From: Aromatoleum toluvorans
GTDB lineage: Bacteria; Pseudomonadota; Gammaproteobacteria; Burkholderiales; Rhodocyclaceae
Direction: 5' to 3'
Length of the DNA stretch: 64,000 bases
Assembly: GCF_012910905.1 (NCBI RefSeq)
Contig: NZ_WTVN01000013.1
Location: 1-64,000, forward strand
Shown here: positions 1 to 64,000 of the stretch, one piece after another
Layout of the letters: each line of letters starts with the position of its first letter
How positions within the stretch are numbered: position 1 is the stretch's first letter
The notes under the pieces: model-generated
Told to the model about the DNA's origin: nothing
Database searches by the model: none
Seen by the model: the letters and a program-made list of their open reading frames with translations, nothing else
Position numbers and translations under genes: made by a program

Positions 1-153
1 GGATGGGGGTCGGACGGGTTCACAGAGCCGCCGATCAGCGCCCACGGAAACCCATCCCCCTCCCAACCTCCCCCTTGAAGGGGGAGGAGCATCCGTGCCC
101 CAGCCGAGGAAATCGCCTCCGCAAGCTGCTGGATTCCTCTAATGTTCCCGCCC
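1..153. other. intergenic end of window with a G/C-rich hairpin
   Basis: No convincing gene. Bases 67-87 form a near-perfect hairpin (CCTCCCCCT, three-base loop, AGGGGGAGG). It lies downstream of the cbbP stop, so it could help end the cbb transcript. It lacks a U-tract and looks like a dispersed CCTCCCCCTT-type palindrome rather than a classical terminator. Confidence 0.4.
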
Positions 154-1029
154 TCACAGCACCTTCCTCCTGCGCTCCACCAGCCTCCAGATGAACGGCG
201 TGAAAATCAGCTGCATCGCGAGCTCCATCTTTCCGCCCGGCACGACGATGGTGTTCGCGCGGCTCATGAAGCTGCCGTGGATCATGTTCAGCAGGTACGC
301 GAAATCGATCCCCTTCGGATCGGCGAAGCGAATCACCACCATGCTCTCGTCGGCCGTCGGCACCGCGCGCGCGATGAACGGGTTCGACGTATCCACCATC
401 GGCACACGCTGGAAATTCACATGCGTGCGCGCGAACTGCGGGCAGATGTAATGCACATAGTCATGCATCCGGCGCAGGATCGTGTCCGTGACCGCCTCGG
501 TCGAATAACCGCGCGTGCTCTTGTCGCGATGCAGCTTCTGGATCCACTCCAGGTTGATCACCGGCACCACGCCGATCAGCAGATCCGGAAAACGTGCGAC
601 ATCCACCTTGTCGGTGACCACCGCGCCGTGCAGCCCCTCGTAGAACAGCAGGTCGCTGCCCGCCGGAATCTCCTCCCACGCGGTGAAGGTGCCCGCGGGC
701 TGGCTGTAGGGCTCGGCCTCCTCGGCGCTGTGCAGATACTTCCGCCGCATGCCGCGGCCGGATTCGGCATAGCTGCGGAACAGCTGCTCCAGCTCGGCGA
801 ACAGGTTCGCCTCCTCGCCGAAGTGGCTGAAATGGTTGTTCGGCACGCCCTCGAGCTCGGCGAGGCGCTTGCGCATCTCCAGGCGGTCGAAAGCGTGGAA
901 ACTGTCGCCCTCGACCACGGCGGCGGTGACCTTCTCGCGGCGGAAGATCTCCTCGAAGGTGCGCTGCACGGTGCTGGTTCCGGCCCCTGACGAGCCGGTG
1001 ATGGCGACGATTGGGTGGCGTTCGGACAT
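154..1029 (-). CDS. cbbP: phosphoribulokinase
   Basis: Makes ribulose 1,5-bisphosphate from ribulose 5-phosphate and ATP, the step that regenerates the RuBisCO substrate. At 291 residues it has the length of the proteobacterial (octameric) class. A P-loop GSSGAGTS lies at residues 12-19, and the family features YEGLHGA and DKSTRGYS are present. The start at 1029 (MSERHPIVAI) was chosen because the open frame continues upstream into sequence without family features. It is the last gene of the minus-strand cbbLSXFP operon, 25 bases after cbbF, and should share the CbbR-controlled promoter near 5.2 kb. Confidence 0.95.
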   Translation of the reverse strand: MSERHPIVAITGSSGAGTSTVQRTFEEIFRREKVTAAVVEGDSFHAFDRLEMRKRLAELEGVPNNHFSHFGEEANLFAELEQLFRSYAESGRGMRRKYLHSAEEAEPYSQPAGTFTAWEEIPAGSDLLFYEGLHGAVVTDKVDVARFPDLLIGVVPVINLEWIQKLHRDKSTRGYSTEAVTDTILRRMHDYVHYICPQFARTHVNFQRVPMVDTSNPFIARAVPTADESMVVIRFADPKGIDFAYLLNMIHGSFMSRANTIVVPGGKMELAMQLIFTPFIWRLVERRRKVL

Positions 1030-1054
1030 GATGTCCCCCTTGGCGTTTGAGAAA

Positions 1055-2128
1055 TCAGTTCTGCCGGAACAGGCTGCGCGCGTGGAACAGCGGCAGGTCG
1101 CTGTCGGGCTGCGGCGCGGGTTCGCGGTGGTAGCGCTCGATGCGCTCGACCTCCTCGCGCGAGCCGAACACGAAGCCGATGCGCTGGTGCAGGCTCGTCG
1201 GCTCGACATCGAGCACCGGCCGCTCGCCGGTCGAGGCGCGCCCGCCGGCCTGTTCGACGATCATGCCAATCGGGTTGCACTCATAGAGCAGGCGCAGCCG
1301 GCCGGGCTTGGCCGGATCCTTGCGGTCGCGGGGGTACAGGAACACGCCGCCGCGCATCAGGATGCGATGCGTCTCGGCCACCAGCGACGCCACCCAGCGC
1401 ATGTTGAAATCGGATTCGCGCGGGCCGCTGCGGCCGGCGAGGCATTCGTCGACGTAGCGGCGCACCGGCGGCTCCCAGAAGCGCGAGTTGGCCGCGTTGA
1501 TCGCGAACTCGCGCGTCGTCGTCGGGATGCCGATCTCCGGGTGCGTGAGGAAGAATTCGCCGAGGATCGGGTCGAAGGTGAAGCCCGCGACGCCATCGCC
1601 GACGGTCAGCACCAGCATCGTCGACGGCCCGTAGATCGCGTAGCCGGCCGCCACCTGGCGCGTGCCCGGCTGCAGGAAATCCTCGGGTTGCGCGTCCTCG
1701 CCCGGCGTCGGCGCACGCAGCACCGAGAAGATCGAACCGACCGCGACGTTCACGTCGATGTTCGACGAACCGTCGAGCGGATCGAAGACCAACAGGTACT
1801 TGCCCCGCGAGCCGTCGGCCGGCAGCGGGATCGGCGCTTCGTTCTCCTCCGACACCATGCCGGCGAGGTCGTCGCCCCAGTGCGTCGCGCGCAGGAAGAT
1901 GCGGTCGGCGAGCACGTCGAGCTTCTTCTGCGTCTCGCCCTGCACGTTCTCGCTGTCGAGCGATCCGAGCACGCCCGCGAGCGCGCCCTGCGCGACGGCG
2001 CGCGAGATCGCCTTGCAGGCCTGCGCGACCTGCAGGATCAGCGCGTTGAACTCGCCGGTCGCACCCGGGTGCAGGCGGCGCTGGGCGATCAGGTATTCGG
2101 TCAGTGTCGTGCGTTCGATGTCGAACAT
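1055..2128 (-). CDS. cbbF: fructose-1,6-bisphosphatase class I
   Basis: Hydrolyses fructose 1,6-bisphosphate (and in autotrophs often sedoheptulose 1,7-bisphosphate) in the regenerative half of the Calvin cycle. The 357-residue protein has the class I metal site DPLDGSSNID at about residues 116-125 and the SEENEAP acidic patch near 93. ATG 2128 gives the usual N-terminus (MFDIERTTLTEYL). It sits between cbbX (17 bases upstream) and cbbP in one operon. Being inside the cbb operon marks it as the Calvin-cycle copy rather than the gluconeogenic one. Confidence 0.95.
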   Translation of the reverse strand: MFDIERTTLTEYLIAQRRLHPGATGEFNALILQVAQACKAISRAVAQGALAGVLGSLDSENVQGETQKKLDVLADRIFLRATHWGDDLAGMVSEENEAPIPLPADGSRGKYLLVFDPLDGSSNIDVNVAVGSIFSVLRAPTPGEDAQPEDFLQPGTRQVAAGYAIYGPSTMLVLTVGDGVAGFTFDPILGEFFLTHPEIGIPTTTREFAINAANSRFWEPPVRRYVDECLAGRSGPRESDFNMRWVASLVAETHRILMRGGVFLYPRDRKDPAKPGRLRLLYECNPIGMIVEQAGGRASTGERPVLDVEPTSLHQRIGFVFGSREEVERIERYHREPAPQPDSDLPLFHARSLFRQN

Positions 2129-2145
2129 GGCGGCGTTCCCCTGGG

Positions 2146-3132
2146 TCAGAATTGGGTGCGTTCGGCGGTGCATTCGGCGATGCGTTCGGCGGGCCGGAAA
2201 TGCCGGCTGCTGCGCACGTCGGCGTCGGTCAGCGTCGTCAGCGCCGCGGCATCGACGGTCGCGCCCGCCTCGAAGAGGCGCAGCGCCTGGCGCAGCCGCA
2301 TGCGGTCGAGCGCGTTGCGCACGCTCCGGGCGTTGGCGAAGTGCGGCTGGCGGCGGCGCAGCACGATGTATTCGTCGAAGGCGCGGCGTGCGGCGTCGTC
2401 GAAGCGGTAGTTCCACTGCGCGAGCATCTTTCCGGCGATGTCGCCGAGCTCGCCGTCGGAGTAGTCGGGGAAGTCGATGTGGTGCGCGATGCGCGATTTC
2501 AGGCCGGGGTTCGATTCGAAGAAGCGCTCCATGCGGTCACCGTAGCCGGCGAGCACCACGACGAGGTCGTCGCGCTGGTTCTCCATGACCTGCAGCAGGA
2601 TCTCGATCGCCTCCTGGCCGTAGTCCTTTTCGTTCTCGGGGCGGTACAGGTAGTAGGCCTCGTCGATGAAGAGCACCCCGCCCATCGCGCGCTTCAGCAC
2701 TTCCTTGGTCTTGGGCGCGGTGTGGCCGATGTACTGGCCGACGAGGTCGTCGCGCGTCACCGCGACGACGTGCCCGCGGCGCACGTAGCCGAGCCGCTGC
2801 AGGATCTGCGCGATGCGCAGCGCGACGGTGGTCTTGCCGGTGCCGGGGTTGCCGGTGAAGCTCATGTGCAGCGACGGCGCCTCGGTCGCGAGGCCGATCT
2901 TGCGGCGCGCGCGGTCGACCAGCAGCAGCGCGGCGATCTCGCGCACGCGGCGCTTCACCGGCACGAGGCCGACCAGCTCGCGGTCGAGCTCGTCGAGCAC
3001 CTCGCCGACGCCCGCCTCGCGGTACTCGGCCGCAAGGTCGACGGTGCCGGACGGGGCGTCCGTCTCGGCGCGGAGCGCGGTGTCGGGCGATGCGGAAGGC
3101 AGGCCCGCGGCCTGCCGATCGGCGGCGTTCAT
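2146..3132 (-). CDS. cbbX: red-type RuBisCO activase CbbX
   Basis: AAA+ motor that removes inhibitory sugar phosphates from form IC/ID RuBisCO by threading the large-subunit C-terminus; in characterised members it is itself activated by ribulose bisphosphate. The 328-residue protein has Walker A GNPGTGKT at 94-101, Walker [11 protein letters not shown], and the arginine-rich sensor region near [10 protein letters not shown]. Residues 1-35 are a poorly conserved leader, so the exact start (ATG 3132) is less sure than the core. Its place directly after cbbS is the standard order for red-type operons and agrees with the large subunit being form IC. Confidence 0.95.
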
Positions 3133-3194
3133 CGTGGTGTCTCCTCGTGGGCGGGGGTGCGGCGCGCCGTCGATGCGGCGCGTTCCTGCAGGCG

Positions 3195-3620
3195 TCAGGC
3201 GGTGTAGCGTTCTCCTTCGGGCGCGCGCACGACGGCGTAGCTTTCGAGCGTGTAGCGCACGACGCGCCCCTCGCCTTCCTGGCGCACGAGGCGGAAGCCG
3301 GGCTCGTGCGCCGGGCGATTGACGAGGAACGACATGCGCATCGTTTCCCAGCCGTGCATGGAGTCGAACGCGTTGATGCGGATGTAGCGGTCGGGCCAGG
3401 TCGCGCGGCATTCGGCGAGCTCGCTCATGACGCCGGCGGGATCGACGAGGTCGAACATCGGATGGCCCCACATCGACCAGTAGGTGTTGCGCGGGTGCGG
3501 GTCGTCGGTGTATTCGATGCTGACCGCCCAGCCCTGCACGAGGCAGTACTCGACCTGCGCGGCGATCTGCGCGTCGGTCAGGTCGGGCAGGAAGGAAAAG
3601 GCGCCTTGGGTGATTCTCAT
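3195..3620 (-). CDS. cbbS: RuBisCO small subunit, form IC
   Basis: Small subunit of the L8S8 carboxylase. The 141-residue protein begins [16 protein letters not shown], typical of red-type small subunits. It carries the long C-terminal extension (about residues 105-141, [14 protein letters not shown]) that forms the central beta-barrel in this type. It follows cbbL by 34 bases and precedes cbbX by 62. It should be cotranscribed and translated in step with cbbL. Confidence 0.95.
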
Positions 3621-3654
3621 GTCATCTCTCCTGGATCTGGGGTCGGGGGCGGAA

Positions 3655-5175
<1,521 letters not shown>

Positions 5176-5181
5176 TTACGA

Positions 5182-5203
5182 CGAATAAGCTCCAATCGAA
5201 TAA
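5182..5203. promoter_or_regulatory. candidate CbbR operator: CGAATAA direct repeats
   Basis: CGAATAA occurs at 5182-5188 and again at 5197-5203, a 15-base period, in the 109-base cbbL-cbbR gap. LysR-type regulators such as CbbR bind A/T-rich half-sites of T-N11-A form between the divergent genes they control, and this is the most A/T-rich stretch here. Binding is inferred from position and repeat only. Confidence 0.5.
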
Positions 5204-5230
5204 TCAGTGAGTTTGAGATAAGGATTGCTG

Positions 5231-6151
5231 ATGCGACTCGTTCAACGCCTGAGCATGCGCCAGCTGCGCGCGCTGGTCGCCGTCGCCGACTCCGGCAGCT
5301 TCACCGCCGCCGCGCACCTGCTGCACGTGACGCAGCCGGCGGTGTCGATGCAGCTGAAGGAACTCGAGGAGATCACCGGCGAGGTGCTCGTCGACGGCCG
5401 GCGCCAGATCCACCTGACCGCCGCCGGCGAGATCCTCGTGCGCCAGGCGCGCGTCGCGCTCGAAGCCATCGAACTGGCCGAGCTGCAGCTGAAGGCGCAG
5501 CGCGACATGCCGGCGGGCACGATCGAGGTCGCGGCGATCACCACCTCCGAGTATTTCGTGCCCTACCTCTTGGCCGAATTCGGCCGGCGCTACCCCGACG
5601 TCGGCTTCCGCCTGACGGTCGCGAACCGCGAGGTCGTGCACCGGCTGCTGCGCGACCAGCGCGCCGACCTCGCGATCACCGGCGAGCCGCCGAGCGGCCT
5701 GCCGCTGCGCCGCATTCCGTTCGCGCCGCATCCGCTGTCCTTCGTCGCGGCGCCCGATCACCCGCTCGCCGGCCGCGAACGCATCCCGCCCAGCGCACTC
5801 GCCGGCGAGCGGCTGCTGCTGCGTGAACAGGGCTCGGGTACGCGCGCGAACCTCGAACGTTTCCTGCGCGCGGCGCACGTCAAGGCGGTGCGCGCCGACG
5901 AGCTGGGCAGCAACGAGACGCTCAAGCAGGCGGCGATGGCGGGCATGGGGATCGCGTTCCTGTCGCACCAGTGCTTCGCGATGGAACTCGCCGCCGGCCG
6001 CATCGTGCGGCTCCCGGTGCTCGGCACGCCGGTGATGCGCGAGTGGAACGTGCTCGTGCCCGAAGGCCGCGCGCCGACGCCGGCAATGGTGGCGCTGCTC
6101 GACTATTTCCAGGCGGAAGGCGCCGAGCGGCTGCGCGCACTGGCGGCCTGA
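5231..6151 (+). CDS. cbbR: LysR-family regulator of the cbb operon
   Basis: Transcription factor that, in related autotrophs, activates the cbb operon in response to Calvin-cycle metabolites. The 306-residue protein has an N-terminal winged helix-turn-helix (SMRQLRALVAVADSGSFTAA) and a LysR substrate-binding domain from about residue 90 to the end. ATG 5231 was preferred over the in-frame TTG at 5225 because an AAGG site lies about nine bases upstream of it. Divergent orientation from cbbL is the classic CbbR arrangement and is the main reason for the specific name. Confidence 0.9.
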   Translation: MRLVQRLSMRQLRALVAVADSGSFTAAAHLLHVTQPAVSMQLKELEEITGEVLVDGRRQIHLTAAGEILVRQARVALEAIELAELQLKAQRDMPAGTIEVAAITTSEYFVPYLLAEFGRRYPDVGFRLTVANREVVHRLLRDQRADLAITGEPPSGLPLRRIPFAPHPLSFVAAPDHPLAGRERIPPSALAGERLLLREQGSGTRANLERFLRAAHVKAVRADELGSNETLKQAAMAGMGIAFLSHQCFAMELAAGRIVRLPVLGTPVMREWNVLVPEGRAPTPAMVALLDYFQAEGAERLRALAA

Positions 6152-6215
6152 GCCTTCGTCGGCGCGGCGCAGCAGCGCGCGGCGCTCCGGCCGCCCGCCG
6201 CGTGCGCCGCCCGGA

Positions 6216-6953
6216 TCAGCCATGGGTGGGCGCCTGCGCCCCGCCACCGCCGACGAGCGCGAAGAACTCGCGGCGCGTCGTCGCATCGTCGCGGAAGGCG
6301 CCGAGCATCCGGCTGGTGACCATCGCCACCCCCGGCTTGTGCACACCGCGCGTCGTCATGCACTGGTGCGCCGCCTCGATGACGACCGCGACCCCTTTCG
6401 GCTGCAGCACCGCCTGCAGCGTGTCGGCGATCTGCACCGTCATCTTCTCCTGGATCTGCAGCCGCTTCGCATAGGCATCGACGAGGCGCGCGAGCTTGGA
6501 GATGCCGACGACGCGGTGGCGCGGGAGGTAGGCGACGTGCGCGCGGCCGATGATCGGCACCATGTGATGCTCGCAATAGCTCTCGAAACGGATGTCGCGC
6601 AGCACGATCATCTCGTCGTAGCCCTCGACCTCCTCGAAAGTGCGGGCGAGCAGTTCCGCCGGGTCGGTGCGGTAGCCGGCGAAGAACTCCTCGTACGCGC
6701 GCACGACGCGCGCCGGCGTGTCGCGCAGCCCTTCACGCGCAGGATCGTCGCCGGCCCAGCGCAGCAGCGTGCGCACGGCGGCTTCCGCCTCCTTGCGGGT
6801 CGGCCGGTCGGCGGCGTCGCGCGACCTGGCGGAGCCGGTCGACGCCTCCGCCTTCACGGCCTTCGAAGTCTTCCGTGCGCGCGGTTTCGCCCGCTCAGCG
6901 CCGGTGGATCGGTTCTGCGCCCAGGCGCCGTCGCGGTCGTGCTCATCAAGCAT
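6216..6953 (-). CDS. folE: GTP cyclohydrolase I
   Basis: Converts GTP to 7,8-dihydroneopterin triphosphate, the first pterin step for folate and, in this setting, probably for H4MPT. The family core runs from about residue 55: the zinc-site segment [11 protein letters not shown] with its Cys and His, then [10 protein letters not shown] with the second zinc cysteine. The first 55 or so residues are a charged, Arg/Lys/Ala-rich extension absent from typical 185-220-residue enzymes; ATG 6953 therefore may not be the true start. It lies 16 bases after the PLP decarboxylase stop and ends the pabB-HAD-decarboxylase-folE operon. Confidence 0.92.
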
Positions 6954-6969
6954 GTTCGGTCTCCTGCAG

Positions 6970-8214
6970 CTACGTGTTGGGGAGCGGTTCGGGTAGCCCT
7001 GCTGCCCGGTCGATGACAAGCTCGGCGGCCGGCGGCCGGCCGAGAAAGGCTTGCGGGCTCGCGCTCGCGCCGTAGGCGCCGGACTGGAACACCGCGACGA
7101 GGTCGCCCGGTCCGGCCACGGGCAGCTCGATGTCTTCCGCCCAGGTGTCGTGCGGGGCGCACAGCGGGCCGACGAGCGTCACGCGCTCGGTCGCGTGCCG
7201 CCCTGCCCCGACCACGGTGATCGGGAAATGCAGGTGACGGCGCCCTTCCAGCGCGCCGGTCGCGTGCCAGTGGTGGTGTGCACCGCCGTCGACGATCAGG
7301 AAGGTGCGGCCGCGCGAGGTCTTGCGTTCGACCACGCGCGTCAGGTACAGCCCGGCCTCGCCGACCAGATAGCGGCCGAGTTCGAGCGTGAGGCGGGCAG
7401 CGGGAAGCCGGCGCGCCGCCTCCTTCGACAAGGCGCGCAGCGCATCGCCGACGACCGCCAGATCGAGTGCCGTCTCGCCGGGGAAGCACGGAATGCCGAG
7501 CCCGCCGCCGAGGTTCAGCACGCGCACGGGCGCTGGCGCGAAGGGCGCGAGCTCGCACGCCAGTTTCAAGGTCGCGCGCTGCGCTTCGGCGATCGCGAGC
7601 GCGTCGAGGCAGCGCGAGCCGGCATAGACGTGAAAACCTTCGAAGGCGAGCGGCAGGCGGCCGAGTTCGCCGAGCACCGCCGGCGCGTCCTCGCTGTCGA
7701 CACCGAATTTGCGCGGCCCGCCGCCCATCTGTGCGTCGGCAGCGAGACTGAACGGCGGATTCACGCGCAGCGCGACGCGCGGGCGGCGGCCGTTCGCGAG
7801 CGCCGCGAGGCGCCGCGCTTCGGCGAGCGATTCGACGACGACGAGTGCTTCCGCGGCGACCGCTGCGGCGAGGTCCTCGTCGCGCTTGCCGGGACCGGCG
7901 ACGCTGAGCGTCTCGCCGGCGACGCCCGCCGCACGCGCGAGCGCGATCTCCGCCGCGGACGTCACGTCGCAGCCATCGACGAGCGGCGCTATGCGCGCGA
8001 CGACCGCCGGCAGCGGGTTCGCCTTCACGGCGTACAGCAGCGCAAGCCCGGCAGGCAGCTCGGCGCGCAGTTCGCCGATCCTGCGCTCGATGAGCGGCGC
8101 CGAGTACAGGTACAGCGGCGTGCCGTGGCGCCGTGCGAAGTCCTGGAGTGCCGCCGCGCCCTGCCCGTCGGGGAGCTGCCAGCGGCGCAGCAGCGTCGTG
8201 AGGAGATCGGTCAT
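6970..8214 (-). CDS. fold-type III PLP-dependent decarboxylase, substrate unknown
   Basis: Alanine-racemase-fold decarboxylase of the diaminopimelate/ornithine decarboxylase superfamily, 414 residues. Visible features are the PLP lysine motif YAVKANP near residue 63, the histidine segment GFHVYAGS, the glycine-rich [10 protein letters not shown] phosphate site, [11 protein letters not shown] (the family usually has EPGR), the [10 protein letters not shown] cysteine segment and the terminal QSGAYGAS. It is not typical LysA: the GP-CAPHDTW segment and the gene context differ. It sits between an HAD phosphatase and folE in an operon led by pabB. One possibility is an amino-acid decarboxylase feeding a C1 cofactor, for example tyrosine to tyramine for methylofuran; nothing in the sequence fixes the substrate. 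Confidence 0.85.
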
Positions 8215-8250
8215 CGTCCCGCCCCGTCGCGCTCGGCCGGGTCCTGCCCG

Positions 8251-8958
8251 TTAGCGCTCATCGGCCAGCACCTCGACGATGCGCCAGCCGCGCTTTTCAG
8301 CCTCGGCGCGCAAGCGCGGATCCGGGCGAACCACGACGGCTTCGGCGACGCGTTCGAGCAGCGGCAGGTCGCTCGCCGAATCCGAATAGAACACCGAGTG
8401 CGCAAGCCCCGCCCAGGCGAGCCCGTTCTCGGCGAGCCACCGTTCGACACGCGCGACTTTCGCGGCGCCGTGGCACAGCTCGCCCTCGACCCCGCCGGTG
8501 TAACGGCCGTCCCGGACCTCGGCGCGGCTCGACAGCAGCTGGTCCAGCCCGAACTCGCGCGCGAACGGCGTTGCGACGAAATCGTTGGTCGCGGTCACCA
8601 GGGCGCACAGGTCGCCCCGCTCCCGATGCGCTGCGACGAGCGCGCGCGCCGCCTGCGGAATCGTTGCCGCAATCTGCGCATGAAACGCGGCGCCCAGCGC
8701 GTCGCGCTCGGTCGCCGCAAAGCGCGCCAGCGGCGCCATCGCAATCGCGTGCAGCCGCGCCACCGGCAGCTCGCCGCGCACGTAGCGATGGCAGGCGTCG
8801 AGGTAGCGCTCGGTAACGTCGGCCTCGAGCACGCCACGGTCGACGAGAAAACGCAGGAAGGCCATCCCGCTGTCGTAGGGGATGAGCGTCAGGTCGAGGT
8901 CGAACAGCGCAACGCGGCGCGGGGCCGCTGCACGCGCCGGTGCGGCCATCGGTGTCAT
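8251..8958 (-). CDS. HAD-superfamily phosphatase (SerB-like subgroup)
   Basis: Haloacid-dehalogenase-type phosphatase of 235 residues. Motif I is ALFDLDLTLIPYDSG, close to the usual DxDxT (here DLDLT). Motif II threonine is in CALVTATNDFV and motif IV is YSDSASDLPLLE. It resembles the HAD-IB (SerB/CicA) subgroup, which has an alpha-helical cap. Its ATG overlaps the pabB stop (ATGA, 8955-8958), so the two are translationally coupled. The substrate is not evident; a phosphorylated pterin, furan or aminobenzoate intermediate would fit the operon but is inference. Confidence 0.85.
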   Translation of the reverse strand: MTPMAAPARAAAPRRVALFDLDLTLIPYDSGMAFLRFLVDRGVLEADVTERYLDACHRYVRGELPVARLHAIAMAPLARFAATERDALGAAFHAQIAATIPQAARALVAAHRERGDLCALVTATNDFVATPFAREFGLDQLLSSRAEVRDGRYTGGVEGELCHGAAKVARVERWLAENGLAWAGLAHSVFYSDSASDLPLLERVAEAVVVRPDPRLRAEAEKRGWRIVEVLADER

Positions 8959-10325
8959 GCCCCGCCCGCCGCGCTGCGCGGTATCGTGTCCGCGCGCGCA
9001 CGCAGCGCCGCCGGTGCGTACCGCTCGGCCTGCGCCGCGATGTCCGCGGGCGCGCATGCCTCGTGCGGCGGCACCGCGTCGTCGGCGACGAGCCCGGTCA
9101 GGAAACGCGCCTTCAACGCACATTCCTCGAATTCGTCGGCCGCGGTGCTGTCGATGACGATCCCCGCGCCGACCCCCATCCGGCCGCGCTGCAGCTTGCC
9201 GTGCGCGGCGTCGAGCGTCAGCGTGCGGATCGCGACCGACAGGCAGAAGTCGCCGCACGCCGCCCCCGGCCGCCCCGATCCCGGCGCGTCGATCCAGCCG
9301 ATGCTGCCGGTGTAGAGGCCGCGCGGGGTGCTCTCGAGCTCGCCGATCAGCTGCATCGTGCGGTGCTTCGGCGCGCCGGTGATCGAGCCGCAGGGAAAGA
9401 GCGCGCGCAGGATGGCCGGAAAGCCGACTTCATCGGGCAGGTCCGCCTCCACCGTCGAGGTCATCTGGAACACCGTCGAATACGGCTCGATCGAGAACAG
9501 CGCCGGCACGCGGACGCTGCCGACCTTCGCGATGCGGCCGAGGTCGTTGCGCAGCAGGTCGACGATCATCAGGTTCTCGGCGCGGTTCTTGACGTCCCCT
9601 GCGAGCATGCGCGCGAGCTCGCTGTCGCCCTCGACGTCCGGTGCGCGCCGCGACGTGCCCTTCATCGGCCGCGTGACGAGGCGCCCGTCGTGATGGCGCA
9701 GGAAGAGCTCCGGCGAGCACGACAGCACGTGGCTCGGCCCCGGCCCCGGCCCCGGCGGCAGCGCGATGAACGCGCCGTAGGCCACCGGCTGCCGCTCGCG
9801 CAGGCGCCGGTACAGCGACACCGGCGAACCGAACACGTCGAAATCGAGCCGGTAGGTGTAATTGACCTGGTAGGTTTCGCCCTCGCCGATCGCGTGGTGG
9901 ATGCGCGCGATCGCGTCGTCGAAGGCCTTGTGGTCGACGCTCGCGCGCGGCGCGAGGATAGCCGCGGGGGCGCGATGCGTGCCGTCGTACGGGTAACCGG
10001 CGCGCTCGTCGGCGTCCTGGGCGAGCAGCCAGGCTTCGACCTCGTCGGCCGACAGGTGCGCGAGCCGCGCGAAGATCAGCACGCGCAGCGCCCCGCCGTC
10101 CGCGGCGGCGCGCGCGTCGATCCCGTGCAGGCGCGCGCCCCATTCGTAGTCGGCGAGCACGACCGCATGGCCGCCCGCGCGCAGATCGCGCTCGACACCG
10201 CTCCAGACGGCATCGAGCGTCGCGGGGTCGTCGCAGCGGTGCTCGCGCACGAAGCCGGTGTAGAGCCGGCTCGTCGGATACGCGGCGGTGGCGTTGCAGT
10301 CGTCGAGCAAGGCAAAGCAGGCCAT
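8955..10325 (-). CDS. pabB: aminodeoxychorismate synthase component I
   Basis: Aminates chorismate toward p-aminobenzoate, a building block of folate and, through beta-RFAP synthase, of H4MPT. The 456-residue protein has the chorismate-binding core in the C-terminal two thirds: RPMKGTSRR near 250, AENLMIVDLLRNDLGR near 280, SITGAPKHRTM near 345, and VGAGIVIDS near the end. The MKGT motif supports PabB rather than anthranilate synthase. No fused PabC domain is present. A short proline/glycine tract (PGPGPGP, encoded by repeated CGGCCC at about 9734-9756) interrupts the core. Its position beside C1-cofactor genes suggests a dedicated pABA supply. Confidence 0.93.
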   Translation of the reverse strand: MACFALLDDCNATAAYPTSRLYTGFVREHRCDDPATLDAVWSGVERDLRAGGHAVVLADYEWGARLHGIDARAAADGGALRVLIFARLAHLSADEVEAWLLAQDADERAGYPYDGTHRAPAAILAPRASVDHKAFDDAIARIHHAIGEGETYQVNYTYRLDFDVFGSPVSLYRRLRERQPVAYGAFIALPPGPGPGPSHVLSCSPELFLRHHDGRLVTRPMKGTSRRAPDVEGDSELARMLAGDVKNRAENLMIVDLLRNDLGRIAKVGSVRVPALFSIEPYSTVFQMTSTVEADLPDEVGFPAILRALFPCGSITGAPKHRTMQLIGELESTPRGLYTGSIGWIDAPGSGRPGAACGDFCLSVAIRTLTLDAAHGKLQRGRMGVGAGIVIDSTAADEFEECALKARFLTGLVADDAVPPHEACAPADIAAQAERYAPAALRARADTIPRSAAGGA

Positions 10326-10463
10326 GGGGGTCCTCCTGCGCGGGTTGTGTCGAAGACGACTTTGCCAGCGAGGGCGACATTCGGCGTTATCAGGGCCGAC
10401 GCTCTCGTGCCTCGCTGCGCTCGAAGCCGACCGGCCGGATCGGCGGGCGGCCGGCGCCGGGCG

Positions 10464-10994
10464 TCAGCTCCAGTCGTCCATGTCGTGGCGGATCGTGTGG
10501 CGATTGGCGATCAGCTCGTCGACCGTCGGCTCGTTCGCCAGCGCGCGGCGGATCGCGAGCTTCGTCGCCTCGTAGTTCGTGCGGTACATGTCCTTCTTGT
10601 CGAGCTCGGCGTGCGTCGCGCAGCGCGGGTCGATCCACACCAGGCTGATGATGCACAGGCGGTTGGCCTCGGTCTTCGGGATCACGCCTTCGATCAGGCA
10701 GTCGACCACGGCATCGGCGGTCGCCGACTGCACGACGCCGCCGAACAGCTCGATGTTGGCGCTGTCCTTCAAGGTGACTTTCGGCACGAGCATCGTCGCC
10801 GGCCGCACCAGCTGGTTGCACGCGCGGATCGCGAACATCGCGGTGTGGCCCTTGCTCTGCGCCATCAGGTTCGCGAAGGCCTGGCCGACCGGGCCGTCGG
10901 TGCGGCCGATCAGGATCTCCGGCATCGCGTCGGTGTATTGGCCGTCGGCCGCCAGTACGGTCGCCTCGCCGGCGTGAAAGGTGTAGTCGCTCAT
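10464..10994 (-). CDS. formaldehyde-activating enzyme paralogue, divergent
   Basis: A 176-residue member of the Fae family (Fae2-like). It aligns along its whole length with the canonical Fae at 38987-39499: ILIGRTDGPVGQAF corresponds to [14 protein letters not shown], and LVPKVTLKDSANIELFGG to [18 protein letters not shown]. The histidine of the canonical VAHIDLIIG segment, described as catalytic in Fae, is replaced here (DAMPEILIG). Either it works differently, senses or binds H4MPT derivatives, or is inactive. It follows fhcC by 106 bases on the same strand, so it may be the tail of the fhc operon. Confidence 0.85.
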   Translation of the reverse strand: MSDYTFHAGEATVLAADGQYTDAMPEILIGRTDGPVGQAFANLMAQSKGHTAMFAIRACNQLVRPATMLVPKVTLKDSANIELFGGVVQSATADAVVDCLIEGVIPKTEANRLCIISLVWIDPRCATHAELDKKDMYRTNYEATKLAIRRALANEPTVDELIANRHTIRHDMDDWS

Positions 10995-11100
10995 GAGTGC
11001 TCCAGGGATGGGATGAGGTTGGGTATGAGATCGGGGTTGGGGGGGCGGCCGGCCGCCGTGGCGACCGGCTCGGTATGCGGGAGACCTCACCGCGGCCGGC

Positions 11101-11940
11101 TCAGGCCGGCAGCAGCCATTCCCCCTTGCCGTCGGCGGCGAGATCGCCGACGAAGCGCCGCGGGCGAGCGGCCGCGAGCGCGGCGAACGGGCCGCCGTGC
11201 ACCGCCAGGCTCCGCGCGAGCAGCGTCCAGATCACCTGCACGTCGTGGCCCGTCGGCACGAAGGTCGGGGGCGGCTCGGGCTGCGGACCGGCGAAGATCA
11301 GCGTGCCGCGGCGCATGCCGTAGCCGCAATGCGCGCCCACCGCGCCCGCAACGGCGATCGTGCCGGCAACCAGCCGCGACGCGAGAAAGTCGCCCGCGTC
11401 GCCGAACACGACCGCGGTGCCGCGCCGCATGCGGTCGCCAAAGCGCGCGCCGGCCTTGCCGCGCACGATGAAGAGGCCGCCGCGCATGCCGTCCATGTCG
11501 CCGGGCAACGCGCTGGCCGCGTAGTCGCCGACGTCGCCGCCGACCTCCAGCCGCCCGCCCGCCATCTCGCACGCGGCGAGCAGGCCGGCGCTGCCGGTCA
11601 CGACGATCTCGCCGGCGCGCATCCCGGAGCCGACGTAGTCCCCGACATCGCCTTCGACACGGATGCGCCCGCCGTCGAGCCCGCGGCCGAGCCCGTCGCA
11701 GCGCGACAGGTCGCCTTCGAAGACCAGCTCGGGGCCATCGGCAGCCATCGCTTCGACATCGAAGAATTCGCCGATCGGCACCTGCTCGTTGCCGTGCCAC
11801 AGGGCTCTGCGTGCGACCCCCGATGGCGTCTCGCCGCCCAGTGCCTGCGGCACGAAGCCCGCCAGATCCAGCCGCAGCGCGGGCTGCGCGCGGAGCCGCA
11901 GGCGGAAGGCGTTCGCGTCACGATCGTTCGCCGGACTCAT
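11101..11940 (-). CDS. fhcC: formyltransferase/hydrolase complex subunit C
   Basis: Subunit of the Fhc complex, which moves the formyl group from formyl-H4MPT to methylofuran and hydrolyses it to formate. The 279-residue protein consists largely of glycine-rich short-period repeats (VEGDVGDYVGSGMRAGEI and VGGDVGDYAASALPGD among them), the beta-helix signature shared with FwdC/GltB C-terminal domains. The start codon overlaps the fhcD stop (ATGA at 11937-11940). It is the fourth gene of fhcBADC. Confidence 0.93.
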   Translation of the reverse strand: MSPANDRDANAFRLRLRAQPALRLDLAGFVPQALGGETPSGVARRALWHGNEQVPIGEFFDVEAMAADGPELVFEGDLSRCDGLGRGLDGGRIRVEGDVGDYVGSGMRAGEIVVTGSAGLLAACEMAGGRLEVGGDVGDYAASALPGDMDGMRGGLFIVRGKAGARFGDRMRRGTAVVFGDAGDFLASRLVAGTIAVAGAVGAHCGYGMRRGTLIFAGPQPEPPPTFVPTGHDVQVIWTLLARSLAVHGGPFAALAAARPRRFVGDLAADGKGEWLLPA

Positions 11941-12875
11941 GCCCCCTCCTTGCCCAGCAGCGCGTGCAGGCGGTACAAGTAGGGTCCGAGCTTGCCGCCA
12001 TAGTTGCCGGCGGAGATGCGCCGCACACCGGCGGCCGCACCGCGTGCGACGACCGCTTCCATGCCGACGCGCATCGCCGCGGCGACGTCGCCGTCGGTGA
12101 GCCCGTCGATGACGATTTCCATCACGCAGCCGACCTCCGCGCTCAGTTCGGTCCGCTTCGCGAGCGGCGTCAGCGCCGGGCAGAACGCGTCGTTGCTCGA
12201 TGCCGGCAGCGACGCGTACTTGCTGCCGATTTTCGAGCCCGAGCGCACCACCCCGCCGGGGAAAGGCAGGATCACGTTCGGCAACGCGCGCATCGCCACG
12301 ACCGCCGCTTCCGCGGCGCCGAGCGCGGCCTCGGTGTCGTGCGCGAGGATCAGCAGGTTGCCGCCGCCGACGGCCTTGACCACCGGCGTCGTCTCTTCGG
12401 CGACGAACTCGCCGTCCATCACCGGCACGCGCCAGTAGCGCCGGCCGTCGATGACTTTCGAGATCTGCCAGCCGTCGCCGAAGAAGCGCAGGTTCTTGCC
12501 GAGCGCGGTCCGGTCCGCGTCCGGCGGGCCATCCAGTCCGGTATAGACCGCGGTCGTCGGGCAGGTCAGCACGCACTGGCCGACCCGCCGCTCGATCTGC
12601 TTCGCGAGATCCTTCCCGGACATCGAAAAGATCAGCACCGCCACGCCCGGCCGCCCGTCCGGCGTCTCGCCCGGCTCCAGCACCCGCTCGATGCCCGCTT
12701 CGCAGCCGCAGGCGATCACCGAGGTCGCGAAACCGGTCAGCGCGACCGCGGCGTGGTTCGCCCAGGTCGCGTTGTGCGCCGTGATGACGAGGCGCGTGGC
12801 CTTCATCGGGAAGGCCTCGGCGAAGGTGTCGTCGATCACGACGCCGTTGATCTCCAGCATCGCCGCGGCGCTCAT
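11937..12875 (-). CDS. fhcD: formylmethanofuran-type formyltransferase subunit D
   Basis: Homologue of archaeal Ftr: transfers the formyl group between H4MPT and (methylo)furan. The 312-residue protein starts MSAAAMLEINGVVIDDTFAE, giving the NGVxIDDTFAEAF opening of the family, and contains GSKIGSKYASLPASSND and the C-terminal SAGNYGGKLGPYLYRLH. It overlaps fhcA upstream and fhcC downstream by four bases each (ATGA), so the complex is made by coupled translation. Confidence 0.95.
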   Translation of the reverse strand: MSAAAMLEINGVVIDDTFAEAFPMKATRLVITAHNATWANHAAVALTGFATSVIACGCEAGIERVLEPGETPDGRPGVAVLIFSMSGKDLAKQIERRVGQCVLTCPTTAVYTGLDGPPDADRTALGKNLRFFGDGWQISKVIDGRRYWRVPVMDGEFVAEETTPVVKAVGGGNLLILAHDTEAALGAAEAAVVAMRALPNVILPFPGGVVRSGSKIGSKYASLPASSNDAFCPALTPLAKRTELSAEVGCVMEIVIDGLTDGDVAAAMRVGMEAVVARGAAAGVRRISAGNYGGKLGPYLYRLHALLGKEGA

Positions 12876-14548
12876 TTGCGCCCCCCGCGCCCGTGCAGCG
12901 GGCACGCCAGCAGGCGCCCGCCGTTCGCGCACGCGCACAGCTCGTCGCGGCCGATGGCGGCGTGGCGCCAGGCGGTCGCCAGATGCTCGTCGGCGTACTT
13001 CGCGAGCATGCGCTCGATCGCCGGATCGAACTCCGGCTCGAGGAAATGCGTGCCGCCGACCGGCGTCGCGACGAGCCGGCCCCGTTGCACGACGAGCTCG
13101 CCGTCCTTGAACACGTATTCCGGCGTCGTGAACATCGCCTCGCGATCGGGGTCCTCGCGATACACCGCGATGTCGGCCGCGGCGCCCTCGCCGAGCTGGC
13201 CGCGGTCGGCAAGGCCGAGCAGCCGCGCGGGGGCGGCGCGCGTCATGATCGCGATCTCGTTCAGGCTGAGCTCGCGGCCGATCCCGCGCAGCAGCGCGTT
13301 AACGGCGACCTCGGGATGCAGCTTCGCGAGCTGCTCGTCACGGAAGGACTTGTCCATCAGCAGGCGGATCAGGTGCGGATAACTCGTGAAGGGGCCGCCG
13401 TTCGGGTGGTCGGTCGTCAGCACGACGCGCCACGGGTCGTCGACCAGCAGGAAGAGCTCGAGACCGATCGCCCACTGCAGCGCATTGACGAAGCTCTCCT
13501 CGCGATAGCGGAAAGGCACGATGCCGCAGCCGGCGTCGCACTCGATGTCGGCGCCGATCCACTTGCGCGGGCTGCCGAGATCCGCGTTCGCGTGCTGGCG
13601 CATCGTGTCGCCGGACGCGGTGACGGTCTGCCCGAAAGTGATCTGGCCGACGTCGATGCTCACGTTCGGGTTCGCATTGACCGCCTCGGCCAGTTCGCGC
13701 GCCGCCGACGAGAACTTGCGCGCGCCCTCGGTGCCGTACGCGTGGAACTGTACGTGCGTCAGGTGCCCGCGCAGCCCTTCGAGCGCGGCGATCGTCGCGA
13801 GCGTCGAGCCGATGTTGCCCGGCACGCCGAGGTTGCTCGCGTGGATGTGCAGCGGATGCGGGATGCCGAGCTCGGTGAGCGCGCGCGCGAGCGTTTGCAC
13901 GACCTGGCGCGGCGTGATGCGCCAGTGCGTGTGGTCCTCGTCGACGTCGAGCTTGCGCTGGTTGAACTTGAACGCCGAGATGCCGCCGGGATTGACGACC
14001 TTGACGCCCATCGCGCGCGTCGCGTGGATCGTCCAGCCGACGTAATCGCGGATGCGCTCGAAATCCTGGCCCTCGGCGAGCATGCGCAGCATCAGCTCGT
14101 CGTTGCCGAGCATCACGTAGGCGCCGTGGTCGAGGATCGGCGTGTCGCCCATCTCCATGTGCGCGTGGCGCGCGTTCGACGGCGCCATCGCCGGCTCGAA
14201 GGCCGCCGTGTAGCCCATCTCGGCGTAGCGGTAGCCGGTCGCGAGCGTGCCCGGCGTGCAGCAGCCGGCGGACGCGAGCTCGAGCGGGTTATCCGGCGCG
14301 CGGTTGGCGCGGTGGTCCTCGGGCAGCAGCATGCGCGCGAGGTTCACCTTGCCGCCGCCAATATGCGTGTGCATGTCGATGCCGCCGGCCATCACGACCA
14401 TGCCGGAGACGTCGAACTCGCGGTCGACCTTCTCGGCCGGATGCAGCGCGACGATGCGGCCGTCGCGCACGCCGATGTCGCGGACCTCGCCGTCGATGCC
14501 GTTGGCCGGATCGATGATGCGGCCGCCTTTGAGACGCAGCGTGCTCAT
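12872..14548 (-). CDS. fhcA: formyltransferase/hydrolase complex subunit A (amidohydrolase)
   Basis: Amidohydrolase-fold subunit that releases formate from formyl-methylofuran. The 558-residue protein opens with LRLKGGRIIDPANGIDG, followed by the metal-binding GGIDMHTHIGGGKVN at about 53-67 and further histidines in HPLHIHASNLG and TTDHPNGGPFTSYPH. It matches the archaeal FwdA/FmdA and Methylorubrum FhcA pattern over its length. The C-terminal tail contains CACANG and ACPLHG cysteines. Stop and start codons overlap fhcD, and fhcB overlaps its start (14545-14548). Confidence 0.96.
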   Translation of the reverse strand: MSTLRLKGGRIIDPANGIDGEVRDIGVRDGRIVALHPAEKVDREFDVSGMVVMAGGIDMHTHIGGGKVNLARMLLPEDHRANRAPDNPLELASAGCCTPGTLATGYRYAEMGYTAAFEPAMAPSNARHAHMEMGDTPILDHGAYVMLGNDELMLRMLAEGQDFERIRDYVGWTIHATRAMGVKVVNPGGISAFKFNQRKLDVDEDHTHWRITPRQVVQTLARALTELGIPHPLHIHASNLGVPGNIGSTLATIAALEGLRGHLTHVQFHAYGTEGARKFSSAARELAEAVNANPNVSIDVGQITFGQTVTASGDTMRQHANADLGSPRKWIGADIECDAGCGIVPFRYREESFVNALQWAIGLELFLLVDDPWRVVLTTDHPNGGPFTSYPHLIRLLMDKSFRDEQLAKLHPEVAVNALLRGIGRELSLNEIAIMTRAAPARLLGLADRGQLGEGAAADIAVYREDPDREAMFTTPEYVFKDGELVVQRGRLVATPVGGTHFLEPEFDPAIERMLAKYADEHLATAWRHAAIGRDELCACANGGRLLACPLHGRGGRK

Positions 14549-15831
14549 CGCGCTCCTCCTTCGGCACGCGCCGCAGCGATGTTTGCGGCGATGTCCGCCG
14601 CGACCTCCGCGACGCCCGGCAGCGTGTCCGCGTAGATCGGCACGAGCGGCAGCACGACGCCGCCATCGGCGCGGAAGAGATGCCCGGCGGAGCCGATGCC
14701 CGGCGTCGACACCGGGATGAACACCGAATTCGCCCGAGCCGCGGCCTCTTCGAGCCCCGGGTGACCGAGCACGACGAGCGGCAGCCCGGTGTCGGGCGGC
14801 GCGAGCTCGGGCGAGAACGCGGACACCCACAACAGGGCATCCACGGCGCGCTGCGCGAGGAGCCGCGCGGTCGCGTAGCGCTGCGGCTCATGCACGAGCC
14901 CGCGCATGTGCACGCCGGTGCGCAGCGGCAATCCCGACAGCCAGGTCATCACCTGGTTAGCCGTGTAGCCGCCATCCCCGCCGCCAAGGCAGAACGCCGC
15001 CGCGCGCGTCGTGCGGTTGAGCGTATTGACGATGCGCTGGATCGCTTCGGCGACGAGCGCGCCCTGGGCCGGCAGGCTGGACGATTCCCACACGACTACC
15101 GTGTAGCGCGCCGCCTGCATGCGCACGATGAGCGCGTCGAGCGCGGGATCGCTCGCGGCCGTGCGGCGCCCGGCCAGCCGCGCAGCGATGAGCGCGACGG
15201 TGTCGAAGACGTCGCCGGCGAAGCCGATCTCCTCCGTCGTGCAGGCCTCCAGCCCGGGCACGGACGCTGCCATGCACGCGCCGACGAAGACGACATGCCG
15301 CGCGGGCGCATCCGCGGCCGGCGCCGTGCGGCGGAAGAACTCCGGATAGTGGTCGGTCGCGTTCGTGCCGAGGCAGACGACGAGGTCGGCGCGGTTACGG
15401 ATCTCGGCCAGCGTCGTGTAGAAGACGCCGCGGTCCTGCAGCGCGCGGGTCGACACCATCAGCGCGTCGCCATTGGCGTGATCGAGGATCGCGCCGCAGC
15501 CGTTCGCGAGGCGGTACAGCGCGCGCATGCCGGCGACGTCGGTCGCGAGCCCCGCGAAGAGCGGCTGGGCGCTCGCACCGAGGATCGCGGCCGCCGCCGC
15601 GACGGCGCTGCGATGATCGACGGCGCGTCCGTCGACCCGGGCCGTCGCCGACGCCGGCGCGGCGCCGAAGTGGGACAACGCGGCGGCCGCGCGCCCGCAG
15701 TCGCTGCCGATCAGCGTCGGCCGTGGTGCCGCCGCGAGCGAAAAGCCGTCGCAGCACAGCGGGCAGAACGGGCAGGTCCAGGGCCGGCCCGTCGCCGCGG
15801 CGGGAGGTGGAGAGGCAGGATTGGCAGTCAT
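14545..15831 (-). CDS. fhcB: formyltransferase/hydrolase complex subunit B
   Basis: Homologue of the FwdB subunit of tungsten/molybdenum formylmethanofuran dehydrogenase. In bacteria the complex hydrolyses rather than oxidises and no longer needs the metal-pterin. The 428-residue protein has a cysteine-rich start (TCPFCPLCCDG, about residues 21-31), VVCLGTNATDHYPEFFRR near 190 and GGGDGGYTANQVMTW near 300. ATG 15831 has GGAG a few bases upstream. It is the first gene of fhcBADC; the promoter region carries a sigma-54-type -24/-12 match and a dyad shared with the mptG operon. Confidence 0.93.
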   Translation of the reverse strand: MTANPASPPPAAATGRPWTCPFCPLCCDGFSLAAAPRPTLIGSDCGRAAAALSHFGAAPASATARVDGRAVDHRSAVAAAAAILGASAQPLFAGLATDVAGMRALYRLANGCGAILDHANGDALMVSTRALQDRGVFYTTLAEIRNRADLVVCLGTNATDHYPEFFRRTAPAADAPARHVVFVGACMAASVPGLEACTTEEIGFAGDVFDTVALIAARLAGRRTAASDPALDALIVRMQAARYTVVVWESSSLPAQGALVAEAIQRIVNTLNRTTRAAAFCLGGGDGGYTANQVMTWLSGLPLRTGVHMRGLVHEPQRYATARLLAQRAVDALLWVSAFSPELAPPDTGLPLVVLGHPGLEEAAARANSVFIPVSTPGIGSAGHLFRADGGVVLPLVPIYADTLPGVAEVAADIAANIAAARAEGGAR

Positions 15832-15843
15832 GGCCACTCCAAG

Positions 15844-15858
15844 GCAAGCGACATGCCA
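15844..15858 (-). promoter_or_regulatory. sigma-54 (-24/-12) promoter match for fhcBADC
   Basis: Minus-strand TGGCATGTCGCTTGC has the invariant GG and GC at the right spacing and differs from the xoxF element in one base of 15. A start 12 bases downstream would fall at about 15832, almost on the ATG, bypassing the visible GGAG site. A weaker match (CGGCGAAGGGCTTGC, 15879-15893) would leave a 36-base leader. One of the two is probably real; which one cannot be told from sequence. Confidence 0.6.
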
Positions 15859-15954
15859 CCTCGCCGCGCCCCTGCCACGCAAGCCCTTCGCCGCCGAACG
15901 GGCACCCTACGGCGCTGCCCGGCTCAACAGTGTGTCAGCGCCGCCCGCCGCGGC

Positions 15955-15972
15955 ACGGGACACACTGTCACG
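15955..15972 (-). promoter_or_regulatory. candidate activator site (dyad) upstream of fhcB
   Basis: Minus-strand CGTGACAGTGTGTCCCGT, with dyad GACA-N3-TGTC, 124 bases before the fhcB ATG. It matches the site before mptG (45796-45813) in 16 of 18 bases, at a distance from the start codon that differs by one base. Position and symmetry fit an enhancer-binding-protein site. Confidence 0.65.
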
Positions 15973-16214
15973 AAGCCCCCCGCAGTTCAGGGCACGGGGC
16001 GGGCCGTTGGCGCACAACTCCCGCTTCGGCCGTGCGGATCCCGGCATCTGGCACGAATCCTGAAAGAAGCGGAAACCGGCCCGAACCGCCCCGTTTGCCA
16101 TGTCCATCCGCCACTTTCCGCCTGCCTCGAACGCCGCACCGCCACGGGCCGTGGCGTGCCCAACCCTATCTCCCCCTCGGCGACCGGACCGCAGCCGCGG
16201 AACGGCTACGCCGA

Positions 16215-16248
16215 CCCCTGCCCGCCCCCCCCTTTTTTCGGGCAGGGG
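16215..16248 (+). repeat. 10-base inverted repeat before mxaD-like gene
   Basis: CCCCTGCCCG (16215-16224) and CGGGCAGGGG (16239-16248) are perfect complements around a 14-base C/T-only loop. The hairpin ends 32 bases before the ATG at 16281. It could stabilise or attenuate the transcript; there is no U-tract after the stem. Confidence 0.6.
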
Positions 16249-16280
16249 ATCGTTTATTCCCCCCACTGGAGCCGACCACG

Positions 16281-16802
16281 ATGCGCAAGACCCTGATCGC
16301 CGCGACCCTGCTGTGCGCCGCCACTGCCGCCTGGGCGCACGGCCCGATGCGCCAGAAAGTCACCGAAACGGTCACGATCGCCGCGCCACCGGAGGCGGTC
16401 TGGAACCGCGTCAAGGATTTCGCCGCGCTGCAGAGCTGGCACCCGGCCATCGAGTCGTCGCAGGCGACCGCGGGCAACGACGTCGGCTCGGTGCGCACGC
16501 TCAATCTCAAGGGCGGCGGCAGGATCGTCGAGGAATTGACGCGCTACTCCGTGGAGGAGCACCGCCTGGCGTACAAGATGACCGACCCCGGCCCGGTTCC
16601 GGTCACGAACTACACGTCGATACTCAGCGTGCTGCCGGGCGACGGCGGCACCACCCTCGTCGAATGGAAAGCCGGCTTCTATCGCGGCGAGCCGAACAAC
16701 AATCCGCCGCCGGAACGCAACGACGAGGCGGCGATCGCGGCGGTGACCGGCATCTACAAGACCGGGCTGGACAACCTGAAGAAACTCGCGGAAGGAAAAT
16801 GA
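16281..16802 (+). CDS. periplasmic SRPBCC protein, MxaD-like
   Basis: A 173-residue exported protein. It has a clear signal peptide (MRKTLIAATLLCAATAAWAH, cleavage near 19) followed by a START/SRPBCC-fold domain (VTETVTIAAPPEAVWNRVKD, typical opening of polyketide-cyclase-like domains). MxaD of methanol-oxidation clusters belongs to this family and is thought to aid electron flow between methanol dehydrogenase and cytochrome c in the periplasm. It points away from the xoxF operon but lies between that operon and fhc. The shared family and the context support a quinoprotein-related role; direct function is inferred. Confidence 0.75.
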   Translation: MRKTLIAATLLCAATAAWAHGPMRQKVTETVTIAAPPEAVWNRVKDFAALQSWHPAIESSQATAGNDVGSVRTLNLKGGGRIVEELTRYSVEEHRLAYKMTDPGPVPVTNYTSILSVLPGDGGTTLVEWKAGFYRGEPNNNPPPERNDEAAIAAVTGIYKTGLDNLKKLAEGK

Positions 16803-17029
16803 TGAGGCATCGGGGCTGCATCATGCGGCGCACCAAATATGACGCAGCCCCGGAGCCGCATCTGCCGGACCAGCCGCTCAGCGGCTTAGCAGGTCGTATT
16901 TCAACATCAGCAATTTGAATTTGCTGCAGCGCCGCATTTCCCGTATAAGGAAGCTCGAAGCGGGGATAACAAGTGTGCCCACGGCATACCGTAACCCTAC
17001 CCAGTTTCTTTTTACGGGAAGGACCCACG

Positions 17030-17326
17030 ATGAAGCCGCTGTTCGCATACGCCCTCGCAGGCACCGTCATGCTTTGCGCCGCCTTCGGCGCGCAGGCCGC
17101 CGGCGAAGACCCCGCCCCCTACGGCAACTACCTGACCTCCAGCGAGGTTCCGCAATCCCGCCCCGGCTCGTTCGACGTGTACATCGATCCGCCGACCGGC
17201 TTCGCGTTCGTCCACACGCCTTCCGGCTGGACCTTCACCCGCAAGGTACCGGACGACTCGCTGGTGCTCGCGGAACTGCGGGCAAGGTACAACGCCGAAT
17301 TGCTGGCGAGCGCCGCGCAGCAATAA
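17030..17326 (+). CDS. small secreted protein of unknown function
   Basis: A 98-residue protein that I do not recognise. It has a signal peptide (MKPLFAYALAGTVMLCAAFGAQAA, cleavage near 24) and a mature part with one distinctive stretch, YIDPPTGFAFVHTPSGWTF. There are no cysteines in the mature region and no further membrane segment. ATG 17030 is preceded by GGGAAGGA, a good ribosome site; the open frame begins earlier but without a signal sequence. It lies alone on the plus strand between the mxaD-like gene and the convergent metallohydrolase gene, and ends at a shared terminator. Confidence 0.75.
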   Translation: MKPLFAYALAGTVMLCAAFGAQAAGEDPAPYGNYLTSSEVPQSRPGSFDVYIDPPTGFAFVHTPSGWTFTRKVPDDSLVLAELRARYNAELLASAAQQ

Positions 17327-17330
17327 GACA

Positions 17331-17352
17331 AAGGGCCGCAATCGCGGCCCTT
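17331..17352. terminator. bidirectional hairpin between convergent genes
   Basis: AAGGGCCGC (17331-17339), four-base loop, GCGGCCCTT (17344-17352), a perfect nine-base stem four bases after the stop at 17326 and about 44 bases past the end of the minus-strand gene. The flanking A and T runs are short. Confidence 0.7.
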
Positions 17353-17395
17353 GCGTTTCCGGCGTCCGGTTTTCCTGCGCCGCCTTTCAGCTCAC

Positions 17396-18340
17396 TTACC
17401 GGCCGGGCGTTCCTGCGGCATCGAAATCCTCTCGCTCGACCGCGAGATAGCGGTAATGCACGTTCTGCCGGTGAAGCTCGGGGTAGCCCACCCACGCCGC
17501 GTACGCCGGGAGCCGCGCTTCGGCCACCGCCTCGGGCAGACTCGCCCCGCTTGCGTACAGGCGCCGCACCTCGGCCTCGAGTTCGAGCAGATACGCGCGC
17601 AGTTGCGCAACCGCGTCGAGCGTGACCACCGGCCCGTGCCCGGGCACGACGCGCTGCACCGGCAGCCGTGCGATCCGGCCGAGCGCAGCGATCCAGCCGT
17701 CGAAATCCGCATCCCGCAACATCGGCACACGGCCGGCGAGCACGACGCCGCCCGCGTAAAGCGTGCCGCTCGCCCGGTCGAACACCCCCACGCTGCCGGG
17801 CGTGCTCGCCCAGCCGAAATCGAGCACCTCGACCCGGCGTCCGCCGAGATCGAGCTGCCAGTCCCCCGCTCCACTGCTTTCAAGCACCGGCACGCGCGTT
17901 TGGGCCATCGCCTCCGCACCGTACAGGCCGATCGCGCGATCGAGACAGATCTGGCAGCGCTGCGCGACAAGCCTGGCGCAGTCGGGATGGGCGACGACGC
18001 GGAGCCCCGCGTCCTGCAAGGCCGCGGCGCCGAACAGGAACTCCGGCAGCGCGTGCGACACCAGCGCGAGCCGCGGCGGCTGGCCGGTCGCGCGCCGCAG
18101 TGCGGCGAGGACTTCGCGCCCCTGGCGGTACGACGCCCCGGTGTCGATGACCAGCGCGGCGGCATCACCGACGAGCAGGCCGACGTTGCCGGTTTCCGCG
18201 GGTGCGCCCTGCGCGGCCAGCGCCTCGGCCGACAGCAGGTAGGCGCCGGGCGCGACCGGCTCGAACTCCGCTGCGCAGCGGGCCGCCGTCGGCACCAGCA
18301 GCGCCGCAGCCAGGAGCCATCGGCCGATGGCCGCGCGCAT
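17396..18340 (-). CDS. quinoprotein relay system metallohydrolase 1-like protein
   Basis: Exported metallo-beta-lactamase-fold protein, 314 residues, with signal peptide (about 1-22). It resembles the SoxH-related hydrolase found beside PQQ dehydrogenases and a SoxYZ fusion. The canonical zinc motif HxHxDH is degraded: where its partner at 19162 has THMHPDHVFG, this protein has SHALPEFLFG, losing two histidines and the aspartate. A later histidine in VVPGHGPV is kept. It starts directly after the SoxYZ-like stop. Either the metal site is altered or the protein is a non-catalytic partner. It is the last gene of the xoxF-led minus-strand run. Confidence 0.8.
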   Translation of the reverse strand: MRAAIGRWLLAAALLVPTAARCAAEFEPVAPGAYLLSAEALAAQGAPAETGNVGLLVGDAAALVIDTGASYRQGREVLAALRRATGQPPRLALVSHALPEFLFGAAALQDAGLRVVAHPDCARLVAQRCQICLDRAIGLYGAEAMAQTRVPVLESSGAGDWQLDLGGRRVEVLDFGWASTPGSVGVFDRASGTLYAGGVVLAGRVPMLRDADFDGWIAALGRIARLPVQRVVPGHGPVVTLDAVAQLRAYLLELEAEVRRLYASGASLPEAVAEARLPAYAAWVGYPELHRQNVHYRYLAVEREDFDAAGTPGR

Positions 18341-19156
18341 TCAGCCTCCGTCGGCGCGGGCGGCGACCGGGACCCTGGTCTGGAACGTCCGGTCCTCGGT
18401 ATCGACGACCACGGCCTCCAGCTCGCCCTCGCCGTCGCCGCGGAACAGGAAGCGGAAGCTGGGGTTCTCGCTGATCGAGAAATCGACCTCCGCGACGAGC
18501 ACCGGCTGGCCGCGGTAACGCACCGTCACCTGGCGCACGAAATGCGGCTTCGGGTACAGCCGCGTGAGCTGGTCCATCGCGAGCCCGGAGGTGTTCGGGT
18601 GGCTGATCATCAGCTGCGCCCGCCGCAAGGCGCCGCCCATATCCTCCACCTTCAGCCGCATGCGGCCGAGGTTCGCCGCCGCCGCGGCCGGATCCTTGCC
18701 GGCCGGCGCGGAACAACCGCCGGACGCCTTCACGAAGCGCGTCGCCATGTGGAGCGAGCCGTCGTCGAGCTCGGCGATCGCGCGCACGAAACCGTACTGC
18801 TCGATGCGCAGGCGCGTCTCGACATCCGCCCGCCCGCTCGCGGGGCCGAAGTGCAGGGTCGCGGCGACCGGCGACGGATTGCCGTCGACGATCAGCCACA
18901 CGGTCTGCACGCGCCGCGCCGCCGTCGGATCGAGGCGGCTGCGTACGGCGATCGGCACGATGGCAGCGTCCTCGGCGCGGGCGGGCGCCTCGAGCACGAG
19001 TGTATCGGCATCCGCCGCGGCGATCGCCCGTTCGCCGAACAGGCCCGTCCGCAGCTGCCGCCACACCGCGTTCGCTTCGGCGTCGTCCGGCGCCGCGAAC
19101 ACCGCGCCACTGCCGGCGACGCAGCAGGCGAGGAGCCACTGCAGGAGATGGCGCAT
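18341..19156 (-). CDS. quinoprotein-associated SoxYZ-like fusion carrier
   Basis: A 271-residue periplasmic protein with a signal peptide (about 1-22), a SoxY-like half and a SoxZ-like half. The SoxY carrier cysteine is visible in KASGGCSAPAG (Cys148); in SoxY a Gly-Gly-Cys arm covalently carries a sulfur or thiol intermediate. The SoxZ half begins near residue 165 (RMRLKVEDMGGALRRAQLMISHP). Fusions like this occur with PQQ alcohol dehydrogenases rather than with thiosulfate oxidation genes, and no soxABX partners are present here. The cargo is unknown. It lies between the two metallohydrolases. Confidence 0.87.
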   Translation of the reverse strand: MRHLLQWLLACCVAGSGAVFAAPDDAEANAVWRQLRTGLFGERAIAAADADTLVLEAPARAEDAAIVPIAVRSRLDPTAARRVQTVWLIVDGNPSPVAATLHFGPASGRADVETRLRIEQYGFVRAIAELDDGSLHMATRFVKASGGCSAPAGKDPAAAAANLGRMRLKVEDMGGALRRAQLMISHPNTSGLAMDQLTRLYPKPHFVRQVTVRYRGQPVLVAEVDFSISENPSFRFLFRGDGEGELEAVVVDTEDRTFQTRVPVAARADGG

Positions 19157-19161
19157 GGCCG

Positions 19162-20067
19162 CTACTCCCATTCGAGTTCCGCATACGCGGCGGTGACGTT
19201 GCGCCGATGATAGGCGTCGGCGAGGAGCCATCCGTCGGCGTCGGCCGGATTGGCGGCGTCGACGGTTTCGCGCAGCGTCTTGCCCGCCGCGAGCGCCGCA
19301 CGCACGCTCGCGGCGACTTGCTGCAGATAGCGCGACTGCGCGTCCAGGGCGGCCGGCCACGGCGGCGCGATGCGGCCGTGGCCGGGGATGACCCGCGACA
19401 CCGCCTGCTCGCGCAGGCGCGCGCCGACAGCGATCCATCCCTTGATGCTGCCGTCGACGGAAGGGATGCGCTCGTCGAACAGCAGATCGCCGAGCCACAG
19501 CGTGCCGCTCGCCTCGTCGAACACCGTCAGGTCGTTGTTCGTGTGCGCCGTCGGCCAGCGTTGCAGGACCAGCGCGCGGCCGCCGAGATCGAGCCGCAGG
19601 CGGTCGTCGACCAGCAGGTCCGGCGCGACGATGCGGCTGCCCGCCGCCGCGTCGCCGAGCGCTTCGGCAAGCCCTGCCTCGTAATGTGCGGCGCGCGCGG
19701 CGAGCGCTTCGGGGAGGCTCGCCGCGCCGACGAAGCGGGCAGCTCCGCCGGCGAACGCGGCGTTGCCGAACACGTGGTCCGGGTGCATGTGCGTGTTGAT
19801 GACGTAGCACACCGGCCGATCGGTGGCCCGGCGCACCGCCGCGGCCAGCGCCTGGCCGATGGCGAGGCTCCCGCCCGTGTCGATGACCGCGACGCAGCGC
19901 TCGCCGACGATGAAACCGACGTTCGCGATGTCGCCGCGGTTCGCCTGCGACGTCTCCTCGTGCCGGCCGGTGTGCACGAAAAGGCCGGGCGCCGCCTCGA
20001 CCACGTCGAACGGCAGCGCCACACCGCCCCACGCCGGCCCGAGGGCAGCGAAGGCGGCGCACGCCAT
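19162..20067 (-). CDS. quinoprotein relay system zinc metallohydrolase 2
   Basis: Metallo-beta-lactamase-fold hydrolase with an intact zinc motif THMHPDHVFGN (His93, His95, Asp97, His98), a further ligand in WPTAHTNND, and VIPGHGRI near residue 220. It probably acts on the species carried by the SoxYZ-like protein in the periplasm. ATG 20067 gives 301 residues and a short hydrophobic start; the frame upstream encodes an arginine-rich stretch (RRAVRAGRR) ahead of it, which looks like a signal n-region, so a non-ATG start near 20100 overlapping the preceding gene is possible. Confidence 0.87.
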   Translation of the reverse strand: MACAAFAALGPAWGGVALPFDVVEAAPGLFVHTGRHEETSQANRGDIANVGFIVGERCVAVIDTGGSLAIGQALAAAVRRATDRPVCYVINTHMHPDHVFGNAAFAGGAARFVGAASLPEALAARAAHYEAGLAEALGDAAAGSRIVAPDLLVDDRLRLDLGGRALVLQRWPTAHTNNDLTVFDEASGTLWLGDLLFDERIPSVDGSIKGWIAVGARLREQAVSRVIPGHGRIAPPWPAALDAQSRYLQQVAASVRAALAAGKTLRETVDAANPADADGWLLADAYHRRNVTAAYAELEWE

Positions 20068-20099
20068 CAGGCGGCGCCCCGCCCGTACGGCGCGGCGTA

Positions 20100-20450
20100 T
20101 CAGCCCATCAGGCACGCCTTGCGCGCCTCGGCCTGGATGGCGCGGAACTTCGAGGCCATTTCCTTGCCGGCCCCGTAGGCACGCATCGTCTCGCCGCGCT
20201 CGCCGCCGATGCTGAGTGCGTTGGCGGCGGTCGAGTACTCGACGTACTTGTCGTAGCTCAGGCGTTTGGCGATCGCGTCGATCATGCACGAGCACTTGTA
20301 GATCGCCTCCTGCGCCGGCCCATGGGCATCGCGCGCGCAGCCGAGCACGTATTCGACGCGCTCGACCGTCGGAAAATCGTTCGCGGCGAGGGTCGCCGGT
20401 GCCCAGGCTGCGATCCCGCAGGCGAGCAGGCAAAGCAGTTTCTTCTTCAT
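20100..20450 (-). CDS. small exported cysteine-containing protein
   Basis: A 116-residue protein with signal peptide (MKKKLLCLLACGIAAWAPATLA, cleavage near 22). The mature part has four cysteines: VLGCARD, KCSCMID and RKACLMG at the end, an arrangement suited to two disulfides or a metal site. No named family is recognised. It sits between a secreted hypothetical protein and metallohydrolase 2 inside the xoxF accessory run, so a periplasmic role in the quinoprotein system is likely by context only. Confidence 0.78.
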   Translation of the reverse strand: MKKKLLCLLACGIAAWAPATLAANDFPTVERVEYVLGCARDAHGPAQEAIYKCSCMIDAIAKRLSYDKYVEYSTAANALSIGGERGETMRAYGAGKEMASKFRAIQAEARKACLMG

Positions 20451-20452
20451 CG

Positions 20453-21172
20453 CTATTTCCCCTCCGTCATGTAACCCGGCCCTTGCCGGGGTGCGTCGCC
20501 GCCGCCCTCGCCGCGAAGCGTCACGACCTCTTCAAGGAGCGGCTGGCCGCCGGTGGGCGCGGCAACGTGCGTGCTCAACTCATACACGCCGCCCGGCACC
20601 TGTCGCGACAGCGTGAACCGATAAGTCTTGTTCCCCATTCCTCGCAGCCGCGCCTGCTGCTCGTCGGCGGCATACGGACGGATCTCGACGCGCGTGGCCT
20701 GCACGGCCTTGCCCTCGTGACTCACCACGACGTCCGACAGCTTCGCGCCCTCGGCGAGCGCGAGGCGGATGCGGCGGCGAAAGTAGTTCTCCTGCCCGCC
20801 CAGGCGGCGATGCATGTCGCGCACGTCGGCCTCGAGGAAGTACAGGATCAGCGGGTTGCTGGTCGGGTCCGCCACGTCCGGCAGGGCGAGATGCCGCTCG
20901 CCGTGCAGGTAGTCGACGTGCACGACCCGCTCCTTGCCCTCTTCGGGACGCGCGGTCAGCACCACCTCGTCATCGACCTCCGCCTGCCCGGTCTCGCTGC
21001 GACGGTAGCGATAGTGCAGACTGGCCGTGGCCGGCAGGTTGTCGAGATGCGCGTCATCGAACACCAGCCGCTCGGCCTCCGAGGCGGGCGCGGCGGCCTC
21101 GGCCGCGGCTGCCGGCGTCACCGCGAGCAGCGCGGCCAGCAGCGGGAGCGGCAACAGCATGCGTCGGATCAT
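20453..21172 (-). CDS. exported hypothetical protein of the xoxF accessory set
   Basis: A 239-residue protein with a signal peptide at about 1-22 (MIRRMLLPLPLLAALLAVTPAAA) and a mature beta-rich domain (LHYRYRRSETGQAEVDDEVVL, then VHVDYLHGERHLALP). There are no cysteines or obvious catalytic motifs in the mature part. ATG 21172 was chosen for the signal sequence; the frame is open to 21223. It follows xoxJ by 52 bases and precedes the small cysteine protein by two bases, so it is almost certainly cotranscribed with xoxFGJ. Function unknown. Confidence 0.78.
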   Translation of the reverse strand: MIRRMLLPLPLLAALLAVTPAAAAEAAAPASEAERLVFDDAHLDNLPATASLHYRYRRSETGQAEVDDEVVLTARPEEGKERVVHVDYLHGERHLALPDVADPTSNPLILYFLEADVRDMHRRLGGQENYFRRRIRLALAEGAKLSDVVVSHEGKAVQATRVEIRPYAADEQQARLRGMGNKTYRFTLSRQVPGGVYELSTHVAAPTGGQPLLEEVVTLRGEGGGDAPRQGPGYMTEGK

Positions 21173-21224
21173 TCGTTCGGCCTCTCTCGTCGCGTCCGGC
21201 TTCGTCCTCCGCAATGTGCGCACC

Positions 21225-22103
21225 TCAATGCGACGCCGTCGCGTGCTGCCCCGGTCCGGGTACGAGCGGCACCCCGTACTCCTCGAGGATCTTCGCGATC
21301 TCGGCCTGATTCTCGTCGATCAGCGCCTCGATCTGCTGCTTCCAGGCCTTCTCGCCGAAGCGCACGCCCATCGCCATCTCGTAGTCGAACTTGACCCCCC
21401 GTTCGGACGAAAGCGGCACCACGCGCAGCACCGCGTCGCTCGCCTTGCGCTGGGTGTAACTGCCGATCGGTCCCCAGATCACCGCGACGTCGATCGCGCC
21501 GCTTGCGAGATCGCGTGCGATGAGGTCGCCGGCCACCTCGTCGGGATTCGGGTTCATGATCTTGTACGGGACACCGCGCTCGACCAGATCGTGATGCGCC
21601 AGCCATGCCGAGCCGGGCGAGCGGTCGAATACGCCGATCTTCAGGCTGGCGAGCCTGTCCGCAGGCAGCGCGAGGAACTCGTCTTCCGTGCGCACGCCGT
21701 CGAGCCCCCTGCCGGACGCGAGCACGAGCACGTAGGTCGAACGGTAATAAGGTTTGGTCGGAAGCAGCTGGCCGAAGTCGGCCGGCACGCCCATGACGAT
21801 GTCACAGGGGTAGTCCTTGCCCGGAAGCTTGTAGCGCAGCGTGTTGCGCACGAAACCGAGACGTTGCGGGAAGGTGTAGTTTTCGACCGGCAGGCCGAGC
21901 TTGGCCGCAAAGAGGGCGGCGATCCGGTCCTCGAAGCCCTCGCCGCGCGCATCGGTGAATGGGGGGTTGTGGGGGTCCTTGCAGACGCGGAAGGCCTTGC
22001 GCGGCGGGGCGTCCTCGGCGGACGCCTGCATCGCCGTGCCGCCAAGCGCGAATGCGAGGACAACGAGGCTGCCACGCAGCCATGACAGCGGGCGGTTCAT
22101 CAT
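21225..22103 (-). CDS. xoxJ: XoxJ periplasmic binding protein
   Basis: A 292-residue exported protein of the solute-binding fold (PQQ-dehydrogenase-associated family). After the signal peptide (about 1-29) comes FRVCKDPHNPPFTDARGEGF, the family's typical opening, with one disulfide partner in YPCDIVMG. XoxJ is thought to help activate XoxF in the periplasm, perhaps by binding apo-enzyme; it is not known to be a transporter component here, and no permease is adjacent. It starts four bases after the xoxG stop. Confidence 0.92.
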   Translation of the reverse strand: MMNRPLSWLRGSLVVLAFALGGTAMQASAEDAPPRKAFRVCKDPHNPPFTDARGEGFEDRIAALFAAKLGLPVENYTFPQRLGFVRNTLRYKLPGKDYPCDIVMGVPADFGQLLPTKPYYRSTYVLVLASGRGLDGVRTEDEFLALPADRLASLKIGVFDRSPGSAWLAHHDLVERGVPYKIMNPNPDEVAGDLIARDLASGAIDVAVIWGPIGSYTQRKASDAVLRVVPLSSERGVKFDYEMAMGVRFGEKAWKQQIEALIDENQAEIAKILEEYGVPLVPGPGQHATASH

Positions 22104-22107
22104 GTCG

Positions 22108-22503
22108 TTACTCGATCTCGACGACCTTGGCACGCGTGATCGCCCCGTCCGAGCGCCCCTTGAGGTACGCGTAAAGCTGGTCGATGTGTTCGACAACCTT
22201 GGGGTTCTCGCCGAAGCTCGGCATCCCCTTCGCGAGACGTCCGCCGAGCACCGTCGTCTTGAATTCCTCGGGGGTCAGGACTTTCAGCCGCTCGATCAGC
22301 GAGGGGCCGACCAGGCCTTCCTGATTCGGACCGTGGCAGCGGTCGCATGCGGCCGAACGCCAGGTGCGGAAGCCCTGCATCGTGTTGGGGTCAACCTTGT
22401 AGCCATCGACGACGGTGTATAGCGGGTCGCTCAACGCCGTGGCGGGCACCGCGACGCTCGTCATCAGGACCGCCAGGGAACAAATGAGTGCTCGTTTCTT
22501 CAT
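22108..22503 (-). CDS. xoxG: cytochrome c XoxG, electron acceptor of XoxF
   Basis: Small periplasmic cytochrome c (131 residues) that takes electrons from XoxF. The signal peptide ends near residue 23 (ATALSDP), the haem-binding CDRCH is at 53-57, and the probable axial methionine is Met94 in AKGMPSFGE. It follows xoxF after 153 bases and is followed at once by xoxJ, the usual xoxFGJ order. The 153-base gap shows no clear terminator. Confidence 0.92.
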   Translation of the reverse strand: MKKRALICSLAVLMTSVAVPATALSDPLYTVVDGYKVDPNTMQGFRTWRSAACDRCHGPNQEGLVGPSLIERLKVLTPEEFKTTVLGGRLAKGMPSFGENPKVVEHIDQLYAYLKGRSDGAITRAKVVEIE

Positions 22504-22656
22504 CGACTGTCTCCTCCGGTATCGAAGTCGTTGCGCCCTATCCTGCCCCGAAGGGACGGCGGACGGGCGTCTGATTGCCGGTACATGGCAGGGTGTTGGG
22601 GGAAGCCGCACCGGCGGCGGGTTCGCGACGCCGCCGGCCGGTTTCCTGGTGCTGCC

Positions 22657-24459
22657 TCAGTCGGGCAGCGCGAACACCGTGAGCGAGCCGCCCAGCGCGG
22701 TGTGCTTCTGCAGGTCGCGATAGCCGCCGACGGCACCCAGGCCTTCGGCGTCCTTCTCGAGACCCGCGGCCATGCCGATGCCGGCCCATCCGCCGATGCC
22801 CGAATACACACCGACGTACTGCTTGCCTTCATACATGTACGTGAAGACGTTGCCGATGATCCCGGACGGGGTCTTGAACTTCCACAGCTCCTTGCCGTCC
22901 TTCAGGCTCACGGCCTTCAGGTAGCCTTCGAGCGTGCCGTAGAAGAGCACGTCGCCCGCGGTCGTCAGCGCGCCGCTCCACACCGAGAACTTCTCGGGCT
23001 TGGACCACACGATCTTGCCCTTGCCGGCATCCCACGCGATGAAGTTGCCCATGCCGCCGTGGCTCTTCGGCGCCGGATACATCGACAGCGTCGCCCCGAC
23101 ATACGGTTGACCAGCGGTATATTGGATTTCAAACGGCTCGTAATCCATGCAGACGTGGTTGGTCGGCACGTAGAAGAGCCCGGTCTTGGGATGGAAGGAC
23201 GCCGGCTGCTGGTCTTTCGAGCCGAGCGCCGCGGGGCAGATCCCCTTCGTGTTGACGTCGGGTCCGTTCTGCTGCGTGCTGTACTTCGCGACGACCTCCG
23301 GACGGCCGGTCTTCATGTCGACGTGGGTGGCCCAGTTGACCGCCGGGTCGTACTTCTCGGCGACGAGCAGCGCGCCGGTCGTGCGATCGAGCGTGTAGCC
23401 GAAGCCGTTGCGGTCGAAGTGCACCAGCGCCTTGGTCTTCTTGCCCTTGACGTCGATGTCCGCGAGGATCATCTCGTTGACGCCGTCGAAGTCCCACTCG
23501 TCGTGCGGCGTCATCTGGTACACCCACTTCACCTTGCCGGTGTTGAGGTCACGCGCCCAGATGCTCATCGACCACTTGTTGTCGCCGGGCCGCTGCGAGG
23601 GGTTCCAGGTACTCGGGTTGCCGCTGCCGTAATAGACGAGGTTCAGGTCCTTGTCGTAGCTGTACCAGCCCCACGTCGTTCCGCCGCCGGTCTTCCACTG
23701 GTCGTCCTTCCAGGACTTCAGCGACGAGTCCTTGCCGACCGGCACGAGCTTGCCGTCGCTCCAGGTCACCGTCTTTTCCGGATCGATCAGCATCTCGTCG
23801 TCCGGGCCCGTGCTGTAGCCGCGCCACACCTGCTTGCCGGTCTTGACGTCGTACGCGGTCAGGTGGCCGCGCACGCCCCATTCGCCGCCCGAGATGCCCG
23901 TGATGACCTTGTCGCCGAAGACATGCGGCGCATTGGTGGCCACGGCACCGAGCTTCGGATCGCCGTTCTTGACCGACCACACGACCTTGCCGGTCTTGGC
24001 GTCGAGGGCGTCGAGCACGCTGTCGGCGCGTTGCAGGAAGATCTTCCCGTCAGCGAACGCCAGGCCGCGGTTGACGGTGTCGCAGCACATCTGCGCGATC
24101 ACCGCCGAATCCTGCTTCGGCTCGTATTTCCACAGGATCTCCTGGGTCTTCAGGTCCACCGCGAAGACGTTGTTGGGGAAGGGGGTGTGGATGTACATGA
24201 CGCCGCCAATGACGAGCGGCGAACCTTCATGACCGCGCAGCACGCCGGTCGAAAAGGTCCACGCCGCCTGCAGTTTCTTGACGTTGCCGGCGTTGATCTG
24301 CTTGAGCGCGCTGTAGCGCTGGTTGTAGTTGTCGCCCGCCTGCACGGCCCAGTTGGCCGGGTCCTGCATGGCGCGGTCGAGTTGCCCGTCGGCGTGCGCG
24401 AGCCCCGCGCACGTGAAAACGACCCCGGCAATCAGTGGATGCTTCAAGGCCATACTCAT
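22657..24459 (-). CDS. xoxF: lanthanide-dependent methanol dehydrogenase XoxF
   Basis: Periplasmic PQQ methanol dehydrogenase, 600 residues, signal peptide ending near residue 23. The Cys125-Cys126 disulfide, Glu193 (GGEWG), Asn281 and catalytic Asp323 match quinoprotein alcohol dehydrogenases. Asp325 in DEWDFDG supplies the extra carboxylate that marks lanthanide-using enzymes; calcium MxaF has a small residue there. No mxaFI is present. The ribosome site GAGGAGA is strong. A perfect -24/-12 sigma-54 element lies about 160 bases upstream and tandem activator-like sites about 300 bases upstream. It leads an eight-gene periplasmic operon. Confidence 0.97.
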
Positions 24460-24582
24460 TGATGTCTCCTCTTGTTTTCGAGCGTTTCATTGCCGGGTTC
24501 ATCGAGCACCACCGGCCGGTCACAATCGATGCCAAGTTGCCGTCCCTGGGCACCCCGTCGGACGGGCGGGAGGTCGGGCGGC

Positions 24583-24606
24583 CGGGACAGTTTCCTCCCT
24601 GTCCCG
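24583..24606 (-). repeat. hairpin at the predicted 5' end of xoxF mRNA
   Basis: CGGGACAG and CTGTCCCG form a perfect eight-base stem with an eight-base loop. A sigma-54 start 12 bases past the -12 element would be at about 24607, so the stem would be the first thing in the transcript. It could protect the 5' end or be an operator, since it repeats the GGGACA half-site. Confidence 0.55.
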
Positions 24607-24618
24607 TCGAGGTAGAAC

Positions 24619-24633
24619 GCAAGCGACGTGCCA
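24619..24633 (-). promoter_or_regulatory. sigma-54 (-24/-12) promoter of xoxF
   Basis: Minus-strand TGGCACGTCGCTTGC matches the consensus TGGCACG-N4-TTGC at every fixed position. It implies transcription from about 24607 and a leader near 150 bases, and dependence on an enhancer-binding activator. Confidence 0.78.
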
Positions 24634-24752
24634 TGACGCGCCGAAAATGCGAATCGCGACACGCCTGACCCGTCACGCGCACCGGAACGGGCAGTGCACG
24701 GCGTTTCCCGACCCGGAGCCGCTTGCCGCAGTGCCTGCGCATACGGGGACGA

Positions 24753-24784
24753 TTACAAAATGTCCCGTTACACAGTGGTCCCGT
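24753..24784 (+). promoter_or_regulatory. tandem activator-like sites upstream of xoxF
   Basis: TTACAAAATGTCCCGT (24753-24768) and TTACACAGTGGTCCCGT (24768-24784) are consecutive copies of the pattern TKACA-N4-KGTCCCGT seen before fhcB and mptG. They lie about 130-150 bases upstream of the -24 box, in reverse orientation, which enhancer sites tolerate. Confidence 0.55.
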
Positions 24785-24916
24785 TGCCGCACAGTCGGCG
24801 ACCGCAACGCAATGCCGCGCACGGCACGCGCGAGCCCCACGGCAGGCTGCGCCTTGGCATGGATCGTGATTTAGACAAGGAAGCGAACGGCAGGTGCGGC
24901 CGATCGCGTCGCCGGA

Positions 24917-25624
24917 TCAGCGGGGTACGGCGTGAGGCGCGAGCCGGCGATCGTGCAGCGCCGACGCGACGAGCCAGGCATCGGCGCCGGCGGCCACCGC
25001 GCCGTCGAGGTCGGCTGCGTCGCGGATGCCGCCGGCACCGATGAGCATCGCGCCGGGCGCGCGGCGGCGGATCGACGCGAGGAGTTCGAGCTCGGGCCCG
25101 GCGAAAGCACCGACGCGCTCGAGCGTCATGACGATGACGCGGGCGGGCCAGAGCGAGGCATCGGTCCAGCAGCCTGCAGGGTCGAGGATCTGGTCGCCGC
25201 GCCGGTCGAGCGAGAGGATCGCGCCGGGGTGGTGTAAGAAGGCATCGCGGGCGGCCTGCGGGGAGGCGAGCGATTCGCTGGCGAACACCGGCGCGACGCG
25301 GTTGCCATCGGCGCCGAGCTGCCGGACGAGCGCGGCGAACGCCGATGCGTCGCGGAAGCCGCCGTCGAGCCAGATCGTGGTCGCGGGTAGCGCGGCGAGC
25401 AAGGCGGCCAGCACACCGGCCTGCGGCACGCCGCCGGTCAGCGCGTCGAGGTCGGCGATGTAGAGGATGCTGGAGCCGGTGTAATCGAGCAGCGCGCGGG
25501 CCACCGCCAGCGGCTCGCAGCCGGAACAGAGTGCGGAATGGATCGGGCGGTAGGTGCTGCGCTCGCCGCGGACGGCGCGCACCACCTCGCCTGCGAGCAG
25601 ATCGATGACGGGGACGACTTGCAT
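24917..25624 (-). CDS. HisA/HisF-like TIM-barrel protein of the H4MPT gene set
   Basis: A 235-residue relative of HisA (MQVVPVIDLLAGEVVRAVRGER; then LYIADLDALTGG). The second phosphate-binding half is IGAGGIRDAADLDGAVAAGADAW with the last part written here separately. It lacks the surrounding histidine operon, and such HisA-like genes are a recurrent member of bacterial H4MPT/methylofuran clusters; its reaction is not established. The start codon at 25622-25624 shares the CATG tetranucleotide with the divergent mfnD start at 25623, leaving no spacer. It runs toward the xoxF promoter region and has no visible terminator. Confidence 0.8.
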   Translation of the reverse strand: MQVVPVIDLLAGEVVRAVRGERSTYRPIHSALCSGCEPLAVARALLDYTGSSILYIADLDALTGGVPQAGVLAALLAALPATTIWLDGGFRDASAFAALVRQLGADGNRVAPVFASESLASPQAARDAFLHHPGAILSLDRRGDQILDPAGCWTDASLWPARVIVMTLERVGAFAGPELELLASIRRRAPGAMLIGAGGIRDAADLDGAVAAGADAWLVASALHDRRLAPHAVPR

Positions 25625-26648
25625 GGATGAGCGAAGGAAGAGAGTGCTGGTCTACGAATGTATCAGCGGCGGAGGCCTCGCGTCTCCCGGCGGCGAGCCG
25701 CCCGACCCCGGCCTGCTCGCGCAGGGGCTGGCGATGCGTGACGCGCTGGCTGCCGATCTGCAGCGGGTCGACAGCGTCAAGCTCACTTGCGTCGTGAGCC
25801 GGCATGCCCCCCTGCCCGCCGCGCTCGCGGGCATTCGCTGCGTCGACGGGGGCGACGGCAGACGGGCCGCGGCCGATTTCCTCATCGGCGAAATTCCTGC
25901 CTACGACCGCGTGTGGGTCGTCGCGCCCGAGAGCGATGACCTGCTCGCGCAGCTTTCGGCCTGCGTCGGCGCCGAGCGCTGGGTCGGCTGCACGACGCCT
26001 GCGATCCGCGTTGCCGCGTCGAAATCGGCGACGCGGCGCTGCCTGGCCGCCAACGGTATCGACGTGCCGGCCACGTGGCAGCCGGGCGAGCCCGAACCCG
26101 CAGGGGGTGACGGCTGGATCGTCAAGCCCGACGACGGCGCGGGCAGCGTCGACACGCAACGCCATGCACACTTCGCGGCGGCACGCGACGACCTGCTGGC
26201 GCGGCTCGATCGCGGCGCCGCGAGCACCCTCGAAGCGTGGATCGAGGGCGTTCCGCTGAGCCTGTCGCTGCTGTGCCGTGCGGGACGGGCCGAGCTCCTC
26301 GCCATCAACCGTCAGCGCATCGTGTCATCGCCGGGCGGCGCGGTCCTCTATCAGGGGGTCGATGTCGGCATCGCGCCGATCCACGGGGCCGCCGGCAGGC
26401 GCCTCGCCGCGCTCGCACAGCACATCGCCGCGGCCTTGCCGGGCCTCGCCGGTTACATCGGCGTCGACGTCGTCTGGCCCGCGCCGTCGCTGTCCGACGC
26501 GGCAGCCGCAGCCGCAAGGCCGGTCGTGATCGAGATCAACCCGCGGGTGACCTGCGCCTACGTCGGCTTGTCCGCGGCCCTCGACCGCAACCTCGCCCGC
26601 GAGATCCTCGACATCGACGCTGCGGAGGTCGCGCATGGCCCGCACTGA
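25623..26648 (+). CDS. mfnD: ATP-grasp ligase, tyramine/tyrosine-glutamate ligase type (MfnD-like)
   Basis: ATP-grasp enzyme of 341 residues. The opening VLVYECISGGGLASPGG is typical of the MfnD group, which adds glutamate to tyramine in methanofuran synthesis; bacterial methylofuran carries a polyglutamate chain on a similar core. Lysine and acidic ATP-grasp positions are visible in GGDGWIVKPDDGAGS and VIEINPRVTCAYVG. ATG 25623 overlaps the HisA-like start; a GTG at 25644 preceded by GAAGGAAGAG is a credible alternative that would leave a short spacer. It overlaps mfnF by 14 bases. Confidence 0.82.
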   Translation: MDERRKRVLVYECISGGGLASPGGEPPDPGLLAQGLAMRDALAADLQRVDSVKLTCVVSRHAPLPAALAGIRCVDGGDGRRAAADFLIGEIPAYDRVWVVAPESDDLLAQLSACVGAERWVGCTTPAIRVAASKSATRRCLAANGIDVPATWQPGEPEPAGGDGWIVKPDDGAGSVDTQRHAHFAAARDDLLARLDRGAASTLEAWIEGVPLSLSLLCRAGRAELLAINRQRIVSSPGGAVLYQGVDVGIAPIHGAAGRRLAALAQHIAAALPGLAGYIGVDVVWPAPSLSDAAAAAARPVVIEINPRVTCAYVGLSAALDRNLAREILDIDAAEVAHGPH

Positions 26649-27717
26649 CTCGCAGCTCGACCACCCGGCCGTAGTCGGCTGGGACATCGGCGGCGCCCAC
26701 GTCAAGGCGAGCCTCGTCGTCGATGGCCGCGTGCACGACGTGGCGCAGTGGGCGGCCCCCCTGTGGCAGGGACTGGCGCACCTCGACGCGGCCATCGACG
26801 CCGCGATCGAGCGCTGGCCCGGCTTCGGGCAGGCACGCCACGCCGTGACGATGACCGCGGAGATGACCGACCTTTTTCCCGACCGCGAGGCGGGCGTGCA
26901 TGCGCTCGTCCTGCGGCTCGCGCAGCGTCTCGGCGAGGCGACGCGCTTTTTCGCCGGACGCGCCGGCTGGGCGGGCGCGGTGGACGGGCCGGCACGCTGG
27001 CGCGACGTCGCCTCGGCGAACTGGCTCGCGACCGCGTTCCAGGTCGCCGCCCGCCATCCCGAGGCCCTGCTCGTCGACATCGGCAGCACGACGACCGACC
27101 TGATCCCGATCCGCGGCGGCGCCCCTGCCCCGCACGGCCGCAGCGACGCCGAACGGCTCGCGAGCGGCGAGCTCGTCTATGTCGGGGTCGTGCGCACCCC
27201 GCTATGCGCGCTGGCGCGCCGGATGTCGTTCGGTAGCGAGCGCTACAACGTGATGAACGAGTTCTTCGCCACGACCGCCGACGTGTTCCGCCTCACCGGC
27301 GAGCTCGACCCCGAGCACGACCAGCATCCCGCCGCCGACGGCGGCGACAAGAGCCTGGCGGCGAGCTGCCGCCGCATCGCGCGCATGATCGGCATGGACG
27401 CGCGCGACGCCGACGTCGCGGCCTGGGTAGCGCTCGCCGAGCGCTGGCGCGCCGCGATGCTCGTCGAGATCACCGCCAATCTCGCGCGCGTGGCGGCGCA
27501 GGCGGGGCTGCCGCCGGACGCGCCGATCGTCGGCGCCGGCTGCGGCCTGTTCCTCGCGCGCGAGCTCTCACGCCACGGCAGCCACCCGTTCCTCGCCTTC
27601 CATTCCGTCGCCGGCCTGGATGCCGCCGCCACCGACCCCGTCCATCGGTGGGCGGACACCTGCGCGCCGAGCGTCGCCGTCGCCCTCCTCCTCGACCGGA
27701 GTTCATCATGTGGGTAA
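26635..27717 (+). CDS. mfnF: H4MPT-linked C1 pathway protein, MfnF family
   Basis: A 360-residue protein of the ASKHA-like family long annotated as an H4MPT-linked C1 transfer pathway protein. The archaeal member MfnF joins the activated furan to gamma-glutamyltyramine. Nucleotide-binding-type segments are VVGWDIGGAHVKASLV at the N-terminus, LLVDIGSTTTDLIPIRGG near 150 and PIVGAGCGLFLARE near 300. It lies between mfnD and mfnE with overlaps on both sides, matching a methylofuran operon. Assignment rests on family recognition and context. Confidence 0.85.
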   Translation: MARTDSQLDHPAVVGWDIGGAHVKASLVVDGRVHDVAQWAAPLWQGLAHLDAAIDAAIERWPGFGQARHAVTMTAEMTDLFPDREAGVHALVLRLAQRLGEATRFFAGRAGWAGAVDGPARWRDVASANWLATAFQVAARHPEALLVDIGSTTTDLIPIRGGAPAPHGRSDAERLASGELVYVGVVRTPLCALARRMSFGSERYNVMNEFFATTADVFRLTGELDPEHDQHPAADGGDKSLAASCRRIARMIGMDARDADVAAWVALAERWRAAMLVEITANLARVAAQAGLPPDAPIVGAGCGLFLARELSRHGSHPFLAFHSVAGLDAAATDPVHRWADTCAPSVAVALLLDRSSSCG

Positions 27718-28310
27718 TCAAGATCGGCGGCAGCCTGGCCAAGGATCCCTTGCTGGTCGACTGGCTCGAGCACCTGCACGACCTCGGCGGCGGGCGGGTC
27801 GTCATCGTCCCCGGCGGCGGCCCGTACGCGGACGGCGCACGGCTCGCGCAGGCCGAGTGGCATCTCGACGACGTCGTCGCGCACAACATGGCGATCCTCG
27901 CGATGGGCCAGTTCGCGTTCATGCTGCAGGGGTTGTGCCCCGGCCTCGTGCTCGCGGCCGACGAGCGCGAGCTCGAGCGCACCGTCCATAGCGGGCGCGT
28001 CGCCCTGTGGATGCCGCTGCAGCTCCTGCGCCGCCAGGCCGACGAGCTGACGAGCTGGGACGTGACCGCCGACAGCCTCGCGCTGTGGCTCGCAAACCGG
28101 CTCAACGCCGAGCGCGCGATCCTCGTCAAATCCTGCCCGATCGCGGTGACGACGCCGGCGCCCGACGACTGGGGCACGCTCGCGGACGAAGGCATCGTCG
28201 ACCGGCGCTTTCCGGCATTCGCCGCAGAGGCGGCCTATCCCATCCACCTGCTGGAGCGCACCGGGATCGCGCGGCTCAAGGAGTTGCTGCTCGCCCCGAC
28301 CGTAGCGTGA
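27708..28310 (+). CDS. mfnE: amino-acid-kinase-fold protein, MfnE-like
   Basis: A 200-residue kinase of the amino acid kinase family: IKIGGSLAKDPLL at the start, VVIVPGGGPYADGAR near 37, and a short C-terminal half. In archaea MfnE phosphorylates aminomethylfuran phosphate to the diphosphate used by MfnF. The protein is shorter than glutamate or aspartate kinases and has no regulatory domain. ATG 27708 lies inside the last codons of mfnF, so the pair is coupled. It ends the plus-strand mfnDFE operon. Confidence 0.8.
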   Translation: MWVIKIGGSLAKDPLLVDWLEHLHDLGGGRVVIVPGGGPYADGARLAQAEWHLDDVVAHNMAILAMGQFAFMLQGLCPGLVLAADERELERTVHSGRVALWMPLQLLRRQADELTSWDVTADSLALWLANRLNAERAILVKSCPIAVTTPAPDDWGTLADEGIVDRRFPAFAAEAAYPIHLLERTGIARLKELLLAPTVA

Positions 28311-28356
28311 GCCCCCGCGGTCCGGCGTGGCGAAGCGGCCCTCAGCGCGGGGCCGT

Positions 28357-29283
28357 TCAGCGCGCTCCCCGCATCGTTGCGAATGCCGCGCCGATCCGGG
28401 CATGGGCGCTGACGACCAGGATGCCCAGCAGCACGAGCGCCGTCCCCGCGACGAATCGTGGTTCGAGCGTCTCGCCCAGCAGCACAGCCCCGAGCGCGAC
28501 CCCGAACACCGGGGTCAGGAACGAGAACACCCCCAGGCGCGACGCGAGGTAGGTGCGCAGCAGCCAGAACCACGCGAGAAAGCTCGCGAACGACACGATG
28601 AGCGACTGGAATGCGAGGCTCGCGACGGCGCGCGGCGTGGCGACGAACGCGTTCTGGTCGGTGGCGAATGCACCCGCGAGCAACAACACCGCGGCGCCAA
28701 TCAGCTGGTACAGCAGCGTCTGCGCCGCAGGCGCGGTCGACAGGCGCGACATGCGGATCGTCACCGTCGTCGCGCCCATCGCGAGTCCGCCGAGCAGCGC
28801 GAGCAGGTCGCCCCAGAGCGACAGCGGACGCACGGCGGCCTCGGCATCGCCCTTCCCGAGGAAGGTCACGGCGACGCCGCCGAAAGCGAGCGCAATGCCC
28901 AGCCATTGCAGCCGCGACAGCCGCTCGGTGGGCACTTTCCAGTGCAGGCCCAGCGCCGCGAAGATCGGCGCGGTATAGAGCAGCACGACCGTGTGGCCGG
29001 CGCTCGTCAGGAGCAGCGCCTGGCCGACGAAGAGGTATTCGAGGGCGAACAGCAGGCCCGCGACCATCCCCGGCCGCCACGTATCCCAGGCCAGCCGCTC
29101 CCGCCGCCAGAACAGGACGCCCCCGACGAGCACCGCCGCGATACCGGAGCGAAGGCCGATCTGCAGCACGGGGGCGATGTCATTGGCGACCGCCTTCAGC
29201 ACCACCTGCTGCATACCCCACACGAGGCACAGCAAGGTCATCAGGCCGGCGGCGCGCGTATCGAGGGCGAGGCGGGGGTCCAT
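28357..29283 (-). CDS. EamA/DMT-family exporter
   Basis: Inner-membrane protein of 308 residues with about ten hydrophobic segments arranged as two EamA repeats (AGLMTLLCLVWGMQQVVLKA at the start of the first; SLWGDLLALLGGLAMGATTV at the start of the second). Members export amino acids, nucleobases or other small metabolites; the substrate cannot be read from sequence. It is divergent from the AraC-type regulator at 29404, which is probably its regulator. No link to C1 metabolism is visible. Confidence 0.88.
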   Translation of the reverse strand: MDPRLALDTRAAGLMTLLCLVWGMQQVVLKAVANDIAPVLQIGLRSGIAAVLVGGVLFWRRERLAWDTWRPGMVAGLLFALEYLFVGQALLLTSAGHTVVLLYTAPIFAALGLHWKVPTERLSRLQWLGIALAFGGVAVTFLGKGDAEAAVRPLSLWGDLLALLGGLAMGATTVTIRMSRLSTAPAAQTLLYQLIGAAVLLLAGAFATDQNAFVATPRAVASLAFQSLIVSFASFLAWFWLLRTYLASRLGVFSFLTPVFGVALGAVLLGETLEPRFVAGTALVLLGILVVSAHARIGAAFATMRGAR

Positions 29284-29334
29284 CGGAGATCTCCAGCGAA
29301 TCGGGTGATGGCTGAAGTGTGAAGATGGCGGTAT

Positions 29335-29349
29335 TGACTGATATAGTCA
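29335..29349. promoter_or_regulatory. small palindrome in the exporter/AraC intergenic region
   Basis: TGACT-GATAT-AGTCA, an exact five-base dyad in a 120-base divergent gap, A/T-rich compared with the surroundings. It may be the operator of the adjacent AraC-type protein. Confidence 0.35.
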
Positions 29350-29403
29350 GAATCCGTCAATCGCTAGCACCGATCCGCCAATCCCGCACCGCCTCGCAAA
29401 AAC

Positions 29404-30192
29404 ATGAAGCACTCCCGCCACATGCGCCGCATGGAACCGCAGGGCGAGCAGCTGCCCGCGCCGATCCACTTCCGCGCCACGGCCCTGCCCGCGAACACCC
29501 TCTTCCCGATGCACAAGCATGCCGGTGGCGAATTCGTGTATTCGTTCAGGGGAGTGATGGAAATCCAGGTCGAACGCGAACATTTCCTCGCCCCGCCCCA
29601 GTACGGCGTGTGGCTGCCGCCCGGCGTCGCCCACGTCGGCCTCAACCGCAACGAGGCGGGATACTGCTCGCTGTACGTCGCCGCGCCGCTGTGCGATCGC
29701 CTGCCCCGTAGCCCCTGCGCGCTCGCCGTCAGCCCGCTCATCGTCGCGCTCCTCGACCACCTGCGCCTGCAGGCGCCGGACGCGCTTCGCGATGCCGAAA
29801 ACACCCGCCTCCTGCAGGTGCTCGTCGACCAGCTCGCACACGCCCCCTGCGCCGGCAGCTACCTCCCCTCCTCGTCCGATCCGGCGCTCGGCGCCGTGCT
29901 CCGGTTCCTCGACACCCATCCCGACGACAACCGCACGATGGCCGAGCTCGCGCGGCTCGCCAACAGCACCGAGCGCACGCTGTTGCGCCGCGCCCAGCGC
30001 GACCTCGGCATGCCCCTCTCGGAATGGCGCCAGCGCCTGCGCATCCTCAAGGCCATGCCGCTCCTCGCCGCCGGGCGCACCGTCGAAGCCGTCGCGCTCG
30101 AACTCGGCTACGCCAGCGCCTCGGCCTTCATCACGATGTTCCGTCGCCTGATGCAGCAGACGCCGGCGGAGTTCCGCAAGGAACGGGGGTAA
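29404..30192 (+). CDS. AraC-family transcriptional regulator with cupin domain
   Basis: A 262-residue regulator. An N-terminal cupin-like sensor (FPMHKHAGGEFVYSFRG, then VWLPPGVAHVGLN) spans about residues 15-110. A C-terminal AraC double helix-turn-helix spans about 160-262 (MAELARLANSTERTLLRRAQ; AVALELGYASASAFITMFRR). This subgroup often represses or activates an adjacent DMT exporter, matching the divergent EamA gene. Confidence 0.9.
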   Translation: MKHSRHMRRMEPQGEQLPAPIHFRATALPANTLFPMHKHAGGEFVYSFRGVMEIQVEREHFLAPPQYGVWLPPGVAHVGLNRNEAGYCSLYVAAPLCDRLPRSPCALAVSPLIVALLDHLRLQAPDALRDAENTRLLQVLVDQLAHAPCAGSYLPSSSDPALGAVLRFLDTHPDDNRTMAELARLANSTERTLLRRAQRDLGMPLSEWRQRLRILKAMPLLAAGRTVEAVALELGYASASAFITMFRRLMQQTPAEFRKERG

Positions 30193-30246
30193 GAGCCGTC
30201 ATTCGCGAGGGATCGCGCAGGCTCGTGGATGATTCCATTGAAGTTG

Positions 30247-30252
30247 TATAAT
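30247..30252 (+). promoter_or_regulatory. candidate -10 box for the amino-acid ABC operon
   Basis: TATAAT, a perfect Pribnow hexamer 68 bases before the lipoprotein start codon; the -35 region (CGTGGA, 17 bases upstream) is weak. A seven-base hairpin (30266-30272 with 30287-30293) follows in the predicted leader. Confidence 0.5.
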
Positions 30253-30319
30253 CCGCGGTTTTTGGCTTCCCGCTGCTCCTGTCATACGGGAAGTTCATGA
30301 TCTTCAGGAAGAACTGTCC

Positions 30320-31123
30320 ATGAACGCTCCCCGCACCCTGCTCGTCGCCGCACTCCTGTCCTCTTTCATGCTCACCGCCTGCGGCAAGAAGGAAGCGCCG
30401 TCGGCCGCCGCCGCCCCGGCGCCGACGCCGGCCGCCCCGACGAAGATCGTCGTCGGCCTTGACGACAATTTCCCGCCGATGGGCTTCCGCGACGAGAAGG
30501 GCGCGCTCGTGGGCTTCGACATCGACCTCGCCCGCGAAGCCGCGAAGCGTCTCGGCGCCGAAGTCGAGTTCAAGCCGATCGACTGGAACGCCAAGGAAGC
30601 CGAACTCTCCGGCCAGCGCGTCGACGTGCTGTGGAACGGCCTGACGATCACCGAGCCGCGCAAGGAGAAGATCGCGTTCACGACGCCCTACCTGGAGAAC
30701 CGCCAGATCGTCGTCGTCACCGCCGCGTCGCCGATCAAGGCCAAGGCCGACCTGGCCGGCAAGGTCGTCGGCGTGCAGGAAGGCAGCAGCGCGGTCGAGG
30801 CCGTCGAGAAGGATGCGGCCGCGAAGTCGCTGAAAGAGCTGAAGAAGTTCGGCGACAACGTGACCGCGCTGATGGACCTCTCCGCCGGCCGCCTCGACGC
30901 GCTGGTCGTCGATGAAGTGGTCGGCCGCTACTACACGACGAAGAAGCCGGGCGAGTATGCCGTGCTCGACGAGCACTTCGGCACCGAGGAATACGGCGTC
31001 GGCGTGCGCAAGGACGACACGGCGCTGCTCGGCAAGCTGCAGCAGGCGATGGACGACATGAAGAAGGATGGTGCCGCCGCCCGCATCTCGACGCAGTGGT
31101 TCGGCAAGGACATCGTCAAGTAA
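30320..31123 (+). CDS. amino-acid ABC transporter, substrate-binding lipoprotein
   Basis: A 267-residue polar-amino-acid-type binding protein. A lipobox LTACG places the lipidated cysteine at residue 21, followed by a low-complexity Ala/Pro linker to about residue 40. The family core begins KIVVGLDDNFPPMGFRDEKG and includes GKVVGVQEGSSAVEAV. It is the first gene of a three-gene operon with a permease and an ATPase. The likely substrate is a polar amino acid such as cystine or glutamine, not decidable here. The ribosome site is CAGGAAG. Confidence 0.92.
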   Translation: MNAPRTLLVAALLSSFMLTACGKKEAPSAAAAPAPTPAAPTKIVVGLDDNFPPMGFRDEKGALVGFDIDLAREAAKRLGAEVEFKPIDWNAKEAELSGQRVDVLWNGLTITEPRKEKIAFTTPYLENRQIVVVTAASPIKAKADLAGKVVGVQEGSSAVEAVEKDAAAKSLKELKKFGDNVTALMDLSAGRLDALVVDEVVGRYYTTKKPGEYAVLDEHFGTEEYGVGVRKDDTALLGKLQQAMDDMKKDGAAARISTQWFGKDIVK

Positions 31124-31204
31124 GCGTCGAATAAGCGTCCAGTAAATCCCCTGCTGGCCACCGTCGGCGGCGGCGCGCTCGCCTGCCGCTGACCGGACCG
31201 TTCC

Positions 31205-31858
31205 ATGGAATACATCCTCAACATCCTCGGCCCGTTGCTCGAGGGTACCGTCGTCACGCTGCAGGTCTTCGCCGCGACGCTGGTGCTGGCCGTGCCGCTC
31301 GGGCTGGCGCTGGCGCTGGTCCGCGTGTCGCGCTTCCGCACGGCGAGCACGGCGGTGAGCGGCTACATCTGGCTGATGCGCGGCACGCCGCTGATGCTGC
31401 AGATGCTGTTCATCTACTTCGCGCTGCCCTTCGTGCCCTACGTCGGCATCCGCCTGCCCGATTTCCCGGCCGCGATCGTCGCCTTCGTGCTCAATTACGC
31501 GGCCTACTTCGCCGAGATCTTCCGCGCCGGCATCCAGTCGATCGGGCGTGGCCAGTACGAAGCGGGCCAGGTGCTCGGTCTGAGCCGTGCGCAGACGATG
31601 CGCCGCATCGTGCTGCCGCAGATGATCAAGCGCATCCTGCCGCCGATGAGCAACGAGACGATCACGCTGGTCAAGGACACCTCGCTGATCTACGTCCTGG
31701 CCATGAACGACCTGCTGCGCGCCGCACGCGGCATCGTCCAGCGCGATTTCACGACCATGCCCTTCGTCGTCGCCGCTGCCTTCTACCTGGCGATGACGCT
31801 GGTCCTGACCTGGGGCTTCCTGCGTCTCGAGAAGAAATATGCCGTCTACGACGAATGA
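31205..31858 (+). CDS. amino-acid ABC transporter permease
   Basis: A 217-residue HisM/GlnP-type inner-membrane permease with about five transmembrane helices. It carries the amino-acid permease signature [20 protein letters not shown] and the EAA loop ([20 protein letters not shown]). It follows the binding protein by 81 bases and overlaps the ATPase gene by 20. Confidence 0.93.
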
Positions 31859-32615
31859 GCCGATGATCGTCGCCCGCGACCTGCACAAGCGCTTCGGCGA
31901 CCACGAAGTGCTGCGCGGCGTGTCGCTCACCGTCGGCAAGGGCGAAGTGGTGGCGGTGATCGGCCCCTCGGGTTCGGGCAAGAGCACGCTGCTGCGGTGC
32001 CTCAATCACCTGGAGACGATCGACCGCGGCGAGGTGGTCATCGAAGGCGACACGCTGGTCGCCACCGACGCCGCCGGCCACTGCCGCTACGTGCCGGAAG
32101 CCGAGGCGCGCCGCATCTGCCGCCGCATGGGCATGGTCTTCCAGCACTTCAACCTGTTCCCGCACCTGACCGTGCTGCAGAACCTGATCGAGGCGCCGAT
32201 AACCGTCAAGGGCCTGGCGCGCGATGCGATCGTGCCGGTCGCCGACGAGCTGCTGCGCAAGGTGGGCCTCTTCGACAAGCGCGACAGCTACCCGTCGCGC
32301 CTCTCCGGCGGCCAGAAGCAGCGCGTCGCCATTGCCCGCGCGCTGGCCATGGCGCCGGACATCATGCTCTTCGACGAACCCACCTCGGCGCTCGACCCGG
32401 AACTCACCGGCGAGGTGCTGCGCAGCATGCGCGAGCTGGCCGAGGAACACATGACCATGCTGGTCGTCACGCACGAGATGGCGTTCGCCCGCGACGTGTC
32501 GACGCGGGTCATCTTCATGGACGGCGGCGACATCGTCGAGGCCGGCGAACCGGCCGCGCTGTTCGGCAACCCGTCTCACCCGCGCACCCGCGCGTTCCTG
32601 CAGCGCCTGTCCTGA
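31839..32615 (+). CDS. amino-acid ABC transporter ATP-binding protein
   Basis: A 258-residue ATPase. Walker A is GPSGSGKST near residue 46, the signature is [15 protein letters not shown], and Walker B is [14 protein letters not shown], all of the GlnQ/HisP type. ATG 31839 overlaps the permease end; ATG 31863 ([12 protein letters not shown]) would begin exactly at the domain and is also possible. Transcription converges on mfnB, leaving 14 bases between the two stop codons and no separate terminator. Confidence 0.93.
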
Positions 32616-32629
32616 ACCGCACGGCCCTG

Positions 32630-33376
32630 TCAGAACAACGACGGGGCAATCCGGCGAGCGCCCTCGTCAATGCAGGGTGAATGGCGGGCGGACAGGCGAT
32701 GCAGCGCCCGGCGCACCGACCGCAGTGCATCGGGATCGAGCACGCCGGTACGCGGGCCGTGGCACAGCGCCCCGCGAAAACCCGCGAAGTCCGGCGCCAG
32801 CAACGCGAGGCGGGGCAGATGGTGCTCGCGCAGCGCCCCCGACAGCCCGACGAGCTTTCCCGCGCCGCGCACGCGTTCGACGAACGCGGCAAGCGCGGCC
32901 TCGCTCACGCAGTCGAACAGGCTCCCCGCCCGCTTGTCCTCGGTGTCGGCCATCAGCGCGGGAAACGGCAGCTCGCAGGCGGCTTCGACGAGGGCCGGGT
33001 CGAGCCCGCGGTCGGCAATGAACACCGGCACGACCGCCCACGGCGAGTCCGCGAGCCGCGCGAGGAGCGCGCGCTGCGCCCGCGTGTCGCCGCCGGCGAC
33101 GCCGACCTTGACGTAATCGACGCCGCACGCGCCGACCGCATCCACGCGCGCGTCGATCTCGTCGGCCGCGTCGGCCGGGTGGTCGCCGATGGTCGCGCTC
33201 AGCGGCAGCGCAGGATGCGCGTCGCGCAGCGCGGCGACGATCTCGCGGATGCGCGCGGGCGGCAGGCCGCCGAGCGCGCCGTCACTCGGTTCCTTGAGGT
33301 CGATGAAATCGGCGCCTCCCGACGCGGCGGCGAGCGCCTCGCCGCGGTCGCGCACGCTTGCGAGGAGGCGGATCAT
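32630..33376 (-). CDS. mfnB: (5-formylfuran-3-yl)methyl phosphate synthase, MfnB
   Basis: TIM-barrel enzyme of the DUF556 family that forms the furan ring of methanofuran/methylofuran from two glyceraldehyde 3-phosphates. The 248-residue protein has the highly characteristic LLASVRDRGEALAAASGGAD and FIDLKEPSDGALGGLP, with the Schiff-base lysine in the latter (about residue 28). LMADTEDKRAGSLFDC follows near 155. Its start overlaps the DUF447 stop (ATGA, 33373-33376). This gene is separated by 5 kb from mfnDFE but completes the methylofuran set. Confidence 0.93.
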   Translation of the reverse strand: MIRLLASVRDRGEALAAASGGADFIDLKEPSDGALGGLPPARIREIVAALRDAHPALPLSATIGDHPADAADEIDARVDAVGACGVDYVKVGVAGGDTRAQRALLARLADSPWAVVPVFIADRGLDPALVEAACELPFPALMADTEDKRAGSLFDCVSEAALAAFVERVRGAGKLVGLSGALREHHLPRLALLAPDFAGFRGALCHGPRTGVLDPDALRSVRRALHRLSARHSPCIDEGARRIAPSLF

Positions 33377-33942
33377 GCCGCGGCCCGGTCCGCGCCACGG
33401 TGCGCGGCGACCGCCTCGGTGAGCCACCCCCACGCCTCGCGCTCGGCCGGCCCGGCCGTCTTGTCGATCGCGATCTGCAGATAGGCCATCTCGCTGTCGA
33501 CCTTCTCGGCCGGCAGCATGCGCAGCCGGCTCACGAGCACGGCCCCTTCGACGACGGCCGCCTGGGCGCGGTTGAAGCCGGGGAACGGCGCGTGCGTGCG
33601 TTCGCACACGCGGGAGAAATGCAGCACCGGCCGCTGCGGGTCCTCGTCGCAGGCGTCGAGCCGGAGTTCGACGTGCGCCAGCGCACCGGCGAGGCGGTGC
33701 CCGGCGATGCGCTCGGCGGGCAGCGTCGGCCACTCGCGTCGGCCCGTGACGCAGCCGGCGAACACGCGCACGTCGGTCGTGAGGTTCATCACCGCGACGC
33801 CGCTCGCGAGGATGTTGTCGAGCGTCGCCGACGGCCGGAACGGCATCAGCACGACCTGGTCGCCGGCGTAGCGCGCGCCCATCGGCGCGCAGTGCGGGCG
33901 CCCGCCGGCATCGACGGTGGTGACGATGGTCTCGAAGATCAT
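33373..33942 (-). CDS. DUF447 family protein
   Basis: A 189-residue protein of the DUF447 family, found in methanogens and in H4MPT-using bacteria. It has a split-barrel flavin-reductase-like look: ETIVTTVDAGGRPHCAPMGA at the start, VLMPFRPSATLDNILASG, and a conserved VCERTHAPFPGFNRA segment. Its reaction is not established. It is coupled by four-base overlaps to the dihydropteroate-synthase-like gene upstream and mfnB downstream, which ties it to C1-cofactor synthesis. Confidence 0.85.
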   Translation of the reverse strand: MIFETIVTTVDAGGRPHCAPMGARYAGDQVVLMPFRPSATLDNILASGVAVMNLTTDVRVFAGCVTGRREWPTLPAERIAGHRLAGALAHVELRLDACDEDPQRPVLHFSRVCERTHAPFPGFNRAQAAVVEGAVLVSRLRMLPAEKVDSEMAYLQIAIDKTAGPAEREAWGWLTEAVAAHRGADRAAA

Positions 33943-35375
33943 GGGTGCGGTGCGACCTCGGGCGCGTGATTCGATCGGGATTGGGATTGGGTGGCGGGTA
34001 CCTGCTTCGTCGGCCCCGGCGCGCACTGGTGCAGGAGGTCGTCCGCACGGCGCTCGGTCGCGCAGCCCCAGTCGAGCGGCTGGTCCTGCACGTAGCGCTT
34101 GCCGAGCGACCACGCGATCTCGGCCCGCGCGAGCTCCACGCCGAGGTAGAACGCGTGGCCGGTGTCGCCGTCGAGCTTGAGCCGCGGATAGAGCGCGAAC
34201 GGATCGGTATCCACGTGGTGGCCGTCGCGGTTGTAGATGTGCAGGCCGCGCTCGGAGACCTGCACGCGGAAGCTCGGGTCGCGGATCGCGGCGGCGGTGG
34301 CGGCTATCTCTTCGGGCGTGTCCGGGAACGGACGCTTCGCGTGCACCGTCATCAGCGCATCGGTCATTCCCTTGGGCAGCGAGCTGCTCTCGCGCGCCTC
34401 GTACATCACGCGCCGGGCGACGTCGGCCTCGCGCACCGCGCGGCGCGCATGCGAGCTGACCTGAGTCGTCAGCACCGCGCCGGCGCGCAGTTCGGCGGCG
34501 ATGCCGAAGAGGATCGCGTTGATGCCGCTGGTGTCGGCCTCGGTGAGTTCGGTGACGTTGCCGATGCCCATCATGATCGCGACGTCGGGGAAGCGCTCGC
34601 GCAGCCGCTGGTAGCGGCACAGCGAACCGAGCAGCCCGAACGGGATCGGGTCGAGGATCGCGTCGGCAAGGAAGGCCCGCCCCCGGCGCGCGAGCGTCTC
34701 GATCGCCACGTACAGCGAGGCCTCGTCGCCCGGTTCGCGCGGGATCAGCACCGGCGTGGCGGCGACCTCGTCGGCGACCCACAGCGTGTCGGCGGTCAGG
34801 CTCAGCAGGTAGTCCGCGCCGGCCCGTCCGCCGCGCAGCAGCTCGTCGCTGTCCTGCGAATCGACGCTGACGCGGAAGCCTTCCGCCTTCAGTGCGCCGA
34901 CCGCGTCTTCGAGTTGCGGGAAGGGAGTCGCCGGCAGGCAGCCGAGGTCGATGACGTTCGCGCCGTCCGCGGCGAAGCGCCGCGCGCGCTCGACGATCGC
35001 CGCGACGTCCAGGCGGGGCGCGTCGACGATCTCCGCGAAGATGTCGATATCGTAGGTATCGAGGCGCCCCGCGGAGGGGCTGCGATTGAAGTACTGCGGA
35101 ATGTCCTTGAGCTCGTCGGGCCCGCGTTCGACCGGCACGCCGTAGTGGGCCGACAGCGCGTCGAGATCGCCGCGGCAGCGCCCCGGCACGAGCACGCGGT
35201 TGGCGGCGACCGGCGCCGGGACGCGCCGGCGGATCATGTCGGCCGTCATCAGGCCGGCGACCTGCAGGCCGATCTCGCGCACTTCCCACGTGAAGGGCGC
35301 GGGTGCCATGCCGGTGAGCACGCGTTCGAGGGCGGGCTGCGCAAGGCGTCCCGTGAGCAGGACAATGTGTTCCAT
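33939..35375 (-). CDS. dihydropteroate-synthase-like protein of the H4MPT pathway
   Basis: A 478-residue protein with an N-terminal domain (about 1-130, DUF6513-like, LLTGRLAQPALERVLTGM) and a pterin-binding TIM barrel (about 135-400). ANVIDLGCLPATPFPQLE and VSVDSQDSDELLRGGRAG parallel the DGGESTRP and SVDT motifs of folate DHPS. It probably couples the pterin alcohol to the ribosylated aminobenzene in H4MPT synthesis; this is inferred from family and context. The last 25 residues are polar and variable. The stop overlaps the DUF447 start, and dmrB lies 31 bases upstream. Confidence 0.87.
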   Translation of the reverse strand: MEHIVLLTGRLAQPALERVLTGMAPAPFTWEVREIGLQVAGLMTADMIRRRVPAPVAANRVLVPGRCRGDLDALSAHYGVPVERGPDELKDIPQYFNRSPSAGRLDTYDIDIFAEIVDAPRLDVAAIVERARRFAADGANVIDLGCLPATPFPQLEDAVGALKAEGFRVSVDSQDSDELLRGGRAGADYLLSLTADTLWVADEVAATPVLIPREPGDEASLYVAIETLARRGRAFLADAILDPIPFGLLGSLCRYQRLRERFPDVAIMMGIGNVTELTEADTSGINAILFGIAAELRAGAVLTTQVSSHARRAVREADVARRVMYEARESSSLPKGMTDALMTVHAKRPFPDTPEEIAATAAAIRDPSFRVQVSERGLHIYNRDGHHVDTDPFALYPRLKLDGDTGHAFYLGVELARAEIAWSLGKRYVQDQPLDWGCATERRADDLLHQCAPGPTKQVPATQSQSRSNHAPEVAPHP

Positions 35376-35406
35376 CAGGCCTCCCGCCGGGCTCGTGGGG
35401 GCAGAT

Positions 35407-35994
35407 TCATTTCAGCGAAAGCTCCGCAAGACGTGCATTCAGGGCCTGCTCCAGCGTGGCGACCGATTCGACGACCCGGCAGTGGTCGATGCGGCGCAGC
35501 CGCTCCACGTTCTCGAGGTCGATGTTGCGCGGACGCAGCTCCACCCACTCGCGCGGGCTCTTCGTGACCACCACCGGTTCGGTGTCACACGCAAATACGA
35601 TGCCGGGGATGCCGAGCTTGCCCGCCTGCGCGAACATGTTCGTCGGCAAGGTATCGGAGATGCCGACGGCGCATTTCGCGACGGTGTTGCTGGTGGCCGG
35701 CGCGATCACGACGGTGTGATAGACGTCGTCGTACAGCATGCCGACGGGCACCGAGCTCGCGCTCTTGTCGCGGAACACGCGGAAGCGCTCCTTCATCGCG
35801 TCGATGCGGTGGCCGTACAGGGGCAGCACCTCCTCCGCCGCGGCCGACAGGAAGAAATCGACGTTCGGCAGGCGGAACGCGAGCTCCAGCGCTTCGTCGA
35901 GGTAATGTCCCGACCCGGTCAGCGCCCACGCCCAGCGGTCGCGCTGCGCGGCATCGCCCGCGGTGCCGCCGGTGGGGACATGCTCCTCCGGCAC
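35407..35994 (-). CDS. dmrB: dihydromethanopterin reductase (acceptor), flavoprotein
   Basis: FMN flavoprotein of the Pfam flavoprotein fold (UbiX/Dfp-like), 195 residues, which reduces dihydromethanopterin to H4MPT, the last step of cofactor synthesis. A Burkholderia homologue forms a 24-subunit cage. Features are WAWALTGSGHYLDEALEL near the start, VVIAPATSNTVAKCAVGISD near 100 and NMFAQAGKLGIPGIVFACD. The start is uncertain: GTG 35994 gives MPEEHVPTGG before the core, while the frame is open to 36120. It lies 28 bases after the sigma-54 activator stop. Confidence 0.88.
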   Translation of the reverse strand: MPEEHVPTGGTAGDAAQRDRWAWALTGSGHYLDEALELAFRLPNVDFFLSAAAEEVLPLYGHRIDAMKERFRVFRDKSASSVPVGMLYDDVYHTVVIAPATSNTVAKCAVGISDTLPTNMFAQAGKLGIPGIVFACDTEPVVVTKSPREWVELRPRNIDLENVERLRRIDHCRVVESVATLEQALNARLAELSLK

Positions 35995-36022
35995 ATGCGG
36001 CGGAGCAGCCCCCGGAACATCC

Positions 36023-38038
<2,016 letters not shown>

Positions 38039-38461
38039 CACAACGGTCTCCTCCTCCAAAAGCCTACGTCTCGTCCGCTGCCGGCGCAGGGTGTCTGACG
38101 CACCCCATCGACCTTCGCGGCCACCGTTTTCCCCGCCGAGTACCCGGGGACGCCCAGCGGGCGGCGATTTATTTTTGGGCAAATTACCCCATGAAGCATT
38201 TGGAGTATAAGCCGAGTTCGGCCGTGGCGAGGACGCAAAAGCGGATTCTTATATTCCGCACCGCAGCATCCTGCGCCGCTTTGTGACATGGCGCGAATCT
38301 CGCTTTGACCCGATCGGGTGACACAGGTTTTTCCCGTCGCATGTGGCACCCCCACTTCCCCCCCGAAAACCCTTCGCCGGAGCGCCATCTTGCACGCCAC
38401 CCATCCCCTGCTGCGGCTGCCGACAGGCGCCGTGTCGTCCCCCGCCGGCGCACCCGCCGCC
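38039..38461. other. 423-base divergent region, activator gene / folB
   Basis: No gene. It holds the GGAGGAGA ribosome site of the activator on the minus side, and on the plus side a loose -24/-12 match and a distant relative of the GTGACA...CCCGT motif at about 38319-38338. Confidence 0.5.
38289..38303 (+). promoter_or_regulatory. weak sigma-54 promoter match before folB
   Basis: TGGCGCGAATCTCGC keeps GG and GC at the correct spacing but deviates at two fixed positions. It is 159 bases upstream of the folB ATG. Confidence 0.3.
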
Positions 38462-38896
38462 ATGGACGTGATCTTCATCGACGGTTTCCGCGGCAACACG
38501 GTCATCGGCATCTGCGACAACGAATTGCACGAGCCGCAGCCGGTTCGCATCGATCTGGCCGCCGGCATACCGCGCGCGCTTGCGTGCAGCACCGACCGGA
38601 TCGGCGACACGATCGACTACGGCGAGGTGCGCGCGGCGCTGCGCGAGCTGTTGCAGACGCATCGCTTCCAGCTCCTCGAAGCCTTCGCCGAGGCGATCTC
38701 GAACCTGCTCCTGACGCGCTTCGGCGCCCACTGGCTGCGGGTGGCGGTGACGAAGCCGGGCAAGTTCGACGACGTCGATGGTGTCGGCGTGGTCATCGAA
38801 CGGACGCGCGCAGTGGCGGATCAGCTGCCGCGTCGCACCGCCGAAGTCCTGCACCTGCTCGGCACCGGGCTCGTGCCGCACCCGCGCACCGACTGA
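38462..38896 (+). CDS. folB: dihydroneopterin aldolase, first copy
   Basis: Cleaves dihydroneopterin to hydroxymethyl-dihydropterin and glycolaldehyde. The 144-residue protein follows the family pattern: FIDGFRGNTVIGICDNELHE, IGDTIDYGEVRAAL, FQLLEAFAEAISNLLL, and VAVTKPGKFDDVDGVGVVIE. ATG 38462 begins the domain exactly; the frame is open to 38318. It lies next to the canonical fae and opposite the sigma-54 activator, so one role is probably H4MPT rather than folate. A second folB is at 47357-47749. Confidence 0.9.
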   Translation: MDVIFIDGFRGNTVIGICDNELHEPQPVRIDLAAGIPRALACSTDRIGDTIDYGEVRAALRELLQTHRFQLLEAFAEAISNLLLTRFGAHWLRVAVTKPGKFDDVDGVGVVIERTRAVADQLPRRTAEVLHLLGTGLVPHPRTD

Positions 38897-38912
38897 ACGG
38901 CCGTCGCACGCA

Positions 38913-38947
38913 GCAAAAAAGCCGAAGGACGCCTTCGGCTTTTTTGC
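38913..38947. terminator. strong bidirectional intrinsic terminator
   Basis: GCAAAAAAGCCGAAGG, loop ACG, CCTTCGGCTTTTTTGC: a perfect palindrome with an A-run on one side and a T-run on the other. It is 16 bases past the folB stop and 40 bases past the end of the convergent fae gene, so it serves both. Confidence 0.95.
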
Positions 38948-38986
38948 GTGGGCTTGGCCGCGCACCTCGCGGCCTGCCGCCATCGC

Positions 38987-39499
38987 TTACACGTGTGCAG
39001 CGAACGGGTGCGCCATCGAGGATTTCTTCGCGACCACTTCCGCCGCACTCGGCTGGCCCGCCACGGCCCGCTGGATCGACTCGCGCGTCGCCTGGTAGTT
39101 GTAGTCCTGGATCTTCTTGTCATCCTCGGCGAGCCAGTGGATGAAGACGCCGACGCAGAGGAACAGGTTGTCCGCCTCGTCCGCCGGAATCGTCCCGTCC
39201 TCGACGCTGTCGGCGACCGCCATCGCGACCCCGCGCTGTGCCGGCCCGAACATCTGCACGGCCTGCTTGGCGCCCTTGATCGTGACCTTGTTGAACATCA
39301 CCGTCGGCGGTTTCGTCATCAGGTTGGGCGCGACCACCGCGAGCAGCGAGGTGAAGCCGTCCTTGTTGTTCGTCAGCGCGTGGCTGAACGCCGATTCCGC
39401 GGGGCTGCCGCGCGGCCCGATGATGAGGTCGATATGCGCAACCTCGTTGCCGTCTCCCACCAGCGACTCACCTACCAGCATGCGATCGATTTTTGCCAT
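38987..39499 (-). CDS. fae: formaldehyde-activating enzyme
   Basis: Condenses formaldehyde with H4MPT to methylene-H4MPT, the entry point of formaldehyde oxidation and detoxification. The 170-residue protein matches classical Fae from end to end: [20 protein letters not shown] with the catalytic-type histidine (His22), [38 protein letters not shown] and the final HPFAAHV. ATG 39499 has AAGGAG upstream. A TGTCCC/GGGACA palindrome lies at 39531-39550. It ends at the strong terminator at 38913. Confidence 0.97.
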
Positions 39500-39530
39500 T
39501 GCATGTTTCTCCTTTGAGTGTTTCATCCGA

Positions 39531-39550
39531 TGTCCCTCATCGGGGGGACA
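39531..39550. promoter_or_regulatory. palindrome TGTCCC-N8-GGGACA before fae
   Basis: Perfect six-base inverted repeat, eight-base spacer, 32 bases upstream of the fae start codon and within the 98-base gap after the citG-like gene. It reuses the half-site found in the dyads at 15955 and 45796. Confidence 0.4.
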
Positions 39551-39597
39551 CCGAAGTTCCGGACGTCGGAATGAACCCGATGTCGGAGCAGGTGAAC

Positions 39598-40515
39598 TCA
39601 CGTTTTATGCCAACTTTCGGCCACGCGCAGGCCAATTGCGTCCGGCCGCAGCAATGCACCCGCAAAAAGCGTGCAGACGGTCAGGTCCGCGCTCGTTCCG
39701 GGGTTGATTCCCGTGCTTTTCAGGCGCTCGTCCCACGCGGCGAACCCGGCCGACTCCCCGACGCCATGTTCACGGTGGAAGCGGCCGAGCCACGCGGCGG
39801 CCTCGGCGGTGACAGTCTGCGCCGCGGCAGGACCGAGTTTTCGCACAATGTGTGTATCGGGCCAGGTCGCGAGAAACGTGAGAAAAACCGATTGCACCGC
39901 GCGCGCGAGATGCTCGCCCGTCAGCGCTTCGGCGCCCAGCGCGGCGAGGCCGTGATCGAACACGTCGGCATAGCCGTTGGCATACTGGCGGGCGATGCTG
40001 TCGCGCCCGGCGGCGAGCGTCATGGCGGCGCGCAGATCGATCGTCGGCTCGTCCGCGACGTCCTGCTCGCCCGACTGCCCGAGCCCGCCGGGGTTCGCGA
40101 GGGCGATCGCGCGATAGGCGGCGCGCGCGTCGTCGAGATCGAGGTCCGCGAGCACCGTCTGCAGCGCGCCGCGCAAGGCGGCGGAATCGATGCACCGCGA
40201 AGCGTCCCGGCTCGCGACGGCCTCGAGCGCCGCCGCGATCGGCGCACACAGCAGCAGGATGCCCAGGTTGGTGTTGCAGCCGACTGCTGCGCGCGTCGCC
40301 GCGACCGCCGCCTCGATGCGCTCGCCGACGGGCACCCCGCGCGCGAACAGCGGCCCGGCGGACACCTCCGCGCTCGCGAGAAAGGCCTGCGCCTGCATGC
40401 CGTGGCCGCCCGAGTGGCGGCTGACGTTGCCGGGTTTGCGCACCGCGACGTCGAGCCCGCAGGCCCACAGGAACGCGGCCCGCCCGTGGGCGAGCCGTTC
40501 GTCGATCGCGTCCAT
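39598..40515 (-). CDS. triphosphoribosyl-dephospho-CoA synthase (CitG/MdcB)-like protein
   Basis: A 305-residue protein of the CitG family: [20 protein letters not shown] near 22, [17 protein letters not shown] near 80, and [14 protein letters not shown] near 155. There are no citrate or malonate decarboxylase genes nearby, so the citrate-lyase role is unlikely. CitG-like genes recur in bacterial H4MPT clusters and may transfer a ribosyl-phosphate group during cofactor synthesis, which is inference. It starts five bases after mptN and closes the mptG operon. Confidence 0.85.
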
Positions 40516-40520
40516 CGCCG

Positions 40521-41504
40521 CTACCCCGCGCGCTCGAGCGCGTCGGCCGGCGACAGGGCGACGCCCAGGCGACGGCCGAGGAGATCGTCCACCATCGCCT
40601 GCGCGATGTCGAAACCCGTCACCGACTGCAGCCCCCGCCACGCCGCGACACCATTCACTTCGAGCACCTGTGCGCCGTGCGGCGCGCTTGCGTCGGGCAC
40701 GAGATCGACCCCGGCGTAATCCATGCCGAGTGCGGTGGCGGCGCCTTCCGCAAGCGTCGCGAGCGTGGGCGTGACCTGCGCCGCCTGGCAGCGTGCCCCT
40801 TGCGCGACGTTCCTGACCCAGTGCGCGCTCACGCGCCGCATCGCCGCGACCGCCCGTCCGCCGACCACGAGCACGCGCCAGTCGAAACCCGGCGCGCCCG
40901 GCCCCTCGGGTTGCGGCACGAAGCGCTGCAGATAGGCGAGCCGGCCGTAGTCCGCGAGATCGGGCAGCGGCACCGGGCGGCCGTCGACGCAGCCGACGCG
41001 CTGCAGGCCCTTGCCCTGCGATCCGAACAGCGGTTTCAGCACGAGGCAGCGGCCGGCCGCCGTCTCGGCCATCACCAGCCGCCGCGCCTCGGCCTCCGAC
41101 TCCAGTGCCCACGACGGCGGCGACGCGATGTCGGCGCGGTGCAGCAGGAAACTCGTCATCGACTTGTCGACGCTGCGCTCGATTGCCCGCGCATCGTTAT
41201 AGACCGGCACGCCGAGCTCGCGCAGCGCGTGCAGGATGCCGAGCCGCTTCGTGACCTGTTCGAGGCTGCCGCCGGCGATGCCGCGCACGATCGCGGCCAC
41301 CGGCAGCGTGCGCCCGAAGCCGGGGATCACGATGCCGGGGCCGGCCCGGGAGGTGTCGAAGCGGCAATCCTCGAGGTCCGCGCAGCGGCCTTCGTAACCG
41401 CGGCGCGCCAGCGCCCGGCGCAAACGGGTGGTATGCCAGCCCGTCTCGTCGGTCAGGATCGCCACGCGGGGGCGCCCGGGCGCCGAGAGGTCGAGGGGCG
41501 TCAT
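40521..41504 (-). CDS. mptN: H4MPT-cluster ATP-grasp ligase (MptN/RimK-like)
   Basis: RimK-family ATP-grasp enzyme, 327 residues, resembling the tetrahydromethanopterin alpha-L-glutamate ligase. Visible are VAILTDETGWHTTRLRRAL at the start, NDARAIERSVDKSMTSFLL near 105, CLVLKPLFGSQGKGLQRV (ATP-binding lysine and glycine loop) near 155, and QVLEVNGVAAWRGLQSV near 285. It would add glutamate to the cofactor tail. The start overlaps the mch stop (ATGA, 41501-41504). Confidence 0.87.
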   Translation of the reverse strand: MTPLDLSAPGRPRVAILTDETGWHTTRLRRALARRGYEGRCADLEDCRFDTSRAGPGIVIPGFGRTLPVAAIVRGIAGGSLEQVTKRLGILHALRELGVPVYNDARAIERSVDKSMTSFLLHRADIASPPSWALESEAEARRLVMAETAAGRCLVLKPLFGSQGKGLQRVGCVDGRPVPLPDLADYGRLAYLQRFVPQPEGPGAPGFDWRVLVVGGRAVAAMRRVSAHWVRNVAQGARCQAAQVTPTLATLAEGAATALGMDYAGVDLVPDASAPHGAQVLEVNGVAAWRGLQSVTGFDIAQAMVDDLLGRRLGVALSPADALERAG

Positions 41505-42517
41505 GCCTCGTCCAGCCACAGACGCCGCAGCAAGCCCATGTCGAGCTTGCCGGCGTGCCACGTGCGCCCGCTCACAAGGCTGCTGACCCAGACCTCGGCC
41601 GGCGCGAACAGCGCCCCGTCGATGCGGTAGAAGTCGTATTCGTAGTCGCGGAAGATGTCGGCGAACGAGCGCCCGTAGTCGCGCGAAGTCGATGACGGCA
41701 GCTTGTGCGCGAGCTCGCGCGCCGCCTCGTCGTCGCCGGCGACCGTCAGGTGAACCTGGCCGCCGTAGAGGATCGCGTCGTTCGTGCGCCCCATCGCGAC
41801 GCCCGCGTCCGGGCTCGGCGCCGGCAGCGGCGCGCGGGCGCTGCCGTCGACGATGTCGCCCAGCGCAAAACCCAGTTCATGCGCCTTGTGCAGCGCGACT
41901 TCGAGCACGCGCGCGACGACCTGTGTCGAGCCGGCGAGGCTCGTCGTCGGCGTCAGCACCAGCGTGAGCTGCGACGGTTCGAGGCCGCAGTCGCGCAGGA
42001 TCTTGTCGATCACGACCGGCGGCGGCGCGCGGTCGACCTCGAGCACCAGCACGGCCGGGCCGACGCGGTCGCGGTAGCCGAGTTCCTCGAACAAGGGTTC
42101 CCGGCACGCGAGCGCGCGCGCCGGACCGGAGCCGAGCGAGAAGAACTTCCGGCCCCCGCCCTCCTCCTTGCTCGCCGAGAGGCTCCAGCCCGCGTACTGG
42201 CTCGCGAGGCACGCGAGCACCGGCTGCGAACTGGCGACTTCGACCCACGTCGGCCAGCTGCCTTCGCTACCGCCCTCGCCGCCCGACGCGAGGCGCACGC
42301 GGCCGAGCCCGCCCATGCAGATCTCGCCGACCGCGAGCCCCGCGGCGACGCTGCCGCGCGTGTTGATCCCGGCATCGACGATCGTGACGCCCGCATCCGT
42401 CCGCTGCACGTCGAGCCGCCACTCGTCCGCGCGGCCGATCAGCCGCGTGACGAGCGGTGCCGCGAGTTCATTGACACTCGAGCGCTCGGCCGCGAGCACT
42501 TTCGCTGCTTCGTTCAT
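41501..42517 (-). CDS. mch: methenyl-H4MPT cyclohydrolase
   Basis: Hydrolyses methenyl-H4MPT to formyl-H4MPT, the step between MtdB and Fhc. The 338-residue protein has the family landmarks SVAAGLAVGEICMGGLGRV near 46, SSQPVLACLASQYAGWSLS near 85, KFFSLGSGPARALA near 110 and SRDYGRSFADIFRDYEYDFY near 275. The first 50 coding bases overlap the end of the upstream ATP-grasp gene, unusual in an operon otherwise joined by four-base overlaps. Confidence 0.96.
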   Translation of the reverse strand: MNEAAKVLAAERSSVNELAAPLVTRLIGRADEWRLDVQRTDAGVTIVDAGINTRGSVAAGLAVGEICMGGLGRVRLASGGEGGSEGSWPTWVEVASSQPVLACLASQYAGWSLSASKEEGGGRKFFSLGSGPARALACREPLFEELGYRDRVGPAVLVLEVDRAPPPVVIDKILRDCGLEPSQLTLVLTPTTSLAGSTQVVARVLEVALHKAHELGFALGDIVDGSARAPLPAPSPDAGVAMGRTNDAILYGGQVHLTVAGDDEAARELAHKLPSSTSRDYGRSFADIFRDYEYDFYRIDGALFAPAEVWVSSLVSGRTWHAGKLDMGLLRRLWLDEA

Positions 42518-43661
42518 TCGCCTGCTCCATGAGGAAGGGTATCTGCCGGCGCCGCCGCGACAGCAGCGCCTCGACTTCGTCTGCATTGCCGCCGGCGGCT
42601 GAGACCGTGCACAGCGGCTCGCCGCGCCCGATGCTCGTGTCGCTCACCGGCAGGTCGTGGCACCACGTCTGCTGCGCAAGCACCGCCGATTCCGGCGCGC
42701 CGACGCTCCAGGCGCGCTGCGCGAACACGGTCTCGAAGCCGCGCATGTCCGCGGCGGCATGCCGTTCGGGCGCCGGCAAGCGGCCGTCGAGGCTCGCCTC
42801 GACGTGGGCCCGCAGCAATCCCTCCGGCAACGCGTCGGGATACAGCGCGATGCTCGCCGGCGGGCGGGGGTTGAGTTCGATCACGCGGATCTCGTCGTCG
42901 TCGAGCAGGAAGTCGAGCCCGTTCAAGCCGCGCAGGCCGAAATCGGCAACCAGCGCGTCGAGCATCGCCTCCAGCGCGCAACGGACGGACGGCGCGACGC
43001 CGACCGGCCCGATACAGCCGTGGAACACGAAGGGACGCCCGCAGAACGGCCGCACGATCTGCATATTGACGCCGACGAGCCGGCTGCGGCGGCCGTCGGC
43101 CACGAAGAGCGCCGACATCGGCGCGCCCGCGGCGATGCGCTGGTAATAGATCGAAGATTCCGCGTCGGCATCGTCCGGACGCGCCGCACGGACGTCCCAG
43201 CCGCCGCTGCTCGCCGCGTTCTTGCGCAGCCAGCCACGCGGCGACGGTGGACGCTCGCAGCGGGTCTGCGGGTGGGGGATGCCCAGCGCCGCGAGGCGCC
43301 CGTAGAACTGCGCCGGATCGCGCACGCGCGCGGCGACCTCGGGTGGATTGCCCGCGAGCGGCAGCACCGCCTGCCCTGCCGCGAGGAGTTCCGGATGTCC
43401 GTCGAAGCCGCTCCCCGCCACCCACGCCTGCGCCCCCGCGGTGCGGGCACGGCCCAGGGCGTCGACCAGCGCGTCGCCGTCGATCACGAGACTCGCCGCG
43501 TCCCCGATCGGCAGGCACACTTCCGCTACGCGGCGCGTGTCGCGATCCGCGAAGAGATCCAGCGCGATCACCCGATAGCCGCTGGCGCGCGCCGCCTCGG
43601 CCAGCATGCGCGCCGAGAGTCCGGCGACGGCGAGCAACGGGGGCACGCGCGGCTCCGCCAT
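42468..43661 (-). CDS. ATP-grasp protein of the H4MPT cluster
   Basis: A 397-residue ATP-grasp-fold protein. Features are LLAVAGLSARMLAEAARASG at the start (Rossmann-like), VAGSGFDGHPEL near 82, GWLRKNAASSGGWDV near 144 and IRVIELNPRPPASIALYP near 258 with the metal-binding Glu and Asn. It is distinct from the RimK-type MptN two genes away and from MfnD. Such a gene regularly lies between mtdB and mch in proteobacteria; its substrate is unknown. The ATG at 43661 shares one base with the mtdB stop, and a GTG at 43664 would overlap by four. Confidence 0.83.
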   Translation of the reverse strand: MAEPRVPPLLAVAGLSARMLAEAARASGYRVIALDLFADRDTRRVAEVCLPIGDAASLVIDGDALVDALGRARTAGAQAWVAGSGFDGHPELLAAGQAVLPLAGNPPEVAARVRDPAQFYGRLAALGIPHPQTRCERPPSPRGWLRKNAASSGGWDVRAARPDDADAESSIYYQRIAAGAPMSALFVADGRRSRLVGVNMQIVRPFCGRPFVFHGCIGPVGVAPSVRCALEAMLDALVADFGLRGLNGLDFLLDDDEIRVIELNPRPPASIALYPDALPEGLLRAHVEASLDGRLPAPERHAAADMRGFETVFAQRAWSVGAPESAVLAQQTWCHDLPVSDTSIGRGEPLCTVSAAGGNADEVEALLSRRRRQIPFLMEQANERSSESARGRALECQ

Positions 43662-44572
43662 CACTGGCCGTCTTTCTCGGCGATGACCTCGCGTGCCATC
43701 GCGAAGGCTTCGCGGAAACCGAGATAGACCGCTTTGTCGCCTTCGCGCATCGAGCGCAGCAGCCGGTGCTCCACCTGATACTTGACGTTGCCGATCGCGA
43801 GCGCGCCGATGCCCACGCCCCGTCCTTCGGGCAGCTGCTTGCCGTCGTCCATGACGCCGACCCCGGCGATCCCCTCGGGCGGCACCGCATTGACGTCCGC
43901 CGCGACGAGCAGCTGGGCGGCGGCCGCGCGTTCCGCTTCCGAGACGACCTGGACGCCGGCCACCGACGCCGCCAGCACGATGTCGGCCCCCGCGAGTGCC
44001 GCGCGGCGTGCCTCCGGCGTGCTCGCATCGGCACCGGCCAGCACGCAGCCGAAGCGCTGACCGGTCTCCGCGGCAGCGGCCTCGGCCGACGCCAGCTTCG
44101 CGTGATGGCCGAGCGACACCTCCGCACCGAGCCCCGCGGCGAGGACGCCGGCGATGCGCCCGACCGTGCCGGTACCGCCGAGCACGAGCACCCTCTTCCC
44201 GGCGAAGCTCGTGTCATGCGCACGCTGCAGCTGCCGCTCGACGCAGGCAACCAGAGCCGCCGCGGTCGTGTAGGAGCCGCTCGGATCGGCCATCACCGAC
44301 ACTTCGAAAGGCGGCACCATCGCGGCACGCGCCGTCTCCAGCATGTCGGACGCGAGCATCACGTTGCGCCCGCCGATGAAGATGCCGGTGGCCTTCACGC
44401 CCTTCGGTCCGCGCGAGAAGATCGCGTCCTGCGTAAGGCCGCGGATCTCCGCGGCGCTCACGTCGCAATAGGGCACGACCACGTCGTAGCCCGCGTCGAC
44501 CGCCATGTTGATGTCGAACGGGCTCATCTGGGCGGAAGGGGTGAACATGTGGAGGATGTATCGGGCTGGCAT
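43661..44572 (-). CDS. mtdB: NAD(P)-dependent methylene-H4MPT dehydrogenase
   Basis: Oxidises methylene-H4MPT to methenyl-H4MPT with NAD or NADP. The 303-residue protein starts YILHMFTPSAQMSPFDINMA, family-typical, with the substrate-site AIFSRGPKGVKATGIFIGG near 52-70 and a Rossmann site VLVLGGTGTVGRIAG near 128. It resembles MtdB rather than the folate-active MtdA, matching the rest of the cluster. It follows mptG by 55 bases. Confidence 0.95.
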   Translation of the reverse strand: MPARYILHMFTPSAQMSPFDINMAVDAGYDVVVPYCDVSAAEIRGLTQDAIFSRGPKGVKATGIFIGGRNVMLASDMLETARAAMVPPFEVSVMADPSGSYTTAAALVACVERQLQRAHDTSFAGKRVLVLGGTGTVGRIAGVLAAGLGAEVSLGHHAKLASAEAAAAETGQRFGCVLAGADASTPEARRAALAGADIVLAASVAGVQVVSEAERAAAAQLLVAADVNAVPPEGIAGVGVMDDGKQLPEGRGVGIGALAIGNVKYQVEHRLLRSMREGDKAVYLGFREAFAMAREVIAEKDGQ

Positions 44573-44627
44573 GGGGTCCGTCCGTGGCGAAGGAAAATCG
44601 ATAAAAAGGGAACGGCCGGAAGCGCGA

Positions 44628-45671
44628 TCAGGCGCTGCCGCGGCCGTCCCGAGGAGCAGAAGGTCGGTCGTCGAGCCGCGCACCGTGGTTGCGCCCGGCC
44701 ACGACGACCAGCCGCAGCGCCGGATCGACGACGCCGGCCGCGCGCGCGGCGGCGACGGCCTCGGCGCAGCGCTCCGCCGACGGCAGGATCGCGAAGCCGG
44801 TCGGCCCCCACGAGCTCTGCCCGATGCCGGCGCAATAGCGCGGGCGGATCCACTCAAGCACGCGTTCGACGGCCGGGCTGGTGTACATCGAGCCCCCCTG
44901 CGCCGGCGCGAAGTAGTCGCCGATGATCCGCTGCAGCGTCGACACGCCCTCGGCGAACGGCTCGAAGTCCGCCTCCATCGTGCCGGGCAGCACGCGCATC
45001 ACGACCTGATGGCAGAGCTCGGCAGCCAGCTCGCGCGGGAAAGGCGCAAGGCGGTCCATCGCGACGCGCTCGTCGGTGCCGTGCAGGCCGTCGCAACGCT
45101 CGTCGAGCACCAGCAGCACCCGCCAGGCTTGCGGGAAGGCGATGCGGGCAAGCAGCGGCGGCGTCGCGCCTGCAGCCCCCGGCCCACCGTCGAGCAGCAG
45201 CCCTCCCCGGTCGAAGCCGGCGATGCCGACACCGGATCGACCGCCCCGCGCCAGCAAGGCGGCGATGCGCCGGGTGTCGAGGTCGAGCCCGTGACAAGCG
45301 CCGAACGCGCGCCCCAGCGCGAGCGCGAGCTGCGTCCCGGAGCCGAAGCCGGCGTGTGCGGGCGGGCCGCCATGCAGCACCACGCGCACGGGCGTGTCCG
45401 CCCCGGTCTCGGACCGCAGCGTCGCCAGATGCCGCGCGATGCGCTCACGGACGTCGTCGGCGCAACCGGCAGGCACCACGATGGCGTCGTGCGCCGCAGC
45501 CGACACGCTCACGCGCGTGCTCATTCCGTCGATGACGAGGCCGAGGCTCGCGAAGCGGCGGCCGAGCGAGGCGTTCGGGTCGAGGAATCCGAGATGCAGC
45601 CGCGCCGGCGCGTCTACCAGGGCTACGGCGGGGGCGGCGGAGATCGACGATGCGCATGAGGCAAAGGTCAT
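44628..45671 (-). CDS. mptG: beta-ribofuranosylaminobenzene 5'-phosphate synthase
   Basis: Condenses p-aminobenzoate or a derivative with phosphoribosyl pyrophosphate and releases CO2, the committed step of H4MPT synthesis. The 347-residue GHMP-kinase-like protein opens with VDAPARLHLGFLDPNASLGR, and has the glycine-rich GGPPAHAGFGSGTQLALALG near 116 and GIGQSSWGPTGFAIL near 300. It is the first gene of mptG-mtdB-(ATP-grasp)-mch-mptN-(citG-like). A -24/-12 promoter match lies 60 bases upstream and the shared dyad 125 bases upstream. Confidence 0.93.
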   Translation of the reverse strand: MTFASCASSISAAPAVALVDAPARLHLGFLDPNASLGRRFASLGLVIDGMSTRVSVSAAAHDAIVVPAGCADDVRERIARHLATLRSETGADTPVRVVLHGGPPAHAGFGSGTQLALALGRAFGACHGLDLDTRRIAALLARGGRSGVGIAGFDRGGLLLDGGPGAAGATPPLLARIAFPQAWRVLLVLDERCDGLHGTDERVAMDRLAPFPRELAAELCHQVVMRVLPGTMEADFEPFAEGVSTLQRIIGDYFAPAQGGSMYTSPAVERVLEWIRPRYCAGIGQSSWGPTGFAILPSAERCAEAVAAARAAGVVDPALRLVVVAGRNHGARLDDRPSAPRDGRGSA

Positions 45672-45730
45672 CGGTATTCCCTGTGTCGCGGTGGGTTCCC
45701 TGCCGGAAAGCAAGGTCTACGCGATCCACA

Positions 45731-45745
45731 GCAAACTCCGGGCCA
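45731..45745 (-). promoter_or_regulatory. sigma-54 (-24/-12) promoter of the mptG operon
   Basis: Minus-strand TGGCCCGGAGTTTGC matches TGGCACG-N4-TTGC except for one base. The predicted start near 45719 gives a 48-base leader to the mptG ATG. Confidence 0.7.
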
Positions 45746-45795
45746 CAGCCCCGCCGCCTCCGAATCGGGGGCTGCACGCCGCTGCGGTGTTGCCG

Positions 45796-45813
45796 ACGGG
45801 ACACTTTGTCACG
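45796..45813 (-). promoter_or_regulatory. candidate activator site (dyad) upstream of mptG
   Basis: Minus-strand CGTGACAAAGTGTCCCGT, dyad GACA-N3-TGTC, centred about 60 bases above the -24 box. It is the near-twin of the site at 15955-15972. Confidence 0.68.
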
Positions 45814-45834
45814 CGGCTGACACCGGGCCTGCGC

Positions 45835-46878
45835 CTACATGCGGCGATCCCGCGCTTCGGCCAACGCGGCCGCGAGCCTCTCCCACGAGGTCTCCGAGTC
45901 GGGAAGTCCGAACCGGATCAGCGCGTGGTCCCTGAAATACCGGGTCAGGATCCCGGCCCCGGCCAGGACGTCGTGGACTTCGCCCGCGCGCGGTGAAGAG
46001 ACCGTTGCGAACAGCGGCGTCGCGCCCATCACGCCCATCGGTTCGAGCATCTGCACCAGGCGCTGCCCGGCTTCGCGCAGCTGCCGGCGCATGTCGCCTT
46101 GCCATGAACGATCGGACAACGCCAGCCGTGCGACCTCGCGCGAGGGGCCCGCAATCGTCCACGGCCCGAGCCGGAATGCCAGGCGCGCGCGCAAGTCCGC
46201 CGACGCGAACAGGAAGCCGACCCGCGCGCCGGCCAGACCGAAGAACTTGCCCAGCGAGCGCAGCACGATCAGGTTCGGCGCCGCATCCGAACCGGCGACG
46301 GCGGCCAGGCTTTCCTCCGGATTCACATCGATGAAGGCTTCATCGACGACCAGGACGCCGCCGCGCGCCCTGAGCGCCGCGGCCGCCTCCAGCAGTTCGG
46401 CGCCGCCGTAGCGTTGCCCCGTGGGATTGTTGGGATTGCAGAGCACGATATGCGGCGTGCCGGCGGCCAGTGCGCCGCGCAGGTCGCCGGCAGGGTGCAG
46501 GCGAACCGCGTGCCCCTGCGCCCTCCATGCATGAGGGTGTTCGTTGTAGAGCGGCGACAGGCAGGTCACCGAACCGTGCGGGAAAAGCTGCGGAAGCGCC
46601 TGTATCGCGGCCTGCGATCCGGCCACGGCGAGCCCGTTCCGGCTCTCGTAGTAGCTAGCGGCGGCGGCCTCGAGGCCGTCGTCCTCTTCGGGCAAACGCG
46701 CCCACGAGCGGGCGGAAAGCGGTGGCACCGGCCAACCGTAAGGGCTCACTCCGGTCGACAGGTCGAGCCAATCGGACAGGGGAATGCCGTAATGGGCTGC
46801 AGCCGCCCGCAGCCTGCCCCCGTGCTCGGGAGCCTTGGTGCCCGGGTCGTTCGCCATGCCCTCGCCTTCCCTGCTCAT
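45835..46878 (-). CDS. cobD: L-threonine-O-3-phosphate decarboxylase (CobD)-like aminotransferase
   Basis: Fold-type I PLP enzyme, 347 residues. The opening HGGRLRAAAAHYGIPLSDWL and LDLSTGVSPYGWP are typical of CobD, which makes the aminopropanol phosphate linker of cobalamin. LCNPNNPTGQRYG lies near 145 and the PLP lysine in VLRSLGKFFGLAG near 215. No other cobalamin genes are near, so an aminotransferase role in methylofuran (MfnC step) is a fair alternative. ATG 46878 overlaps the upstream stop (ATGA); ATG 46857 has the better ribosome site (GAAGGCGAGG). It is not in the mptG operon. Confidence 0.82.
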   Translation of the reverse strand: MSREGEGMANDPGTKAPEHGGRLRAAAAHYGIPLSDWLDLSTGVSPYGWPVPPLSARSWARLPEEDDGLEAAAASYYESRNGLAVAGSQAAIQALPQLFPHGSVTCLSPLYNEHPHAWRAQGHAVRLHPAGDLRGALAAGTPHIVLCNPNNPTGQRYGGAELLEAAAALRARGGVLVVDEAFIDVNPEESLAAVAGSDAAPNLIVLRSLGKFFGLAGARVGFLFASADLRARLAFRLGPWTIAGPSREVARLALSDRSWQGDMRRQLREAGQRLVQMLEPMGVMGATPLFATVSSPRAGEVHDVLAGAGILTRYFRDHALIRFGLPDSETSWERLAAALAEARDRRM

Positions 46879-47165
46879 GCCGCGGCGGAACAGCGCATCG
46901 CCGCGAGCTGACGGCTCAGCTGCGCCAGGCGGGCATGGATGCCCGGATCGCTGACCTTCAACACAAGATCCGCACAGCGGTGGAGGTCCTCGTCATCGGG
47001 CGCGACCCCGCAGCTGATGGCAGTTTCCAGCCGCTTCAACGACAACCGCCGGTGCCCGAGATCGAGACTGTGCCGCAGCAGGGCCACGGCGGCCGCCTTG
47101 CGTTGCGCCTCGTCCTGCGCGCCGGCGAAAGCCTCCTTCAGCTTCTTTGCGGCATCCCTGGTCAC
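46875..47165 (-). CDS. small hypothetical protein coupled to cobD
   Basis: A 96-residue, mostly helical, charged protein that I do not recognise (RDAAKKLKEAFAGAQDEAQR; LLRHSLDLGHRRLSLKRLE). Two cysteines, one in SCGVAPDDEDLHRC. There is no signal peptide. The start is GTG 47165 with a good AGGAG eight bases upstream. The stop overlaps the cobD start. Function unknown; coupling suggests it acts with the aminotransferase or is a remnant regulatory subunit. Confidence 0.65.
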   Translation of the reverse strand: MTRDAAKKLKEAFAGAQDEAQRKAAAVALLRHSLDLGHRRLSLKRLETAISCGVAPDDEDLHRCADLVLKVSDPGIHARLAQLSRQLAAMRCSAAA

Positions 47166-47356
47166 CGTGTTCTCCTGGAGGTCATGCTGCCGGGAATAAA
47201 AAGGAAAGACGCCGCACGCGAGGGAAAGTGGGGTTGAGAGGGAGAGTGACCTTCGCGTGCTTCCTGGCATCTTTCCATAAACGGAATTCATTCTTGTCGG
47301 GGCCGTGATCGGCCCGGGGATATGGGGTCGGGGGCTGATCGGTTTTTGAATGGGAA

Positions 47357-47749
47357 TCAGGCCGCCTGCTGCAGCGGGAAAGGCGCCTGGGCGACGTATT
47401 CGTCGTACTGGCGTTCGATCATCACGCCGACGCGCCCCACTCCTTCGAGCACCTGGGGCTTGTGCACCGACAGGCTGATCCAGCTCGGACGGAACTCCTC
47501 GAAGATCACGCCCGCGAGCGAGTCGGCAAGGTGTTCCAGCAATGCGAAACGACGCTCCGCGAGGTACCCGCGCAGTCGCCCGACCAGTTCCGCGTAGTCG
47601 ATCGTGTCCTCGATGCGGTCGCTGCGCGCCGCCCGTCCGCCGATGCCCAGGCGCAAGGTGATCGACACGGGCTGCGAACCGACCAGCTCGTGCGGATAGA
47701 TGCCGACCTGCGCGTCTGCGTGAATATCGTCGATGAAGATCTGGTTCAT
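47357..47749 (-). CDS. folB: dihydroneopterin aldolase, second copy
   Basis: A 130-residue FolB family protein: FIDDIHADAQVGIYPHELVG at the start, RIEDTIDYAELVGRLRGYLA, FALLEHLADSLAGVIF, and LSVHKPQVLEGVGRVGVMIE. It shares the key acidic and lysine positions with the copy at 38462. Two FolB proteins in a window that also has folE and pabB suggest separate folate and H4MPT branches. A TGTCG-N5-CGACA dyad is at 47808-47822 upstream. Confidence 0.9.
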   Translation of the reverse strand: MNQIFIDDIHADAQVGIYPHELVGSQPVSITLRLGIGGRAARSDRIEDTIDYAELVGRLRGYLAERRFALLEHLADSLAGVIFEEFRPSWISLSVHKPQVLEGVGRVGVMIERQYDEYVAQAPFPLQQAA

Positions 47750-47807
47750 GTCGGTTCCCGGTGGGTGTTACGAAAACCGACGATAAATCAGCGCTGGGGC
47801 CTTAACT

Positions 47808-47822
47808 TGTCGGAATACGACA
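47808..47822. promoter_or_regulatory. dyad TGTCG-GAATA-CGACA upstream of folB (second copy)
   Basis: Exact five-base inverted repeat 59 bases upstream of the folB ATG in an A/T-richer intergenic stretch. It could be an operator; the owner is unknown. Confidence 0.35.
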
Positions 47823-47917
47823 GGTGCGATCAATCGCGCGACGTGACCCGACCCGGAAATGTAAATCGCCGGGGGCACAACTCATCACGAGTTTGCACAG
47901 GCTGCATTAGGCTTGTA

Positions 47918-48997
47918 TTAGCCAAACTCCGCGGGCAGCGCCATCTGTTGCCACAAGAGCATGCCACCGTGGAGGTTGGCGACCTTTGCGAGGCCCGCCT
48001 CGCGCAAGATCACGGTCGCTTGCCCCGAACGCATGCCCGAGTGGCACACGGCGATCACCGGCCGGTCGCGGGGGACTTCGTCGATCCGCCTGGTGAGTTC
48101 ACCGAGTGGAATCGAACGAGCACCGGGGATCTTCCCGAGCTGACCGTCGATTTCTTCACGTTGGCGTACATCGAGCACGCAAAGTACATCGAGGTGCTGC
48201 GCCACCCACTCCGGATCGATTTCGAGCAGGCCGGCATAAGTCTTACGGACCGGCCCCCAGTCGGCCGGGGGAGACACCTTGCCGTCCTCAGGCATCCCAC
48301 AGCGCAAATTGGCTGGTACTGCGACGGCGATCTGTTTGGGATGCGGCAGGTTCATGTTCTGCATGAACCCGACAAAATCCCGTTCGTCCGCTTGGCCGCC
48401 GATACGCGGGTTGTGCGCCTTTTCCTCGCCGACCGAGCTGACGGTGCGGCCGCTGTAGTCGTGAGCAGGGTAGATCAGGCAATCGTCGGGCAGAGTGAAA
48501 ATCTGCTCCGTGATCGAGTGGAACATCCGGCTGGCGTTGCCCTGCTGAAAATCGCAACGCCCGGCAGCGCGGATAAGCAGGCAGTCGCCGGTGAAGGCCA
48601 GGCAGCGGTCGTCGGTGACGAAGGTCAGGCAGCCGTCGGTATGCCCCGGTGTAGCCCGAACTTCGAGATGGCGATGACCGAAATCGACACGGTCGCCGTG
48701 TTCGAGCACCAGATTGGCCTCCGATACGGAGGCTCCATAGCGCTTCGAGATGCCGATCAGACAGCCGGTGGCATGCTGCATCAGCCAACTACCCGTCACG
48801 TGATCGGCATGGCAATGGGTATCGAGAGAAGCAACCAGCGTCAGCCCGAGTTCCTGGATCAGTGCCAAGTCACGGAGATGCTGTTCGAACACGGTATCGA
48901 TGATGACTGCGTGGCGGGTCGTCAAGTCCCCCAGAAGGTAGGTGTAGGTGGACGACACCGCGTCGAACAGCTGCCGAAAAATAAGGTTGCCGTACAT
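47918..48997 (-). CDS. persulfide dioxygenase (ETHE1-like) fused to rhodanese
   Basis: A 359-residue two-domain sulfur enzyme. The N-terminal metallo-beta-lactamase domain (about 1-240) has DTHCHADHVTGS with the iron ligand His61, then PGHTDG (His119) and TGDCLL (Asp138). The C-terminal rhodanese domain (about 255-359) has the active cysteine Cys318 in VCHSGMRSG. The pair would oxidise glutathione persulfide to sulfite and transfer sulfane sulfur. ATG 48997 begins the domain. It is a single-gene unit next to the methionine transporter, a loose sulfur theme. Confidence 0.92.
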   Translation of the reverse strand: MYGNLIFRQLFDAVSSTYTYLLGDLTTRHAVIIDTVFEQHLRDLALIQELGLTLVASLDTHCHADHVTGSWLMQHATGCLIGISKRYGASVSEANLVLEHGDRVDFGHRHLEVRATPGHTDGCLTFVTDDRCLAFTGDCLLIRAAGRCDFQQGNASRMFHSITEQIFTLPDDCLIYPAHDYSGRTVSSVGEEKAHNPRIGGQADERDFVGFMQNMNLPHPKQIAVAVPANLRCGMPEDGKVSPPADWGPVRKTYAGLLEIDPEWVAQHLDVLCVLDVRQREEIDGQLGKIPGARSIPLGELTRRIDEVPRDRPVIAVCHSGMRSGQATVILREAGLAKVANLHGGMLLWQQMALPAEFG

Positions 48998-49156
48998 CGA
49001 TGAAGATCTTCCAGGAACGCGACGAGGCCGTTGATGGAACGACGTGAACATGCCCGTTCAACCATAGCTTGCGCGCAACCCGATTTTCAAGCAGCGCGAG
49101 CGTTTCCGCTGGAGTTGCTCGGCGGCCTGGTTTCCAGCACGTTCCTTGGGCAGCAC

Positions 49157-49174
49157 GGGCCCCACACGGGGCCC
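49157..49174. terminator. possible hairpin after metQ
   Basis: GGGCCCC, loop ACAC, GGGGCCC: a seven-base perfect stem 12 bases past the metQ stop. There is no U-tract, so termination is uncertain. Confidence 0.4.
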
Positions 49175-49185
49175 GGCCCGAGCCG

Positions 49186-49980
49186 TCAGAATGCCGGCAC
49201 CACCGCGCCCTGGTACTTTTCGGCGAGGAACTTCTTCACTTCGGGGGACGTGAGCGCCGCGGCCAGCTTCTTCATCGCCGGGCTGTTGGCATTGTCTTCC
49301 CGCGCGACCAGCAGGTTGGCGTAGGGCGAGCTGGCGTCTTCGATGAACAGCGAATCCTTCACCGGGTTCAGCTTGGCCTGGATCGCGTAGTTGGTGTTGA
49401 TCAGGGCGAGGTCGACCTGGTTCAGCACGCGCGGCAGCGTGGCTGCCTCGAGTTCGCGGAACTTCAGCTTCTTCGGGTTGGCGACGATGTCTTTGGTGGT
49501 CGCGATGATGTTGTTCGGATCCTTCAGCGTGATCACGCCCTGTTTCGCCAGCAGCAGCAGTGCGCGGCCCGAGTTGGACGGGTCGTTCGGCAGCGCCACG
49601 GTGCCGCCTTCGGGCAGCGCGGCGAGCGACTTGTGCTTGAGCGAATAGCCGGCGAACGGCTCGACATGGACCTTCGTCACGACGGTCTGGATGTCGTTCT
49701 TCTGCTTCTTCTTGAACTCGTCCAGGTAGGGCTTGTGCAGGAAGAAGTTGCCGTCCACCCGCTTCTCGTTCGTCTGCATCGAAGGCTGCACGTAGTCGGT
49801 GAAGACCTTGACTTCCAGTTCCACGCCCTCCTTCGCCAGCATCGGCTTGACGAACTCCAGCAGCTCGGCGTGGGGCACGGGGGTGGCGGCGATCACCAGC
49901 TTGTCGGCAGCGTGGGTCGTCGCGGCGAAAGCGAAGGTGCCGATGGCGGCGCACAGCAGTTTGCGGATGGTCAGGGTCAT
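49186..49980 (-). CDS. metQ: methionine ABC transporter, substrate-binding protein
   Basis: NlpA/MetQ-family binding protein, 264 residues, signal peptide to about residue 24 (TTHAADK) without an obvious lipobox cysteine. The family opening KLVIAATPVPHAELLEFVKP is followed by VKVFTDYVQPSMQTNEKRVD and VALPNDPSNSGRALLLLAKQ. It completes metN-metI-metQ for D- and L-methionine import. Confidence 0.94.
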   Translation of the reverse strand: MTLTIRKLLCAAIGTFAFAATTHAADKLVIAATPVPHAELLEFVKPMLAKEGVELEVKVFTDYVQPSMQTNEKRVDGNFFLHKPYLDEFKKKQKNDIQTVVTKVHVEPFAGYSLKHKSLAALPEGGTVALPNDPSNSGRALLLLAKQGVITLKDPNNIIATTKDIVANPKKLKFRELEAATLPRVLNQVDLALINTNYAIQAKLNPVKDSLFIEDASSPYANLLVAREDNANSPAMKKLAAALTSPEVKKFLAEKYQGAVVPAF

Positions 49981-50017
49981 TAAAGGCTCCTCGTAGGAAA
50001 GGTCAATGTCGCAAAGA

Positions 50018-50680
50018 TCATTTGCGACTGAAACGCAGCACGAGCCGGTCGCCCGCGAGCTGGATGAATTGCACCAGCAGCACCAGCAGCGCGACGGTGA
50101 TCACCATCACTTCTGTCTGGAAACGCTGGTAGCCGAAACGGATGGCGAGATCGCCCAGGCCGCCGCCGCCGATCACGCCCGACATCGCCGCATACGACAT
50201 CAGCGTGATCGCGGTGACGGTGGTGGCTGCGATCAATCCGGGCATCGCCTCGGGCAGCAGTGCGCCGAAGATGATGCGGTGCGTCGGAATGCCCATCGCC
50301 TGGCAGGCCTCGATCACGCCGCGATCGACCTCGCGCAGCACGTTCTCGACCAGCCGGGCGAACAGCGGCGAGGTCCCCACCACCAGCGGCGGGATCGCGC
50401 CTTCGACGCCGAGCGAGGTGCCGATCAGCAGCACCGTGACCGGAATCATCACGATCAGCAGGATCAGGAAAGGCACCGAGCGCAGCACATTCACGATGAA
50501 GGACAGCACGCGGTACAGCCCGCGCTGCTCCAACAGCTGGCCGCTCGCGGTCACGAACAGCAGGATGCCCAGCGGCAGGCCGAGCAGGATGGTGAACAGC
50601 AGCGACACGCCGGTCATCACCAGCGTTTCCCAGGTCGCGAACGCGATGTCGCCCCATTCGATCATCGACAGGTCGATCAT
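50018..50680 (-). CDS. metI: methionine ABC transporter permease
   Basis: A 220-residue MetI permease with five or so membrane helices and the EAA-type loop EACQAMGIPTHRIIFGALLP. Other family features are NVLRSVPFLILLIVMIPVT and YAAMSGVIGGGGLGDLAIRF. Its start overlaps the metN stop by four bases. Confidence 0.95.
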   Translation of the reverse strand: MIDLSMIEWGDIAFATWETLVMTGVSLLFTILLGLPLGILLFVTASGQLLEQRGLYRVLSFIVNVLRSVPFLILLIVMIPVTVLLIGTSLGVEGAIPPLVVGTSPLFARLVENVLREVDRGVIEACQAMGIPTHRIIFGALLPEAMPGLIAATTVTAITLMSYAAMSGVIGGGGLGDLAIRFGYQRFQTEVMVITVALLVLLVQFIQLAGDRLVLRFSRK

Positions 50681-51702
50681 TGCAGCACCTCGTGGTGGAT
50701 CTCGAAGCGGTCCAGTTCTGCGAACACCTTGGAGATGTCGTCCTCGCTGCCCTCGAACTCCAGCAGCAACTGGCCGAACGGCAGGTCCTTGATGCTCGAT
50801 ACCTCGCCCTGCAGGATTGTGAAGCGCGCCGGCGTGGCCGCCGCGAGGTGGCTCAGGATGGGCTGGTAGGTGACGTCGCCGAGATAGGTCAGGCGTACCA
50901 GCGTGCCGCGCAGCTTGTCCTTCGCGAAGGCGTGCCCGGGGTCCAGCATCGCTGCGGTCAGCGGGTCGCTCTGCGCCACCATGCCGCGCGTAACCGCGTG
51001 CCGGGGATGCAGAAACACGTCCACCACCTTGCCGCTCTCGACAATGCGGCCGCCATCGATCACCGCGACGCGGTCGCACAGCGTGCGGATGACCTGCATC
51101 TCGTGCGTGATGAGCACGATGGTGAGGCCGAACTGGCGGTTGATGTCGAGCAGCAGACGCAGGATCGACTGGGTGGTCTCGGGATCGAGTGCCGAGGTGG
51201 CCTCGTCGCACAGCAGCAGTTGCGGCCGATTGGCCAGCGCACGCGCAATGCCCACGCGCTGCTTCTGTCCGCCCGAAAGCTGCGTGGGATACTTGTTCGC
51301 ATGCTCCGTGAGGCCGACCAGTGCCAGCAGCTCGGCCACGCGCTCGGCGCGCTGCGCGGCATCGAGACTGCCGGTACATTTCAGCGGCCAGTCGATGTTG
51401 CCGGCCACGGTCTTCGCGTTGAGCAGGTTGAAGTGCTGGAAGATCATGCCGATGCGCTGGCGCAGGGCATGCAGGCGGCGGCTGTCGAAGCGGGTGATGT
51501 CTTCGCCGTCGATCAGCACGCGGCCTGAGGTTGGACGTTCGAGCAGGTTGAGGCTGCGCAGCAGCGTGCTCTTGCCGGCACCGGAACGACCGATGATGCC
51601 GAACACTTCGCCCTTGCCGATTTCCAGGTTGACGTCAGTCAGCGCACTGACTTCGCGTCCGTCGACGCGATAGGTCTTGTTGAGTTGTTCGATTCTGATC
51701 AC
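50677..51702 (-). CDS. metN: methionine ABC transporter ATP-binding protein
   Basis: A 341-residue MetN: Walker A GRSGAGKST, signature [15 protein letters not shown], Walker B LLLCDEATSALDPE, and a C-terminal NIL/ACT-like regulatory domain (about 260-341) that binds methionine and inhibits transport in homologues. No ATG begins the domain; GTG 51702 gives the usual MIRIEQLNKTY and GTG 51717 five more residues, neither with a clear ribosome site. No SAM riboswitch is recognised upstream. Confidence 0.93.
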   Translation of the reverse strand: MIRIEQLNKTYRVDGREVSALTDVNLEIGKGEVFGIIGRSGAGKSTLLRSLNLLERPTSGRVLIDGEDITRFDSRRLHALRQRIGMIFQHFNLLNAKTVAGNIDWPLKCTGSLDAAQRAERVAELLALVGLTEHANKYPTQLSGGQKQRVGIARALANRPQLLLCDEATSALDPETTQSILRLLLDINRQFGLTIVLITHEMQVIRTLCDRVAVIDGGRIVESGKVVDVFLHPRHAVTRGMVAQSDPLTAAMLDPGHAFAKDKLRGTLVRLTYLGDVTYQPILSHLAAATPARFTILQGEVSSIKDLPFGQLLLEFEGSEDDISKVFAELDRFEIHHEVLQ

Positions 51703-52070
51703 GTGAAAAGCCGCCACGGCAGCGCCGGGCGCAAAGACCGGCAGTGTACCAATCCAGCCGCGGCGGCACCACCGGACCTGGGGCCGCAGGCCGCCACGCC
51801 AAGCGACCGGCAGAAATTACTGCACTACGGAACCCGGAGTCGTCAGAAAGCTGTCGTCCAGGCTCTTCAGGGCTCCGTCCGTGCCCGCCCCTGAGCGGAT
51901 GTACGTCTCTTCAGCTGCCCGACGACGGTTTACTGAGCGCTGCGGCCACTCAGCACGACATCCCACGGGCAGTCCATCGGCCGGAGTTGCCGGCCAGCCT
52001 ACGCCGATTGAGCGGCGGCAGTGCTGCCGACGGCTGCCGCACGGCGCTCGGCACCGTCGCGATCTACACG
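51703..52070. other. 368-base gap: metN upstream region and left border of accessory island
   Basis: No convincing gene. It contains the left arm of the 23-base inverted repeat (52002-52024). Open frames here have no family features. Confidence 0.5.
52002..52024 (+). repeat. left arm of 23-base inverted repeat flanking the island
   Basis: CGCCGATTGAGCGGCGGCAG followed by TGC. The reverse complement occurs at 56497-56519 with one mismatch. The arms enclose the accessory genes and could be the remains of mobile-element ends. Confidence 0.6.
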
Positions 52071-52649
52071 TTACTCGAAGCGGTGAATGATGCGGCCGTC
52101 CGCAAGTTCAGCCCCGTCCGGAGAGTCGTGCATGACGCCCTTGTACCAGATGTATTCCGGCGGCCAGTAGCAGTGCTCGGTGGCGAGCTTCAACACGTCC
52201 TCGACGCTCGCAGGCAACTCGAGATTCGTATAGCGGAAGAAGACGTAATTCATCAGCCCGTCGAACAACCACTCTTGGAGGTCTTCCTTGTAGGTCGGGT
52301 CATTCGGGTCGATGTCGTCGTCCCCGTCCGCCTCACGCACGCGCATGTAGATATCGTTGGCGCAGAGGGAGAAGGCAAGATCGTCCTCGATGAACCGTCC
52401 TGATGGGTCGTGAAAGTCCTGAGCGTCCTTGATGTCGAGAGCGATGACTACACCGAAGTGGAAGGCGTGCTCGGTCGGCGCGAACGCCTTGGCCGACTCG
52501 GCGACATGATGCCAGTGGTCGAAGCCGGCCGCCTTGGCAGCTTCGTCCAGTGCCTTGTTATAAGTGATTCCGCTCGCCTTCTTGAGCTTGCGAGCGCGCT
52601 GCTTGAGTTTTTCGACTTCGGCGGCGGTAATGAGGATGGTATGGCGCAT
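52071..52649 (-). CDS. hypothetical protein of the accessory island
   Basis: A 192-residue acidic protein. The N-terminal 50 residues (AAEVEKLKQRARKLKKASGI; TYNKALDEAAKAAGFDHWHH) look like a short domain seen in plasmid- and phage-associated proteins, predicting target or nucleic-acid contact; the rest is rich in Asp/Glu (DGDDDIDPNDPTYKEDLQEW) with no catalytic motif I can name. Codon use is less GC-biased than the C1 genes. It stands alone on the minus strand, divergent from the ATPase, inside the inverted repeats. Confidence 0.7.
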   Translation of the reverse strand: MRHTILITAAEVEKLKQRARKLKKASGITYNKALDEAAKAAGFDHWHHVAESAKAFAPTEHAFHFGVVIALDIKDAQDFHDPSGRFIEDDLAFSLCANDIYMRVREADGDDDIDPNDPTYKEDLQEWLFDGLMNYVFFRYTNLELPASVEDVLKLATEHCYWPPEYIWYKGVMHDSPDGAELADGRIIHRFE

Positions 52650-52911
52650 TTGTGGAACTCCGACCCAATCGCGAACCTTCGGTGCCCACTGCCGAAACCC
52701 GCTGGATTAGGGATTTCTCAAATGCGAAACAGGTAATGATCGTCCCGTCCGGGTGCGCCGAGGTGGGCAGCAGGCTTCGATCCAGCCAACCGGTAGCATA
52801 GCAGGGCTAGGCGGCGCTGTGTTGGTGCGGAGCGATCGTTGAGGCTTCTGATAGACCACCGTTGTGTTGCCAGATATTATCCGGAAATCATTCTCAAAAT
52901 ATGGAGTCGGG

Positions 52912-55518
52912 ATGATGGAGGGCGTTGAGGAGATCGGCCGGGACGAGTTCGAGCAATGGTTGGATGATCGCCCGCAGTGGGTCCAAACAGCGGCTTCACG
53001 GCTGATTTCCGCTGTGAGGAGACCGACGCCGGAAGAAATCTCAGCGCTCGCTAGCATTTGCATTGCCGAGGCGACGGGCAGGCCGGACGTCGTCCTTGAA
53101 CGGATGCCGACAGGCGCCCTCGGGTCGACTGCCGCTGGCCTCACCATGAAGTTGCTCAAGGTGGATGAGGTTCAGGGGGTAAATGCCATCAAGGCTGGTG
53201 CCGCCCTCGAATTCGGAGACTCAAATCTTGTCGTCGTTTACGGGATGAATGGTGCAGGGAAGTCAGGCTTCTCTCGTTTGATCAAGAGCGTGTGCGGTAC
53301 TCGCAGCACCCCCGACATTCATCCGAACGTATTTTCGGACGTTGCTGCACCTGCCTCCGCCGTAATCACTGCCTCGCTCGATGAAGCGGTGTCGGTCTTG
53401 CCGTGGTCGGTGGAACAAGGGGCAATCCCAAAGCTACGGAATGTTCAGGTCTTCGACAGCTTGACTGCGAATAGCTACGTGCAGTCGAAGAGCGAGGCTT
53501 CCTATGAGCCTCGCCGAATGCGGTTTCTTTCGACCCTCATCCGCGTTGTTGACGAGGTTGCGGCAGAGATTGGTCGTCGAAAGGCAGTGTTGCCGTCTCT
53601 TCTTCCTGTGGCGCCACCTGCTCATGTTGGCACCACGGCCGCTGCGTTTCTGAAATCCGTTCGTCACGCGACAAAGCAACCCGAAGTCGACGCGGCTTGC
53701 GCGTGGACGGCTCAAGACGACCAGAGACGGCTTGAGATTGAGACGACACTAAAACAAGTGGATGTTCCGGCGCGGCAAAAGGTATTGAACGCTGACAAGA
53801 GCCGCTTGGTTCTCCTCAAGAACCGTACAACGTCTCTAAAGGACGGACTGTCACAGCTCAAGGCCGCAGAGCTGGTTGCAGCGAGAATGGATGCGCGAGC
53901 GAAGCGAAAGGCGGCTTCCGAGGACGCGGAGAAGGTGTTCGTTAACTCCGCCTTGGACGGCGTTGGAAAGGATTCGTGGCGGCTCCTGTGGGAGCAGGCA
54001 CGGGTGTATTCCGAAACATTCGCATATCCCGAGGAGCCATTCCCTGTTGCCGATGAGCCTGCTCGCTGCGTCCTTTGCCATCAGCAGCTCGATGAGGGGG
54101 CAAGAACCCGGATGAAGGACTTCGAGGCGTTTGTGAAGGGTGGCCTTGAAACGGTGGCAAAAGAAGCCGAGCAAACGCTGCAGAAGCTGATGGGCGAACT
54201 TCCAGCGTTCCCGCCGGCAGAGCAATGGAAGGTTGATGTTGAGTTCCTGCGAGTAGATCCGCAAGTCGGTGAAGGAGTCCTCAAGGCAATTGCATTGCGA
54301 CTTGAAGCGATGAATGTCGCTGCTTCTATTGCCGGGGTTCCGCCCGTTGACTGGAGTGTCCTTGAGACCGCCATCACCAGGCTCGAAGAACTGATCGCAA
54401 AGGAGGAACAGGCGCTCGCCGACCTTCAGAAGGATGGCAAACGTCAGGAGCTCGAACAGGAATTCAAGGAACTCAAGGCGAGGGCGTGGCTGTCGGAGCA
54501 GAAGGCGCTGGTCGAGGGCGAGATCATCCGGCTGAAATCGATGCGAGACCTCGATGCGGCAGAGAAGCTTGCGAGGACCAATGCTCTAACGCAGAAGAAG
54601 AACGACCTAGCGCGGGATGAACTCGCGAATGGCTATCGCGATCGTTTTGCCGCCGAACTTGAACTACTTGGCGGCAAGCGCATTCCGGTCGTACCCGAAC
54701 CGATACCCGAGGGCAAAGGCAAGGTCAACTTTCAGTTGACGCTGAAGGGCGCTAAGCGAAAGGTGCATGCCTCATCTATCCTCAGCGAGGGCGAAGGTCG
54801 CATTGTGGCGCTTGCTGCTTTCATTGCGGACATGCTCGGCTCGGGTCACTCAACGCCATTCGTATTCGACGATCCGGTCTCATCGTTGGATCAGGAGTTC
54901 GAAGAGCGGGTGGTTGGTCGTCTTGTCGCGCTTTCGAAGACTCGGCAGGTGATCGTTTTCACTCACAGACTATCTCTGCTGGCCCTTCTCGAAGATGCTG
55001 TCAAAAAGCATAACGAGTTTGCTGCGGTGCATGGGCAAGAGATCGCAGAGCCGACGGTCATCTCGGTTCGTAGGCTCGGGAGCGTTGTAGGGGTCACGGA
55101 AGACCTCAGTGCTCGAAATAGGAAGCCTGCGCCGGGCTTCAAGGCGCTGAGGGATCAGCGCCTTCCTATGGTCAAGAAGTTCCATGAAGGCGGTCTGACG
55201 GCCGAATACGATTTTGCGATGAAGGCCGCGTGCTCTGACTTCCGCATACTCGTTGAGCGAAGTATCGAGTACACATTGCTCTGCGACGTTGTTGGCCGTT
55301 TCAGACGGTCCGTGAAGACTCTCCTGCTTAGGGACTTGGCGAAGATTCGCGCCGAGGACTGCGCCTTCCTCGATGAACTGATGACGCGATATTCGCGCTT
55401 CGAGCATTCACAGTCGGACGAGATCGCTACAGAGCTGCCAGATCCAGATGAACTGAAAAAGGATCTTGAGAATGCGATTGCGTGGTGTGAGGAATTTTCT
55501 AAGCGGAAGTCGACGTGA
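52912..55518 (+). CDS. AAA_13/RloC-like SMC-type ATPase, putative defence protein
   Basis: An 868-residue ATPase. Walker A GMNGAGKS is at 111-118. Long coiled-coil arms (about 270-385 and 490-585) flank a zinc-hook-like CVLC (386-389). The ABC-type signature SEGEGR is near 625, Walker B FVFDDPVSSLD near 651-661, and an H-loop FTHRLS follows. This is the architecture of RloC, whose C-terminus is an anticodon nuclease with an Arg-x3-Glu...His triad; here Arg778, Glu782 and His832 (FEHSQ) could fill it. ATG 52912 with GGAG upstream was chosen; the frame opens at GTG 52864. Codon use differs from neighbours, suggesting transfer. Confidence 0.85.
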   Translation: MMEGVEEIGRDEFEQWLDDRPQWVQTAASRLISAVRRPTPEEISALASICIAEATGRPDVVLERMPTGALGSTAAGLTMKLLKVDEVQGVNAIKAGAALEFGDSNLVVVYGMNGAGKSGFSRLIKSVCGTRSTPDIHPNVFSDVAAPASAVITASLDEAVSVLPWSVEQGAIPKLRNVQVFDSLTANSYVQSKSEASYEPRRMRFLSTLIRVVDEVAAEIGRRKAVLPSLLPVAPPAHVGTTAAAFLKSVRHATKQPEVDAACAWTAQDDQRRLEIETTLKQVDVPARQKVLNADKSRLVLLKNRTTSLKDGLSQLKAAELVAARMDARAKRKAASEDAEKVFVNSALDGVGKDSWRLLWEQARVYSETFAYPEEPFPVADEPARCVLCHQQLDEGARTRMKDFEAFVKGGLETVAKEAEQTLQKLMGELPAFPPAEQWKVDVEFLRVDPQVGEGVLKAIALRLEAMNVAASIAGVPPVDWSVLETAITRLEELIAKEEQALADLQKDGKRQELEQEFKELKARAWLSEQKALVEGEIIRLKSMRDLDAAEKLARTNALTQKKNDLARDELANGYRDRFAAELELLGGKRIPVVPEPIPEGKGKVNFQLTLKGAKRKVHASSILSEGEGRIVALAAFIADMLGSGHSTPFVFDDPVSSLDQEFEERVVGRLVALSKTRQVIVFTHRLSLLALLEDAVKKHNEFAAVHGQEIAEPTVISVRRLGSVVGVTEDLSARNRKPAPGFKALRDQRLPMVKKFHEGGLTAEYDFAMKAACSDFRILVERSIEYTLLCDVVGRFRRSVKTLLLRDLAKIRAEDCAFLDELMTRYSRFEHSQSDEIATELPDPDELKKDLENAIAWCEEFSKRKST

Positions 55519-55644
55519 CTGAAGGGATAAGGACTGCCTTGCGTAACTGATGAAAGCGTGATCTATAGACTAACCACAGCTTGCTGCGGACCGGCAAAAT
55601 GATATGACTTTCCCGTGCGGTGAAGCGTCCCGGCAGGCCCTTCC

Positions 55645-56454
55645 ATGAGCGAAGAAAAGTTAACCATCGACCTGAACTTTGACAGTTCGCGAGGGCACTT
55701 CCTGCGCGCAATTCAGCACCAGTTGGACATTGTGACCTTGCTCTTAGCTGGCGCTGCCAAGGTTTCCGAGGAAGAATGCGAGCCACAGGGCTTTCATAAT
55801 TTTAGCCCCGCCCATGGGGCCGCCCTTCCCCACGAGCAGGCTAGATCTAAAGCCGTAGGTTGGTTAAACACATGCTTTCTACGTGACTCAATTGAAGCGA
55901 CGGATCAATTTCTGGGGCGATGCTTATCGTTCTGCTTCGCTATTCAAATAGCAGAAAAAGGTAAGGCAACCACCGCTGATTTAGATGAAATTGTACGGGT
56001 TGCCCCACAGCGCCATCACAAATTGCACTTCCCGGCCAAACTTCAGGAGTTGGAAAAGAAGTACGGGGTCAAACCCAACTTTACTGAGCACGTTCTTTCG
56101 CTAAACAAGCTTAGAACTTGTCTTGTACACCGACTGGGCGTCGTATCCAATCTGGATGCGAATGATGATGATCAATTAGTCGCCAAATGGATTTCCAGCA
56201 AGATGGTCTTGCGAGGCCTTCAAACCGGAACAGAGCTCGTTCTCACAGAGCCAGGTCAGGGGCTTCAGGAGGAGGCCATGCTCGAAATGCATATAGTTGA
56301 GCACGAAAAGGTGTTCCCGGTTGGCTCAAACATCATACTTGAGCCATATGACACATACAGCACCATCTTCACCTTATGGCGTTTTGGCCTTGCCTGCTCT
56401 GAAGCAGTTGAACGGTTCGTTGTTAGCGCGGGCGTTCCTGTGAGAAAGGCATGA
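55645..56454 (+). CDS. HEPN-like hypothetical protein
   Basis: A 269-residue protein with no named match. The segment LNKLRTCLVHRLGVV at about 153-167 contains Arg157-x4-His162, the Rx4-6H pattern of HEPN RNases, in the usual helix-end setting. HEPN proteins act in toxin-antitoxin and abortive-infection systems. The DNA is much less GC-rich than the backbone: bases 55861-55920 have 27 G/C of 60. It follows the ATPase by 126 bases on the same strand, so the two may form a system. Translation starts MSEEKLTIDLNFD. Confidence 0.7.
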   Translation: MSEEKLTIDLNFDSSRGHFLRAIQHQLDIVTLLLAGAAKVSEEECEPQGFHNFSPAHGAALPHEQARSKAVGWLNTCFLRDSIEATDQFLGRCLSFCFAIQIAEKGKATTADLDEIVRVAPQRHHKLHFPAKLQELEKKYGVKPNFTEHVLSLNKLRTCLVHRLGVVSNLDANDDDQLVAKWISSKMVLRGLQTGTELVLTEPGQGLQEEAMLEMHIVEHEKVFPVGSNIILEPYDTYSTIFTLWRFGLACSEAVERFVVSAGVPVRKA

Positions 56455-56496
56455 GCGGCTAAACTGATGGGGCAATCGGACGGCAGCAAGCTGTGT

Positions 56497-56519
56497 GCAC
56501 TGCTGCCGCTCAATCGGCG
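56497..56519 (-). repeat. right arm of 23-base inverted repeat flanking the island
   Basis: Minus strand reads CGCCGATTGAGCGGCAGCAG followed by TGC, one mismatch from the left arm at 52002-52024, about 4.5 kb away. Confidence 0.6.
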
Positions 56520-56727
56520 CCTTCTGACCGACAGCAAGGGCCGACAAGTTTGCATCGGCTGTCCGGCAGGTGTCAGAGCGGAGCCGTCGCTTGAACGGCG
56601 GCTACGCCGGACGGGTGACCGGCAGTAGTTGGGCCGGAAAGAGACTCGCGAAGTTGCTGACCAAGGTCGACGTCCCCGATCGCCGCGAGCCGGCCTGCCT
56701 CTTCAGCAGTGCCGGCGACGAGCACTT

Positions 56728-56817
56728 CGCGTAATTCTCTGCGGCGAAATATTCCGCCAGGCAGGTGCGGGTCACAGGGTCGTCGTCGACCACCAGCACC
56801 TTCGCATCATCGGGCAT
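56728..56817 (-). pseudogene. truncated response-regulator receiver domain
   Basis: From ATG 56817 the minus strand encodes about 30 residues of a receiver domain (DDAKVLVVDDDPVTRTCLAE, then YFAAENY) with the acidic pocket Asp-Asp-Asp. Similarity stops near 56728, and the remaining frame to 56602 has no receiver features: no phosphoacceptor Asp or conserved Lys. The break lies at the island border, so insertion or deletion probably removed the rest of the gene. Confidence 0.65.
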
Positions 56818-56917
56818 TCCCCGGGACTCCTCTCCGCGATATCCATCCTCACGGGGCGGGAACGGCAGCGCCGCCGGCGACATCCCGGTCGGATGTCATG
56901 CCGGCGGCGCGATCCCG

Positions 56918-57616
56918 TCAGTGCCCCTCCACCGCCACCTCGCGAACTATACGACGTTCGGCCGAACCGGCGGGTTCCGCGGGCGCGACGAACACGCCGA
57001 ACTCCTCGGCGGCGTCGAGGATCCAGCTGTACAGGTAGTCCGCGAAGCTGCGACGGATCACGAGTTCCCAGCGCTCTTCATCGACGCGGCGGATGACGGC
57101 CGAGCCCTTCGCGAACACGCTGGAGATGCCCTTCCCGACCGGGAAGGCGCGCGGATGCACGTCGTAGGGCGTGCACTTCATCAGCAGCTCGCGCACCTTG
57201 GGACCGGTGAGCTCGAGCACGGTCTGGCCACCGCTCGTGTTCATCACCGCGTAGTGCCCGGAGAGCTCGCGCCGCAGCGCGGCCTCGGCTTCGAACTCGA
57301 GGCCGGCCGGTACGACGATCAGCCACTCGTCCGGCGACATCCACTGGATGCTGACGCCGCGCGACTCGTCGCGGGCGACCGGCCCCAGTGCGAGCGGCAG
57401 CGCGAGGCCCAGCACGCGCTCGACGCCGCCGCGGAAGGCTTCGTCCTGGGCGTTGCCGCGCAGCACGAGGTGGCCGAGGAAAGGTTTCTCGCGGACTACG
57501 ACGCCGGCGTCACGGGCCGACGACGCGAGTGCGACGTTCACACGCGCCATCGCCAGCGGCGATTCCGACTTCACCGCGCCGCGCGGGTTCAGATCCATTT
57601 GTGCAATCTCAGACAT
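56918..57616 (-). CDS. soxG: sarcosine oxidase gamma subunit
   Basis: Smallest catalytic-core partner of heterotetrameric sarcosine oxidase, 232 residues. SIQWMSPDEWLIVVP and LELTGPKVRELLMKCTPYDV are family features related to the GcvT fold. ATG 57616 has GGAG nine bases upstream and overlaps the soxA stop by eight bases; ATG 57631 is a longer alternative. It is the last gene of the operon, next to the truncated response regulator. Confidence 0.93.
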   Translation of the reverse strand: MSEIAQMDLNPRGAVKSESPLAMARVNVALASSARDAGVVVREKPFLGHLVLRGNAQDEAFRGGVERVLGLALPLALGPVARDESRGVSIQWMSPDEWLIVVPAGLEFEAEAALRRELSGHYAVMNTSGGQTVLELTGPKVRELLMKCTPYDVHPRAFPVGKGISSVFAKGSAVIRRVDEERWELVIRRSFADYLYSWILDAAEEFGVFVAPAEPAGSAERRIVREVAVEGH

Positions 57617-60600
57617 TTTGACGTGCTCCATCGGCGTCGTAGAAGACCGGGCTCACGACCTCGGCCGCATGCACCCGGCCGTCGGCCATCGGCAGATAAA
57701 CGGTTTGCCCCATGCGCTTGGCTCCACCCTTGACGACCGCGAGCGCGAACGAGTGGCCCAGGTTCGGGCTGTAGTAGCTCGACGTGACATGCCCGACCAT
57801 CGGCATCGGAATCGTGATCTCCTTCTCGAGCACGATCTGCGCGCCCTCGTCCAGCACCAGCTTCGGGTCGAGCGGTTTCAGGCCGACGAGCTGCTTGCGG
57901 TCGTCGCGCTTCGTGTCCGGGCGCGTCAGCGCGCGGCGACCGATCCACGAGAACGGCTTCTTGTAGCCGACGCACCACTGCATGCCGAGGTCTTCCGGCG
58001 TCATCGAGCCGTCGGTTTCCTGGCCGACGATGATGAAGCCCTTCTCCGCGCGCAGCACGTGCATGGTCTCGGTGCCGTACGGGGTGAGGCTGTACTTCTC
58101 GCCCTTCTCGAACAGCGCCTTCCACACGTGCATCGCGTGGTTGGCCTGCACGTTGATCTCGTACGAGAGCTCGCCCGTGAAGGAGATGCGGTAGACGCGG
58201 GCGGGAACGCCGGCGACCGTGCCTTCGCGCATGTCCATGAACTTGAAGTTGTCGCGCGACAGGTCGATGTCGTCGGTGAGCTCGGCGAGCAGCTTGCGCG
58301 CGTTCGGGCCGTTGATCGCCATCGCCGCCCAGTGGTCGGTCACGGAGTTGAAGTACACCTCCAGCTCGGGCCACTCGGTCTGGTGCCACAGCTCCATCCA
58401 GTCGAGCACTGCCGCGGCGCCGCCGGTGGTGGTCGTCATGTGGAAGTGGTTGTCGCCGATGCACGCGGTCACGCCGTCGTCCATCACCATGCCGTCGTCC
58501 TTGCACATGAGGCCGTAGCGGCATTTGCCCACGTCGAGCTTGGTCCAGGCGTTGGTGTACAAGCGGTTGAGGAACTCGCGCGCGTCCTTGCCCTGGATCT
58601 CGATCTTGCCCAGCGTCGAGGCGTCGAGGATGCCGACCGATTCGCGCACGGCGCGGCATTCGCGCTGCACGGCCTCGTGCATCGTCTCGTTGCCGCGCGG
58701 GAAGTACCACGGGCGCATCCACTGGCCGACTTCCTCGAACTTGGCTCCGTGCTCGACGTGCCACGCGTGCAGCGCGGTGTAGCGGCGCGGGTCGAAGAAC
58801 TCGCGGCAGTGGCGACCGGTGATCGCGCCGAAGGTGATCGGCGTGTAGTTCGGGCGGAACACGGTGGTGCCGGTCTGCGGGATCGTCTGCTTCAGGCAGC
58901 GCGCGGCGATCGCCATGCCGTTGATGTTGCCGAGCTTGCCCTGGTCGGTGCCGAAGCCCATGCCGGTGTAACGCTTGACGTGCTCGATCGACTCGAAGCC
59001 TTCGCGGGTCGCGAGCTCGATGCCGGCGGCGGTGACGTCGTTCTGCGGATCGACGAACTGCTTCGGGGCGCGCATCGCGGGCTTCACGTGCGGCACCTGA
59101 TACAGCGCCACCGCCCTGCCCTCGCGGACCTTAGCGACCTTGGGCAGCGCGGGCGCTTCGACCTGGAAGCCGGTGCGCTGCGCCGCTGCAACACCCGCGG
59201 CGGCGCCGTCGGCGAGCGCCTCGGCAATCGCGCCCTTGCCCTGCACACCACCCACCGGGGTCATGCCCGGCACCTTGCCGGGGACGAAGCCGAGGATGTC
59301 GTCACGCCACTCGGGGCGCGCGCCGGTGTGTGCGGCCAGATGCACGACCGGGCTGTAGCCGCCCGAGCTCGCGATGGTGTCGCAGGACAGCGTCTCGACG
59401 CGGCCGGCGACCTTGAAACCGCCGATGTCGATGCGGGCGACCTGCGCGCCGCTGACGCGCTTCTTGCCGTTCGCCTCGATCACCGCAGAACCGGGGATGA
59501 TGCGGATGTTGCGCGAACGCGCCTCATTGACGAGGTCGCCGTCCGGATGCTCGCGCGCATCGACGATCGCGACCACTTCGCGGCCGGCGTCGTGCCAGTC
59601 GAGCGCGGCGCGGTAGGCGTGGTCGTTGGAGGTCGACAGCACGAGGCGGCGGCCCGGGACGACGGCGTAGCGGCGGATGTAGGTCGACACCGCGCCGGCC
59701 ACCATGTTGCCCGGCACGTCGTTGTGCGAGAACACCAGCGGACGCTCGTGCGTGCCGGTCGCGAGGATCACTTCGCCGGCGCGCACGCGGTGCATCCGGG
59801 CGCGCACCTGGCGGCGGCCGTTGATGCTCGGCGCGAGGTCGGCGAGATGCTCGGTGCGGCGCTCGTGCAGCGTCACGAAGTTGTGGTCGTGGTATCCGTT
59901 CGCGGTGGTGCGCGGCAGCAGCAGCACTTCGGGCATGGTCGCAAGCTCGGCGAGCACCGAGGCGACCCACGCGGAGGCCGGGCGGCCGTCGATCAGCTCG
60001 CGGGAATCGAGGAGCGAACCGCCCATCTCTTCCTGTTCGTCGCACAGGATCACGCGCGCACCGCTGCGGCCTGCCGCCAGCGCGGCGGCGAGGCCCGCGG
60101 GGCCGGCGCCGATCACCAACACGTCACAGTGACGGTTGATGTGATCGTAGATGTCCGGATCCTTCTCCTTCGGCGTGCGGCCGAGGCCGGCGGCCTTGCG
60201 GATGTACTTCTCGTACTTCGGCCACATCGACGCGGGCGCCATGAAGGTCTTGTAGTAGAAGCCCGGGGGCATGAACTTGCCGCCGACGCTGCCGATCACG
60301 CCCATCAGGTCCTTGTCGACGTTCGGCCAGCCGTTGGTGCTCGCGGCGACCAGGCCGCCGTACAGCGCCTGCTGCGTCGCGCGCACGTTCGGCACCTGGG
60401 CCGCTTCGCTCGCGCCGAGCTGCACGACCGCATTCGGCTCCTCGGCGCCGGCGGCGACGATGCCGCGCGGGCGGGAGTATTTGAAGCTGCGATTGACGAC
60501 ATCGACGGCGTTGGCGAGCAGCGCGGATGCGAGCGTGTCGCCGGCGAAGCCCTGGAGTTCGACGCCGTTGAAGGTGAAGCGCAGCGGGCGGCTGCGGTCG

Positions 60601-60638
60601 ATGCGGCCTCCGGTGCCGAGTCGGTTCTGTTGGCTCAT
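57609..60638 (-). CDS. soxA: sarcosine oxidase alpha subunit
   Basis: Large subunit of 1009 residues. The N-terminus has a 2Fe-2S-ferredoxin-like fold without its cysteines (RFTFNGVELQGFAGDTLASA). A dinucleotide site DVLVIGAGPAGLAAALAAGR is near 175, and the C-terminal 380 residues are a GcvT-type folate-binding domain (YRISFTGELSYEINV; FIIVGQETDGSMTPEDLGMQ). The tetramer oxidises sarcosine to glycine, transferring the methyl carbon to tetrahydrofolate as methylene-THF. The stop overlaps soxG and the start overlaps soxD (ATGA). Confidence 0.96.
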   Translation of the reverse strand: MSQQNRLGTGGRIDRSRPLRFTFNGVELQGFAGDTLASALLANAVDVVNRSFKYSRPRGIVAAGAEEPNAVVQLGASEAAQVPNVRATQQALYGGLVAASTNGWPNVDKDLMGVIGSVGGKFMPPGFYYKTFMAPASMWPKYEKYIRKAAGLGRTPKEKDPDIYDHINRHCDVLVIGAGPAGLAAALAAGRSGARVILCDEQEEMGGSLLDSRELIDGRPASAWVASVLAELATMPEVLLLPRTTANGYHDHNFVTLHERRTEHLADLAPSINGRRQVRARMHRVRAGEVILATGTHERPLVFSHNDVPGNMVAGAVSTYIRRYAVVPGRRLVLSTSNDHAYRAALDWHDAGREVVAIVDAREHPDGDLVNEARSRNIRIIPGSAVIEANGKKRVSGAQVARIDIGGFKVAGRVETLSCDTIASSGGYSPVVHLAAHTGARPEWRDDILGFVPGKVPGMTPVGGVQGKGAIAEALADGAAAGVAAAQRTGFQVEAPALPKVAKVREGRAVALYQVPHVKPAMRAPKQFVDPQNDVTAAGIELATREGFESIEHVKRYTGMGFGTDQGKLGNINGMAIAARCLKQTIPQTGTTVFRPNYTPITFGAITGRHCREFFDPRRYTALHAWHVEHGAKFEEVGQWMRPWYFPRGNETMHEAVQRECRAVRESVGILDASTLGKIEIQGKDAREFLNRLYTNAWTKLDVGKCRYGLMCKDDGMVMDDGVTACIGDNHFHMTTTTGGAAAVLDWMELWHQTEWPELEVYFNSVTDHWAAMAINGPNARKLLAELTDDIDLSRDNFKFMDMREGTVAGVPARVYRISFTGELSYEINVQANHAMHVWKALFEKGEKYSLTPYGTETMHVLRAEKGFIIVGQETDGSMTPEDLGMQWCVGYKKPFSWIGRRALTRPDTKRDDRKQLVGLKPLDPKLVLDEGAQIVLEKEITIPMPMVGHVTSSYYSPNLGHSFALAVVKGGAKRMGQTVYLPMADGRVHAAEVVSPVFYDADGARQNV

Positions 60639-60946
60639 TTTGCCGCCCCCTTGCTGGAAGAAGCCTGTTTGGTGACGGACGGCTGCTGGCCGACCTTGTA
60701 GGTTTCGTGAATCTGGTAGCTCACGGTGTCACGCGTGATGTTGAAGAACTTGCGGCAGCCGGCGGCGTGGTACCACAGCTCGTGGTGCAGGCCGCGCGGG
60801 TTCTTGCGGAAGAACAGGTAGTTGCCCCAGTCCTCGTCGCTGGTGGCTTCCGGCTCGACCGGGCGCGCGATGTGCGCCTCGCCCTTCGGGCGGAATTCTT
60901 CTTCCTCGCGGTATTCCGCGCAGTGCGGGCAGTAGATGTGAAGCAT
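60635..60946 (-). CDS. soxD: sarcosine oxidase delta subunit
   Basis: A 103-residue zinc-binding subunit. Zinc ligands are in IYCPHCAEYREEEEF and in the HAAGCRKFF segment; the central DEDWGNYLFFRKNPRGLHHE is diagnostic. It lies between soxB (14 bases upstream) and soxA (four-base overlap), the standard soxBDAG order. Confidence 0.95.
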   Translation of the reverse strand: MLHIYCPHCAEYREEEEFRPKGEAHIARPVEPEATSDEDWGNYLFFRKNPRGLHHELWYHAAGCRKFFNITRDTVSYQIHETYKVGQQPSVTKQASSSKGAAK

Positions 60947-60960
60947 GTTGTCTGCTCCTG

Positions 60961-62211
60961 TCAGTGCGCGACGCCCGCGGCGCCGTGCTCGTCGATGAGT
61001 TTTCCGGAGATGAAGCGGTCGATGGAGAAAGGTGCCGCGAGCGGATGCGCCTTGCCGGCCGCGAGCGTCGCTGCGAACACGTTCCCCGAACCGGGCGTCG
61101 CCTTGAAGCCGCCGGTACCCCAGCCGCAGTTGAAGAACAGGCCGCCGACGGGCGTCGCCGAGATGATCGGGCAGGCGTCCGGGCAGGTATCGACGATGCC
61201 GCCCCACTGGCGGTTCATGCGCACGCGGGAGAAGATCGGGAACATCTCGACGATGGCCTGCAGCGTGTGCTCGATGGTCGAGTAGCTGCCGCGCTGGCCG
61301 TAGCCGTTGTAGCCGTCGATGCCGGCGCCGATCACGAGGTCGCCCTTGTCCGACTGGCTGACGTAGCCGTGCACCTTGTTCGACATCACGACGGTGTCGA
61401 GGATGGGCTTCATCGGCTCGGATACGAGCGCCTGCAGCGGGTGCGATTCGACCGGCAGCTTGAAACCGGCCATGTTGGCGAGCACGCCCGAATTGCCTGC
61501 GGTGACGACGCCCACGGTGTCGGCCGCGATGAAGCCGCGGTTGGTCTCGACGCCGACGACCTTGTTGCCATTTTTTCGGATACCGGTGACTTCGGTCTGC
61601 TGCAGCATATCCACGCCGCGCGAGTCGGCACCGCGGGCGAAGCCCCAGGCCACCGCGTCATGGCGTGCGACGCCGCCGCGCGGCTGCCAGGAGGCGCCCA
61701 GCACCGGGTAGCGCGTGTTGCGCGACAGATCCATGATCGGCACGATTTCCTGGATCTGATTCACGTCCAGCACCTCGCCGTCGATGCCGTTGAGGCGGTT
61801 GGCGTTCACGCGGCGGTGGATGTCGCGCATGTCTTGCAGCGTGTGGCCCAGGTTCATGACGCCGCGCTGGGAATACATCACGTTGTAGTTGAGGTCCTGC
61901 GACAGGCCTTCCCACAGCTTCATCGCGTGCTCGTAGAGCCACGCGGCCTCGTCCCACAGGTAGTTGGAGCGCACGATGGTGGTGTTGCGCGCGGTGTTGC
62001 CGCCGCCCAGCCAGCCCTTCTCGACCACGGCCACGTTGGTGATGCCGTGTTCCTTGGCGAGGTAGTAGGCGGTCGCCAGGCCATGACCGCCGCCGCCGAC
62101 GATCACGATGTCGTACTTCTTCTTGGGGGTCGGGTTGCGCCAGGCGCGCTGCCAGTTTTCGTGGTAACTGAGCGCGTGCTTGACGAGCCCGAAGCCGGAA
62201 TAGTGCTGCAT
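60961..62211 (-). CDS. soxB: sarcosine oxidase beta subunit
   Basis: Catalytic FAD subunit of 416 residues. The Rossmann motif [20 protein letters not shown] is at about 35-54, with [18 protein letters not shown] after it. The [17 protein letters not shown] segment near the end fits the FAD/substrate site. It begins the soxBDAG block, 49 bases after sdaA, and probably shares a transcript with glyA and sdaA. Confidence 0.96.
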
Positions 62212-62260
62212 GACTCTATCTCCTTGAAGTGTGGTTTTCGCCGTCGAAGTCAGCCATCGA

Positions 62261-63640
<1,380 letters not shown>

Positions 63641-63662
63641 GACGTGTCGCTCCGTCGGTCGT

Positions 63663-64000
63663 TCAGCGGCTGGCCGGGTAGACCGGGAAGCGCGCGCACA
63701 AGGCCGAGACCTTCTCGCGCACCGCGGCGCTCACGGACTGGTCGTCGATGTTGTCGAGCACATCGCAGATCCAGTTCGTGAGTTCCTTCGCCTCGGCTTC
63801 CTTCAGGCCGCGCGTCGTGATCGCGGGCGTGCCGATGCGGATGCCGCTGGTGACGAAGGGCGACTGCGGGTCGTTCGGCACGGCGTTCTTGTTGACGGTG
63901 ATGTGGGCCGAACCCAGCGCCGCGTCGGCCTGCTTGCCGGTGAGGCCCTTGGCGACGAGATCGACGAGGAACAGGTGGTCGTCGGTGCCGCCGGAGACGA
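63663..64000 (-). CDS. glyA: serine hydroxymethyltransferase, C-terminal part (runs off window)
   Basis: The last 112 or so codons of GlyA. Reading from the window edge gives [13 protein letters not shown], then [20 protein letters not shown] and [14 protein letters not shown], all GlyA signatures. The rest, including the PLP lysine, lies beyond base 64000. It is the first visible gene of the glyA-sdaA-soxBDAG group, 22 bases upstream of sdaA. Confidence 0.96.

Follow-up and report, generated by a model that had tools for sequence, protein, structure and literature searches.

The regulators AcoR, DhaR and BmoR (the last from Thauera butanivorans) have GAF, AAA+ and Fis-type helix-turn-helix domains, all of which recur in the regulator considered here. 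NorR, a GAF-type enhancer-binding protein, has the operator GTCA-N3-TGAC; the dyad described below has the same 4-3-4 geometry, with half-site GACA in place of the GTCA of NorR. The published description of BmoR (PMC8899819) presents it as an alcohol-responsive enhancer-binding protein acting at a sigma-54 promoter, whose -24/-12 boxes are preceded, at a distance of 193 bp, by an upstream activating sequence (UAS). A study of reconstructed sigma-54 regulons in Clostridiales (PMC6615313) places AcoR among 15 groups with distinct motifs, and the UASs of those regulons (for example, TGT-N10-12-ACA) are also inverted repeats upstream of -24/-12 promoters. In our case the half-sites are GACA and TGTC around a 3-bp centre.

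We analyzed a stretch of 64,000 nucleotides from Aromatoleum toluvorans (the window), in which several operons of one-carbon (C1) metabolism, concerned with methanol and formaldehyde among others, very probably share the landing site of one activator and are switched on together via sigma-54 RNA polymerase. The target set of this activator, H4MPT/methanofuran formaldehyde oxidation together with XoxF, is unlike that of AcoR, DhaR and BmoR, a distinction of gene content rather than of operator letters. The best explanation, which we hold to be very likely, is that the GAF-AAA+-Fis protein of the cluster activates fhcBAD, mptG-mch, xoxF and fae through a shared UAS. The genes concerned are as follows.

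10464..15831 (-): fhcB, fhcA, fhcD and a fae-like gene
22657..24459 (-): xoxF-type PQQ methanol dehydrogenase (TIGR03075, 753.3 bits, cut-off 480)
36026..38038 (-): GAF-AAA+-HTH_8 enhancer-binding protein, probable activator; translation taken to begin at the Met of MSSMLEP
38987..39601 (-), ORF bounds: fae, formaldehyde-activating enzyme (TIGR03126, 246.7 bits, cut-off 118)
39598..45671 (-): mptG operon, with mptG, a putative dehydrogenase gene, an ATP-grasp gene, mch, an mptN-like ligase gene and a citG-like gene

The product of mptG belongs to the beta-RFAP synthase family, and the homologue of one gene of this operon in Azoarcus sp. KH32C is annotated as NAD(P)-dependent methylene-H4MPT dehydrogenase. 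Plasmid pAZKH of that strain carries a similar cluster, in whose annotation the regulator is called a 'sigma-54-dependent Fis family transcriptional regulator'.

The original prediction held that an 18-base dyad is shared by the fhc and mptG operons, and both 18-mers were found exactly where it had placed them; counting also verified distances of 124 and 125 bases to the ATG codons at 15831 (fhc) and 45671 (mptG). As for the tandem copies that it reported before xoxF at 24753-24784, the first is good, while the second proved degenerate and one base longer. The second fhc copy, the fae site and the sigma-54 promoters at three operons were absent from it. Because these promoters lie downstream of the sites, the presumed operator becomes an upstream activating sequence. 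The sites and candidate promoters are listed below, mismatches of the promoters being relative to TGGCACG-N4-TTGC.

15955..15972 (-): UAS dyad before fhcB, CGTGACAGTGTGTCCCGT
15926..15937 (-): second, weaker UAS copy before fhcB, TGACACACTGTT
15844..15858 (-): sigma-54 -24/-12 promoter of fhcB, TGGCATGTCGCTTGC, 1 mismatch
24753..24766 (-): UAS dyad before xoxF, GGGACATTTTGTAA
24768..24782 (-): degenerate second copy before xoxF, 1 base longer, GGGACCACTGTGTAA
24619..24633 (-): sigma-54 -24/-12 promoter of xoxF, TGGCACGTCGCTTGC, 0 mismatches
45796..45813 (-): UAS dyad before mptG, CGTGACAAAGTGTCCCGT
45731..45745 (-): sigma-54 -24/-12 promoter of mptG, TGGCCCGGAGTTTGC, 1 mismatch
39810..39823 (+): UAS before fae, 2 mismatches, within the 3' part of the citG-like coding sequence, TGACAGTCTGCGCC
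39845..39853 (-): second UAS-like core before fae, also within the citG-like gene, ACACATTGT

When we scanned the host genome (4,797,596 bases in 117 contigs), the motif did not occur widely and at random, the outcome that would have refuted the original prediction; in its full form it is rare and lies before C1 operons. When up to 3 mismatches are allowed, the shared 18-mer pattern matches at 25 places, of which two have 0 mismatches (fhcB and mptG) and 23 exactly 3; its reversed control likewise has 25, so that only the two exact 18-mers stand out. The wider dyad GGGACANNNTGTNA occurs at four places in the 4.80 Mb genome (control 1): before fhcB, xoxF and mptG, and once elsewhere. That fourth copy (C29:174325) has no match to any window gene within its 3 kb locus or a surrounding 20 kb stretch (L052), and we dropped it as a member of the regulon. 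A combined scan for UAS plus promoter gave five matches (control 1), two of them fhcB and mptG and three others. The bare dyad TGACANNNTGTC with at most 1 mismatch is neither rare nor enriched in the window (10 places versus 7.5 in shuffles), and a one-mismatch copy of the pattern TGACANNNTGTCCC lies at 1024, where no operon is listed. At 3 mismatches, 26 of 100 shuffles reached the number of places that the 18-mer pattern has in the window (2). This figure, together with there being just two near-identical copies, would suit the view that the fhc and mptG sites match without any function, through chance or as a leftover of DNA duplication; the zero-mismatch copies are, however, unique in 4.8 Mb, and the relatives examined below bear on the same question.

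GG and GC stand 10 nt apart in the TGGCACG-N4-TTGC frame at fhcB, mptG and xoxF. On both strands of the 64 kb window there are four 15-mers of the form TGGC-N7-TTGC, three of which lie 3' of the dyads on the coding strand of the operon, and an rpoN gene is present in the genome. No standard -12 element was found at fae, where the only candidate was TGGCATAAAACGTGA, with GA replacing GC. The fhcB ATG begins 12 nt after the TTGC of its promoter in the window. Of 24 genomes with a promoter that fitted the search pattern, 21 have this ATG 12-16 nt past the TTGC; the mRNA should therefore be leaderless or nearly so.

Two other elements were noted near these promoters. An inverted repeat, GGGACA-N10-TGTCCC, lies at 24584-24605, just 3' of the xoxF promoter, and a leader hairpin of differing sequence is seemingly kept in several relatives; judged by eye, as was this conservation, the repeat is not favoured as an additional operator. 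A second shared element, TGGCAYRRAWCRTGA, is found near fhc, xoxF and fae at 16049-16063 (+), 24855-24869 (+) and 39598-39612 (-). It contains the dyad CACG-N3-CGTG, and its GG and GA, 10 nt apart, resemble a -24/-12 promoter with GA for GC. The genome holds two exact copies, both in the window, and seven more at 1 mismatch, of which the window contains one (control 2); the element is also seen near fae and fhcB in several relatives.

The regulator open reading frame spans 36023-38182 (719 residues), with a probable start at 38038. Its GAF, Sigma54_activat and HTH_8 (Fis family) domains each score above the Pfam cut-off, whereas its best NCBIfam equivalog matches, DhaR (NF008485, 279.9 bits against a cut-off of 551) and PrdR (NF041552, 284.5 bits against 795), fall far short of their cut-offs. 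Genes of afpA/dmrB-like and DUF6513 type, by appearance cofactor genes, overlap or border the regulator gene. The GAFTGA sequence is present in the window regulator and absent solely in genome G143 among 48 sequences from the window and relatives; in this comparison, among the 80 loci listed, the Paraburkholderia loci L060 (55%) and L061 (54%) served as near-orthologues, while a further 21 stood for paralogues. In the G143 homologue (L046, 16950-18881) the GAFTGA loop is degenerate, so that contact with sigma-54 should weaken.

Protein searches for relatives of the regulator covered 300 genomes from the order, 249 from its own family and 299 from another family (f49); mch was sought in the order and own-family sets (300 and 249), scoring the best few candidates per genome. 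Genomes fetched around homologues of roughly at least 44% identity are called regulator genomes; those described as having no close regulator may hold weaker homologues (best 2.5e-133). For the UAS score we took, in stretches around the regulator or mch, the sequence ahead of each operon that comes closest to TGACANNNTGTCCC. Rows were dropped if fewer than 250 upstream bases were available (counts at up to 2 mismatches) or fewer than 300 (counts at up to 1), as were xoxF matches below 60%. In the own family 27 of 249 genomes passed a regulator threshold of E<=1e-135, and six (G316, G334, G363, G443, G496 and G517) were left out of the site counts; G309, G405 and G350 were counted in the distant set, and G150 has no target operon. 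For f49, 21 of 30 were examined, and G026 and G030 had short contigs with no target. G170 was counted as regulator-bearing on a split 49-50% match beside afpA, although some excluded genomes have E-values at least as good, and four genomes (G430, G484, G525 and G308) were counted apart from both groups.

Among the 249 own-family genomes, 21 have both regulator and mch, 6 the regulator only, 5 mch only (26 mch carriers in all) and 217 neither, an association with a Fisher p of 1e-20 that is nominal because the genomes are related. With up to 2 mismatches, the UAS was found in regulator genomes before mptG in 29 of 38, before fhcB in 19 of 31 and before fae in 29 of 39 (29/43, 19/36 and 29/44 with five genomes of the genus g140 included), and at none of these genes in distant genomes that have mch and no close regulator homologue (0/14, 0/14 and 0/17, respectively). 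Sigma-54 promoters, at up to 2 mismatches, are also rare in distant genomes without a close regulator (mptG 1/14, fhcB 0/14). At up to 1 mismatch the counts were 18/33 for mptG, 7/26 for fhcB and 14/35 for fae, where 60 column-permuted patterns gave means, summed over groups, of 0.22, 0.06 and 0.18. Twelve other genes gave no match at this threshold except REG (1/46); at 2 mismatches, dhps_like had matches in 5 of 10 own-family genomes. The xoxF UAS was present in 9/9 cases in the own family, 0/4 in f49 and 0/6 further off; G143 xoxF has neither UAS nor promoter, and most distant xoxF regions are likewise without a UAS. The best -24 element before mptG in f49 mostly reads GGAAC instead of GGCAC, and just 5 of 16 fhcB regions there pass the UAS threshold, with weaker cores visible. 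Cupriavidus oxalaticus X32 has a UAS and a sigma-54 promoter before fhcB. Three Paraburkholderia loci (L060, L061 and L277) carry the fae site, and no site was found within 500 bp of mptG in L060 or L276. A scan for GTGACASWSTGTCCC with at most 1 mismatch in 22 whole genomes, 17 of them regulator carriers and 5 not, gave 18 places, of which 11 lie before mptG (8), fhcB (2) or xoxF (1) and 7 elsewhere; the reversed pattern gave 11.

The genomes counted apart gave pooled values at up to 2 mismatches of 2/4 for mptG, 0/2 for fhcB, 1/4 for fae and 1/3 for xoxF. Three of them (G430, G484 and G525, loci L220-L225) are own-family genomes with mch and no scored regulator; they keep the sigma-54 promoters (mptG 3/3, fhcB 2/2, xoxF 3/3), and their sites at 2 mismatches number 1/3 at mptG, 1/3 at xoxF, 0/2 at fhcB and 0/3 at fae. 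G430 has a 40% regulator homologue at the edge of the cluster, perhaps reflecting a regulator swap.

G150 has a 46% regulator homologue and no mch, and in it (L048, 13019-14619) a one-mismatch site and a full-consensus sigma-54 promoter, TGGCACGAGCTTTGC, precede a methanethiol oxidase gene (NF052453, 735.3 bits, cut-off 650), with a second TTGTCAC just downstream of the first. On plasmid pTB101 of Aquabacterium olei (L274), a 54% homologue at 3740-5767 follows dimethylamine monooxygenase genes; at 17187 an exact TGACACTGTGTCCC precedes a sugar-phosphate gene set whose link to C1 metabolism is not evident.

From 57 intergenic sites we refined the motif to G T G A C A S W S T G T Y C C. Its A-C-A and the T-G after the centre are present in all 57, which is partly forced by the search; the central W (55/57) and the leading G (46/57) are not. 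Most columns flanking the dyad carry little information across the diverged genomes. The nearly equal distances of 124 and 125 bases to the start codons seem fortuitous, and we rejected them as meaningful: the dyad centre lies 107 bp from the GG of the -24 element at fhcB and 61 bp at mptG. Across genomes these spacings cluster near 39, 50-52, 61-63, 71-75, 83-85, 95-96 and 112 bp for mptG and near 52-53, 62, 84-85, 95 and 105-107 bp for fhcB. These sites are helically phased, with a Rayleigh R at 10.5 bp of 0.71 for mptG (n=27) and 0.86 for fhcB (n=13), a test that omits an mptG spacing of 178 (G430) and an fhcB spacing of 142 and takes in G308; on a coarse grid of periods R peaks at 11-11.5 bp and 11 bp, respectively. 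The xoxF spacings (n=10) showed no 10.5-bp phasing (R 0.32). By hand count, two dyad centres lie 33 bp apart at fhcB and likewise at fae. A dyad that recurs upstream of the same operons while most flanking columns are uninformative speaks against chance or duplication, as do the comparison with permuted patterns and the helical phasing; given also the rarity in the genome and the recurrence with the regulator, we rejected that origin as highly improbable.

Who binds the dyad is a separate matter. That it is bound by the enhancer-binding protein of the cluster (36026-38038) we judge likely from the comparative evidence, and the dimeric Fis-type helix-turn-helix of an AcoR-like protein that the original prediction named as binder is supported by the HTH_8 domain, the rare motif and its recurrence with the regulator gene across genera. 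If the dyad instead served a different protein, be it a repressor, the AraC-type product of 29404-30192 or some other enhancer-binding protein, the cluster protein would act elsewhere. This would fit the genus g140, where regulator homologues (45-47%) lie away from mch and sites number 0/5 at each of mptG, fhcB and fae; the genome itself encodes further relatives of the regulator (39% and 34% identity), and G308, which has no regulator at E<=1e-135, still has a 2-mismatch site before mptG, which counts against our model. Against a different binder, site presence follows the cluster regulator, and the sites precede sigma-54 promoters by tens to hundreds of bases, with helical phasing at mptG and fhcB, an arrangement more in keeping with an enhancer than with a repressor. 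We consider a different binder improbable.

The fae site sits towards the end of the citG-like gene that precedes fae, where conservation could reflect the protein. By our own count, CA-N3-TGTC is kept there in 7 of the 8 genomes read from the own family and in 14 of the 14 from f49; a further set keeps it in 3 of 9, and two more read TGTA. It is found in 0/5 genomes of g140, 0/9 distant genomes and 0/5 own-family genomes without a scored regulator, in which a citG-like gene was not read upstream of fae. The residues encoded at the site vary (QT, QP, HT, QN, QC, QA, HS, QS or HI), and in 21 of the 22 own-family and f49 genomes read (own count) the codon before a conserved Val ends in T. The second fae core, CAY ATT GT, is also present in 21 of 22 (own count). 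AT-ending codons alone are a poor discriminator; distant low-GC genomes use them too. We rejected mere protein conservation because the T-ending codon is kept while the residue varies, and because genomes without a scored regulator, those of g140 and distant ones never keep CA-N3-TGTC. A DNA motif retained while residues change points to selection on DNA within coding sequence.

The sites, the promoters at three operons, the domains, the recurrence with the regulator and the phasing at two operons are read from sequence; binding, hexamer formation and activation are inferred from the enhancer-binding protein family. By that analogy, the GAF-AAA+-Fis protein (36026-38038) would bind the dyad as dimers at a distance of some 40-200 bp before the -24/-12 promoters. 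On meeting a C1 signal through its GAF domain it would form a hexamer that touches sigma-54 RNA polymerase through the GAFTGA loop, with the DNA looped. The fhcBAD, mptG-mch and xoxF operons would then be switched on jointly, and fae too, through sites hidden in the upstream gene. As for the signal, our guess is that formaldehyde or a close C1 derivative is the likeliest; formaldehyde itself we rate as somewhat short of even. Methanethiol oxidase and dimethylamine monooxygenase form formaldehyde. The G150 methanethiol oxidase site and the Aquabacterium olei dimethylamine monooxygenase cluster point to formaldehyde formation rather than methanol, and so weigh against an inducer other than formaldehyde (methanol, lanthanide status, or a pterin or methanofuran precursor) acting through the same regulator and sites. 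The cofactor-like genes beside the regulator gene would suit such an inducer, and we regard one as close to an even prospect.

Our searches of open PubMed Central papers, among them PMC6615313, PMC8899819, PMC13300288, PMC5023235 and PMC5874634, did not turn up this regulon, nor did they return a description of the control of H4MPT-linked formaldehyde oxidation and XoxF in facultative beta-proteobacterial methylotrophs. Within the literature searched, this sigma-54 regulon with its own UAS is new in content and operator and ordinary in mechanism. With a regulator gene, a 15-base operator and promoter candidates in hand, the question of C1 control becomes directly testable, and the regulator and operator could yield a C1-responsive genetic sensor. 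For the beta-proteobacteria, we tentatively suggest, at rather less than even confidence, that a formaldehyde-sensing sigma-54 master switch may join formaldehyde production from methanol, methanethiol and perhaps methylated amines to H4MPT-linked oxidation, with operators that are partly intragenic and an fhcB mRNA that would be nearly leaderless.
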